The notes below the pieces were generated by a model. The model made no database searches. It worked only from the letters and a program-made list of their open reading frames with translations, and was not told the DNA's origin. This document shows, piece by piece, positions 1-64,000 of a stretch of DNA of 64,000 nucleotides. Origin of the DNA: Pelecanus crispus (lineage: Eukaryota > Chordata > Aves > Pelecaniformes > Pelecanidae); the NCBI RefSeq assembly GCF_030463565.1, contig NC_134652.1:16531397-16595396 (forward strand), written 5' to 3'. Both the position numbers and the translations under genes were made by a program. How positions within the stretch are numbered: the stretch's first letter is position 1; each line of letters begins with the position of its first letter.

Positions 1-3000
1 ACTTTTCTTCAAGGCATATCTGACCTGCCTCAACCATGAAAGACTTTTTCACTGCACTGAAATACTGGTAGTCTCTCACAAGCTAAAAGTAGGGGCTTTA
101 ATAACTATACCAGATAAGAAATCAGATCAAAGGTCACATCTAGTCCTATATCCCATTTCAAAGAAAGATGCAGAAGTCCAGACACAGGCAGATACAGAAT
201 AAGCTCCTTATGGATAAATTTTCTTAATTCTTCTCTGCTCAAACCCAAGTCATGATCCAGACCAATACAGTTTACATCTAGAAAAGTATGTATTTTTTAA
301 TCTCATTGCATGAACTTTGTGATATCAAATGGATACCCAGTCCTTTGTGATGCTGGTCAAACATCAAGGACATCTTGAGACAAAAAGCTCCTGAAACTGT
401 TTGAAAAAGTCTTACCTGTTTAATGTGCTGCCTACCAAAGCACTTCAAATTTTGCTTTTGCACTCTGCGGTTGCATCCAACACTAGGAAACATTTGGCTG
501 CAAAGCCTCCCTTAAAGCACTCCTGCCACCCCTGCTCATCCCTACCTCTGCACCTTGGCATCCCTCACCTGTGCCAGCTGCTCTGCAAATCAAGACAGAG
601 AAGAACCCCAGCCTCAAAAGCACCACATGTGGTTCAGTTTTGGGAGGAGGATGGAGGAACACAGGGGAGAAGCTTAGCAGGGATATTTTTTTTTTCCCAA
701 ACCAGATGAATTTCCTGATCCATTTGACAGCAATGGGTTTTCTAGAAACACAAACAGATTTTACTATAAGCAATTGGTGTCTCATGCTTACTGGCTATCC
801 TATTAAAAAAAAAAGGAAGTACCATTATTACAAAATGAGCTGCTACAAAAAGTAACAGCCGTAGCTGTAGTCTTGAACCTTCTGTGACAGTCAACCCATT
901 CAGCAGCTGAAAGTCAGAACATATGACTTGCCACGTACTTTCAGCCTCATGTCTGATGCTACAAAGCACATCACCACTCTGACCTTGCAAATATGTATTT
1001 ATCTGCAATCACAGATTTTTCTGGCAAGCATCACAGCTTTAGCACTGTTCTAACCTCCTCTATCACTGCAGCACTGTCAGGGATACTTAGCAGAAAGGGA
1101 ATGCCATCCCTTCTCATATCCCTGAGCTCCCAACCTTTCTCCTATACCTCCAAAGGTAATTACACACGCAGCAGCATACCTCAGGCAGAGGCTTGACTTA
1201 AGTCATGCTCCAGAAAAACATGGGCAGGCTCTTGCGGTAGCTGCACTCAGCCATGCTAAATTATGCATAGAGAGGTAAGTTCACTGCAGTCAGCATCTAA
1301 GACCCCAGAGCTTTCTGAGCTGGCAGCCATGGAGACAGCTTTGGATTTAGCCTCCATCCCAGACTGCCTGAACCCCTTCCACAACCACAGCACATTTAGA
1401 TCTGTCCTTCCATCAAAAAGCAAGTTCCAGCAACTACTGAATTCCAGTTCCAGACCTCTTCTACATTCTTTCCACTGTAGATGGCTTTTGATTGTCTTAA
1501 TCTACAACTATGTTCTCAACTAGGATTCTCAGGCTCCCAGAGTCGGTTATTCACACATACATCCCTTGAGCTGTGAACCTCAGTTCTAAGTGGCAGGAAA
1601 ACATCTTTGGGCCTGGAGAAACAATGCTGCTGCAAAAGACCCTACCCCAGATGTGAAGAGAAGGAGCTTTGCCTGGATGGAAAAGCAGAGGGTAGAACAG
1701 AGAGCAGCAGATCTCACACCTGAAAAGCTAGGATTTATACAGAAAGACAGACAGGTGTTCTGTCTTCCTGCTAGAAAGGGAATATCCACAGCTGGCTGGT
1801 TAAGGGCTGGTGCATGTGCTGGGCTGAGAATGGAAACAGCCCCAAGACACATTGACAGAAAAAAGCTTAGCAACTACTGCACCATAACCTTCTGTAAATA
1901 CTGAAATTATTCCTGTAGCCTAATAGGTCTATATAGCCAATTAAGATGGAAAAAGGTTTCAGTCTAACAAACGAAAAAGAAAACATTATTCAATCATCCT
2001 GATAGCTTCTCTTTTACAGACTTCGCATTATTTTTAAACTGTCATGGGAAATAAGACATTATTCTAATTAGAAACATAATTGGAAACAGAGAGAAATCTA
2101 TTAAAAACCAAATCAAGAAAGATGTCACTTTTAGCCTAGCAATACAAACCTTACCCAAGATTGCACAAAACAATTTCCCGGCTAGAATTCTAAGTTTCTG
2201 AACCTAAAGCAGCTGCCAGCCCCAGCATACAAACACATCCATCAGCGTGCTTCTAATTGAATTACAGCTAACGAATGCCAATGTCAAAACTAATAAACTA
2301 ACTCTCAGTGCTTCTAGGTCAGCGTTGTCACAGCAAACGTGTACGTGAATGGGAAGGGATCAATACACTCTGCTTAGTCCCTGGACTTTGAGAGCTGCAT
2401 TTTAATACTTCTCCTACATTTCCAGAAAGACAGAAAAATCTAAATCCCACAAGACACAAGGGCTTGATGCTGGGTGAGCATCAGAGGCATCGCATGATCA
2501 TGTGAAAATTCTAGTCTCCGTCAAAATGGGACTTGGGATTCATATTCTTTCAACCAAAGCTGCACAGAACACATACAAAGAAGACTGCTAGAGGCAAGGA
2601 TTAAACAATGTTCTTGTTTATAATTTGCTGTTCTACAAATGAGTATAGGAGGAGCAAGGGGAGAAAAGTAAAAGTCACCTTTCATGCCAACGCTTTATTA
2701 GGCTGTGCTTGTTTCATGACCTACGATGATCAGGCTGTACAAATGGCTTCTTCTTTCCACTTTATGCAATTACATTTTCTAGATGTCATAAAGACAAAAA
2801 CAGGAAACTGCATTTTGCTAATGGGGACCTTCTAGGCAGATGCAGAAAACAACAGTTAAATGCACAAAACATTTATAAATAAGTTGTAGAGGTGTCAAAT
2901 TATCAGGATGCCGTGACAGCTTATGAAAACGACGACACTGAATATAGTTAACAATTATCCTTTAAATACACCACATTTAAAAAGCATCAGTGCATTTTCC

Positions 3001-6000
3001 ACATTTTAGGTTCAAATGGATAATTTATTCTGTCAATAGGTCAGTCCCATTAACACATGCTGCTAAGTGAATCCCGCTGTAGTTACTCACTGCACAGGAG
3101 AACTACCCCTCGGGGCTAAGAGAAGCACATGCATGTGGATTTTTAGAACAGCAAGTACTTTGCTGTGCAGCAGAAGATCCAAGATGCTTCATCTGGAACT
3201 AAAAGAAACCTCGATAGAGCACGAGTCTTGGCAGCTCAAAGGCAGGAAGATAAAAGCCATGGCAGACAGAAGTTCAGGCAGACTCTTGCTTTACCTATCA
3301 TCAACCCCAGGATCCAGTCAGCAAGAAAGGGATGAGCATATCCAACCATCCACCTCCTTTCCATTTCATTCCAGAACTCATAGCAGAGATTCCAGCCAAA
3401 CATGTGACATTCTGATGAACACATCTCTGTTAGCTTTTTGTTAGAATACCCACAGGAAAAATGAACCTGATATTTTGAGTCCGGGGTTTACTCAGACTTG
3501 TGCTCACTGAAAACTGTGGCTGTTCCACATTGTCACTCAGCTCCTGTACAGACTGATTATTATTCCATAGATCATCTTATAATAGCAAAAATACTACTGT
3601 AGAGAACATAACACTGATGTACATCTACATGATAATGGATCCAAAACTTGTGACTTCTGTAATCTCGCATGCAGCCCACCAAGCACTGTATTTTGCATTT
3701 AATTGCCTAGGCTAACAAACGTGAAAGTTTTCAGGATTACAGATGCATATACACAACCCCTACATACAACCACACATGAATAAGGGTTTGGTTTTTTTTT
3801 CAGTGTGGACCCCTCAAGAAAATATACTGTAACACTTCTTGGCTAAATAAAAAGAAAACAAACAGATGACATAAAATGGTATTTTCACATATTCACTTAC
3901 TTGGCACAGCATTTATTCCCTATCTGAAAAAGGTAGTGCAAATGATGCGATCTATATTACTTTGTTAATGCCAAAGCCCTGGACCTCAATCAATATTTAT
4001 AAAGACTCCAAATAAGAAGTGAGATACTTTTGCTTTTAGAATCCAATATCTCTTGTCTTGCCACTGCTACTAAGATTGGACTCACTTGTTTAAATATTTC
4101 AAGGCTAGTAATTGCCCCCACCACCAACTGCATGCGCTTGGGACCCAGTGTGATCACGCTTTGCCTTTCAAGGTATTTTGCAGGTATATCACTCAAGTCT
4201 AAAGGAAAGTTGTTCAAAAATTATCTCACTCATGCAAGAGAGGGAGATAAACCCCTGCCTAAAAGTTAACCTATAGCTTCTAAAGCAGCATGTTATAAGC
4301 CAAGTAGTCATTAAACTCTTCAGTGAAGTTCCAGAAAAAACTTTCACTTAATCTACATGATGAATCTGCAGAGTCAATATTGGACCTGAGCAACAGGCAG
4401 TTAAAACACAGGTTCCAGCACTCATGTATCACTGGAAGCAATAGACAATCTGCAACCAGCACAAGAGTTTATGAATCCCAATGCATAAACAGTGCCTTGA
4501 CCCAGTTCAAGCTCCAGTAATGAAACCCCCAGGACCACCCAGCAGCAGCCTGGCAGACCACCAGTGAAAACAGAGAAAGGAGGAACACGGTGGGCTAGAT
4601 TCTGTCAAGGCTTTATAGCAACCATCATACCAAATTCCTGCTATATGCCCTTTTGCAGCTTATTCTCCGCCAACTCCTGCGTTGGCAGTTATAGTTTGTG
4701 CTAGTACATCCACGCTGCTTTTATATTTCATCCATTCTTTACAACCTTATTTGTATACTGTCCAATGGAATGAAAACTGCTCAGACTGTACCTTCCTTTA
4801 CAACTGTAAGGTTCCCAACCCACCAACAAGGGAAACAGTAACACTCACAGCACACAAGCCTTGGATCCATCTGGCAGAATTTCCAGGTGCCTTCACACAG
4901 TATATAACAAGAAATATATTCTGAGGGTGTGCTGATGACAAAAATCCACATAGACCCTACTTCTTTTTCTGCAGTACCAAGCAACATAGTCTCCAGCACA
5001 GTCCCAGTAAATGCATTTTTACTAGCAAGTCCCTCCATCTCGCTCAGAGCAGAAGCGGTGTGTGTGCTTCTACATAGTACAATCTAAAGTTACACCACTA
5101 CCAACTTATTTCCCCCCCCCCTTGAAAAACAGGAAACACAGCTTCCTAATGCAGATACAGCCACAGACTACCTCCCACTACACCTGCTTTAGCAATAATA
5201 TAGAAGAATAACATCCAAGCTACATTTTTAACACTTCATCCATAATTGCCTTTCCTTTCTACCTGTCCAGTTAAAATAATACCTGATCCATCAACTTCAC
5301 ACCATCAACTAATTAAGCTTCTTCCTGTCAAGTCCATCTAGACAAGTGTCACATGCTTCCACCTCCATCTGTTCACATCGTTTTTCCAAATTAATTTTTT
5401 CATTCCATCACACTTCCTTTCTGTGTTCCCGACTACAATGCCCAGCTCTCTCATGTGAGAAAGTCTCTTTGGGTTTTCACTTTTCAAGCCCTTCAGAACC
5501 CATCCCACCTAGTTCACCATGACATATTCCGCACTGCCTCTGCACTCCCACCTAAAAGCTCATGCCACTCAGAGACCTTTTCAGATATCTTCCTTCTGAA
5601 GAAAAACACTCTGCCTCTAACCTTCCCCTGCCCTTTTCCCATGGCTTCAGCTGTCGGTGTGGATCCAAGGCCCATGCTGAATACAGCACAGCTGCATGAC
5701 CTTGGCTCCGACTTCAGAGGAAGCTGCTATGTTCTAAGAAGCTGCACAGTAGAGCCACGCCAAGATAAGAAAGGTAGAGCTGCACAGAGGTAACATTTTT
5801 GAGATATGGACCATTAGCAGCACAAGCACTCAGGAGGAAAAACACAAACATAAAAAGGTGTAAGTCCTAAAACAAACAAAAAAACCCAGCAGGGAGACAG
5901 AATATAGCAACTCAGCAACTCTGAGCAGTAGAGGCTGACCCTTCCCCTCCTGAGGGATGTCTACTGGCTGCGTCGTGTGTTAGCAGGAGTGGCGAGCAGA

Positions 6001-6450
6001 TGAATGCTTAGCCTAGCAGCTCATTAAAGCCTCACCGTTTCTTTTGTGCATGCTAGCCAGTAACTGTTTAACATTTCTACGTTGTACATACCCCGCCTGC
6101 AGAGCCTCTTTGCACACAGCAAAAAGCACCGTGACACAGACAGAGGATTATGCTATTATTATTGGAAAACCAAACTGATGTCCTTTTCCCCCCTACCTGA
6201 AATTCCTCTTAAAAATTTTTGTCACGCTTCCTACTAGAGCTTAAACAGCTGGTGAACTGCAATCACCGCATATCGCAACGATCCAAATTATCTTATTGCT
6301 TTGCATATTCCACCCACCTGCTCAGCCCGAATTGGCTCTCATCATATATTCAGATTACAGTCTCTGCTGAAGAGCAAACTTTCTTATAGTGACATACGCA
6401 ACAGGGTTTTGACTGAGGCTGCAAGCTTGCTTAGGTAGCAAGCTGCCTCT
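1..6450. other. AT-richer stretch without recognisable genes, probable ARMH3 intron 1
   Basis: This stretch is clearly richer in A and T than the rest of the window. It contains only short open frames on both strands, none of which I recognise or can bound with convincing splice sites. The first exon that reads into it is the minus-strand donor at 7348-7349, so the stretch is most simply an intron of the minus-strand gene to the left. In mammals that gene, next to HPS6 and head to head with it, is ARMH3 (C10orf76). I looked for the conserved N-terminus of ARMH3 and did not find it here, so its coding exons would lie beyond the left edge. I see no clear transposon. Confidence 0.4.
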
Positions 6451-6682
6451 GCCTTCAGCATAAACACGACAAGTTTACCGTTGTTTACTGCTCTCCTTTG
6501 CTTTGCCCATACAAGTACTTGTAGGACCGTGAGGTAAACCAGAATATGCCCTGCTCATTCTTTTTGTAGAAAGAGTTATCTTGAACCCAAACCATTTCAG
6601 CAGCCAGCTGACGCTGCGGCCCGTGAGCAGCGGCACCGGCAGAGCCAGAGGGCTGGGCAACTCCAGCCTGCTGCCAGGCCTG

Positions 6683-6830
6683 CTCGGGCACGGCACCCAA
6701 AGGCACTCACTCGGGCACGGCACCCAAAGGCACTCACTCGGGCACGGCACCCAAAGGCACTCACTCGGGCACGGCACCCAAAGGCACTCACTCGGGCACG
6801 GCACCCAAAGGCACTCACTCGGGCACGGCG
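6683..6830. repeat. 27-bp minisatellite, about 5.5 copies
   Basis: Five essentially identical 27-bp units start at 6683, 6710, 6737, 6764 and 6791, followed by a partial sixth at 6818. Each unit begins CTCGGGCACGG and continues with CACCCAAAGG. Because 27 is a multiple of three, both strands stay open across it and give short repetitive open frames with a 9-residue period, which I regard as artefacts. It lies at the GC-rich edge of the presumed ARMH3 intron 1. Confidence 0.95.
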
Positions 6831-7349
6831 GTGGGAGCAGCAGCGCTGCAGGCAGGCAGGGAAAGGACCGACAACTTCTTAAGCAACAGACTTGCGTACG
6901 GCTACTCCCGCACGCCCAAAGTTTCCAGGAGGCGGCCAGGCCTCCCGCGGGGCAGGGCGGGCAGCGAGGGGCCCCGACACAGCCCGGGGTCACCGGCCCG
7001 CCAAAGGGGCTGCGGCAAAGCAGGCTTCGCCTCGCCGCCCCCCCCACCCCGCCCCGAGCCCCCCGGCAAGGCGCCGCCGGCACCGGCTGCCCAAGGGCCG
7101 GGGGAGGCTCCCCAGCGCCGCCGGGAACCGGGCCTGCGGGGCACCCCGCCGCGGCGGGAGACGGTGCCCGGCGAGGCCCCTCGCGGCGGGCAGCGCCCCC
7201 GCCCCGCCGAGACCCCCCACGGGGCGACCGAGCCCCGGCAGCCGGTGCCGCCCGCCCCGGGCTCGGGCGGCCGCTCGGGAGGGGCGGCGGGGGGCGTGGC
7301 CTGGCCCCGCGGGTGGGGGGGCCGCGTCCCCCCCATCCCCGGCGCTTAC

Positions 7350-7440
7350 CTGAGGGCCAGCCGTTCCGCTTCCCAGTGCGCAGGCGCCGCCAGCCGCGCC
7401 GCGCATGCGCGCCGAGGGGGCCGGTGCCGCGCGGTCCTAG
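7350..7440 (-). other. ARMH3: Probable non-coding first exon of ARMH3
   Basis: On the minus strand there is a near-consensus splice donor, CTCAG|GTAAGC, with the last exon base at 7350. It sits just inside a CpG-rich promoter and points away from HPS6. In mammals ARMH3, which encodes an armadillo-like helical protein linked to Golgi PI4KB recruitment, is transcribed divergently from HPS6 at this position. The exon shows no open frame with an ATG that I would trust, so it is called 5' untranslated. The 5' boundary is a guess. Identity rests on conserved gene order and one splice site only. Confidence 0.4.
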
Positions 7441-7790
7441 CGCCGCCGGCAGTCGGGGTGGGCGGGGGACGCTGTCAGCGCCGGGTCTCGCCGCTGCGCC
7501 GGTTCTCCGGGCGGCCCCGGGTCCCGGCGGCAGCCGCAGGCGGGGCGGGCAAGTGCAGCGGCGAGGAGACTCCTGCCCGGGCCGGACGGAGCTCGCCTCT
7601 CCCTGAGGAGACTGACACACCCACCCCCCGGTAAAAAATGGCCCCTCCGCCTGCGAGGCGCCGCAGGCCGCTCCCGGGCGGCGGCCCCGCCGCCCTCCCC
7701 GCACCGGCGACGGAAGTAGGAGAGGGGCGGCCCGGGCCGGCGCGGCGCGGCTCCGCCCGGAAGCCCGCCGCCTCGTGATTGCGCAGCGCC
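7365..7790. promoter_or_regulatory. CpG-rich, probably bidirectional ARMH3/HPS6 promoter
   Basis: The stretch is dense in CpG. It contains an NRF1-type palindrome (CGCGCATGCGCG around 7400-7411), a TGCGCAGGCG half-site just to its left, and two ETS/GABP-type sites, CGGAAGT at 7711-7717 and CCGGAAGC at 7757-7764. No TATA box is visible. NRF1 and ETS sites are typical of housekeeping divergent promoters. The start sites on either side are inferred, not seen. Confidence 0.55.
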
Positions 7791-8166
7791 GCGTCGCGCC
7801 GAGCCCAGCCGAGCAGCCCCCGGCCCGGCCCCGGCAGAGGGGCGGCCCGGCCCCGGCAGGCAGCCGCCGCGGCAGGTAGGCCCGGCGGGGGCCCGGCGGG
7901 ATGGGGGGGTCCCGCGGGTGCCTGGGGAGGCGGGGCAGCGGGCCGTCCCCCCGGGCGGAGGGGGGTGTCCGGGGAGCTGGGGGCGCGGCAGGTACCTCGG
8001 GGGGGTTGGTGCCCGCCGAACCGGCTCGCCGGGGCAGGAGGGTGCCCGGGGGGGGTCCCTGGGGGTCGGAGGGTCCCCAGAGACCCTGGGGGGCAGGGGG
8101 CGGCGGGGGGTCCTGGGAGGGGACCCCGTGGCAGCAGGGGCTCCGTGCCCCGGCCCGCCCTGGTGC

Positions 8167-8202
8167 ATGCTCTCGGTGACCAGGGCGGGCGCCCCAAGAT
8201 GA
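8167..8202 (+). promoter_or_regulatory. Short upstream ORF whose stop overlaps the HPS6 start (ATGA)
   Basis: An ATG at 8167 opens an 11-codon frame whose TGA stop at 8200-8202 overlaps the HPS6 ATG at 8199-8201. A longer upstream frame starts at the ATG at 7901 and stops at 8177-8179, 19 bases before the HPS6 start. If the messenger begins upstream of these ATGs, HPS6 would be reached by leaky scanning or re-initiation. The true 5' end of the transcript is not known. A possible donor, GGCAG|GTAGGC at 7876, leaves open a 5'-UTR intron. Confidence 0.45.
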
Positions 8203-10658
8203 AGCGAGCCGGGACGCTGCGGCTGCTCTCCGACTTCAGCGACTTCAGCCGAGGCCACTGGCTGCAGGAGCTGCTGTGCCGGGGAGAAGAGCCCAGCCAC
8301 GTCCAGTCCAGCCCCGACGGGCAGCACCTTTTGGTCCTGCAGAAGAGCCGGCCGCCCCCCCTGCCCCGGGTGGTGGCCTTCCAGCGCCACAGCATCGGTG
8401 GAGCCGAGCTGGAGAGGAACTGGCAGCCGCCCCAGCCAGCCCTTGTGGGACTGCTCTTCCTGCAGAGCCCTGTGACATTGGGCTCCTGGGTGCTGGCCAT
8501 TGTGTGGGAACACGGCCGGACCGAGGTCTGGCACTTCGTGGTGGCCGTGGGCTGGCAGCTGCTGCAGACGCTGGAGCTCTGCCAGGGTGCCCGGGCACGA
8601 ATCGTCTCTGTGTGCAGCCAGGGAGCCGGCCTGGTGTGGTGTGAGGAGAGGCCTCCCCTGGACGCCCACTCGGACATGAGCAAGTGTGCCTTCAGGTTCT
8701 GCGTCTGCACCCGGGCTCTGGAGGTGGGGGAGCAAGGCGTGCGGCTGGGCACTGTAAGTATAGTCCTGCACAACAGCCCTGAGTACGAGGTCCTGGCCTC
8801 CCCCCAGCACGTCTTCCTGGTGCCTGCCACTGCCAGCTTTGCCACCACTTCCAAATTCCTCCTCGTCTGGCATCCCGAGAAGGCAAAGCTCACCATTACA
8901 GCCCCTTCTGCAGGCTTTGTTCACAGCAAGGTGCTGCACTCCAGCAGCGAGTCAGACTTCAGGAAGCTCCTGCTTGGCTCTGTGGGTATTCTCTCAGGTT
9001 TGGCACCTCTGGACATTCACACCTCCACTGTGTCCAACAGTGGGGGTCTGCTGCTGGTAAGCACGAAGGGTGCTGTGAACATGGTGGAGCCAGATGGGAC
9101 ACAGAGGCATATCTTTGACCTGGAGGGGGGCCCCCTGGCCCAAGGAAGTCCTGTCCAGCTGAAGACCTTTGGCAGCATCCTGGCCTGTGTGCTGGCTGGG
9201 GTCCTGTACCTCGTCGACCAGAACAGTGGAAGGCTCATAGAAAAGAAAATCCTGAACATGAAACAGGTGCATTTCCTGGATCCCCTGGGAGAGGAGGACA
9301 GCATCCAGCTCCTCACTCAAACTGGCATCTACAGCTTTAGCTTCTCCAAACCTGAGGACAGCATCAGGCCTGAGCCGTGCCTGGTGGAGATGGTGTTTGA
9401 GGAGGCCTGCAGATACTATCAGAGGAGGAGCCTCAGCAGCTCCAAGCTGACGGTGGAGAAATTGAAGAAAGGTGGTGTGTTCCAGGCTCCTGTGGCCCTC
9501 GCTGCCATCCTGCAGCACAGCCTCCGCCAGAAGCAGAAGCCAGCCCGAGGCCTCCAAGACACTTACGCCAAGCTGTTGAGCACAATGAGCCTGGAGCTGC
9601 AGAGCTACATGAGCCTGGAGCTCCTCAAGACCTGCGTGGTGTGTGCCCCAGAGAGTGAGGTGGAAAGCTACTGCGAGGAACTGGTGGAGCAGGAGGTCAG
9701 CCGCGTTCTGCACTCTGACATGGACAAGGACAACTTGGCCTACCTGAACTCTGTCTTTGCCTCCTTCCCCAAGGCTGCCTGGAAGGCCACGAGGAGCTGC
9801 CTGCAGCTGCAGCAGAATGGGGACGGCCTCTTGGTAGCCAGGGCCACCCCGGAGGTGTGGAAGAAGGTCCTGGGAGGGCCGCAGCAGGAGGAGGTTGGTC
9901 AGAATGGGGTGGTCCCACTCTTCGAGCTCATCTGTGCCTCATTCCTGAGGTTCAAACCCAAGTGGCTGCCCAGTTTTGTGGAGCTGACCCAGCAGTACGT
10001 TAGCATCTCTTGGGCATACAGCAGCAAGGAGGGCCCAGAGGGCCGGGTGCCACTGTACAAGAGAGCACTGGGAGTACTGGCCAGGAAGAATAAGCGCAGC
10101 GAGGCAGATGAGGAGATGGAGCTCGAACTGCTGCTCTGCAGCAAGAGGCCTAAGGCTGTGCTGCAAGCTCTGCACCTTCTCATCCGCCTGAAGCGGTGGC
10201 AGCGGGTGGTGGAGGTGGCAGAGAAGTTCTCCAAGCTCAGCCTCTTGCTTAACAAGGAGATATTCACCACACTGCTGGCGGAGTTTGCCCAGCACCGGGA
10301 GCTGGACCCTTATCTGGATACACTGTGGCCGCTGTGCCCCGCTGAGCTTACCGCCTCGGACATCCTCGCCGTGGTTCTGCAGCATCTCCCTTGTTCCCAG
10401 GAGGACCCAGTGCCCTTCTCCAGCGAGGGAAACCAGCTGACTGTAGGATTGCTCAAGCCGTTGCTGCAAAGGGTTGTACAGCGTCCCTGCATCCAGGACG
10501 AGATGTACTCGGATGCCTTGCAGAGCCCCATCTTCCCCCCTCCTACCCCACCCCGAGAACACAAGATCCCCTCAAAAGCAGCAGCCGACGATGCCTCTCA
10601 GCCACCCATCGCAAGGACTTCCTCCCCCTCGGCGCTGGTACAGGGTGACACTGCATGA
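8199..10658 (+). CDS. HPS6: HPS6, BLOC-2 complex subunit 3 (single-exon gene)
   Basis: The gene encodes HPS6, a subunit of BLOC-2 (with HPS3 and HPS5), which directs traffic to melanosomes, platelet dense granules and other lysosome-related organelles. The frame of 819 codons is uninterrupted, as expected for a gene that is intronless in mammals. The human protein is about 775 residues. The start is set at 8199 because MKRAGTLRLLSD matches the human start MKRSGTLRLLSD, although the frame stays open upstream. Conserved landmarks include VWCEE near residue 149, VFEEACRYYQRRSL near 398, VWKKVLGG near 552, RPKAVLQA near 650, LLAEFAQHR near 692 and PPPTPPRE near 780. The N-terminal half is the presumed beta-propeller and the C-terminal half is mostly helical. 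About 30 residues follow the PPPTPPR motif, where the human protein almost ends. The gene is tail to tail with the prominin gene. Confidence 0.95.
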   Translation: MKRAGTLRLLSDFSDFSRGHWLQELLCRGEEPSHVQSSPDGQHLLVLQKSRPPPLPRVVAFQRHSIGGAELERNWQPPQPALVGLLFLQSPVTLGSWVLAIVWEHGRTEVWHFVVAVGWQLLQTLELCQGARARIVSVCSQGAGLVWCEERPPLDAHSDMSKCAFRFCVCTRALEVGEQGVRLGTVSIVLHNSPEYEVLASPQHVFLVPATASFATTSKFLLVWHPEKAKLTITAPSAGFVHSKVLHSSSESDFRKLLLGSVGILSGLAPLDIHTSTVSNSGGLLLVSTKGAVNMVEPDGTQRHIFDLEGGPLAQGSPVQLKTFGSILACVLAGVLYLVDQNSGRLIEKKILNMKQVHFLDPLGEEDSIQLLTQTGIYSFSFSKPEDSIRPEPCLVEMVFEEACRYYQRRSLSSSKLTVEKLKKGGVFQAPVALAAILQHSLRQKQKPARGLQDTYAKLLSTMSLELQSYMSLELLKTCVVCAPESEVESYCEELVEQEVSRVLHSDMDKDNLAYLNSVFASFPKAAWKATRSCLQLQQNGDGLLVARATPEVWKKVLGGPQQEEVGQNGVVPLFELICASFLRFKPKWLPSFVELTQQYVSISWAYSSKEGPEGRVPLYKRALGVLARKNKRSEADEEMELELLLCSKRPKAVLQALHLLIRLKRWQRVVEVAEKFSKLSLLLNKEIFTTLLAEFAQHRELDPYLDTLWPLCPAELTASDILAVVLQHLPCSQEDPVPFSSEGNQLTVGLLKPLLQRVVQRPCIQDEMYSDALQSPIFPPPTPPREHKIPSKAAADDASQPPIARTSSPSALVQGDTA

Positions 10659-11850
10659 AACGGGGAAGCACAATGGGATCCCAAGCCTCGGGTGCACGAG
10701 GAGGGGAAAGCCGCATCCACCCCAGGAAATCCTGCCCTGCCTGGCAGTATGGAGCCTGCTCCTTTCTGAAGCCTCCCTGCAGCAGCATCTCAAAGAGTCT
10801 GTTGGGTGGCTGGTGTTGGGGGATCCCACCTGAAGCCAGGGCAGGCTTTCTGGCTATATCTAGCAAGTGCAATTGTGTGTGCCCCAGTGGAGGAGCAAAT
10901 GCCGGGTGCATTTGCAGATGAAAGTGCTGGCTGCACTACAGGACTACAGAACTGCTCCCTGCCCAAAGCACTTTGTTTTCGGTTTGCTTGGCTCCTTTAT
11001 AACTTCACTTGTACTTCCCTGATCCTCTAGGAGTGGTGGTGGAGTGGTGGGCAGGGACACACACAGTCTTTCCCCGCACCGTTCTCCGCTCAGTGGGTTG
11101 GGTGCCGCCTCCAAGCTCTGCCTGTGAGAAACTGGGTATGTTTCTTGCAGTGGGGTCACCGAGTCCTGCTGCTCTGGGCTCAGTCAGATGCTAAATGCCC
11201 GTGTGGCGCAGCCCTGTGGTACTGGGGGTCCCAGCACATGCACTGGCAGCTGCAGCACTCTGTGCGCTGTCTCGCTGCAATTCCTCTGGGATCAGTCCTG
11301 TAGCTGTGACTGATTGCAGCTACTTAGCTGAAGAGAGCAGCCTAATTCCCTTATCTCTCTATCCCAGATGGTACCCGAACTCTCTTCTAAGCTGAGAAGC
11401 TGGCAGCAGCCTGTGTGAGCTTGGGGCCGGCCCTGCCTCCCCCTTTCCTTTGTGGAAGCTTAGATTATGCTGCAGGACGCCCGGGCCCTCTGTTCCCATC
11501 TCCTCTACCTTTGCCCTTTGCACACAAAGGGGCTTTGTCAGGGTTGTCTGGCTCATATTGTGCCTCTGTTTGCAAAGTCAGTGTAACTTGAGAGCGGTTG
11601 TGCAGGAAGATCCAGGTTCCAGCCTCTCTCCGGTGCTCGCTGCCTGGCCCCCTCCTCCGGGAGAGAGACCCGGGCTGTGGCTTTGCCCCGGCACACGGGC
11701 TGTGGTGTGAAGGAGCTGTGTCTCACCTTGCCGGGCTGGCAGAACCTGGCTGGGATGGGATGGGGGAGAGTCACCTGCATTAGCCCTCTTGAGAGTGGGG
11801 TGAAGTGTGGAAGAGTCCTTTTAAAAATAAAGGTTCCTAAAGCAGTGCTG
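10659..11850 (+). other. HPS6: HPS6 3' untranslated region and poly(A) signal
   Basis: No gene-like frame continues after the HPS6 stop. The first good poly(A) signal on this strand is AATAAA at 11826-11831, which would give a 3' untranslated region of about 1.2 kb. The cleavage point is estimated. Confidence 0.6.
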
Positions 11851-14335
11851 GGGTGATGGTGGATGTTTTGATGATGCAGACCCTTAGGAGGAAGGCAGTT
11901 TCATTTTGGTTCTGGTGAAAAGTGGCCAAGCTCAACTCACCATGGTACTGCCCAGTGTGGCTCACCGCTGGTACGTGCCGGGCTTGGAGATCCAGCTGGG
12001 CCTGGACAGCCCAATTCCTCCATGGCACTCGGCCCTTTACCGCTACGAAGCCATGGAGGCAGGACTCTGCACCGGCAGGCAGGCGACCATCCCAGAAGGG
12101 CCATCGCAGGCAGTGTATGGCTCAGCAAAGGCAAGCCCACACGTTGCTGCGAGCTCAGCAAAGGCAAGCCCACACGTTGCTGCGAGCAAGGAGACCTACC
12201 TGGGCTTCACTCCCGTCCTCTCTGCAGCTGCTTGGTGCCACAAGCAACCCCCAAAGGCCATTGGGGCTTCTTGTTGGGGGAGTTGTGGCTGGGCCCAAGG
12301 TAGGGTTGAGGAAGGGAGAATTTTATCTCAAGAGCTGCAACTTGCCCCTTTGTTCCTGGCTGGAAAACCAGCAACAGGGAGCATGAGGCTGGCCCCGGCG
12401 GGAGTCTGCTGCCTTGGGCACGCAGCGGCAGAGCTGCCGTTGGAGGGATCACGGTTTGTCAAACCACTGTAAAGATGTGGCAGGACCTCCCCCAGAGAAG
12501 GGCTCGGCTGCAGAAAGTCCCTGTGGTGGAAAAGAGCCTGGCAAAGGGGAAGAGGAACTGCTGCAACAGTTCTAGAAGCTGGCTGGTGATCGATGAGACC
12601 TTCCTTATGGTGGGCCTCGTGCTGTGGCCCTGGGGCGCTGCAAGTTTCCCTCCCATGCAAGGGAAGTGGATTCTGGCAGCTGCCACTCATGTGAGCGGAG
12701 GGAACATGGCCTGAAAGGAGAGCTGGCAGCAGCCACTCTGGGCATTTTGCAATGAGCCATCCTCACCTCTTCCCCAAGTAGGTGCTGGCCCTGCCTGACG
12801 CTGCTCTTGCCCGCCTCCCAGGGCTGCTCAGGAGGAGGAGGATGGACCCAGGCCCCTCTCAGAGCCACAGCTTCAGGGCCTGGGATGCTGCCCTGGGGCA
12901 GCGCTGAATGGGAAGCTGCTGAGAGCAAGCCCCATGCCTTGGCAAAGGCTGTGCAGTAATTTGGGGGAGGTGGAGATTTTCATTGCCAGGGCTGGTTTTG
13001 GATGCAGGTGGCCACAGTGGTGCAGCAAATAAGGAGGGTCAAGCTCCCTGCCTTCCAGCGCTGCAGACAAGGAAAGACCGTGGCTGGAGGCTGAGCAGAG
13101 AGGGGAGCAGGGAGGGAGCAGCACCCGCAAAGCCAGCGAGCGGAAACTGAAGCCAGCAGCCGTCCTGTGTGGGCTGGTGTCCCCGAGGCACAGCAAGGGA
13201 AGAGGAAGCAGAGGATGCTGTGCGGTGGGGACAGCGTGGGGTTTGGGGATGGAAACCTCCACACACAGCCCATAGACAAGCACAAAACCGTCACAACTCA
13301 GGAGGTTGAGGGTTCAGGGTGGAGGAGAGCAAAGGCAGAGCGAGTGTAGACAAACCTGAGCTAAGTGCTCTCCAAGGGGGGTGCTGGGAAATCCCGCCCC
13401 AAGGACCAGAAAGGGTGGGCATCCCTGGGGGAAGCAGGGGCTGAGCCACCACACAGGACAGATTCAGCTGGGTGATAGGCAAGCACGGCTCTCTTTGTGG
13501 TCAGGACGGGTGCTGGGGGGAGATAGCAGGAGGTAAGGCTGGTGCAGCTTCAGATAACGCCTGAAGGAAAAAAATAGCAATTAGAAGATCTGAAGGCAAA
13601 TGGAAAAAGCAATAAAGCAGATGCACGTAGCGGAGGGCGAGCCGGCCAGCTCAGCCTTGCCACTTACTCCAGAGAGATCTGGACTTTGCAACGAAGGAAA
13701 TGAGTCAAGCTGCTCACATACGTCCTCCATGCCTGACCCAGCTTTTGGGATGGTCCCTGTGCTTGTGCCAAGGAACAGCACAAAGCAACACCTGCACTTG
13801 CCCCACCACTGGTGCAGACCAAGTTGCCCTTGGCTTATCTGTGCATGCAGCTCTCGCTGTGCCCATTCGTGCCGTGCAGCAGTGTGGGACATGCAGGGGT
13901 GGACACTGGAAGTCCCCATGCCACCATACCCAGTAGAGGGAGGGAGGTACAGGCTACAGGCACCCCATAAACTAACTGAAAACCCACAGATGACACATAG
14001 CAGGGTCACCCGTGCTCCTCATGGACGGGAGGCTTTTGGCGTGTCTTTTCCCAGGGAAGGACCTGGCACCCACCCAGCCACAGGTGCAAAGGGCTGCCCG
14101 GTGAGGGGAATGTCACCCATCCCCAGTGATGCTGAGCAGTGGTCCTGCATCGACCCATGGGCTAGGTCAGGACTCCAAGAGCTGGCTGTGGGCAGAGCAT
14201 ACTTGGGGACCCCAGCAAGAGCATTCTAGTCCCAGGCACAGCCCCAGCTTGTGCCAGCAGTGGGAAACCCTCCCTGCCCCTACCCCTGCGCCCTTCCATC
14301 GCAGCCAGACGTGAAGAGCGCAGCCGCATGCCTGC
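11851..14335. other. Convergent intergenic spacer between HPS6 and the prominin gene
   Basis: This spacer separates the two facing 3' ends. It contains open frames of up to about 200 codons on both strands (for example 11906-12472 and 13600-14229), but none shows recognisable protein motifs, splice pairs or family similarity that I can name. The only structure I see is the 33-bp duplication at 12121-12186. Confidence 0.6.
12121..12186. repeat. 33-bp perfect tandem duplication
   Basis: Two identical adjacent 33-bp copies start at 12121 and 12154, each beginning CTCAGCAAAGGCAAGCCC. The sequence is intergenic. It is probably a recent duplication and may vary in copy number. Confidence 0.95.
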
Positions 14336-14339
14336 AGTG

Positions 14340-14718
14340 CACACAAACACACCATTTTATTGTTTGACAGCAAAAATAAAAAAATCACAACCTTGGAAAA
14401 AGTCAGGCTCCCTACAAAAATAGAGTCACATTTTTCGAGCAAGGGGCCTGGGTGAGTGGGCTCCCACTGGCTGGCAGAGCAAAGGCTGCGGTGGCATGGA
14501 CAGTGTGAGCTGCCCTGAGCCCATCGGGGGGGGGGTAAAGTCCTGCCTGGGGCAGTGCAAGGGGCAGCCCCACACACACACACACACACCAGGGCATCTG
14601 GGGAGGGGGGGTTTCAGCCGGGGCAGTCCCAACCTGCTCCCCGGCACCCAGGGAGAAGGCGCAGCAGACGGGTCAGCTGTGTCCATCTCCTCCATGCCCA
14701 TGCTGTGGGCAGCGGGGG
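14340..14718 (-). other. Prominin gene 3' untranslated region and poly(A) signal
   Basis: The minus-strand stop codon is at 14719-14721. A canonical AATAAA on the minus strand occupies 14361-14356, with further A-rich sequence just upstream, so the messenger should end near 14340. A CA/TG dinucleotide run of about ten units at 14571-14589 lies inside this untranslated region. Confidence 0.7.
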
Positions 14719-17700
14719 CTAATGCCTCGTGGATGGCCGGGGAATTTTGTAGAAGTTGAATGTGGGTGGCCTGCAAAACCAAGGTCACTTGTGTCACCCC
14801 CCAGCCACAGAGGGGAGCAAGGGACAGCCCAGGATGCACTGAGAAGGCCAAAAGTCATCACACCCCTGTGGCCCAGCCCCTCAGGAAGAAAAGTGTGGAG
14901 ACCCCCCCTGCCAATACTCTGGCTTGGGTGAGGCTGGGAGCAGCAGCACCCCCAAACTGAGAAGTGTGGGAAGATGATGGGGGGACCCCAGAATAGTCTA
15001 CATTGCACAGGTCCCGCCTTCCCAGTCCTCCTTTGGTACCAGCACCCTCCTTGGCCTGCACTTGCCCTGTTCCCCTCCTCACCCCCCTCCCTCTGTGCCC
15101 TGTCCCCCCTCATGCCACAGGAGCTGCCCCCCACCCCACCCAGGGGCCTGGCACTGCTACTTACATCTCCAAGGCTTCATTCCTGGAGGGGAGAAAAAGA
15201 GGGGACATTGTCAGTGGGGCAAGAAGATGCCTCCTGGGACAGCTCACCAGCCCGACATCTCCCAGTGGGACAGGGTCTCCCCCAGAGCACACAAGGAGGA
15301 TAGGGGGGCTGCAGGGTGCTGTGGTCCCCTCCATCCCAGCTGCCCCATCTGGACACAGAGCACAGGCTCCTACAGCACCCCCAAACGTTGCTGCCTCCAG
15401 AGCGTCACTGCTCCTTCCCGGGCAGGCAGAGCGGGGCCCCATGCTCGCCGGCTCAGTGGCACAGAGCTCCCCCGTGCCACGATTTCAGTTCCCCCAAGTT
15501 TCCCTGGCAGCTGAGCCCATGTCTCCAGCCAGCTCAGCTGCTGGCTGCAGGGGGAAGTGAAACGCGCCAGGGACCCCAGGCACGCTACAGGCAGGGCACA
15601 GCCCGGCTCAGCACCACATCCTGCACACACCATGTACAACCCCAGCACCCATCCTGGGAAAGCGAGGAGGAGTGGGGCAGGCAAGGGGAGGAAGGCTGGC
15701 TGGGGCCACACAGGGAACGGGGGTGCTGCAAACCCCAGCTCCCCAGGTGGCTGCAGCCCTGAGGCAGAGGGGTGGCAGGCGGGGTGCTGGGGCCAAGGCT
15801 ACGTGGGGCCAAGCCGTAGCCCTCAGCAGCTGGAAATCCAGCTGGAAAGTGCTCACTATCCTCGGTGGCTGTGCTGGAGGTGGGGCTGCTGGTCAGAGCG
15901 CCCCAGAGAGACGGGGAAAGGGTCCCAGAGGGCTGGGGGGCAGCCCCGGGGCACCGGTGGCCACGGGTGCGTGAGCGAGCACTGCACCCTCGTGGCAGTG
16001 ACGCCAACCCTGCAGCACGCTGCTTCTGCGCAGCATCCAGCTGTGCTCCTCGTTTGGGGCCCCAGCACAAAAAATGGTGCAAAGCCAGAGCAAGTCCAGT
16101 GGCAGACCCCCGAGCCAGGCTGGGGGCTGCAGCCCGTGCTGTGCAAGCCAGGCTCCTTCCTCCAAGGGTGGTTGCAGGCACCTTCAGCTGCCCAAAGGGG
16201 GGTTGCAGAGCAGACAGAGCCAGGCTCTTCTCCAAAACATCTCCATTCTTGGAGGCTGAAGGTCCCAAGCCAGCTCTCTGGTCCCTCCCCAGCCCACGTT
16301 ACTTTAGGATCAGCCCCACGGGCTGCTGCAGGGGACATGAAGGTGCAGTTTGCAGTGTGCATGGGAGACCCCAGACCCAGGGTGGTCGCAGGGGGCAGGC
16401 GGCTCCTCACCTGTAGACATCAGCAATGTCCATGCGGCGGTAAAACTTGGCAAGTCTGACGGCCAGGATGATGCTGGGCAGCAGGAAGAAGGTACACCAG
16501 CCCAGGCTGAACCAGAAGGCGTTCTGGGTGTAGGGGAGAGCCATCAGAGCCCAGACAGCAAGTGAGAGCACCTCTTCTGCTCCCAGGCACCCCCAAAGAC
16601 CACCCACCCCTTCTTGCAGCCTGGCCTTTGCTCTTAGCCACAGCAATCTGCCGGGGAGATGCTGGTCCCTGCTTGCTCGGAACAGGGATGGGTACCCCTC
16701 ATCCTGTGCATGAGGGGGACAAGGGGACCTCATTGCCACCCCACACACATGTGTCACCCCACACACTGCTGCCCCACTCACCAGAGAGTCCAGGATGTAG
16801 TTGCAGGTGATGACCCCCACATTATCCACAGTCTGAGCTATGGGTTTGCAACGTGCCACGTCTCCCGTCAGCTGGGGACACGGTGGGGGCAGGACATGTC
16901 AGTGTCCCCAAAACCCTGCAGCCTGTCCTCCCCTTCCCTCCACCCGACCAAGGAAGGTTCAACTCACCTTGCTCTTGGCCCAGGAGACGTAGGTCTCAAA
17001 GAAGTCCAACAGCTCCTCCAGGAAGGCCCATGTCTCCTGGTGGGGGCAAGCAGAGAGTGGAGATGCTGCACCCCCAGCCCACTCCATGTCCCATGTCCCC
17101 TCTGTGTCAGGATCAGGGCTGTCAGACCACCTCAACCCAGCAGCAATGGGGCTGCTCGCCCCGCCCCAGCCCTTTGCCTGGGGTGCTATAAGGGGAGGGG
17201 GCACCCAGGGGTGCAGGGGACCCCTGGGGAAGGAGAGAAGGCAGGAAGAGCAGCCAGACATTGCTTGGATCCCTCTGCAGAGGGAGGTCTTGGTGTGGGG
17301 GTCCGGGTCACATCCCCACCAGGTGGCCTGGCAGCAGGGTAAGGCGAGCTCACGTTCTTGATGATGTTTGCGGTCTCCCTCTCCAGGAACTCCTGGGTTT
17401 CACTGGCTTTATCCAGCGCAGCTTTTGCCTGTGCCTGGGGTGAAAGATGCTCTCAGCAGTGTGATGGGGCAAGTGGGGTCCCCACATCTCCCCCACCCTG
17501 CCCGGCAGCAATCCCTGGGGCGCAGCGTCTCTGAGCGGTGGTGTCCCTAGCAGTCACACGCTGGTAGTGCCCAAGTACCTTGGGTGGAGGGAGCCTGTGC
17601 TTGGCAGGGCCCCTGGCATGGGCCCCCTCCCTCTGCCCCATGAGCAGCCCCTACAGTGCATGCTTGGGGATTCCTGCAGCAGCCACCAGCCCCCTAGGCT

Positions 17701-20700
17701 GCAGGTTAGCTCCCACCATCTCCACCATGGGACCTCAAGGGCGCTTTGCAGGGTGCCCCAGACTGGGGTGCGCTCAGGAGGCCCCCTTGTGCCACTTACC
17801 TCAAGCTGGGCAGTCCCGCTCTGCGCCAAGTGGATGTTCTCCTTCAGGCTTTGCTGGGGATGGAGAGAGGAGGGGTCGGAGGCGTGGACCCCACGGCTCG
17901 GCCAAGACCTCACCAGCAGGTTCCAAGCTCTGGAGGAGCCCAAGCCAGCACCCTCAGGACCTTCCCCACCCTGGCATCGCTCACCAGCAGCCCAGAGAAG
18001 CTCATCTGCATCTCCTTGTCCAGCATCCTGAGCTTGCGAGCACCAGCCTCCAGGTCCTTTTGCACATCCGCACCCTGGAGGAGCTGCAGTCAGCAGTGCC
18101 CCCCGGCATGGGGTCCCCGCCCCACCACAGCCATCTGATGGGGGGCCGGGCTGGAGAAAAGAGCTGGGCGAGGGTGAAGGGCCTCGCCTCCCTTCAGCAC
18201 CCAGGAAGGTCTGTGGAGGAGCCCCTGCAGCCAGTGGCTTTGGGGACAGCGTGGCCATGGCCCCGGGGTGCCATGGTCTCTCACCGCTTTGTCTGCCAGG
18301 TGCTCCAGCTCTGCAGCCAGATCCAGGAGGCTTCCCTGGGTCATGTTCTGATCCAGCTGGAAAAGGCAGAGACAAAGCCATGAGACTGGGGCTAACAGGG
18401 GGGACGTATCCCATCCCTGCAGGGCAGAGTAGAGCCAGGGCCTCCCAGGTGGGGGAGTTGCCCCAAGGGGTGACATGGATGGCAGGGGACACCCTGGGAG
18501 CCTGCAGTGGGGACTCCCACAGCAGCAAAGGGGAGGGAGCAATGGACCCCCTCAACATGCATCCAGACCCCCCCATCCCAACACCAGGCTGCCCCCAGCC
18601 CACCTGCTCCAGGGTGAGGGTGAAGTTGGGGGGCTGCCCGGCCTGGCTGGCATTCAGCAGCAAGTCTCTCTGGCTCTGGCTGAGCAGCGAGATGGGGCTC
18701 AGGGTGATGTTCATCTTCTCGAAGGCCGTGGATATCTCTCCTGTGTACTGCCGAGGCAAGGGGAGCCACGATGGGGCACAGTGCCGGCCCCTCGCTGTCC
18801 CCCCCAGCGCCAGCCCTGCACCCCCAGCTCTGCCCTCCTGGACCCTGGCACCCCTGCGCTCACCTGGCTGATGTTCAAGAGTTCATCCAGGGACACGCTC
18901 TGGTCCAGGTGCAGCGTTTGCCACAGGGCAGCATCTCGCTGGCACTGCCTGCAGGAGGGGGGCACGGGGCTGAAAAGGGGCAGGTGAGGGCCACCCCCTC
19001 CCAGGACCGTGTCCTCACCCACGCAGGCAAGTCACACCTCTCTCCTTCCCTGGCATCAGTGTCTGCCTGCAGCCAGGGCAAGTAGGGCAAGCTGCCCCCA
19101 TCCTGGGGAGCATCCAAGGGAGCCAAGCAGCCATACCTTTCCCCAAAGATGTGGTGCTGGAACTGGGACCCACCTGTATATCTCTGAGAAGTTTGCTGTG
19201 CCACCCTCCTGACCCAGCAGCTCCGACAGGTTAAAGCCAGGGATCAGGCCAGGCGTGTCCAGGAGCTGAGAGCAAGGGAAGAGATGGAGAAATTAGATAT
19301 GGTGCAGGGCAGGACACCTGGGAAGAGCATTCCAAACTGGCCAGTGCTGCCTCTTCTCCACCAGCAGCCCTTGGAAAGGCAGCAGTGGCTCCGGGCAGGG
19401 GTGTCTCCCCATGGGGAGCTCACCTGGAAGAGCTGCTGGCTGCGCCAGGACTCACAGACGAGCATGTAGATGTTCCCCCCAAGCACGAAGGTGATCAGCA
19501 CTAGCAGCATCAGCAGCCAGGAGAAGATGAAGCTGAAGCCAACACCTCTGCCAGAACAGAGGTGCCATCAGCACCCAGGGCCCTGTGCCCTGGCATCGAT
19601 GCTAGCATTGCTTCCAGCTCGGAAAGCCTGAAGCCTACACACCCCTTGCCCCCTGGGCAGTGCCAGGAAGCACCACCATCCCCACAAGCACATCTCTGCC
19701 CTGCCTTCAGTCCGTGGAGCCCGGCCAGGCTGTACTGTGGGGCTCAGACCCCGGCATGGCTTCCCCCAGCTTTGCAAGCCACCACCCGCCCGCAGAGCCA
19801 CAGGACCACGCACACGCTGCCAGGCCCCCACTGGCAAGGGGTGAACGGGCTCCGCTCGAACACTTTCCACCAGCACCATGTTTTACCCTTGCGTTTACCA
19901 CCTGCATGGCGAGTTGCCGTGGAGCAGGCCATTAAGCCACAGTATTTTCATGATTTAGGAGCTTGAGCATCCCCAGGCCACCCTGCCCACCCATCCCACG
20001 GCTCCCACACGCGTCCTTGGCAGCCGAGGGAGCCTCACGCCATGAAGAAGTTCCCGCCGGCGTTGGAGAGGCTGCTGCGCTGCGTGGGCAGCACGCTTTC
20101 CTTCAGCCCCAGGGGCCCCAGCAGCAGCCCGACAGCGTTGCAGAGGATGACCAGCAGCACCATGCAGCACAGGACAGTACACACGCTCCACCTGGGGCGA
20201 GAGGAAGGGCAGGAGTCAGACAGCAGGACCTGGCACCCTGAGCAGTGCCCAGCATCCCACCAGCTGCCTTCGTGGGAAAGAAAAAGCCCTTAGGCACCCT
20301 GGCAGGGAAGGGGCACGGGTCGCTGCAAGGCACAGCTCTGGCTACCCTGCACCCACAGCCCCACCACCAAGAAAGCCCCCACCTCCAGCAACTGGAGGAT
20401 CGAGAGCCTGAGCCTCTCCAGACAAGGGAGTCAGGCGATGCAGCAGCCCCTCGCCTACCTGAGCCTATCCGAGACGATGATCGGCTCCCTGTGCTCCTCC
20501 AGCACCGATTCAGCATTGCCCACGAAGGCCCTGACTCTCTCCTCCACATCCAGGAGCGGCAACTTCTCCTGCAAGCTCCTGATCTTCTGGCTGATGAGGC
20601 CCAGCTGGTTCTGCGTCTCTGCAGGGGACGGGGACAGGTTGGCACTTCAAGCTGCTGCCCGGGTCCTGCTTGTCCAGGGCAGGCGAGCCTGGGGCAGGGG

Positions 20701-23700
20701 GGACCCAGAGAGGATGGGAAGGGGGCAGCTGTGGCCAAGGATGGAATGCAAGAGCATGATGGCACTTGGGGACAGCCAGGGCTGCAGGCAGCAGGGTGGC
20801 AGCAGGAGAGGTCTCCAGGCAGGGATGGGGTGAGAAGGGAGGAAGGAGCCCTGGAAGAGGGAGAATTCAGCACAAGGGGCACAAAGCCCTGCTTACTTGT
20901 CACCACGTCCTGGGACTGCTCTTGCACCTTGGCAGGGATCATGTCCAGCGTGGTGTTAACCTGCATCCGGGGGGGGCACAGCATGCAGCTCATGTCCCTG
21001 CCTGCAGCCCAGGGCTGAGCAGCACATTCCCTCCGTCCCCAGATCCCAGTGGCACAGAACAGCCAGGCTCCTCACAGCACCGTCCACCGGACCAGCGCCC
21101 AGGGGTGGTGGGGACAGCAGGCAGGCTCTGGCCAAGGCAGATCTCTGGCCAGCCCTTCCCTCCATGTGACAGCAATTAATTCCCAGCGGGGCTCTTCCCA
21201 AGCCACCCCCTCGCAGCACAGCCCCAGCAGCACCAGGAGCACCCAGCCCTGTGCCTGGGGGCGGGGGGGGGGGTGGGCCCTTACCTTCTCTAAATCAGCA
21301 GTTATGTTGGAGCTAGACACATCACCCAGTGCCTCCAGCTGCTGCTCCACACCGGGGATCTGCGGGGAAGAGCCTGGGGTGAGGGGGCTGCGGGGGACCC
21401 CTTGCCCTGCACCCTGCCCCTCCTCACCATGCTGAAGTTGGCGCTGAAGGCGAGGCCGTCCAGGGACACGCTGCCGCAGGGGTGGCCGCAGCGCTGCAGG
21501 GTCTGGTTGAGGCCATCCTGCAGGATGGCCAGCTGCCGGCTGTAGTTGCTCTGCAGCTCCTCGAGGCGCGAGCGAGTGCTGGCAATGCTGCCGAAGGCGG
21601 CCGCCAGCATCTCCATCCCTGGGGAGACAGTGGGGGCTCGAGGCCTCATCCTGCCAGCGTGGCAGGGGCTTGTCCTCACTCAGCTGAGCCTTGGGGACCC
21701 ATCCAAAACTGCAATGTGGACGCACCCCCCTCAAAGTCTCAGCATTTGCCCCAAGCTGGGGCTGGAGTGGCCAGATGGAACCCCCCCAGGGGGCCTTACC
21801 CAAACCTTCTGGAGCCCCCCACGCATGCACCTGCCCCAGCATGCCCCTAAATCCCCTCCGAGGCCCTGTCGGCCCCCCAGGGATGGGGCCGCTACCTTGC
21901 AAGAGGCTCTGGAGGGATCCCAGAGCCCCATCCATGCTGCTCCTGATGCCCGAGACAATTGTGCTTCCCAGGTTGGGCCCGATGTCTGTGGAGATGGGAG
22001 AGATGGTGTCAATGATGGGACCCTCGGCAGTGGGACCAGGCTGCCCTGAGCAGCCCAGGGCTTGCAGGGAAGCTGCCGAAAATACTGACACCCCTCCCCA
22101 AGGACCCCATTCCACACCCACCCTCCAGGCAAGGTGGGCAGAGGGGACCCCCCACACCCTGCCAACACCTGCATCACCCTCCCAGAGAGGAGCCTGAACG
22201 GGGAAAAGCAGCAGCTGGAGCAGAGCGGGAGCCTGGAGGAGCCCCCAGACCCACTCCCTTTAGATACACCATGAGAACCAGCCCAGTGACCCCCAAGGTC
22301 AGCAACCACCTGCAGCACCCGCAGCCACTCCCCAAGCACCCCCAGGATGCCTCAGGCTGCACACCCTCACCCTGGAGCCTGTCGCTGGCGAGGCCCAGCG
22401 GGACGTTGCTGCTGTTGATGATAAAACTGATTTCCTGCAGGGACAGAGATGGGGTGTCAGTGTGGGTGAGGACACCTCCCTGCCCCCAGCCCCACTGTCA
22501 CCCTTCCCCAGGGGCGCTCTTTGCCCCCCCATCAGGCACCCCAGCCAGGGTGGGAGGACCAGGCATGCCTTGGGGATGGAGGCCAGGTAGATGTAGATGT
22601 TGTCCAGGGTGTTGTTGACGTTGGGGAAGGTGCCGCACACGGCCTGGGAGAAGCGGGTGTTGCTGATGAAGGCACAGACATCCCCAGCCCTGCAAGGGAA
22701 GGGTGGCAGGGTCAGCATGTGGGGACCTCGGTCCCGATGCTCTCCCCCAGGACCCTCTGAATCCACCCACGCTGACCCCAGGCTGCAGGGTCCAGGGCAG
22801 CCACTGAGCCGCCCTTCCAGAGCATCCCAGTGAGTGCCCTGCACGCAGCCAGGGGACCGGAGAGGAGGGACACAGGAAACTGAGGCACAAGGGAGCCCAG
22901 TGCCTGGTGCACCCGCATTTCCCTGCAGCAAAGCTGTCAGGAAGGGTCTGCACTGTGCCAACACGCAGCCCCCCGGGGCCAGCTCCCCACTGCCGACGCT
23001 TCCTTTCCTTTGTCCCGCCATGCTGGGATCTGCTCCTGCAAACAATGGCAGCTTCCTGCCACGGCCGCCAAGCGCCGGCATTTCCACCCACCCTTGGGTC
23101 CCATCCAGAGCCTCCCGGCCAGCGCACTCACAGGAGGAGAGCAGAGACCAGCAGGATGGAGGCCCAGAGCGCCCGGCGCCGGCAGCCCATCCGCCGGCCC
23201 TGCTTCTGGTACATGCGGCCCCCGCAGTTCCCGCAGCAGCGGCAGCAGCAGAAGCAGCATCCCACCAGGGGCACGAGGATGATGAAGAGGAGCCCGATGG
23301 CCGTGCAAACCAGGAAACCCACTTCATAGAGCAGCAGCTGGGAGAGGAAGAACAAGAGGCAGCATAGTGCTGGCATCCCTGAAGGCCCCCCAGCTCTGAG
23401 GGTCCTGTCCAGACCCCCCACGGGGCACATCTCCCCTTGCTGCTGCCCAGGACCTGGGGGTCAGCCTTGGAGTAGCAGCTGCCGGCATCCCCTGGCTCAC
23501 CACAGCCTGGGGCTGCTGGCTCCCTGCCCTGGCTGCCTGCTCACCTCGTGGACTTGCTTCCTGATGACCTCCTCGCTCTGGGACTGACTAAAATCTGCGA
23601 TCAGTTCTGGGAGACAAGGAGCAGAGAGGGCCATGAGTGGGTGCCCTTCCCTGGGGATGCTCTCCCGGAGGGCCCACACCCTGCTCACCCCAGAGAAGGG

Positions 23701-24969
23701 CTCCCAGCTCCAGCCATCACCTCCAGCGCTGTGGCTCAGAGCAGCTGCGAGCGCCAGGCACGTTTCTCCCTTCCAGCTGTCCCTCCCCGGCCATCGTGTC
23801 GCACAGCCCTTTTGCACCCGGGAAAAGCGCTGCCAGCCCCCTGGCTCTCAGGGGTCCACGGAGCGATGGGGTCCTCGCCCCAGTAGGCAGGAGGGGCAGG
23901 CTCAGGGGGAGGACGCTCCGACAGCCACCTTGGCTGCCCTCAGGCTGCCCTCCTGCAGCCCAGCCCCAGGCAGATGCCTGACCAGCTCGCCCTGCCCATG
24001 CCCCATGGCCTCATTACAAGCTGTGCCAGCACACGATGCCGTGTGACTGTACCCCGGTATCCGTGTGACACAAACGAGGCTACCGCATTGTTTGCCAGAC
24101 ACACATTTGCCTGCAAGTTGCTGGTGAGCAGGGGTTGAGCCCAGCAAAGGAGGAAGCACAAGTGCCGGCAGCCAGAGTGACAAACCCCTCCCCTAAGTGG
24201 GCACCACTTGCCCCCAGGGGCCATCGAGCAGCCGCAGGGTCCTGGCATTGCCCACGCCAACCTGCAGCCACTTCGGGGCAGAGCTGTGCCAGCGACACAT
24301 CCCCTCGGAGATTTGAAGGAGGGAGGGTGAGCGCTGGCAAGCAGGGTGGTGCGAGGGGGTGCCTGCAGCTCTGCCCTGTGGGACCTGGCACTGGGACAGG
24401 CTGCTCTTGGTGGCCCTGAGCCGGGTCCTGCCTAAGCACACCTTGTCACCTGCAAGCACAGACGGCTGCAAGCCAGGAAAGGACCCCGCAAACTCACAGG
24501 CAGCGCGGGATTTCCTCTGCACCTTTCATTGGGGCCTGGGATGACGATGCTCAAAGGGAGGATGGGGCAGGACTCTGCAAGGTGGCACCGCCACCAAAGC
24601 CTGTCCTAGTGCCCACCTGGGACTGCCCCACAGCTGTGCTGGGACACGGGCAGCACACAGCTGGAATCCTCAAGGACCCCACTCCATTCCCCCCTGCAGA
24701 CCCCTCCTAACCCAGTAGCCTCACATTTAAATGCTGGGTAGACAGTCACCAGAGCTTGAGGGCTCAGGCTCACCCAGGACCCCACAGCTCTGAGCAGCCC
24801 CCCCACCCCATCACCAGTTCCCCGCTGCCGTGCACCCACCTATGGGCAGGGCATTGGGCTGCACCAGCCGCAGGAAGCCGTGTACCATCGCTACCAGGCC
24901 CGGCGTGCTGCTCCCCGGTGCCTCGAGGCCGGGGCCGTACAGGGACTGCGAGATGTTCCCCAGCTCCAT
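14719..24969 (-). CDS. PROM3: Prominin family pentaspan glycoprotein, PROM3 type, 24 coding exons
   Basis: Coding exons (high to low): 24969-24840, 23606-23545, 23337-23132, 22689-22569, 22434-22371, 21985-21896, 21618-21428, 21359-21285, 20960-20897, 20618-20459, 20191-20039, 19547-19424, 19265-19174, 18948-18864, 18747-18604, 18356-18285, 18074-17985, 17853-17800, 17434-17354, 17036-16968, 16871-16782, 16523-16411, 15182-15165, 14770-14719. Phases agree at every junction and give 799 residues without a stop. Prominins are about 830-865 residues, sit in membrane protrusions and bind cholesterol. Segments: TM1 near 71-90 followed by a Cys-rich [14 protein letters not shown]2 near 118-136, large loop 1, TM3 near 390-416, TM4 near 440-466 ([10 protein letters not shown]), large loop 2 with N-glycosylation sites (LNIS, MNIT, LNAS), TM5 near 740-767 ([15 protein letters not shown]), then [11 protein letters not shown]. 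It shares features with both PROM1 ([13 protein letters not shown]) and PROM2 (NAFWF, WCTFFL, FMAGVG). The choice of PROM3 over PROM2 rests on gene neighbourhood. No signal peptide is visible before Met1. Confidence 0.85.
22566..22569 (-). other. Probable GC-type splice donor in the prominin gene
   Basis: The exon 22689-22569 ends AAG and the intron begins GCATGC on the minus strand. The next exon (22434-22371) has a good acceptor and needs phase 0, which this GC donor supplies. The only nearby in-phase GT is nine bases downstream (CTG|GTCCTC), a poor donor that would add three residues. Confidence 0.55.
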
Positions 24970-25244
24970 CACGGCGGCTCTGGCGGGTGCCTGGGCACAG
25001 AGAGAGGCTGTCGGTGTCGTTGGGGTGCAGGGCCACCCAGCCTGCCCTGCCTCTGGCCTCCGAGCAGGAAATGCAGGGAGAAAAAAATCAGGCACCTGCC
25101 AGCTCCTGCCCGGAAGGAAAGAGCTGGGGAGAGCACTGGGGAGGGATGGGGAGTCCCGGGAGCAGTAGGGTGGGGGGCCAGGCAGGAGATGCCCACGAGG
25201 GACCAAGAGGGCTGTTGGGGATGAAGCAGGGACAAAGCGCTTAC

Positions 25245-25323
25245 CCTGTCCTCTGGCACCTCCGCGCGCCCACGCCTGCCGCCGGGCCCAGCCGCACAGT
25301 GCCAGCGCTGGGGCTTTATGGTT
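25245..25323 (-). promoter_or_regulatory. Prominin gene probable 5' non-coding exon and TATA-like element
   Basis: A donor, GGACAGG|GTAAGC, ends a minus-strand exon at 25245, and the acceptor of the first coding exon is at 24991-24992. A TATA-like CATAAAG lies at 25320-25314, which would place the start site near 25290. No ATG occurs between that point and the donor. Translation is therefore assigned to the ATG at 24969 in the next exon. Another, more distant first exon is possible. Confidence 0.4.
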
Positions 25324-25329
25324 TGTTTA

Positions 25330-26310
25330 AGTTTCAGCTGCGATTACTGAAAAGCTGCTTGCCGGGGAAGGCAGCGATGCCGGGATCGCCCCACCCTGCC
25401 CCTGCTACCTCCTGGCACCCAGCCACCCCAGGGCTGCCTCTCCTTACCCGCCTCAGGGTCATCACCAACCCTCCCAACCCAGGCACAGGGGAGAAACCCC
25501 CCTCCCTGCCCTCCGCAGAGCCCCCGTGCCCTTTCTGCTGTCCTCCTGTCCCGGCCCGGGAGCTGGGTGACCCCGTGGGGATCCCGCCAGCAGCCATCCC
25601 GCCTGCCCCACCCCGGCACCAGCTGCATCCCTTCGGGATGGGCTGCACTGGGCCGGCCAGTTTCGGCACAAACCAGCTCTGGCCACAGACCCAGGTTTTG
25701 CATTTAAAACCCCTCCCCAAACGGGGCATTGCAGCAAACCCGGCATTTTCCCCACGCACCCCGACCCCCACCCCCCACCCCCAAAGCTGGGGGCAGCCTC
25801 AGGGGCCCCCACACGGGATTTTTCCTCCAAAGCTGGAGCTCTGCCAGCGCCTGCCCGGCTCCATCCCCGGCTCCGCGCCCGCCGAGGCGGCCCCCCACGC
25901 CGCGGGAGCCACGCGTGGTTCTACCCCCGCCACCGCCCCGTGGTCCTTAACCCCCGCCCCGCCGCCGGGGCTCCGGGAGCCGCAGCCGGGGGCAGGGTGG
26001 GGAGCCCGGGGGTCTCTCCCGGTTGTGCCGCGGACGCACCCGGTGGGCGCGGGGCGGCTGCCCCGGGGGTCGCGTCCCGGCGGGCGGCGGCGGCGGCGGC
26101 GGCGGGAGCTCCCCGGCACGGCCCGGGCCGGCCCCGCACCGAGACCGCGGCGCGGGCGGCCCCGGGAGGGGTGGGCAGGACCGGCCCGGGCCGCCCCTTC
26201 CGCCCCGGCCCCCCGGGGTCTGCCCGAGCCCAGCGGCCGCCCCGGCCCCCGCCCCTGCCGGGAGGGAGCCCCCGGCCCCCGCCCCGCTGCGCCTCGGCAC
26301 CCCGCCTCCG
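25330..26310. other. GC-rich upstream region of the prominin gene
   Basis: Upstream of the presumed prominin start the sequence becomes very GC- and CpG-rich, especially 25850-26310, with a short GGC run near 26085-26105. It may be an additional promoter for the prominin gene. Long open frames across it are due to base composition, and I recognise no coding exon. Confidence 0.4.
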
Positions 26311-26945
26311 CCCGGGGGGACGCCTGCCCCGTCCCACCCCAGCGCCCTGCGGCTGCCCCCGGGGGACCCCTGCTCCTGCCCCGTCCCACCCCAGCGCCCT
26401 GCATCTGCTCCCGGGGGACCCCTGCGCCTGCCCCGTCCCACCCCAGCGCCCTGCATCTGCCCCCGGGGGACCCCTGCGCCTGCCCCGTCCCACCCCAGCG
26501 CCCTGCATCTGCACCCGGGGGACCCCTGCTCCTGCCCCGTCCCACCCCAGCGCCCTGCATCTGCACCCGGGGGACCCCTGCGCCTGCCCCGTCCCACCCC
26601 AGCGCCCTGCGGCTGCCCCCGGGGGACCCCTGCTCCTGCCCCGTCCCACCCCAGCGCCCTGCATCTGCTCCCGGGGGACCCCTGCTCCTGCCCCGTCCCA
26701 CCCCAGCGCCCTGCATCTGCGCCCGGGGGACCCCTGCTCCTGCCCCGTCCCACCCCAGCGCCCTGCATCTGCGCCCGGGGGACCCCTGCTCCTGCCCCGT
26801 CCCACCCCAGCGCCCTGCATCTGCGCCCGGGGGACCCCTGCTCCTGCCCCGTCCCACCCCAGCGCCCTGCATCTGCCCCCGGGGGACCCCTGCGCCTGCC
26901 CCGTCCCACCCCAGCGCCCTGCATCTGCCCCCAGAGCCCCCGGCC
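26311..26945. repeat. 52-bp minisatellite, about 12 copies
   Basis: Units of 52 bp repeat from about 26311 to 26945. The start GCATCTGC recurs, for example, at 26401, 26453 and 26505. Each unit carries GGGGGACCCCTG, CCTGCCCCGTCCCACCCC and AGCGCCCTG. Copies differ mainly at two or three positions (CTC/CGC; ATCTG/GGCTG). Since 52 is not a multiple of three and the unit has no stop, every forward frame stays open with a 52-residue superperiod, which explains several very long but meaningless frames. It lies between the prominin promoter and the LDB1 3' end. Confidence 0.95.
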
Positions 26946-28945
26946 CCTGCCCCGTCTCACCCGGGATAGCCCCATGCCCGCGGTGCCCAGCCTGTGCCCA
27001 GGTGATGCCCCCCGCTCTGCCCCACAGAGACCCAGCTCTGTCCCCACACTGCCAGGCCCAGTGCTGGCCCCTCCAGCAGCCCACCCTGACACAGCCCCCA
27101 TGCCCAGAGCCCCCCATGCTGCCCACCTTGCCCCCCCGTGCCAGCCCTCAGCCCTGCCCTGCGCCTCCCCGCCTCCCTCCCCGGTGCAGCCTGTGCCCCC
27201 CAGCACGGTTCTTGGCCACTGCCCCTGCCCCGTGTTCCCATATGGGGCACCACGTGCTTTCGGATGGGCACCAGCAGAGAGGCCAGGTGAGCTGTACCTG
27301 TATGTCCTTTGCATGGGGCGCCCGGGCCCCCAGCACCAATGGCTTCCTGGCTGCCACCTCCCCAAGTTACTGCTTAACTTTCCCCGGCACAAGCAGGCAT
27401 CGCTGTTCTCCATGACCTTGGGCAAAGGTGGCAGCTCTGCCTTGGGGTTTCCTCCTGGCCTCGCCCATGCTGGGTGCTGGGGTGCTGTGTGGGACACTCT
27501 GGCTTGGCACTGGCACTGGGGCAGGGCAGCAGAGGAGACAGATGCCCCCTCCTCAAAAAGGGAAAAAAAATAAAAAGCAGAAACCGCATCAAATTTCTCA
27601 CAGTGCTGGGACTGATGTGGGGAGGAAGTTTTGGGGGTTTTGCGGGCATCCTTGAGCTTTCCAGCTCAGACCATCATCAAAGTGTTGCATCAGGGCCCTC
27701 CGCCAGCTCCCAGGGGAAGCTGGGCACCCACGTGGGATGGGGCCAGCTGCCCTCGGTGCTGCGCTCCCCCGAATCGGGGTGTGCCCAGCTCCCACAGCCA
27801 CACGTGGGCAGGATGCAGCCGGGCATCCCTGGGATGCTTCACAGAGTGGTGATTTCACCAGGAGCATCGATGGCTGGTTGCTGCTGGCCCTGCCTCTTCT
27901 GTGCCGTGGCATGGCCCCCGCCTCCCTGCCTGCCTCCCAGGGCATCGCTCCCTTCACCCCAGGGCATCCTGCTGGGGCAGCTGGGGCTCGGTGCATGTGA
28001 GGAGCGAGGGGGTTGATCCCCAGGCCCGGGGTGCTGCTGTGCCACGGGCTCAGCACGCCATGAGCTGGACGGCAAGGGGACATCCCTCGGTGCGGGCGTC
28101 AACACAAGCCCTGTCCCTGTCCCCCTGCTCCGAAGACATGGGCCCATCCTGCCCCCACCCTCCGCTGCATCAGCCTTATTTTAAGAACCTGGTTTCCCCC
28201 AGATCCCTTTTTCCTCCCCCATTACTACCAGATCTGCCCTCGCCCCAGCCTTACCCACGGCCACAGGCTCCTTGCCCTGCACATTTGGCTGGGGCGGGGT
28301 TGCATTGGATGAGGCACCCGCAGTTTAACCCAGTGTCCCCATGGCTGGGGGCTGAGCCCAGCTGCCCCAGACCACCCACCCAGTGGAGACAACAAAATGC
28401 CATCTCTGGTGCCAGCTGGTCGGAGGAACCGGGGACCAGCATCTTGCCCCCAGCGCTGCCATGGGGACCCCCAGCTCCTGGAAGATCAGGGCAGCCCCCG
28501 CGGAGGCTGGTGCTGTGCCTCCTCCTTGGGGGGAGGGGGTCTCTGCCCCTCCTTTGCCCCCCCAGGACCCCTGCGTGCCACTTGGCTGCTGCTGCCCTGT
28601 TCCCACAGTGGGACCACGCCACCCCCGCTGCTCCCCAGGGGACATGCCCATCACTTTGGTGTCAGGGCAGGCCCTGAGCCGCTTGTTTGCTCTGGCTCAG
28701 GGACAAGGCTGTTTCCCAGCAGCCCTGTGCCCCGTCCTTGCAGCGATTTCTGCTTTCCACGGCACAGCAGGGAGCCGGCCGGGGCCTGGCTGGGAACCAG
28801 CAGCCAGAGGCAAGCCAGCATCGTCCCGGGAGCACAGCGAGCCCTGCGCCCGCTCCCCCCACCCAGGGCACCAGGGGCACGAGGGGACCGCCCTCTGCCT
28901 CACCCGCATCGGCCAGGTCCCATGCTCAGAAATAAGTGCTCAGGA
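26946..28945. other. Intergenic spacer downstream of LDB1, no gene seen
   Basis: About 2 kb of GC-rich sequence lies between the minisatellite and the LDB1 poly(A) site. I see no splice-bounded frame, RNA gene or repeat family. One good minus-strand donor context (CCCGG|GTGAGAC near 26960) exists, but the matching upstream sequence has no hydrophobic or conserved coding content. Confidence 0.5.
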
Positions 28946-28949
28946 CAGC

Positions 28950-31415
28950 CTCAAACCGAAAAGTCATTTTATTGGTACCATACATGACTCATAAATGGCA
29001 CAAACTATGGAGGGGAGGAAGAAAAAAAAAAAAAAAAAAAAAAAGAAACAAAAAGGCATTACAGTGTGCCCGGGGGGGGGCAGGCAGCGAGGGGCTCCAC
29101 ACCCTCCATGGGAGCCCAGCAGCGCGGCGGTGAGAATCGTACCTTAATTGCAAAGCAGAGCCCCCCCTCCCCGCCACGCTGGGCTCCCACCCTGGGAGCC
29201 TCCCCCCGCCTGCAAAGGGGCCGTGGGGACCCCCCGTGCCTGTGGCTGGGGGTCCGCAGAGCTGAGCCCTCCGCCTCCAGGCTGCCCGTGGAGGGGCCCA
29301 GGAGCCGACGCAGGCGCCTCTCTGGAGATTTTGGGCTTGAGATCAGGCCAGGGCTGAGCCAAGGGGCTCCTGTCTCCCAGCCTGACCCCAGGGACAGCAG
29401 AAAGAGGAGGGACACAGGGTGTGTTGCCCCCCAACTCGGCCACCCCCCTGCAGTCTCAGCCATGGGTGGGCGAGACGCAGGGTGCAGGCAACACCCCTGC
29501 CGCAGCCAGAGCCCCCCGCGCGGGGGGCAGCCCCCCAGCGATACCTGCCAGCCCCCAGCCCCACGGGGCAGCGGGACGCGTGCTGCAGGATCCCCGGCGG
29601 GGAGCTGGGGGGGCCGGTGGAGAGTGGGGTGCACCCCGCCTCCCCCAAACCGCAGGGCTGCTCCGCCTGCCCCGGGCTGCCTTATACACGCACAGACAGA
29701 CACACAAACCTCTCGCACACGCGCTCTTGCACACACACGCGCACACCCCTCCCCCCAGGGCAGCCCCCCCACCCCGACCACCCCTGGGGCAGCGCTCGCT
29801 GCAACCCCACCTCAGGGCTGCACGGGGGGGTGCCCACAGGCAACCCTGACCCCCGGCTCCCCCCAAAGCCCCCCTCCGAGGCTGCTGGGGTGAGCTGGTG
29901 AGCACAAACGCCCTCCCCCGGCACCTCCCATCTTCTCCTTGGAAGAAGCCTTGGAAGGGATTATTATTTTTTTTTTCTTTTTTTTTTTTTTTAAACCAAA
30001 AAAACCCCAAAAATTATTATTTTTCTCATCGTTTCCCCTAACATCAATGGAGGCACCTGCTCTAGTGATAACACATTGAAAGAACAGTATCGTACACACT
30101 GTCTACAGCGCGGAAATGTACAAGCACGAGGTACACGAACCCGAGGGGGGGGAGCGGGGACAACAGCACACAAGATTTACATTGAGGAGGGAGGCGGGGG
30201 GCTGCCCCCCCCGGCCCCTGGAGGGATTAGAAAGGAAGTCTGCAAAGTCTCTCCTTGGTTTGAAGCTCTCCGAACTGGATATAAAACGAGACTCCCAAGA
30301 GAAGAAGCCTGTACAAAAGTCAGGACAGGGTGAGAGGGCTCAGGGCGGGGAGGGGGGAACCGGCGAGGAGACTGGGGCGGGGCTTTTCCCATTTTTTTTT
30401 TTTTCTTTCTTTTTTTTAAACTTACAATTTTAATAATATTATTTTTTTTTCTTAAAAAAAGACAAAAGTAGGAGGTACCAGGAGCCAGGGGTTGCAAAGG
30501 GGCCCCAGGCAAACTCACGCGGGGCGGGGGGAAACGCAGGGGCTGCGGGCAGGGAGCGAGGGCACCGGCTGCTCCGGCAGAGCTGCGGGTCCCCCGTCCC
30601 CCCCCCAGCTCCCCCAAGCCCCCCACCACACGCTTCCTATATACAGAGTCCCCCCATGGCCCCGCTGCGCTCTCGCCCCTGGGGAGCCAGGGGACGGGGA
30701 GGGTGCGGGAGCGCAGGGAAATGCAACGGGGCCCTATCCTCAACACCACCCCAGCGCAGCAGGATCCGACCCTGGCTGGAGGAGGCTCCGTGGCAGAGCT
30801 GGCGGCACGGGGAAGGCTTTCCACCACCGCCCCCCCCCGACCCAGCCCCAGCTTGGGCTGGGGATGCAACCCCGCTGCAGGTGGCCGCCCAGCAAACCCT
30901 GGCCGTAGGACCCGGGGAGGAGGAGGAGGAGGAGGAGGAGGAGGAGGAGGAGGAGGAGGAGGAGGAGGAGGAGGAGGAGGGTCTCTGGGCTGTGCCGGGC
31001 CCCAACACACAGCACCTGCACGCCGCCAGCTTCCCGGTCGCGCTGGCCACCGCCGACACCTCCCTCCTAACTCCCCTCGCCCAGCAGGCAGGGGCTGAGC
31101 ATATCGGGGCAGGGGCGAGAAGCTCTCCGGGGAAGAAGCAGGGAGGAAGAGGGAGGAGGAGGAATAACGAAGCTACGGCCCCGGAAACCCACCCCTGCCC
31201 TGGGGTCCGGCGGGGAGGCAGGCGTGGGGGGAGCGGGGAGGCGGCGGGGGGAGAGGGCTGGGGGCTGCCCGCCTGGCGCGCGCCCGGGGCCCTGCGCCCC
31301 GCCGGCCGCGCGGCGCCGATCCGCCCCCGGTACCTCGCCGCTCCCCAGTCGCTCTCCGTTTCAAATGTACAGGTAGATCGGTTGGGACTGAGTCCACGGG
31401 GCGGCGGGGGGGCCG
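28950..31415 (-). other. LDB1: LDB1 3' untranslated region and poly(A) signal
   Basis: The untranslated region of about 2.5 kb runs from the stop codon at 31416-31418 to a minus-strand AATAAA at 28973-28968. It is rich in simple sequence: an A run at 29022-29044 (T on the mRNA strand), T-rich runs near 29967-29992, 30392-30417 and 30442-30450 (A on the mRNA strand), and a GGA/TCC triplet array. The long frames across it are composition artefacts. Confidence 0.7.
30914..30979. repeat. GGA/TCC trinucleotide microsatellite
   Basis: About twenty uninterrupted GGA triplets on the plus strand (TCC on the LDB1 mRNA strand) lie within the LDB1 3' untranslated region. The array is polypurine/polypyrimidine and likely length-polymorphic. 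Confidence 0.95.
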
Positions 31416-34400
31416 TTACTGCGACGCCTGCGACGTGGGGTTCTCTGACTTGCTCTCCTGGCTGGAGGGCGGTTTGCTGTTCCAGGGGCTGTTGGCCCCC
31501 AGCGCCGGCGAGTTGTTGAAGCTGTCCTCGTCGTCGATGCCGTTGGCGGCGTCAAACTGCGTGTTCTCCAGCCGGGTGATGAGCCGCTCGTCCTCGTCCC
31601 CAAACTCCCCCCCCATCAGCGTGGGCTCGCCTACCACCATCACATCCTGAAAGGGGAGACGGTCCCGAAACATAATCGAGGTGGGGGGAGCCCGGGCCGC
31701 CAGACCCCCCCACACACACACTGGGGCTGTGGCCCCTTTCTCAAGCCACAGGGCCACCTCCTCATCTCCATCGCAGGGCCCGAGGCTCGGGCGCCGCGTG
31801 GGGCAGACATGAGCTCACCCCCTTGCAGGGGAGCAAAGCAGCCCAGGGAAGGCAGCTGGAACACCCCCTCCTTCTCCCCGTCACCCAGAGAGAGCCAGGA
31901 GGGCTTGGACAGGCAGTCCCTGGGGGTCCCCCCTTAGCCACTCCCGGGGGCCGGGGCAGGGAGCCCTCCCCTCCACCCCGGGGGAGGAAGAGAGAATGGA
32001 AACGGGATGCTTACAGGTACCTGACTGGACAGGGCAAAGGTGCTGGCCGGGCTCTTCTTCTTGCTGTTGCTGTTGTTGGTGTTTCCCCCGCCGGAGCTCA
32101 TGGTGCTGCCCCCCGACATCTTCCTTTTCCGGCGCTTGCTAGGCTGCTGCCGCGCTGGCTCCGCTGGTGGAGGAAGGAGACGTGGTTGGTCCCGAGGAGA
32201 AGGAGACGGTGCCCCCCAGCCCCTTCTCTGCAAGGACCACATCCCCCCTGGGGCCGCATCGCCACCCTCCTCCCCTCTGCAGCTTCACTGTCCCCCCAGC
32301 ACAGGGGACAGGAGAGGGTGCAGGGAAGATTCCCGTCCCTGCTTTGCTTTCCACCAGCAGCCGGCAGCCCCTGGGCAGGGAGCACTGGCTGCCTGCAGCC
32401 TGCTCTGCCCCAGCGGAAGGCAGGCCAGCAGAGAAGGAAGCCGGCTGCCTGACGCGCTGTCCCCAGCCTCACAAGATGAGGCCAGAGATGGGCTCTGGGG
32501 CTGGAGAAGCCTGCACCGAGGGCAGGGCCCGAGCAGGCAGCCCCAGAGACCCGCGGGCAGCGCAGCAGGCAGCATGAGACTCACCAGGGGGAGCGACCAT
32601 CCGCTGCCACTTCTGGAAGAGGCAAGTCTTGAGGCAGTCCCGGGGACTGAGGCTGTAGGTCTTGTGCCGTGACATGAGCTCCTGCATTGGTTCTAGGATT
32701 ACACAGAGCTGCAGGGAGCAGACACGGGGTTAGATCACAATGCTCCAGGCCCCAGCAAAAGCCCCTCTGTCAGGCAGCCGGCTGTGCTGCACTGACCCAC
32801 GCCACACCGGGAGCCTGTGGGCTCCGGCAGACCCGCTGCCCCACGGCTCTCTGCAGCCTGTCTGCAAGATCACTCTTGCAGAGCCTGCCCCGCTGCCTCC
32901 CTGCACCCCAGGGCAGCCAGGCGTCGGGCAGCTGAGAGCACAAAATGTGGCCACCCTAGGCCCTCCCCGAAAGCAGAGCTGCATCCCCCCCTCTTCCCAC
33001 ATGCTTACTCGGAGGTAGTTGAGTGTGGAGTTTGAGAGCCCACAGCGGGTGATGTTCTTGGATAACTGGTCCAGCATCTGGGGGTCCTGTGCCTAGGAGC
33101 AAGAGGGACAGATGGCTCAGCTGCATCCGGGCTGGGGATGGCCCCCCCGTGCCCCAGCCTGCGATGGGGGGTCAGGGTTGAGGTCCCCCCAGCCTGCGCA
33201 GCAGGGAGAGGAGCTCAGCAGCCCTGTGCCACTCGTGCCCCGGGGGAGCTCCCGGAGCAGTACTCACATGCATGGCAAGGATGCTGCGGGGGATCAGCTC
33301 TCGATGCTGGCGGATGCTGAAATGCCATGTCTTTATCCTCATCATGTCGTCGAACATGAACTCCAGGTAGAGCCGCCCCTCCACACACACCTGGGCAGGG
33401 CGCAGAGTCAGGCACAGGCTGCCCCCACTTCCCCCAGCCCAGATCCCCTGGGAACCCACTGCTGCACGCTGGGACACCCTCCCGGTGGCTCGCCCTGCCT
33501 GCCGTGGGACTCGGCACAAGCCAAACCCGTGAGCCCATGATGGCCCCGTGGGACCGCAGCCACCGCGCGTTGGATCAAGGCACGAGGGGCAGGAGAAGCC
33601 GCGGGCGCAGCCAGTACCTGGGTGAACATGGGCTTGCCGTGCTGGGTGACCATGGTGCACTGGTCACAGTCCAGCGAGACGAAGTTGTTGTGGAAGGACT
33701 CCTTGGGGTGCTTGAGCACGTAGTAGAGCTCTGTGGCCCCCCCTTCAAAGATGCTGCGGAAGTAACGGGGAATCAAGGTCCGTCCGATCGCTGGAGCGGG
33801 AGAAGGAGGAAGATAATGTCAGTAAACCTGGCTCACCCAGACAGGCCTTGGGGCTGCACGGGGAGAGGGTTCCCCAGTTCCAGCTGGCTGGAGGCAGCTG
33901 AACTGCGACGCCCTCCCCGCACGGCACAACCGCTGCACCTCCTGCCAGAGAAGCAATGCCCTGGGGAAGGAGGGCTCAAGCTGCTACTCACTGTATCTCT
34001 TTGGTCCATCCTCCAAGCAGAAAGTGATTGTTAACATGGCATCGTCCTCAAAGAACTCCGTGGTGAAGGCATCCCACCACAGATTGTCACATTCCTGGGG
34101 ATGGCAGAGAGATGCCAGGTTATGGGGAGGGGAGACATACAGACAGACAGCCGCTGGCTGCCAGGCACAGCAGCCACGTGCTCAGCCTGCGGAGGGCTGT
34201 GCTCCTGGCTGTGCACTCGGAGACGGGGATGATGAACCCTGTCCCACTGCCGAGCGAGGGACAAGGCGCTCGGGGACCTGCACAGCAGGACAGGACCCTG
34301 CTGCCAAGGGGATCCTCCCAGAGCCAAGGCAGCTCATGAGGGCAGGCATCGCAGAAGACCCCACCCCCAAAACACACACCTGGGAGCATCTCCCCATCCC

Positions 34401-37400
34401 TGGCCACCCCTCGTTCCCCCAGCTCCCCACCTCTGTCCAGTTCTGCAGCCGCTTGTTGAGCTCAAATATCCTGTAGTCAGTCTGGTTCCCATATGGCGTG
34501 TGCCTCCTGCCCAGAGAGCAGAGCAAGCAGTCAGAGGGGGAGGCAGCCACGGGGTGGGGAGGGGTCCCGAGCCCACAGCAGGGGATGCACAGCCCCTCCA
34601 GGGCTGGGCAGAGTCTGAGCAACCCCCCCGCAAACCCCTGCGGCCAGCAGCGTGCCAGCTCTGCTGAGGCATCCCCGCTGCAGGCACGAGCTCCCCTCCC
34701 AGCGGGATCCCAGCCAGACCCCCACACTTACCCGATTCCAGGCTCCAGGTATGTCGGTGGGTACATGGGAGTAGGTCTGGGAGGGGGGCAAAGAAACACA
34801 GGCAGGTCAGTGCTGGTGAGGATCTCCCCCCCTGCCCACTGCAGCTCCCCGTTCCCTGCCTACAGCAGCAGGCGGTCAGGCTCGCTGGAGGCAAGACCCA
34901 GCGCATGGTGCGGGCTGCATGCACCCTGGCTGCCGACAGCCCCGTGGGGCAACCTGCACCCCTGAAACTGGGCTCTGCTCCTGCACCAGTGGCTGCTCCA
35001 CCACCCCTGGGACCTGGTCTGTGGCTGTCCGGAGATGTGCCCAGCTCCTCTGTAGCTGGGGCTGGTGCCAGGCAGGACGGAGGTTGGAGAAGGGGCTGTT
35101 TCGGCAGGAGCTGGGAGCACTCCCTGTCCTGGGTCATCCCAGGGGCTTGGCCTGGCAAGGGGCTTGTCCCCAGAGAGCTCAGGCACCTGGGGGCTCCCTT
35201 CATCCCAAATATCGCCCCTTCTCCACCCAGTCCCACCCGCGCCTGCTCCGATCCCCTCCCCGTGCAATAACTCAACTCCATGTGCCGCAGTCTCCGTATG
35301 CTGCTGGTGAGCATGACAGAGAGACCCCGGGGTGCAGACTGCAGAGCACCCCCAACCTTGCAGACCCCCCCGTCCCTGGGCCCCAGCTCACCCCACATCT
35401 CGATCCAGCATGGTGCCCGGGTGGAAGGGGGGGAAGGCGTTGCCGTTTGGGGGCTCCTTTGGCGAGTACAGCTTGAACGACTTAGAGGAGCAGCCTGGAG
35501 GGAGAGAGGGGACGTGGGTCAGCCGGGGGCACCCCGCGAGGAGAGACACCCTGCTGTGAGGAGGAGGAGGAGGAAGGATGCAGGACAAGCCAAGCCCCCG
35601 TCAGCACAGCCCTGTCCCTCTTCTGTTCTCCCTTGAAGCCAGCCCAGCCCCTTCACCCCACACACAGCACCAGGCCTTCCCCACGCAGGATGGAACCCAT
35701 AGGGTCAGGGCTGAGCTCCCAGGATCAGCAGCTGGAGGGGGCTGGCCCCATCCCAGGGATTTCCCACTGGTGCCCAGAGTTTGTCAGTTCGTAGCTGGCC
35801 GGGCTCCGGGGACGGTGCCCGAGGGGCACAGTGCAGCTGGTGAGCGGGGGGGCAGGGCTGGCTGGGCCCTATCCTCCCCCTAGCCTTCCTCCCGCCCCGC
35901 TCCTAATCCCACCGACCCGACCCAGGAATCACAAGGGATCTTTTTGCTGACCTTTCTATCGCCATGGTGACGGGTGAATAATCGCCCAGAGGGACGGATG
36001 GCGGGTCCCCAGGCAGCCACCATCTGCTGCTCGGGCAGGCCAGCAGCCACCCGGCTCCAGGTGGACGGAGAGATCCCACACACCAGCCCCAACCCGACCA
36101 CCCCAATGCCTCGCTGCCCCCCACAGCACCGGGGCAAAGGACGAGGAGCCCACAGAGGGCCACGGGGGGCGACGGGGTGTGCAACGGGGCGTGCAACGTG
36201 TGCAAGCCAGCACCCATCCCTGAAAGCAACCTGGGACCACCCCCAGCCTGCCAGTGGGGGACAGGGATGCCCGCTGGATCCAGCCACGCCGGCACGGCCA
36301 TCCACGCTCCCAAGGGGCAGCCGGGGGCTCCCACGCTCGCTGGCCCCCTCCTGCCAGCGGGGCAGGTTCCCAGAAGCGGTGGCTGCCAGCCCCCCTCCTC
36401 GATCCCCGCGGGAGCCCCGGCACACCCTGCGGCTGGCAGGACCCGGCACGCTGCGCCCGGGTGCTGCCGAGGCACGCGGCTCCCCGCCGGCGGGCAGCCG
36501 GGCTGACCTGGATGGGGCGCAGCGGCGGGCGGGCTGCCAGGCAGCTCCGGCTCCACCGGCTCAGCCGGCCCCGCCGCGCACGGGCACGTCTCCCCCCGCC
36601 GTGCCGCAGGCGGGGGCCCTGAAGCCGGCCACGCCGGGCTGCCGGCCGCAGCCGGGGCCGAGGTGGGATCCCCGTCAGCCGCCCACTCGCACGCAGCCCT
36701 GGGCCGGGCACTTCCCAACGCCCATGAGTTGCCAGGATTGCCGCCTGGTGCTGCAGAGAGCGAGCCCAGCCATGGAGGAAAGCGTCCGGGAGGCTCCGGG
36801 CACGCTGCTGCCCGTCTGGGCACTGCCGCACAGCCAGGCTGCAGGGAAGGGCACAGGGACAGGAGCAGCCACTCAGCTGTGATGGATCAGGAGGGGAGCA
36901 AAAAGCATTAGGGTTAAGGAAAGTGGTGCCACCGGCACTGGGACCCAAGATGTCCAGCTCGTTGCGACCTGTTAGCCGACACAGGAGCCTGAACGACCAG
37001 GGCATCACCATCACCCCTGCTTTGCCGCTTGGGACCCCAAGCCCGCAGTTGCAGGGATTGCACATGCAGCTGAGCAAGCGAGGGCTGGTCAAAACCAGAG
37101 GGATTCACCTCCCGGCATTAAATCCAACTTGCAACAGGAGAAATCTGCATTTCAGTCCTTAATTCTTGTTTTCATGGGGCCCTGATGCCTTTTCACCGTG
37201 TTTCCCCGTGGCAGCCAAACCCAGCCTCTCCCCAGCACCCACCAGGACGCACCAGTCCCACGGGGCTGGAGCCAGCCCGGCCGCTCTGCCGGGGGCTCGC
37301 CGCTCCCGCTCCTGCCCGCCTGCAGCAAGGATAAGTGGGGCACGGCACAATTTCTCATACAGCTGCTAACATCGTCTCCTTGCTCTTACCTAACGTTTTC

Positions 37401-40400
37401 ATAGATAAAATTTTTTTAATAGAGAGCTCGGTGCTGGTGCAAGGGAATTTTTGCTTTCTGCTTTAATCCCTCTCAACTTGTGCCTAATGGAAATTATAAT
37501 TCAACCGGAATTGCACTAGAAACACAGCGTTTCCATTTCCTCCACGCTGCTGTTCAACGACACGACGTCAAAGTGTGCTTGATGCATAGGAAACTTCCCA
37601 AAAGCACTTCTGTTGAAAACAAACCGATTCATTAGGCAGACACAGCAGAGGCTGGAGACACGGAGCTAAACTGCTTGTTTCTGGTCACCATGTCCTCAGG
37701 GGAGCGGGGGGGAAATCGGACCCAGCAGGTCTCATCCTCCAACGCTTTTTATTCACCGATGAGATGGGAGGAAAAAGCCCCCAAGGTTTCTTGCTGTCCT
37801 TGGCCCCCATCTTCCTTCTTGGGGTGCAGGAAGGTCTCCTGGGGCGGCGAGACCAGGGGGACACATCACTCTCCACCCATTCTGCTTCTCGTGCTCTTCC
37901 CTAGCCCCCTGCTCCTGGAGGTGGGACAGCAGAGGAGCCGGCCTGCCGCTCCGACCCAAGCATCCATTTCTATCCTGGGCCTTCCCAGGCAGGTTAATAC
38001 GGACACGACCTGCTTTTGAGGGTTCACTGAGTGACCTATCTCAGGATCTAGAGGAGTGGAGAGGAGCCTGTTATGCGACCTCAGCAACACCAGCATCCTG
38101 ACCAAGTATTATTTTTAATGTGGCATAAAATATGTTACTGGATTCAGTGGTTTTAAGTAACGCTAACAATAGCCTTAGGATTTGATACAGGCTGTCCGAA
38201 TTCTACATTCACTGTGGACACACTACACGCATTACACAAAATAATGCAACTACTTTACAGCAGCATCAACACCAACTTTTACCCACACAAGGGTCATGCC
38301 GCCCGGTCCAGGAGATCCCTCCATCACCGCCTCTCCCCTTCGCGCTGCCCCAGCTCCCTGCAAGCCCCATCCCACTGGGCGCAGTGACCCAGACCTGCAG
38401 GATGCGGCCCTTCCCGAGCCAAGCCCAGCACCTGGCCCCAGCTGATGGCTCCCCATGCCCCTGCTCTGCCTCCTGCTTTGAGCACGGAGGATCCAGGCAG
38501 GATCCACGCGGGCTCGGTGCAAGCAGGGATGCCGCTTGGCAGCTGGGCATGCGATGCCCCTGCAGACCCTGAGCCGATGGGAGAGGCTTCCCATGGCCAT
38601 CCCCGGGCGCTCGCACAGCACCACAAAAACACGTGCACAGTCGGCGAGGGAAAAAATCAGGCTGACACTGCAGCTGGCGAGCTACCGGCCCGGGCAGGTC
38701 TGGGCAAACGGCGGGTGCCGGCGGCCAGGTGGGCGGCCCCACAGCTCCTCCTCGGCGGGGAGGCGTGGGAGAAGGGAACCCCGTGGAGGGATGCCCCGGC
38801 TCAGCATCCTCTGCCGAAGCCAGGTCCCCGGCCGTGGGCAGGACAGAGCTGGCCGGCGCCGCACGGAGCTGCCACGAGAGCTCAGGCAAGGAAGCAGCTC
38901 CAGGCAGGCGGGCACCCGGGAAAGGGAAGGTGGGTGCTCTGCCAGTGACTCACGTACAGCCCGGCACTGCCCAACCCTCCGCCTGCCTTCTCTGCTTTCC
39001 CTGCCTGCTAGCTGCCAGCCCCGCAGGGAAAGCTCTTCTGGTGCGCTGCCCAGTGGGTTTGCTGGAGCAGGAACAGTTAAAACCCTAACCAAGCCCCCAG
39101 AGCTGGGGAATGTCAGGTTTCCCAAGGAGCCAAGAACACAGCTGGCTCATGGAGCCAGCACAGCCAGGAGACAGCAGAGCACCGTGAGCTGAGACCAGCA
39201 CCGACCGGGGAGCTGCCTGCCAGGGCAGGGGACACACAGAGCCTTCCTTGGTGTCTGGGAGGGAGAAAAGCCCCTGCCTGCTCTCCTCTCTTGCCAGCAA
39301 AGAGCAAAGAACTGCTGAGGACAAAGGCAGAGCAGCGCCGGCGTCTCGCTCCCACACCTGCAGCCACCGGCAGAAATCAGCGCTCCCTGTCCCAGAGAGG
39401 AGCCATCCCCGGCCGGGCAGCCAGCGTGCTTTCTGTGCAAGCAGCAAAGCTCAGCCACAAGGCAGGGACTCCAGCGACTGAAAAAAAAAGATAAAAATAA
39501 ATGAAGAAACAGGGCTTGAAAGAGGCCGCAGGGTTACAGCTCAGCCAGGGAGCATCCTGCTCCTCCCAGCAGCCCAGCGGCGAAGAAGAAGAGGGGCTAG
39601 CCTTCACGTAAAGGCTGTCGCTGCTTCCCGGCATGCACTGTGCCTGCTGCTTCCTGCCTGTCTAACGAGGCTTTAAAGTGTAAATAGCGGCATTGTTTCG
39701 CAGGGCTGCCTCGCAGCGGTGTGGAAGCCGTGATAGCAGCAGGAAATGCATCTTCCCAGCCCAGCCCCGCTGGCAGGGCTGCCAGGAGGGTGCTATCCAG
39801 GAGGGTTCTATCTGGAGCCGGGTGCAGGGCAGCGTCTCCAATAATTCACGTGGCTTTGCCCGGTGATGGTGCCTGGTGTGGGGGAAGCTGGCAGGGCTGG
39901 GGGAGCAAACACAGAGAAGTATCAAGAGCAACTGGGACAGGCAGAAGCACACGAAGCAGTCCCCACAAACCTGCCTTCACCTTCTCTTTCTCCTCTTCTT
40001 TGGAGCAGAGAGGGTGGAGCGAGGCCAGTTGCAAGCCCTGATGCTATTAAACTGAGAGGAACCCAGGCAGCACACACCAAGGCATGGCCCGAGACATACT
40101 CAGCGACAATCTCAACTTGCAGCATCCCCATTTGCTTTGAAAATGCAGAACTGACCCAGGCAAAGCTCCCGGGAGGCCAGGCTGCCCAGGGAAGAGGAGA
40201 CGCCGCTCCTGGAGGAGACGCTGGGACGAATGCCACGGACCCAGCCGCATCCAGAGACTGAACCCGGCTGGCACGCCACCCGGCCCTGACCGGCACGGAG
40301 GCGAAACGCGAAGCACCGCCAGCCCTCCTGCACGCAGGGATTGCCCTCTCGCTTTTCTCAAGCCACCCATCTGAGCCGGCCACGGAGCTTATCTTGACCA

Positions 40401-43400
40401 CGAGCTGCCTCCCTGCCCACACCGCGTGGCCGTGCACGGTGACCCCTGCGCACAAGGCAGCGGGGAGGGACGCGTGCCCCAGCTCCAGGTCGCATCTTGC
40501 AACATTAGCGCAAAAGCCCCCCACTGCAGCACACGAAACACCCTGGACCAGAGGATGCTCCTCCCTCCCGACTGGCTTGCAAACTCAGGGGGACAGCCGA
40601 GAAGTAATAATTAGCTGCAGCTAATTACTACAAAGTGACAAGCTTGATGCAGACTGCGAGGCGGCGCTATCCGAAAAGGACCGGGCAAGCAGAGCCTGGG
40701 CTGGGACGTGGATTTGTGGGTCGAGGCTCAGAGCAGTCCTGCAGCCCCAGCTCTGCTGGAGCCCCGGGTCTCCCGGGAAGGCATCCTGCGGAGCTGGGTA
40801 CTCAGCGGGGTCCCCGGGGGACCTCGCTGCCCTGCGGTAACCCTAGGGACAGCAGAACTCACCCCTTTCCCGTTTTGGCCCTCAGATGATTCAGACACGT
40901 GGACGGGGATTTCTCTGGGAGGGAAAACAGGAGAAGAGCACGCCCTGCCAATTGCAAAACAGCCTGAAAATTGAATCACGTCCAAGGCTGCAAGCCCCAG
41001 ACGCAATCCCACAGATAACCCAGTTTCAGCTCCACTACTATCAACTTACCACGAGGCAGTCATTTCCTGCGACTCTCGGGGAAATATCCCACTGTCCCTA
41101 ATTACTCCTTTGGGCTCGCCATCTCAAAGATGATCCGTAATCAGATGCTGCCAGTTTCAGCCCCAGGAACACACCTTTCGCATTTTTGGCCGCTCTCCCT
41201 CTCACCCGGACCCCTCCACCCAGGGCCCTGCCACGCTGTGGGGCTCCTGCAGCAGCCGGGCTCCCGCCCCTCCCGCAGCATGCGCTGGGGCATCGGCAAA
41301 CAAACAAACGACGGGGTACGGGAACTACGGGGCTGGAACCCCGTGAAAAAATGTCAGCATCCCGTGAAAAAAAGCCTCCCGACAAACTAGGATTTTCATC
41401 TTCGAAGGATTTTAGGCGCTGCGGCAGCAAGGAAAAATTCGCAGCCAACCGTGGCGATGGCCCTGCAGAGCCTGCAGCCAGCATCTCTGCTCCCGCTCCC
41501 GCTCCCGGCTCCGTGCCCGCCACGCGCGTGGCGGAGCAAAACCACACGGCTCTGCACAGCGTTGTGGGGCTGCTGCTCGGGGCAGCCCTCCGCAGGGACA
41601 GGATCTGCCCAGGAGGGCTGGAGCTGAAGCCGCGGGGCAGGGGAGCGGCGGCGAGAGGCTGAGGGGGATCCCCGGGCTGATCCCCCCGACCCGCAGGACC
41701 CCCAAGCGCCACCGCCTCGGAGCGCGGGAGGCTGTCAGCCCCCACGTGGCGCATGGAGATTCGCGATCCCGGGATGCAACGCTCCACCTCGCTCCCCGCC
41801 GCTGCCAACGGCGCCGAGTGCTGCACGCTGGGACGCGTAGTCTCCGGAGACGGCAGCCCCGCCGCCGACAGCCGCCTCGCTCCATGTTGCGTCCTAGGTG
41901 GAGCCCCGCAGCCCTGGCAGCTGGCCAGCCGCCTGCTCCAGGTGGGGGGAAAAAAAAGCTGGATAACTCCCGCTGCGAGGATGCGGCGGGAGCCGGCGCC
42001 TTCCACCTGGCCGCAGCGGGGCGGCGCGTGCCTGGGGCGCTGGGGCGCAGCGCTTGCCCCGAGGGCTGGACCACTCGCCGTCTACTCCGGCGGGACGCCC
42101 GCAGAGGGGAGGGATGGTGCAAGCATGGTGGGAACCTGCTCGCTGCAGCTTGCAAAGTACCTCCGTCACTTCTTCGAGCTGTCAGGGCAAGCCTCTGCTC
42201 TCTCCCCCCCGCCCCGGCTCAGGCTGAACTTCTCTCTCTTTAGGACTCGGTTTAAGAGGCGACGCGGGAGCGGCTGAGCAAAGGATGGGGTGGGCCGCCG
42301 GGAGGGCTGGGGACAGAACAGACGCTTGCGGTTGCTGGACCTGCGCCGTGCCGCTGTGCTGGCAGCATGCACTGTCGCTGGCGTCAGGGCTTTGGACAAC
42401 CAGCGCAGGATGGGGCCAAAACCCCAGGGAGCGAAGGGACAGGGTACGGCCGAGCACACCTGCCTGGTGCTCCCGAGGCACGAGCTCCCAGCCCCAGCAA
42501 CACAGCGCTGTAGAAACCATCTCCACCATCGCAGCGCGGCCCCGGGGAAACCCTCTCAGCCGGGCATCCCTGGCCGCAACACCAGTCTGCCCAAAACAAC
42601 AGCTCTTTGGTGGGGCAGCAAACCTCAGCGTGGCAAGCATTGCAACCCACGAACATGTGTGCACGCGGCGCAAACAAGAGCAGGAGCACCCCGTGCCCGG
42701 GTTGCTCGGAGGACGGGAGGTTTGCAAGGGAGAGGGCCAGGAGAAGCACCATGGCTGCTCTGCCACCATGCAGGACCTGGGGTTCATGTTTTTTACGCAG
42801 ACCTCAAGTTCATGCCGGCGCAGAGCTGCAAGCGTGCAGAAGGCTGGCACGCTGGCAGAGACCACTCGGGGACAAGCGCTGCTGCCGCCCTGCCACGGGA
42901 CAGGGAAGGGCCCTGGGGCTGGGCCAGTCCCCCTCGCCTCTGCTCCCACATCTCGAGGGGCTGGGGAGGCTGGGGGCTGCCAGCTCTCACCGCCCTCCAA
43001 AAGAAGCTGAAAGAGGCTCCACGTCCCCAGCCCAGGGCACCTTTGCTCACAAGTGATCTTGTGCGGCTTTCCGCTGGCCTCTTCCTATTTTACACAGGCT
43101 GTGACCTGCTGCGGGCGAGCGGAAAAGTCCCCACCAAATGACGGCGAGAACCCTGTATCACCAAACCCTCTGGGCCCAGCCTGTCCACCCTTAGATCACA
43201 ACTTTTCTTTCCCTTTTTGAAGCAACACAGCTTGCGTGTTCTGCTCGGCACTTCCCTCCACACTCCTTAAGATGTGCTCAGATCGCAGACCTGGGATTTC
43301 TACAAAACGAGGAGGACAGAGACCACGTTCAGTTCTCCTTCAGTGAAAACCACAATTCTCCCACAACGAGAATGCTCCAAAACCTGAGGCTTTAGAGAAG

Positions 43401-46400
43401 GAATAGGGAGAGCCAAATTTGCCCGTACTTACAACAGAAGCGGTAAGAGCCAATACCTGACCAGTGCTGGAGGAGTCGCTGCAAAACTGCCAAGACAAGG
43501 AGCTATCGAAAGCACGGGGAGAACAAACCGGGGAGACCCTGGGAAGGGCTGTTTGCTCCCACGTCTGCCTGACCCGCCGGGCACCCCCGAGCCAGCTCAC
43601 ACCCTCCTGGTGAGAAGGAAGCAGCCAGGGGTTTGCGACGCAGGATGGGTGCACCGCTCCCTGCCCCAGAAGGCGATTCCCTGCAGGACCCCACAGCGTC
43701 CAAGCCCTTTGCTCACATCTCACCCAGGGACCGGCCGCCACCTCTCATTTGGGCTCCCGCTGCAGCACCAGCCTTGGGAGAAGCCGGCAGCTGCAGCAAG
43801 GGGGTCTGGAGCTGCCCAGGCCGAGGAAGGCCCGGTGGCACGGGGGCTGGCTCCCGGCAGCGCTGCCCTGGAGTGCTTATCTTATCACCCATCCCGGGTG
43901 GGTGGGCTGGCAGGGACCGCTGGAGGAGAGAGCCCGGCCAGCCACCCGAGCTCAGGGCAGCCCGCCACAGCACGCTCTCCCAGCGCGGGGGGCTTCAGGT
44001 GAACACCCCCCTGGATAAGACACCCCTCCCCAGCCCCGGCACGCATGCCGATTCCTGCGCTGGAGCTGCAGCACCGAGTTTTCCCCGGCCCCGAGGATGC
44101 TGCACCCACCCCCAGCCCGGCCCCCCGCTCCAGCTGCCCTGGGCTTTGTCTGCGGGGAGGATGAGCCCCCTGCGCCCGCGGCCCCCCGTGCCCGGACCCC
44201 CCGGCGGACCAGCTCCTGCCAGAAGGTGCGTGCCCCCGCCGCGTTTGCACCCCTTGGACCTTTTATTCCCTTGGAGGCACCCGTGGGAGGCTGGCGGGAC
44301 CCTCTGAGCCGCGGGCAAGGATGAAGTTGCAGCGGGCAGGGAGGGGAGGCGGGCGTGCAGCCCCCGGCACCGGGCACCGGCCCCACGGCCCCCGTGACAG
44401 CGCGCGCGGGGGAACCGGGAGGGCGCGGGGCAGCTGTCAGGGGGCTCGGGCAGGGGAAGGAGCCGGGGGAAGAACAAAGGGAGCTGCGGGCTGGGATGGA
44501 GCAGGGCACGGCGGGGCATGGGGGCTGCCGGCAGCACCCCGCGGGGCTGGGGGCGCCTCTCCCAAAGCCGGCACCTGGGGGACGGAGAGGGGAGCTGCGG
44601 GGACAGGCAGGGAGGGGGGCGGACAGGCAGGGGAGCCGGGGACGGAGGCGGCGGGGAGGCGGCAAGCCAGGGATGCAGGGGGAGAGGAGGGGGCCGGGGA
44701 GGGATGGAGGGGGCAGCCGGGGAGGGAGAGGGGAGCCGGGGCCAGCGCCGGAGCCGCAGCGGGGGGAGAAGGGGCGGCGGGCAGGGGGCTGCGGCGGGGC
44801 GGTGCGGCCGCGCACAACTTCGCAGGCGCGGGGGCGGCGCGGGCGGGACCCCGGCCCTCCCCTCCGAGCGGGGCCGCCACCGGGGCGGCGGGGGGTGGGG
44901 GGGGAGGCCGGGACCGGGAAACTTGCGCGGCGGGGGGCGGGAGGCGCGGGGGGGCGGGGTGACTCACGGCGGCGGGCGGGGTGCGGGGTCCGGCGGCGGG
45001 CGGGGTGCGGGGTCCGGCGGCGGCGCGGGCGGCGGGCGGGCGCGGGCCGCCGCGGGGGCGGGGCGGGGCGGGCGGGGCGCGGGGCGGGGCGGGGGCGCTT
45101 CCTTTGTCTGCGCCGCGGCCGGGACCACAATGGCTGCGGCGGCGGCGGCGGCGGAGACCGCTCCCCCCGGCCCCCCCCGCCCGCCCCTCGCTGCCCCGGG
45201 AAGGGGGGCGGGGGAGCGGGTGCCCGGGGGGCGATGGCCAAAAGGGGCTCCCCGGAGAGCTGCACCCCCCCCCAGCGCTGCCCGGGATGCAGGAACTCGG
45301 CACCGGCCGGCGAAGGGCTTCCTCCCCACTGCGAAAGTTTCAATAAAAATATACTTTTTCCCTACTTTGGTTTGGGGTTTCTTTGAAGTTTTCCAGGATT
45401 TTTCTTTCTGAAACTTGTTTCCCTTCCCCCCCAGCTTCTGACAAGAGCAAAAAAAAAAAAAATAAAACCCACCAAACCAACCTTTTCGTTTGGGAGGGCG
45501 TATTAAAAATAAAGTGTGTTGGTTTGCAACTGCCAGCAGACCCAAAAGGTCTCCTTTGCTTGACAAAACTCCAACCTCTTCCAATTAGGCGTTTGTACAA
45601 AAATTACCATTTCTGCAAAAAATTTCCATTACAAAAAACCCCATTTTTTCCACTGCTCCCTCACCCACACCTGCCCCGTGCAAACTCCTGCTCCCTGCCC
45701 CGGCAAATCAGACCGGCACAGACCTGCGCTCCCAACCCAGCCAGCGATCCCGTGGGCAGCAGGGACACGAGCCAGGACCCCGGAGCCCAGCCCGGATCCC
45801 CCCTCAGCCCAGCCCGGGTTCCCCCGCACCAAGCCCCAAGAGCCCCCGGCTCCGTGTCCCAGAGCCGGGCTCGGCACGGGGGCTGTCGCGGGCACTCATG
45901 CGCGCACGTGTTGGTGCATCTCGCCCTGCGCACGCGGGCTTGCCTGCACGCTCGCGGGCCAGCATGCGCTTGCACATCTCCCCAAATGCCTCCCGGCACA
46001 CCCCCAGCCAGGTGTGCGCCCACGCCCGGGGCACGCACGCCTTCCCACACCCCCTCGCTCGCACGGCCGGGCCTGCGCCTCGTCCCCTCCCCAAAACAGC
46101 AGCCGTGGGTAATGCAGGCGCAACCGGCCAAGCACGCTCGTCCCCCTGACAGTGCCCGCGTGGCGGGCGCAAAACCTCAGCCATGAGGTTTTGGGGGTGT
46201 CCTCACCTCCGTGCCCGTGCACCCTCAAAGCCCTGCGCCTGAGGACTGGGGGCAGCCCCCTGCTCCCTAACCCGGCATGCTGCCGGCTGGGACCAGCACC
46301 CAAGAGGGACAGGCAGGAGCGGCTCTGCAGCATCCCCCCGTGCCCCTCGGCCGAGCGAGGCTCCATCCCCACGCTGGTCCCCATCATGCCATCGTGCCTA

Positions 46401-49400
46401 ATTTCCCCTTCCCCTTGCAGGCTAACCGGCAGTAAGCACCGCTTTCCAGGGTCATGTGGATAAACAGAACAAAACTCTTTGTAAAACCCAGATAAACAGA
46501 GAGAAAAACTCACTGTAAACCCCAAAACCTTGGTGAAACCCCGCTCTGCGAAAGGCACGCGCAGCTGGAGGTACCCACGCTGCCGGTGCCGTGGCAGCCG
46601 GGCACGGGGGATGCTGCGAGTGCCCCGACACGCTGCCCCATCGCTGCCCGTCCGCCTGCCAGCCCGCGATGGCACAGCCCGCCTCGTCAAGACAGACCAT
46701 TAAATACAGCCCGCCCACACCCCGTTCCCACGCCAGGGCTCAAGGATGCACGAGGCACAGCCAGCCACCAGCGGTCAACACCACGCCGTTACTGCAAAAG
46801 ACTGCAAAAAGGGGCGTCTTGCCCCCGTACCAGTGACTCCCAGCACCGGTGCCATGGCCAGGGGGATCAGAGAGGAGCCCCCACCGGTCCCCGGGCTCCA
46901 CAGCCCGGTGCATCCACGGCAAGCATGCCCCAAGCAATTTATCCCGGGGCTCAGCAGCCCTCCGGGACTGCTCACGTGTCCCTGCTCGGCTCTGACGACA
47001 GCGCTGGACTGGTCCACGTGGCTGCAGCAGCCCCAGCTGTTTATGGTTATAGCCGAGTTAATAATTAAATAGATGCTGGATGGAGAGCAGAAGGGCTGGG
47101 ATGCAGCTGGGAAGCGTGTGTGGCGGCGGTGGGGGGAGCCCCTTCCTCACGATGTGCTCGCGCCCGCAGCGCGGGGGGAGCGGGGGGCAATTCCAGCTCC
47201 CCGGGTGTTCGCGATGGGGCACCGCGTCCTGCCGATCCCAGCCTCCACTCTCCCCCTAGTAAGGGTCCTACGTCTGCCCGGGCTGCCCAAAGCCCAGACC
47301 TGCTCTGACACCCAGTGCAGGTCTCGGCCAGGGAACCAGGAGCAGCTCGGGAGCGGGAGTGAGCACGGGGATGCATCCCTGACAGGCAGATGGGAAGAGC
47401 CCGCTGGGGACCATGGCAGTCGGGGGATGCCTGGGTCTCTGATCCCCGCGGCCGGGGCTCGGTGTGCCCGCAGAGCGCGTGTGAGGGCTCCCAGGCAAGC
47501 AGGGCAGCGGAGGCAGGGCATGCTCGTGCTGACACCCGGCCGGGGCCCCAGCAGGCGCAGGCGTAGAGCAGGGATGCAGACGCATGCTTACATAAAAAAT
47601 AATAATAATAAAAATCTGCTAGCTCTGCAAATGGCACAGCCTGCACAGGGGGACAGACTGGCCTGGCACTTCCAAGCCTCCTGGGCTTGCCCAAATAGCG
47701 GCGAGACCAGGGCACCTTCGCATGCACGCATGCACAGCCTGCAGCAGTGCAGCACGGCATGCACCCCAGAGTCCCCCTTTCAGGAAGACCACAGCCATCC
47801 CCCCCAAACCCTACCACCTTTCAAACAGGAATATGCTTTCCTTCCCTGTTTCTCAAGGAGGGGCTTCTCTGCCCCCTAAAGTAATGCACACCCAGATCAA
47901 GGTAGGGTAGGATGGGCCCCTTTTTTTGGCTGGAGAAGGCATGGCTCCATCTCTCCCTGGGAGAGTGTTGAGGGAGACTGGAAACTCAAGGGTGAGTCAT
48001 GCCGGGCAGGCAGCAGATCCTGGGGGCTCCCGGGATTAACCCTTCAAAACCAGAACCACTTCCAGACACCCAGAGGCAGAAGGGAAGCCCAGGGGCTGGG
48101 GGACAACCTGGCTGCCAGGGCAGGGTGGGAAATTACGGGGTCACATCCTAAGCATCCCACAGGTGACGGAGAAGATCTGAGTACGCGAGCGCTGGACGAG
48201 CAGCAACCAAGTGCATGCATCTGTGCCCGCCTGCTCCAAGACAAGAGGAGGTGGAGAAAGATTACAGCGGGGTGCAGAACCCCAAAGTACATGGGGTCCA
48301 TAGGGGGTGTCCGCCCTCACGTCACGCCTTGCTCCGGCACAGCGGGTCAGCTGCTGCGCTGCCCGGCTGGCCTCAGGCTCCAAGGGGAAGGCGCAGTCTG
48401 CAGGCAGACTTTGGCAGGTCCTGCTGGCAAGGGGTTTCCCCGTGGCACCAGCACCAGAGAAATGCCCCGCAGTGTTCCCGTGCTGTCCTTGAGACATGGC
48501 AACGCGTGTCCTGCAAGAGCTCGGCCACCTGCAGCAGCGAGCCCCAGCCCCTCCGGCAGCAGCCCAGGGCCAGCCTGCCAGAGCCGCCGAGTTTTACAGC
48601 TCCGGAGGCTCCAGGTGGATTCTCTCATGTTACAAGAATGGTTCATTTTACAGCCCCTTTCCTGGCCTGGGGCTGGTCCCCACCGCCCCGCCGGGCCTGG
48701 GATCCCACAGCGGGGAGGGGTGACATGCAGCGTGGCTGCAAAGCCCCAGCGTCCTGCGCCTGCCCGCTGTCCCTCGACAAGACCTGCACTCCCGCAAGGA
48801 GCAGGCACTGCTGCTTAAAAGGGAAACCGAGGCACAGCCCCCCTTCTGACGGCCCTTGACACCCAGCCCCGGAGCTCCAGCTGGGAGAGCACACTGGTCC
48901 CTGGCCTGCTGCTCCTCCTCCTCCACCCCCACCTCCCAAACTGCAGCAGGACCCCCGGCATCCCCAGAGATCTGCACGGCTGGGAGCTGCCGCCCATCAA
49001 ACCCCCACCCCCCGGGGATAAGCACGGGGCTGACATCCCCCTGGGTACCCACACGTCACCGTGCCCTCCCGTCTTGGAAGCCCTCCAGGAGAAGGCAGGG
49101 GACATCTCCCGGGACCGTGGCCGCACGTGGTTGACTCAAAGCAGGTAAGTCTCTGCCGGCAGAGCCCACCCCCCCTGCACGGTGCTGCCGAGCGCTCCGG
49201 AGCAGCTCTCCGAATATAGCAGCATCAAATAGCTCCATCAATAATGCATCACTTCTGCTTCCTCTCGCTGCCGTGTTTTCGTTGCTAACATGCATGTCCT
49301 TCCTGTTAGCGGCCGCCTCCTCCCCGCCAGCTAGGCCAAGCAGGGACACGGCCACTGCGGGATGGGGACGGCCGCTTCCCCGGCTCCGGGTCCAGCACCT

Positions 49401-52400
49401 GCCGGGAGCTGAGATCCAGCCCCATCCACCCGGCTCGGGGGCAGCCCGGGGTTCGCAGGGGACCTCGCCACCAGTCCGAGCCTCCTGCCACGCACGCGCT
49501 GGCAGCAGGCAGGGCGCCTCGGCACGCTGTGGCTGCCCAGAGGATTTGGCAGGGGCCGCCAAGCTGGGAGGAGCGTGACAGCATCTCCCCAGCCTCAGTA
49601 GGGAAATGACCCTCCGCAAGGATTTTTGGCAGCCTGGTACCACCCGTGCCCAGGCGGCACCCCCACTCCTGACCCCAGGCACCGCTGCCCCACGCCGGGC
49701 TCCTCCAGCAGCTCCGTGCCGCCGCACCAGTGCTACCATCCCCGGCGGGGAGAGCGCTCCGGCTGCCTTGCTCCTGCCTGCCCCTGCCCGCAGCTGCCCC
49801 AGGCTCACCCCGGGCCCGTCGGTGCAGGCAGGTCGGGGCGCCCGGGCCTGCCCCGTGCCCGGTGGAGCTGCGTGCCTGCGACGCGGCGTGCTGCTGGGGT
49901 GGGCAAGAGCTCGCACCCACCGCCCTGCAGGGGAGGGGAGGGCAGCTGCCTGCAGCGGGCAGGGGCAGCCCCCACCCTCGAGGGGAGCCCCCAGGGCTGT
50001 GCACGACCCTGGCCGGAAGAGGACTCATGTGGCAGAGCAGAGGTTGGCGCAACCAGCTGCTGCGGTGGGGGGGAGCACGGGACCTGCCCCCGCTGCGGGG
50101 GGCTGCCACCCCGCCAGCCCTCGGCCATCTCCATCCGCGGCACAGCCGGCGTCCCAGCCTGGCTCAGGCGGCAGCTCCACCTGGGCTGCGCTGTGGAAAC
50201 CTGGCTGCGCTCCCAGCACAGCCCCTCGGCGCGTAGGAGGGGGGCTGGGGCTGCTGCTCCTGCAGAAAGCAGGGGGGCCCCCCCCAGCTCCTGCCTGCCA
50301 CCCCCCACACTGCAGGGGGACCTCCAGGACCTGCCTAGGGGTCCCGCAAAGTCGCGGGCAGAGTGAGACCCTGCAAAGGGGGGGGGGGGGAAGCTACACC
50401 CCACAGGGGCCCCCGGAAAAAGGAGCCTCAGAGGGGTGCGGGCAGGGCGTTATCTGCCGCCCCGTGGGCAGGGTGGGGTCAGGGCCAGGCAGGGGCTGGC
50501 GCCTGCGACAGGGGAGATTACACCCTGGTCTAACGTTCGCCCCGATCAGCGACCTGCCTGGAGGGAAGGAGCAAACGGCGACGGGGGGCTGGTCTGACAG
50601 CTCGGGGCGGGGGGGTCCCATCCCTCCTGGCACCCCTGCCTGAGGGAGACACCCCACGCTGGTGCACGGCCCACGCTCCCGCACCTCTGTGAGCACGCTG
50701 CAGCAAACCTCCCCAAAAAACCATCCTGCTGCGGCCACTCCATCCCCGTCCAGCAGAGCCCCCGGGACAGGAGCTGGGGGTCCCGGGCAGACGTCCGCCA
50801 TCATCCCCGCTCCAGGTGGGGCCCAGCAGCCCCCTGGCAGCCCCGCCGGCTCCCCAGCACCCTCTCCCCGGCACCGGCAGGAAACCACAGCCCCAGCCTG
50901 CAGGCAGGCCGATAACAGTCACCCAGCCCCATCCTGCCTGCACCCCCCACCGCCCCGGCGAGGGGGCACCCAGCCCAGCCGCCCCGACGCCCGCTGCTCC
51001 CCGGGCACGAGGCAAAGACGGGGTGCACCCACGCCACGCGCAGCGGCAGCCCCGCAGCACCCGCATCAGCCCGCAGGGAGCCGGGGGCTCTCGCAGGCGG
51101 TGCAGCGCGCCCCAGGACGCGCCGGCAGCCGGCACGCATGGGCACGCGCGCTCCCGGCGCGCTGCGCGGCCCCGCGCCTCGTGTGTACAAGCAACACGGA
51201 TGTGGCTGGGGAATCCCACGGCAGAGGCGGGAGGAGAGGGCGGCAGGAATCGAGTGAGCTGAACACGCATGGGACGGGCAGGGGATGCCTGGGCTGCTGC
51301 TGCTCCTGCCCGGCCCAGGGGCATGTAGCCACCCGGCTAGCGTGCACCATTAGCCACAAGCACTCCCGGCTTGCAGGGACGCATCCCTGCCCCGGGGGGT
51401 TCCATCCTGCTGGCCGGCACCCACCCGCTCCCCAAGGGAGCAGCCTTCTCAGCAGCTTTGTGTTGAGCAGACAACGCCATTTCTGGAGTAAACTCAGAGC
51501 CTGGCACGGACACCCAGCGCTGAGCCCCTGGTACAGCCCTAACCCATCCACGTTTCTCTGGGCGAAGCTGAGGCAGCAGCAGGGTGAGCTCGCACCGGCC
51601 CCACGGAGCACTGTGATGGGGCTGCGACGTGTCCAGCCTCGTGCCAGTGCCCAAAACCCCAAGGAACCACCTCGCCAAGCACTGGATAGCTGCGGCCCCA
51701 TCCTGCCTTCGCCGGAGCGGGCAGGGCGTGGGCAGGCGACCTGGCACATGTGGCATCTACCGGGCAGGCGCTTCGCTGCACAGAGGGGGACGGGGCGAAC
51801 GGCGTCTTCCATCCGAGCACTGCCAGCAACGAGAGCCTGGGCGAGAGCGTGCGGCCATGCAGGACAAGGCCTTGGGACCCCCGCTGCTCCCTCCTCCCAG
51901 CCTGTCCAGCTGCACCCCAAGGCGCCAGGCAGTCCCGGGGGTGTTTTGGAGCCAGAGCCCACGCGCGTCGGCTGCGCGACCCCCCCCCCGCCGCAGCGCT
52001 CGGCCCGCTCCCCGCACGCCGCCGTCCCTCTCCCAGCGCATCTGTCGCAGCAGGCACGTGGCACAGCTCGGCCTCGTGACGGCGGGGCCAGCTCGGCGGA
52101 AGGGAGGGAGATGGCAACGGACCGTCCCCCGGCCGGGCACGTCCATCCCGCGACCCGCAGCGCATGGGTCGGGAAGTTCTCCCTGCTGCCGGACGGATGC
52201 ACAGGCAGGCTCCCTGTGAGGCGTCCCAGGGAAGGTGCTGACCTCGGGAACGTCGCTTTCCCTCCATGAAGCCGGAGCCAGAGCCAGCCCCGCAGGGAGG
52301 GAGCACAGTTCCGCTCCCCTCCTCCCCCTCTCTGCACCGACACCATCACTACAGGGGGAAAAACAATGATAGTAATAAAAATAATTAAAAAAGAAAGCAC

Positions 52401-55259
52401 GGAGCATGCTGGGAGAGTGGTGCCCCAGGGGTCAGGACCCGCTGAGGTCTGGATGCCAAGACCTGCCCGGAGGGAAGGGCCGAGCCTGGCGGCCAGGCTG
52501 CCAGCCCGGCTCCGAGCGGCCCTGGGGAAGGCAGCGCCAGCAGCGGGTGGCTGCCGCCCCGGCCTCTGCCGCCTGCACTGCGAGCCTGGCACGCTCTCCC
52601 TGCTCACGTCTCCATTTCTGGGCCGGGGGCCGAAGCTCCGCTGACCCCAGCAGCTCCCAGCCATCCTCGGGCACAAGGGCTGCAGCAGGTTCCCAGCTGA
52701 GCCGTCCCCCCATGCCCCAAAGCTCTTGCAGAGGGGGGCAAGGAGCAGGGAAACATCCCCGGGGGGGTGCAGGAGGAGCTGCAGCAGGGCAGGATGTGCC
52801 CCCGGGGATGGCAGGGAGCACGTCACCCCCCGCCCCGGGAGGGCACGATTTCGAAGGGGGGTGGCCGAGACCCCCCCGGCAGCAGCTCCCAGGCAGGAAA
52901 CTCCTCCAAGTTAACGCAGCTCCGAAGAGCAGCCTGGGCAGAGCGGCTCATTAAATGTTTCTGGCTGGCGGGAGGCCAGCGGCAGAGCTTGTTTTTTCTA
53001 TATTCCGATAAACAGTCCGGGGAGGGGAAGGGGGGAGGGGGGCGCAGGCTCTGGATGTGCCACCCAGCCCCGGCGGGGGAGCGGGGGGAGCGGCGGGGGG
53101 CACAGGCGCGTGTGCACGCACGTTGCACGCACCCTCGTGTCCTCCCGCCGCGGGGGAGCGGGCAGCGGCGGCGACGCGCGAAGCCACCCGCAGCGATGCT
53201 CCCAGCCGCGGGGCGACCCCACGGCCCCCCACCACCGCACCGAGGGAGGACCCCCCCCCCCCCCACCCACCCACACACCCCCCCCGCTTTGCGCCCACCA
53301 ACATGGCGATGACATTCCCCGTGGCACGGGGCCAGCTCCCAGGGGGACGTGCCGGGGCCCCGCCGTTAGCCACCGCTCCGCTCTGCCTTCGCCCCCGCCA
53401 AGGCGGGACCCCCGCCAAGGCCGGGGCGGGGTGTCGGGGAGGGGGGTCGAGCCCCTGGGTGCGGGGGTGCCTGCCGGGGCGGGTGCTGTGGCTGCTCGGC
53501 CTGGCTCGCAGGGAGGTTCACGTGACTTTCTGCTTGAGGAAGCAGCGCTCTGGCAGCTTCCAGTGGGAGATGGAGGAGGAGGATGGGGGAAGGGGCCGCC
53601 TGCCTTCATGGAAACACGGCGGAGAGGCGCAGGCAGCGCAGGGGCGGGGGGCCGCCACGCAGGGGCACCCCCCTTCCCCGCCCCGCGGGACCCAGCTGCC
53701 GCCCCCTCGGCGGAGGCGGCCCTGGGGGCTGCACCGGGACCCTGCCATTGCAACGCCCCGCTGCCCCCCGCAGCCCCCCAGCGTGGGGGTCCCGGCCCAG
53801 GGGAAGGCTCCCTCGGGGCCGCGGGGGCACCGGAAAGCCGTCGCGGGAGCTGGGCCGAAGAGCGTCCCCGCTGTCCCCCCGCAGGGACCCCAAGCGCCGG
53901 CTGCCCGGGGAAACGGCAGAACCCCGTCCCCAGGGCCCCCAGGCACCCCTGGGCAGGGCCCCCCCCTTCTGCCACCGGGACCTGGTGCTGGAGCAGGCTC
54001 CGGCGGCCCGCCGGGACCCCTGCCCTGCCTCGCTCCCGGCACGGCGACGTCCTGCACACGGCAGCGGGCTGGGCCAGCTGCCCCAAACCTGCCCCAGATG
54101 CCAGGCATCCGAGCGAGCATCCCTGCGGGAACACCCTGACGGGCGCCGAGACCTCACCAACCCGTCACACCCCCCCAGGGTACCCCAGCAGCCCTGTCCG
54201 CCCACGGGGAAGGAAGGAGCCCCGCAGCAGGCACCCCGCAATGGTCACGGGGTGGGGGCACCCAGCACCCACCGGCAGCACGGCCAAGCCCCTGCAGGGA
54301 CCCTGTGCCCCACACCCACGTGGGGAGCAGGAGCACCCCGCAGAGCTATTGCCCAGGCCGTGGGGGCTGTTTCGGGGTCACCCCTCATAGCACCACCCGC
54401 ACGCCTGCCCAACGACCCTGCGACACCCTGCCTGCCGGGTCCCAGTCCCGGGGCTGGCACCCGCACCCGTGCCGTGGGGCACCAGCCCCACGTGCAGACC
54501 TCAGCATCCACGCCACGGGGACCCCAACTCCACCGCCGGACCCCAGCACCTGTGCCGTGGGGACCCGGGCCCTACAGCTGGACCGGAGCAGCCGTACCAC
54601 GGGGACCCCATCCCCATGGCTGGACGCAACGGCCACGCCGCAACGCCAGGACCCCAGTCCCCACACCTTGCCGGCCCCTGCTCCGCAGCTGGACCCCAGC
54701 ACTGACACCGCGGAGACCCCAGCCCCCGGCCAAACCACGGTACGCACGCTGAGGAGCCCCCAGCCCCGCAGCCAGCTGCCAGCAGCCGTGCCCCGGGGAC
54801 CCGGCCCCATAGCCAGACCCCAGCACGGATGCCATGGAGACCCCAGCCCCATAGTCGGCTCCCAGCAGCCACGCCACGGGGACCCCGGCACCACGGCTAG
54901 ACCCAGCACCCGCGCAATGGGTCCCAGCCCCGTGGCCAGCCCCCAGCACCGACGCCGTGGGGACCCAGCCCCACAGCCGGACACCAGCATCAATGCAGTG
55001 GGGATCCCAGCCCCGCAACCAGACCCCTGTCCCCACGCTTCGGGGGCCCAGCCCCGCAACCAGACCCCAATGACAACGCCGCGGGGGGCTCAGTCCCGTA
55101 GCCAGACCCCAGCGCCGACACCAGTGGGGCCCCCCGTCCCATCACCGGACCCCAGCCCCGACGCCGTGGGGACCCCAGCCCCACGGGCAGCCCCCGGCCC
55201 CCCGCCCCGGCCCCCCCGCCGCCGCGGCACTCACCAGGGCATGCACAGCCCACTGACAT
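31416..55259 (-). CDS. LDB1: LDB1, LIM domain-binding protein 1 (CLIM2/NLI), 11 coding exons
   Basis: Coding exons (high to low): 55259-55235, 35494-35392, 34776-34732, 34506-34431, 34094-33992, 33790-33618, 33390-33268, 33092-33009, 32708-32585, 32163-32015, 31646-31416. They join in phase to 411 residues, the length of the long human isoform. Exon 1 encodes MSVGCACPG and exon 2 continues CSSKSFKLYSPKEPPNGN; the second start, MLDRDVG, used by the 375-residue isoform, is inside exon 2. LDB1 is a nuclear scaffold that self-associates and binds LIM domains of LMO and LIM-homeodomain proteins, linking enhancers to promoters. The dimerisation region fills exons 3-9. The nuclear localisation signal KRRKRK is at 295-300. 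The LIM-interaction domain starts exactly at exon 11 (DVMVVGEPTLMGGEFGDEDE, residue 336 on). Identity to the mammalian protein is almost complete as far as I recall it. Confidence 0.97.
37370..38270. promoter_or_regulatory. AT-richer island in LDB1 intron 1, candidate enhancer
   Basis: A GC-poor block sits inside GC-rich intronic sequence. It carries several homeodomain-like cores (AAATTATAATTC near 37491-37502), a CRE-like CGACGTCA near 37563, and an AT-rich tail at 38100-38230. No coding frame is supported. Enhancer function is inferred only from composition and motifs. Confidence 0.3.
40608..40627. promoter_or_regulatory. Perfect 20-bp palindrome with two TAATTA homeodomain cores
   Basis: TAATTAGCTGCAGCTAATTA reads the same on both strands. 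The two TAATTA cores are classic LIM-homeodomain and other Antp-class sites, set as an inverted pair 8 bp apart. The palindrome lies in LDB1 intron 1. The function is inferred. Confidence 0.5.
43876..43886. promoter_or_regulatory. Overlapping pair of GATA sites in LDB1 intron 1
   Basis: CTTATCTTATC gives two overlapping GATAAG sites on the minus strand. I see no E-box at the 9-10-bp spacing expected for a TAL1-GATA-LDB1 composite element, so this is a weak candidate. Confidence 0.3.
44300..45310 (-). promoter_or_regulatory. LDB1: Internal CpG island, candidate alternative LDB1 promoter and first exon
   Basis: This is an extremely GC- and CpG-rich block in the middle of LDB1 intron 1, with GGC repeats at 45127-45150 and a duplicated 25-bp segment around 44971-45020. 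On the minus strand a donor, GCC|GTGAGTCA, lies at 44964-44971, and the sequence upstream of it (to about 45130) could serve as a non-coding first exon spliced to exon 2. Such a transcript would start translation at the exon 2 ATG (MLDRDVG), giving the short isoform. A YY1/SOX-like ACAATGG core is near 45126. The promoter and exon are inferred. Confidence 0.45.
46459..46524. repeat. Imperfect 32-34-bp direct repeat with GATAAACA motifs
   Basis: Two adjacent copies start at 46459 and 46491. Both begin GATAAACAGA and continue with A-rich sequence, ACTC and TGTAAA. ATAAACA is a forkhead-type core. The repeat lies in LDB1 intron 1. Confidence 0.7.
54460..55190. repeat. Degenerate 41-43-bp minisatellite near the LDB1 5' end
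   Basis: Imperfect units recur about every 41-43 bases. The recurring core, AGCAcc..GCCGTGGGGACCC, is seen near 54503, 54545, 54588, 54781, 54822, 54864, 54905, 54945 and 54986. Copies have diverged, so the array is older than the 52-bp array. It lies in LDB1 intron 1 within 800 bases of exon 1. Long frames on both strands here are repeat artefacts. Confidence 0.75.
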
Positions 55260-55960
55260 CTTCACATGCCTGGCCCGGCCGGGGGTCGCTGCGCGCTGCC
55301 CGGGCCGCGGGGGTCTCGCATGGGCGGCGCGCCGCGGGCTCCGGCGCGGCGGGCGGCGGGCAGCCCCGCGCGGCCGCGGGCACGGGCGCGGGCACGGCCA
55401 GGGGCGGGCGGGCGCGCCGCGGACCGGCGGCGGCGGGGGCGGGCGGGGCGGAGGCGGCGGCGGCGGCGGAGCGGGAGCGGGGGCGGCTGCGCCGGCGGCG
55501 GCGGCGGCGGGCGGGCGGGCGCGCCTCTGCGCGTGCGCGGGACGCCCCCCCCCCCCCCGCCCCGCCGCGGGCGCGTGCGTGCTGCGTGCGTGCGTGCGCG
55601 CCCCCCCGCCCGCCGCCGCGCACGCGCGCGCGGCCCCCCCGCCCCCTTCCATTTCCCCCCCCCCGCCCCGCCCCTCCTTCCCCCGCGTCAGCCCCAGGGC
55701 GGGTGGGCGCCGCCATGTCAGGCGCCGCCGCCCGCCCCCGGCCCGGGGCCCCGTCCTCCCGCCCCCGCCGCCGGGCCCTGCGTCCCGGGGGGGCCGTGAG
55801 GGGAGCGGCAGGCATAGGGCGCCTCAGCCCGGAGGGGCCGCCGGGCCTTGGCGCTTTCCCCCCGGGGCCTGCAGCCGTCGGAGGAGGGGACCCCACGGGG
55901 GAAGCGCTGCCCCCCCAAAACACCCGTGGGTGAGGGCTCTCAGGGCCGCGGGCTGTGTAG
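55260..55960 (-). promoter_or_regulatory. LDB1: LDB1 CpG-island promoter and 5' untranslated region
   Basis: The sequence immediately upstream of the LDB1 exon 1 ATG (minus strand) is a dense CpG island with GGC and GCGC-type runs and no TATA box. NRF1-like stretches (GCGCACGC-type, near 55535-55545 and 55575-55600) are present. The start site is not visible in the sequence. Confidence 0.65.
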
Positions 55961-58750
55961 GCCCTGGGGGCTGGTCCTCCCCGGGGGGGCGGCGCGGGGC
56001 CGAGGCCCCCCTCCAGGCTCCCTCCGGCCCGGGGGAGCTCGGCGCCTCGCCCCAGGGCCCTGCGGGGGCCGCGGGCTGCAGCTCCCGTGGTGGGGCCGGC
56101 AGCCTCCCGGCCCCCGCTGCCCTTCCCCGGAGGCGAAGAGCCAGGGAGAAGGTGGAGGGGCGAGGGCACGGGCACCCTCACCCAGGGGAGCGGGTGAACC
56201 CACCCGTCCCAACCCGGAGCCCGACGGTGCGTGGCCGAGGCCCGGAGGCCAGGCCAGCCGGTGGCGATTGCCACCCGGGAGGCTGGGGCAGCCAGAGGGG
56301 AGCGCCGTGGCTGTCCAGCGGGCCAGGGCACAAGGCCCGTGCTGTTTGGGACCTTGGCGGTCCCCCAGCCTGGGGGCACCGTCGGGGGCTGCCGGCCCCG
56401 GGGGACCGGGAGGAGACAGCCCGGGGAGGGCGAGTGGGAGCGCAGGGGCCATGCAGCCGCAGAGCCCGGGGGCAGGAAGGAAGAGGGTTTGCAGCAGCGC
56501 GTAGCACGCCTCGGGGAGGTCGTGGCTGATGTTTGCTGCACCTTGTGCAGGGGGGGCAGGGGCTGCAAGGCAGGAGGCAGGGGAGCTGCTTGGCTCTGTG
56601 CTGCGGCCCGTGCTGTGCAGGGGTACAACCGCATCCTTCCAGGGTCTCCCTGGGGGCATCAGCCCCACGAGCATCACCCCTGCAAGAGGAGCACTGCAAG
56701 GGATCCTCTTCCAGCCCCACGGACGCACAGCTCTGCGGGACCCTGCACGCCTGCTGCTGGCAGAGCTGTTTCCCAAAACCTCCCCCGTGCACCCCAGGTG
56801 GCAGCAACACCCCAGCTGCGGGGGCCCCATCAGCGAGGGCAGGTGCCGTCCTTCTGCCACCCTGCGAAGACACAGCCCTGGCCCCAGGGTGGGAGCAGCA
56901 GCCTGGGCAGAGCAGACCGTGCCCAGGGGAGCCTGGGCCCCCTCTCCCCACTGAAGGGCTGACGCCAGCCCATCTGCTCCTGCCCGGGTGGGATTCACAT
57001 TCCTCTTCACTGAGTGTCCTTTAAGCATCACATGGGTTCAAGCTCTCCTTCGAAGTCTGTTCCTGTTAGCCTCAGGCAAGCTGTCCACTCTGGGTGCGGC
57101 ACAGGGCTGAGCCTGCGTGGCACCAGGCAGCATCACGATGGGCTACAGCAGGCTGTGCCTGGCCGGGGAGGCCATCACCGCACGTGGAGGAAGGGGAGCT
57201 GCGGAGCCAGGGCACAGTATGAGCATTTTCCTTTCTGCCTGTTGTTTGGTTTTCCTTGTAAACCAGCAAGAGTGCCTGATGCTGCCCCAGTGCCAGGACA
57301 GCACCCCTACCGTAGGTCATGCTGGGGGAGGGAGGTACCTGCATGTGGGTTTCCCTCTGGTTGCACTCCAGGAACCCCATGTGCAGGGGATGTGGTCCCA
57401 ACGTACAGGACCTGGACCAGGCTGGGCTTGCTCTGTAGGGGATCAGCCTTGCAGTGCCACGAGGTCCTGCTACATGCAGGAACAAGGCGATCAGACAGGT
57501 CACCGCATGCCGTGGATGCACCCCAGGGGGAGGAGGGTTTGGAGGAGAAAAGCTGCAGGGCTCGGAGGGCAACATCGCTCCACATCCCTGTCAGTGAGTC
57601 CCTGGGTGCCGAGTCACAAGCACTTCTCCTCAGGCTGGTGGAGACACGGGCTTTTCCAAAGTGACTTGTTCCTTGCTTTGGACATGTTGAGCTCAGGAGG
57701 AGCAAAGTGTCTTTCAGAGGGGCAACCGCTCCTGGGTCACAGATGGAGTCTGGACTGCTTGCCCAGGCTGCCCCGCTTCCTCTGCAGCACCAGGGGCAAG
57801 CACTGGCCCGAGGAGCCTGTTGTTACAGCCACTGCAACCTCCCACACCTGGCACCCCAGGGGTGTGCTTACATCCCCCCTTACCAACACGCATGCACAAC
57901 CCAGCGGGCGCTCTCCAGTGCTCATGTGTGGGTCCGTGGCCCTGGAGGAGGGCCCAGCTGCCTGGCCGCTGCTCGACTGGCGTTTTGGCCAGACGAGGGT
58001 GTCGGCGAGAGGCTTGGAAGGTGCTACGGACTTGTTGGAGCAGGAGGGGAGCAGCTACCCTAGACGAAAGCCTGTTTGTTGCTAGGGAGGAGCAGCCCCC
58101 GTGAGGCAGGAGGTGACGTGGGACGAGCGATCACAGATGAAAGTCCCTCGTGGCAGGGGTGGAAGGAAGGATGCAGCAGGATGAGGCTCCGCGTGTCAGG
58201 CATGCCCCGGCTCAGTGACCAGGCACGCAAGGCTGAACAAAGCGGCTCTATCCTGTGAACCCCCAAGGGAATCTGGCCTGGGCAGGTCTGTGTCCCCAGG
58301 GACCGATGGAGAGGCCAGGACAATTAGACCCTGCCAGGCAAATGCTGCGCTGCAGCGCTCCTACCAGCATGTCCATGCTGCTGCTGTGAGCGCAGCCCTA
58401 CACCCCTGCACAAGACGATCCTTGCTGTCAGGGGGGCAGATGAAGAGCCGCAGGAGGTGACAGCGCCAAAGCGATTCTGGGCTTACAGAACAGAGCCCGG
58501 CCAAGAGCCGTGCACACCAACATCCCCTGGCCCTTCCCGGGGAGCTGGGCTGGACCGCAGCCACGTCAGAGGAGCCGGGCTTGGTTTTCCTCCCATCCCT
58601 TGCATCCTCCAGGCGATTCCTGAAGAGCTGCACACACACAGGCTGTTACTCGGTACCCAGTCCTGCCTGGTGGCCGTGCCCACCGGCTGCAGGGCTGCTC
58701 ACGGCGACCACCCTGCCGTCCACCTGAGAGTTTTTTCCATTCCCCCTTGC
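55961..58750. other. Intergenic spacer between divergent LDB1 and PPRC1, no gene seen
   Basis: This is a moderately GC-rich spacer. Open frames on both strands (for example 57117-58085) have no recognisable motif or splice partner. I see no clear repeat or RNA gene. Confidence 0.5.
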
Positions 58751-59405
58751 CCGCCACGCGTGCGTGTCACCCCCATCCGCCCCACGCGAGGTTTGGCTCG
58801 ATGAAGCGCCATTCGCCTTGCCGCAAAGGCATCTCCCCGGCGCAGGGCAGGCGCGCAGCCGGCGGACAGCGAGCCCCGGCCGGGCGCCGCTCCCGCAGCG
58901 GCTCTGTCCCCGCTCCCCCGGAGCCCAGGGGACGCCCAGGGGACACGCGTGGCCGACGCCGCCAGCCCCCGCCCCGCCGCCGAGGCCGCCGCGCCCACGT
59001 GTGCGGCAGAGCCGGCAGAGGGGCGGGCCCCGCCGGCGCCGCGGGAAAACGCGCGGCCGCCCCGCCCCGATTGGGCGCTTCCCGCCAGTGACGCCCGCTG
59101 CGCCCCGCCCACCCCGCGCCGCAGGGCGGGGCCGACCCCTCGCCTTCGCCCGGCACGAAGATGGCGGCGAAGCGCGGGGGCCCGCCCGCCCTCAAGATGG
59201 CCGCCCGGCCCCGCCGCCCCGCCCGCCGCAGCCCGGCGCCGCCGCAGGCCGGCCTCCCCCGCCGGCGGCGAAGGGGTGCGCTCCCGGCCTGCCCCGCGCG
59301 GGGCGGGGCGGGGCGGCGCGGAGACCTCTGGGAGCTGTAGTGCGGGGCGGGCGGCGGTCACGTGCCGCCACCGGCAGCGGCCGCGCTGGGAGCGGAGGCG
59401 CCAAG
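58751..59405 (+). promoter_or_regulatory. PPRC1: PPRC1 CpG-island promoter with ZNF143-, E-box- and YY1-type sites
   Basis: The island holds three AAGATGGC(C/G)GC motifs of YY1 type, at 59158-59168, 59196-59206 and over the start codon at 59403-59413. It also holds a ZNF143-type element CTGGGAGCTGTAGTG at 59328-59342 (reverse ACTACAGCTCCCAG) and an E-box GTCACGTG at 59357-59364. This agrees with the known immediate-early, growth-responsive regulation of PRC. Binding is inferred from motifs only. Confidence 0.6.
59161..59340 (+). promoter_or_regulatory. Upstream ORF of 59 codons in the PPRC1 leader or promoter
   Basis: An ATG set in a YY1-like motif opens a frame (MAAKRGG...) that stops at TAG 59338-59340, 65 bases before the PPRC1 start. 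It resembles the first residues of PRC proteins (MAARRG) but lacks a splice donor before its stop, so I treat it as a possible uORF rather than exon 1. Confidence 0.35.
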
Positions 59406-62400
59406 ATGGCGGCGCTGCGGGGCGGAGCGGTGCCCGCCGCGGCCGGGGCCGGGGTCGGCGGCGCCGCGGCCGGGGCCGCTCCGCGAGGGCTGGCGGGCGG
59501 CGGAGCCCCGCGCGAGCCGCCCCTCGGCGCCCGCAGCCCCCTGCAGGTAGGCGGCGGCGGGGCGCGGCGGGCCGCGCCGTGACACGTGGAGGCCGGGGCG
59601 GCTCCCGCGGCGGCGGCGGCGGCACCACGTGTGCCGGGAGCGGGCCCGCCGCGCCGGCGGCGGGCGGGGGGCCCTGCACGGGCGGGGGGCGACCCTCCCG
59701 CGGGCGGAGCGGGCCGCCCGGTGCTCTCCCGCCGGCGCGGGGTGGTGGCGGCGCCGGCGCGGGGAGCCCCCCGGGGCGGGGGGGGGGGGGGGCGCGGCGG
59801 GGCCCCGGGACCCGCCGGGGAGGGGGTCTCGGTGCCCCCCGCGGGAGGTGACACCCAGCCCGCGGGGAGTGGGGGCCGGGGGGGCGCCGGCCGGGTTCCC
59901 CCCCGCGGTCCCTCCGTCCCGGCGCCGCCCTCCGCCACCTGCGGCCGCGAGGAGGAGGGGGGGGGGCGGCGATTTGGGACACCGACACCCGCCGGTTTCG
60001 GTGGCAGGAGCTCCCGGTGGAGGACGCGGGGTGCTCCGGCCCGCTCCGGGATGGGGGAAGCTTCCCCGAGCTGCAGCGGGGGCTTATTCCCGGGGGAAGC
60101 GGGGGTTTATCCCGGGGGAAGCGTCTCCCGCTCCGGGCAGGTCTGGGGCGCGGTGCTGCCGCCCGTGCGCAGCGTCCCCGCCGGTGCCGCCGGTGCCGGT
60201 GCGGCCCTGCCGGGGCTGGGCTGGGGCGCTGGGCGCGGGTGCGCGGCTGTCTGGACAGGGAGCACGGAGGTGCAGCCCCCCGGACGGGACCTGGGGGTGC
60301 CCGCTCTGTGCACCCGCCGGCATTTCGTGGAGCCCCATACTTCTGCCCTTTCCAGGGTGCTCCTGCCTGGCCGGGGGGCTGCCCGGCGAGACCCCCCCCC
60401 CACCCCGCAACCGGGCAGGGGGACGCCGAGCCCGTCTCGCCTCTCCCTGATGCAGAGGGAGCGGTCTGCGTTTGGGGAGGAGAGGTGTGTTCTAGCCTGA
60501 CGTTTCCCAAAAGCAGCTGAGGAATCCGCAGAGCATCCTCTGCCGGTGCCGCGCCAGCCGGCTGGAGCCCCCCGACTTCCCAGGGCTCGCTCCGGCGGGT
60601 GGTATCCCCGCGCCCTTGCCGGCAGCTCCAGCCGGGTGAGAGCCGCCTTGGCAGCCTGCCCGTGGCCGGCACGGGGAGGATGGCCGCCCTCTGCTCGGGG
60701 CGTAGCCCCGGCACGGCACGCCGGGCACACGTGTCGCGCGTCGCCAGCGCGGCTCAGGCGGGCAGCTGCCCGCGGAGGCCTCGGCTGCGCCTCCCGGGTA
60801 CCGCAGCAGCGAGCGCGGCGTCCCCTGCTCCGGCTGGGTGCTGCAGGAGCTGGTGGCTGCACTCAGGCCATCTCCGTCTCAAGCTGTTGGCTCAAATCCC
60901 GGCTCCCCGTGTGCCCGAAGCTCGCTCTGGGGCTGCGGGCATCCTCCCTTTTCCCCCGCAGCGCCGGCTGCTTGGGCACAGCGTGGCCTGAGCCCAAGCC
61001 TGTCCTTGAACGTCCCCGTGACCCGCAGCCTCTTCCCTGCCGCGCCGCTGAGCGTGAGGCAAACACAGGGAGCTGGGAGGGCGTGGAGGGTGTCCCCCCA
61101 AGCTAGGGGTGACAGGGGTCTCTGGCAGGGGGGAGAGCGGGCAGGGACGCGGGAGCAGGCTGGGCTGGTTCGTACCCCCACCCCGACGCACAAGTGGCGA
61201 GGGCTGAAGGAGGTGCCCAGCCCCAGGTGGATCAAAGGGAGTCCTGGGGGAATGCAGCCTCGTTTGCCGGTGACTCACGGCTGTGGGACTCCTTGTTGCA
61301 AGGCGCTGAGTCAAAGGAATCGAGGAGGGCTTGGGACATCGCCCGCCCTCCCGTGCTGTGGGCAGGAGCTGCGGGAAGAGGCCGTTTGAGTGGGAGGATT
61401 TTCCTTCCCTCCCTCCAAACGTCCAGCGTCGGTCACAGCTGGAAACCTCTTATTAGACACTTCCTTTGGGGGAGCCAGTCCTGTGGCAAGACGGGCAGGG
61501 CCATGCAACCCCGGGGCATCCCCCAGACTCCCTTGCCGTCAGCGGGCCGGGGTGAGCCGGCCCCCACATCCCTCGACTGCTGATGCTCCATGAGATCCCT
61601 CCCGCTGGCTCCTCCGGCGGCCCGGGCGCCTCTGCCTGCCGGTCACCGCTGACTCAGGGCTGCATGCCGGCGCTTGGCAGGGCTGGCTGTGTGAGCCTGG
61701 GTGTGCTTCCCTGCTCCTCCCAGTATCTCCAGGAGGATTGGCCGGGAATCGTGGCCAGGCTGCGCTGTAGACGGCTGCCAGTGGGGCTCTGCACCGGGCT
61801 CTGACCGGCAGCCAGCGCTGGTCGAGGGAGGGGACTGGAGATGCTGAGTGGTAAAACTGCTCTGTAGCCTGATCTGCACGGTGCGGTGGAGCGCTGCCCT
61901 GGTGTCACCGGTGGGTTCTGCTCCCAGGCCTCAGGAGAGGGTGACCGGGCTGCCGAGCTGCCCGCTGAGCCCCAAACCACTGCAGGCTCCTGCTCTTTGG
62001 GGCTGCCGTGTTGGCACGCAGTACCAGGCTGGGAGGATTTGGGCCAGGTGGATGCGGGGCATTGCCGTGGGGCTCCTGGCTTTCATTCCCAGCCTGGTCC
62101 TGGGATGCCTGCGCTCTGGGATTGCATGGGGCTCGTGGCTGTTGTGCGGCCAGAGGTGCCTGTTCTGTGTGACGGGGGCAAGTCTCTGAAGAGCCCCCAG
62201 GACCGGAGGTTTGGGCACGTGGCTTTGGTGGTGCCATATTTTAGGAAACACCTATTTAGCGAAACGCCTGGTCTCCCTCCGGTGCAGCTTCCCTCTTGCC
62301 AGAAGAGGATTTCAAAGTACAGGCAGGTCTTGTACAGGGACAGGGGGCGTTTTGTCCTGCATGGGCTCAGGCTTGTGCAAACTGCAGTACCTGCGAGAAA

Positions 62401-63967
62401 CGCAGGTGAGCCGCATCAGGTGCGCATCCCCCAGGGTTTGGCCAAATTCTCCCCGTGCTGCTGTCGGGGGAGGACGGCTCGCTGCCTGCTCCCTGCCAGC
62501 TTTGGGAGGGAGGTGTGCTCTCCCAGGGCTCCGTCCTTGATGCCCTTATCTTCCCTGCCTGTGTTATCTCTGCCTAAGCCCATCTGTAAACAGGAATTCG
62601 CGTCCTGTCTCGTGCCGGCGACACACCTGCGCTGCCGCTCCGCTCCTGGCAGACAGAGGCTGTGTGTCCAGGGGCTCTGCTCAGCCGGGGGCTGCAGCCC
62701 CTGCCCTCGCCCAGCATCTCGCTTTTCCTGGCTGCCCTGCAGCGCTGGGCTGCGTGGCACCGCGGAGTGTGGTGCAAATATCTCTCTGAAGTTATCTGTC
62801 GTTACCCAAACATCCCTGGAGCTGGCTGGGTGTCTGGAAAGGACGTGGGGCTGGGAATTTGAAGGAAGAACAGCAACAAAGCCAGTTTGGTCCTGGATTG
62901 CAAGCACAGCCTGTGTCCTCTTGCAGCAGAGGCGTCGGGGTAGGGCCCTGGCAGTGGCAGGCGGATGCATCCCTGTTGCTGACTCCTGCGCTTTTGTTAT
63001 GAATTTCGTAATGTTTTTGGGCTTATCTGAAGCGCCGACGGCCGGAGTTGGAGGAGCGCGTGACAGTCCGTGGGGTGGGGGGAGCCTGCCTCTCCCCTCC
63101 CCGTCCAGCACAAGCGACGCGTGGTGTTGGGCAGAGCCTGGAAATTGCTGGGGGTTTATGGATTCGTCTTTCCCAATCCTGTAACCGTGGAGTAAATCGT
63201 GCGGGAGTTTTTGGTGTGGAGGCATCCCTGGTAATCGGAAGGGTCTCAGGCTGAAAGAAGCACAGGGCTTTGTGCAGTGGGGTGGACAGGCCAGAACCTC
63301 CCCTGAAAAGCAAGGCAGGAAGGTCCCCTGTGCCGTCTTCTGACCTGCAGTGTGGCCGTGTCCTGCCTGCCCCCGCTGCGTGTTTGGGGTGCTGGGGGTG
63401 CAGCAGCGAGCTTAGCCACTGTTAGCAGCGCAGGCTGTCGGGAGCCCACGTGCGCTGCAGAGGAGATCAGGGCTGGTAGTGGTGCTTTGCAAAGTGTTTA
63501 CCTGGCTCCCTGTGCTCCTCGGCAGTGCTTGTCCCTCGATGAGGATGACCTGAACTTAACGTCGCTGGATGCAGAAACCATCTTGGAGGCCGAAGAGATC
63601 CTGGGGACGATGCAGAACTATCTTGACTCCTCTGTGATCTCCATCATCGAGGACCTCTCTCTGAGTGAGGTGGGAGCCCGCGCACGGGTGTGGGAAGCAG
63701 CGGCCGGGCTGGCTCCGGCTGTGGCATGCGTTGGGGTGGCAGCTGTGTCCCCCATGGCTGGATCCCATGGCTGTGCCCCGCTGCCCCCTGAGACCGCCCC
63801 TGCCCTTGCAGCAGAGCAAGGCCTGCCTGGATGCGCAGAACGAGCTGTCCCTGCTGACTGCCATCACTGAGATCCTGGACAGCACGGATGATGAGACCCT
63901 GTCTCCCTTTGACACCATCATGGATGCGGAGCTGCTGACCTCGCCTCGGGAGCGGGAGAATCCCTCA
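59406..63967 (+). CDS. PPRC1: PPRC1 (PRC), PGC-1-related coactivator, 5' part, runs off the window
   Basis: Three coding exons are inside the window: 59406-59546 (MAALRGG..., 47 codons, donor CTGCAG|GTAGGC), 63526-63669 (48 codons) and 63812-63967 (52 codons, donor TCA|GTGAGT). All are phase 0. PRC is a nuclear coactivator that works with NRF1, NRF2/GABP and CREB to induce respiratory-chain genes on growth stimulation. Exon 1 is low-complexity Ala/Gly, as in mammals. Exons 2-3 carry the conserved acidic activation region: ILGTMQNYLDSSVISIIED followed by NELSLLTAITEILDSTDDE and LSPFDTI, matching human PRC (NEVSLLTALTEILDNADSENLSPFDSI) and the ANLLAVLTETLDSL region of PGC-1alpha. The nuclear-receptor, RS and RRM domains would be encoded further right. 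The exon 3 acceptor is a CAGCAG tandem, so a one-codon (Gln) variation is possible. Confidence 0.93.
59547..63525 (+). other. PPRC1: PPRC1 intron 1, no other gene seen
   Basis: The intron of about 4 kb starts inside the CpG island (dense to about 60450, with a G run near 59779-59793) and becomes less GC-rich to the right. Frames on both strands are composition artefacts. I see no repeat family or RNA gene. Confidence 0.75.
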
Positions 63968-64000
63968 GTGAGTTGTGGGGCAAAGCCAGCCTGACCCCAG

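Follow-up and report, generated by a model that had tools for sequence, protein, structure and literature searches.

A probable third prominin gene, PROM3, beside LDB1 in a bird genome

The window, i.e., the whole stretch of 64,000 nucleotides analysed here, very probably contains PROM3, the third vertebrate prominin, in its sauropsid and most likely bird form. The coding model on the minus strand consists of 24 exons, running from the ATG at 24,969 to the TAG ending at 14,719 (Table 1), and its 799 codons join in phase with the terminal TAG as the sole stop in the hand-checked exon model. The protein predicted from it scores 655.7 bits against the Pfam Prominin profile (PF05478; E 1.2e-196), with residues 25-768 aligned to positions 39-799 of the 799-position profile. 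The assignment to PROM3 is made by exclusion and position, the sequence comparison covering PROM1 and PROM2 proteins. The window supplies a full coding model and the exact position of a prominin that has not been found in humans and mice, and it does so for a tetrapod in which PROM1 and PROM2 are retained as well.

The coding region is interrupted by 23 introns with lengths of 68-1,233 bases, of which 22 are of the GT-AG type and one, located after 22,569 (AAG/gcatgc), is GC-AG. The final exon boundaries were set by hand after automatic exon chaining. The best automatic chain, built from splice scores and codon usage with GT donors only, had 39 exons and was replaced by the hand-checked model; 18 of the 24 exons recur in it with both ends unchanged (one of them read in a different frame), and the remaining six with one end unchanged. 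It contained spurious short exons and read through the GC donor because GC donors were forbidden and extra exons were favoured. The GC content at the three codon positions of PROM3 is 0.573, 0.399, and 0.829, respectively, vs. 0.650 in the introns. Stops make up 1.8% of triplets in these GC-rich introns, and the chance of 799 open codons is about 6e-7, before the choice of exon ends is considered; since stops are so rare there, the open frame by itself is weaker evidence of coding. The coding status of the predicted gene is settled by the Prominin profile match. The preliminary description had proposed an uninterrupted 799-residue prominin from 24 coding exons, and the hand-made model arrives at the same count with no internal stop. 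The minus-strand poly-A signal AATAAA at 14,361-14,356 fits the gene end at 14,340 given in that description. The word “intact” used there applies to the reading frame; for the beginning of the protein it is unproven, as the candidate 5′ exon near 25,245-25,290 has no ATG and both the first coding exon and the start codon are uncertain.

Table 1. Predicted features of PROM3 and its flanking genes in the window (positions counted from the first letter of the window).
Feature	Position	Strand	Description and basis
Candidate non-coding first exon	25245..25290	-	Donor AGG/gtaagc, score 6.0; no ATG; upstream edge guessed
PROM3 coding exon 1	24840..24990	-	ATG 24,969 in context GCCGCCGTGATGG; N-terminal segment preceding TM1; acceptor at 24,990
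PROM3 coding exon 2	23545..23606	-	Exon model
PROM3 coding exon 3	23132..23337	-	TM1, cysteine-rich first cytoplasmic loop, TM2 start; strongest Pfam exon match at the PROM3 locus (E 2.7e-19)
PROM3 coding exon 4	22569..22689	-	Ends at GC donor; 121 bases, same length in C21 and C4
PROM3 coding exon 5	22371..22434	-	Exon model, comparison with C4/C21
PROM3 coding exon 6	21896..21985	-	Exon model, comparison with C4/C21
PROM3 coding exon 7	21428..21618	-	Within first large extracellular loop
PROM3 coding exon 8	21285..21359	-	Exon model, comparison with C4/C21
PROM3 coding exon 9	20897..20960	-	Exon model, comparison with C4/C21
PROM3 coding exon 10	20459..20618	-	Exon model, comparison with C4/C21
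PROM3 coding exon 11	20039..20191	-	TM3; Pfam, exon model, comparison with C4/C21
PROM3 coding exon 12	19424..19547	-	TM4; Pfam, exon model, comparison with C4/C21
PROM3 coding exon 13	19174..19265	-	Exon model, comparison with C4/C21
PROM3 coding exon 14	18864..18948	-	Exon model, comparison with C4/C21
PROM3 coding exon 15	18604..18747	-	Exon model, comparison with C4/C21
PROM3 coding exon 16	18285..18356	-	Exon model, comparison with C4/C21
PROM3 coding exon 17	17985..18074	-	Exon model, comparison with C4/C21
PROM3 coding exon 18	17800..17853	-	Exon model, comparison with C4/C21
PROM3 coding exon 19	17354..17434	-	Exon model, comparison with C4/C21
PROM3 coding exon 20	16968..17036	-	Exon model, comparison with C4/C21
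PROM3 coding exon 21	16782..16871	-	Exon model, comparison with C4/C21
PROM3 coding exon 22	16411..16523	-	TM5 with conserved tryptophan (residue 743) and PROM1-like tail
PROM3 coding exon 23	15165..15182	-	18-base phase 2-2 microexon, skippable in frame
PROM3 coding exon 24	14719..14770	-	Includes stop codon
Poly-A signal AATAAA	14356..14361	-	Read from sequence
LDB1, 11 coding exons	31419..55259	-	Spliced fit to provisional human LDB1; LIM_bind and LID domains
HPS6, single open frame	8199..10655	+	HPS6 E 9.1e-157, HPS6_C E 2.4e-192

The distinctness of the window gene was assessed against the other prominins of the same genome. A Pfam profile search of this genome (1.31 Gb, 310 contigs) gave at least 16 Prominin exon matches among 28 scored candidates: at least seven on C4 (70.19-70.22 Mb), at least five on C21 (5.505-5.511 Mb), and at least four in the window on C10, all of these counts being lower bounds. 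The same search in 14 control genomes gave a match in one, below the cut-off. As read from the sequence, there are three prominin loci in the genome, PROM1 on C4, PROM2 on C21, and the window gene as the third. The C4 and C21 genes were reconstructed from spliced alignments with provisional human PROM1 and PROM2 proteins, written out without a database record, which yielded an 824-residue PROM2 with one terminal stop and a 788-residue part of PROM1 without a stop. Left out as spurious were the five leading exons (10,456-11,525 of the joined C4 stretch) and the last 4 bases of the C4 model, together with the leading pieces 29,346-29,363 and 29,438-29,447 of the C21 model. When the window protein itself was aligned to C21, most of the core obtained with the provisional human protein came out again. 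A tblastn comparison was dominated by low-complexity matches and served for orientation only.

The alignment and the tree span the region from TM1 to the C-terminus and contain five rows (the window protein, C4, C21, human PROM1, and human PROM2), with no outgroup. From TM1 on, C4 is 54.4% identical to human PROM1 and C21 is 48.2% identical to human PROM2, values which may be raised a little, since the provisional human rows had served as templates for both models. The window protein is of the same family as the two other prominins of its genome, and is 32.7% identical to C4 PROM1 and 30.4% to C21 PROM2 (33% and 30% when rounded); its identity to the human proteins is 30.1% for PROM1 and 32.6% for PROM2. 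In the five-row tree, the PROM1 pair and the PROM2 pair are both recovered with 100/100 support, and the window protein attaches close to the midpoint of the two. With the simpler model LG+G4, as with either half of the alignment, the support of both pairs stays at 99-100; an unusual letter make-up was flagged for two rows, C4 and human PROM2. The approach does not decide which paralogue is the sister of the window gene, because there are five rows and no outgroup. It does speak on nesting: AU tests reject trees in which the window protein is held with human PROM1 (p 1.3e-12), C4 (2.5e-5), human PROM2 (9.6e-8), or C21 (2.4e-4). This bears out the separate paralogue proposed in the preliminary description, since the protein groups inside neither PROM1 nor PROM2. 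The mixture of PROM1-like and PROM2-like features noted there is also seen in the 106 columns at which each pair is uniform and the two pairs differ: here the residue of the window protein is that of PROM1 in 26 columns, that of PROM2 in 28, and a third one in 52. The placement of the window protein in a third prominin lineage, outside PROM1 and PROM2, is supported by these comparisons of predicted proteins.

The exon organisation and the neighbours of the gene provide further evidence. Of the 20 exons spanning TM1 to TM5, 15 have the same length as in C21 and 14 the same length as in C4, and the other differences are multiples of three. The setting between HPS6 and LDB1, as first described, was found again, with the two genes flanking PROM3 on either side (Table 1). 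LDB1, fitted by spliced alignment to a provisional human protein sequence, is the adjacent gene upstream of PROM3 and has the same orientation. A search of the genome for LIM_bind found one exon (1 match among 6 candidates), at 69.947 Mb on the plus strand of C4, and missed the LDB1 of the window. The PROM1 exons follow on the same strand, about 0.24 Mb downstream of the exon found, and this exon is read as LDB2-like. Nucleoplasmin exons gave eight matches in all, on C10 about 0.23 Mb from PROM3, on C21 (1.06 and 2.50 Mb), and on C8; the C10 gene is, by its position, presumably NPM3. In the published scheme for the Lbx1/Tlx1 locus, Table 1 of that publication places Prom3 (fish) together with Ldb1 at this locus; Ldb2 and Prom1 share a second locus, and Prom2 occupies a third. 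In the chicken, chromosome 22 is given as the site of both Prom2 and Npm2 (Wotton et al., 2008; PMC2446394). The Ldb1 neighbourhood is the same, although the gene is marked there as fish and the copy described here is from a tetrapod. Given the adjacency of LDB1 and PROM3 and this fish scheme, the window gene would therefore be, by position, the tetrapod counterpart of fish Prom3. The pair PROM3-LDB1, which mirrors the pair PROM1-LDB2-like, speaks for an origin in the early vertebrate genome duplications; PROM3 may have been kept beside LDB1 since that time.

Parts of this picture were drawn earlier. Three prominins were cloned from Xenopus laevis, and Table 3 of the same report lists the chicken AF406812 (fragment) and the platypus XP_001511144 under prominin-3 (Han and Papermaster, 2011; PMC3108902). 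For the seven therian species covered in that report, no sequence was described as grouping with prominin-3, and it was concluded that the third homologue was apparently lost during mammalian evolution (PMC3108902). The claim that a bird copy would show therian loss was thus largely anticipated, because chicken prominin-3 had been listed and the mammalian loss inferred in 2011; the position of the window gene fits the loss, but the idea is not new (PMC3108902). What is added is the place of the gene: a bird PROM3 adjacent to LDB1, taken with the published fish location, supports loss in therian mammals. The chicken AF406812 would represent the same gene in a bird; the chicken and platypus sequences are called incomplete and in need of further placement, whereas the window holds a full coding model with its genomic position (PMC3108902). 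Among the matches listed in a search of the open-access literature, no description of a full bird PROM3 gene or of its place beside LDB1 was found. The X. laevis prominin-3 is, like the window gene, a third member beside PROM1 and PROM2 and is reported as a five-pass protein; the three frog genes are described as having a conserved exon organisation, and the three prominin genes of the present genome likewise resemble one another in theirs (PMC3108902). For the frog gene there is transcript evidence and an alternative exon 24a, whereas the window gene is known from genomic sequence (PMC3108902). In the frog kidney, PROM3 was more abundant than the other prominins.

It could be argued that a lineage-specific copy of PROM2 (or PROM1) was moved beside LDB1 by retroposition or translocation. 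Short motifs are indeed shared with PROM2 in TM5 (NAFWF, WCTFFL) and with PROM1 in the tail (RRMD..DVY). However, the 23 introns of the coding region are present and match those of PROM1 and PROM2, and therefore the gene is no retrocopy; the protein is no closer to PROM2 than to PROM1, the AU tests reject nesting, and both PROM1 and PROM2 are found elsewhere in the genome. Such a moved copy is thus highly improbable. Another, very unlikely, explanation accepts the gene as PROM3 and assumes that no surface protein is made, either with the signal-peptide exon lost or with the gene unexpressed. The candidate first exon without ATG, the GC donor at one intron, and the region 24,994-32,500, in which no convincing signal-peptide exon was seen, could be read in this way. 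Against it stand the 799 codons without internal stop or frameshift, the strong codon-position composition, and the frog PROM3, which is reported as transcribed and likewise as having no predicted signal peptide (PMC3108902).

The beginning of the protein predicted for PROM3 deserves separate consideration. The model starts with MELGNISQ, and no signal peptide is evident from hydropathy. Among the first 35 residues, the 10-residue stretch of highest hydrophobicity has a mean of 1.85 and corresponds by eye to the PROM1/PROM2 segment shortly before TM1, whereas the leading hydrophobic stretches of C21 PROM2 and of the provisional human PROM1 and PROM2 reach 2.35-2.76. C21 PROM2 has a leading hydrophobic stretch and none was found in the window PROM3. 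When the minus strand was scanned over 24,994-32,500 for an upstream signal-peptide exon, considering only frames that begin with ATG, contain a hydrophobic stretch, and offer a phase-0 GT donor, six frames were listed and none was convincing, in that none combined a prominin-like sequence with a good donor placed after its hydrophobic stretch; the donor at 27,602 (score 3.6) was rejected, as it precedes the hydrophobic stretch of its own frame. A PROM3 without a signal peptide raises a testable question, namely by what route it enters the membrane. As none was found, it is tentatively proposed that TM1 may act as an uncleaved reverse signal anchor which places the short N-terminal part on the outside. 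This proposal agrees with the distribution of charge around TM1: the cytoplasmic side has eight Lys/Arg and no acids in 35 residues, and the outer side has two Lys/Arg and three acids in 15 residues. Frog and bird lineages have been separated for over 300 million years, and a signal-free state common to both would therefore have been kept for more than 300 million years. With equal caution, tetrapod PROM3 might be regarded as a distinct subtype which reaches the surface without a cleaved signal, with TM1 as a reverse anchor common to frog and bird, and with cleaved signals used by PROM1 and PROM2. No signal peptide was reported as predicted in X. laevis prominin-3 (PMC3108902); in the window PROM3, none was found by the hydropathy scan, which left one weak upstream candidate.

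The signal-anchor step, and only this step, is disputed by the assumption that PROM3 has an ordinary cleaved signal peptide from an unrecognised upstream exon, e.g., the frame at 29,463 with the donor at 29,191. This possibility is less likely than not. The reading frame is open for seven codons upstream of the ATG at 24,969, up to the acceptor at 24,990, and the frame 29,463-29,191 is ATG-led and hydrophobic and has a phase-0 donor with a moderate score of 4.0. However, the candidate has, by eye, no prominin-like N-terminus, and the signal peptide of C21 PROM2 sits in the same exon as the segment before TM1. The frog PROM3, for which the published description gives no predicted signal peptide, also speaks against it (PMC3108902).

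If the model of PROM3 is correct, the gene would encode a 799-residue five-pass membrane glycoprotein. Hydropathy gives five hydrophobic regions in a 2+2+1 pattern, at about residues 64-102, 119-144, 385-418, 435-472, and 741-766, and the protein has 16 N-glycosylation sequons. The tryptophan of TM5 is present as Trp 743 in NAFWF, aligned with that of PROM1 and PROM2; Trp-795 of human PROM1 (TM5) is described as near-invariant among prominins, and its mutation as impairing PROM1 vesicle formation (PMC11405016). PROM3 is presumably expressed and, like other prominins, would gather at membrane protrusions and cilia. By family membership, it may also associate with cholesterol, shape curved membrane, and influence vesicle release. 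Silencing of zebrafish prominin-3 is reported to affect cilia (PMC11776279). An Apolipoprotein match of the window protein (E 1.2e-4, 22.2 bits vs. the family cut-off of 90) was taken as helix-repeat resemblance. A PDB search with the window protein found no prominin chain among solved structures, and the sole match up to E 1, a viral spike chain (E 0.76), was taken as chance. Within a 16-residue stretch of the first cytoplasmic loop, the window PROM3 has eight cysteines, C4 six, and C21 four, and the provisional human PROM1 and PROM2 have five and six, so that the count varies within groups. Eight cysteines are also reported for the first loop of X. laevis prominin-3, the eight of the window PROM3 being counted up to CGG, and the domain limits may differ (PMC3108902). 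A 24-base phase-2 exon of C4 PROM1 lies at the same place as the PROM3 microexon.

The TM1 exon of PROM1, in the gene model fitted by spliced alignment to human PROM1, ends at a GC donor (AAG/GCAAGT), and PROM3 may therefore not be the genome's only prominin gene with a GC-AG intron, although the intron concerned in PROM1 is a different one. Close to the C-terminus of PROM3 lies a phase 2-2 microexon, the skipping of which would keep the frame; exon 24a of frog PROM3 was described as alternatively spliced in the Xenopus laevis prominin paper (PMC3108902).

The window also contains tandem repeats: a minisatellite located between the candidate first exon of PROM3 and the 3' end of LDB1, a perfect repeat upstream of HPS6, and diverged repeats directly downstream of LDB1 coding exon 1. 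The PROM2 contig carries two separate nucleoplasmin-like loci; for the corresponding chicken region, the chicken section of the Lbx1/Tlx1 locus paper names Npm2 alone (PMC2446394).

Coordinates of the exons, repeats and loci
Feature	Sequence	Position	Unit or length (bases)	Copies	Matches
PROM1 TM1 exon	L010 (PROM1 stretch of contig C4)	7229-7434			
PROM3 microexon	window	15165-15182	18		
Minisatellite	window	26323-26962	52	12.3	95%
Repeat upstream of HPS6	window	6683-6829	27	5.4	perfect
Diverged repeats downstream of LDB1 coding exon 1	window	54753-55183	41-42 and 83		68-72%
Nucleoplasmin-like locus	C21 (PROM2 contig)	1055778-1056255			
Nucleoplasmin-like locus	C21 (PROM2 contig)	2496950-2497236
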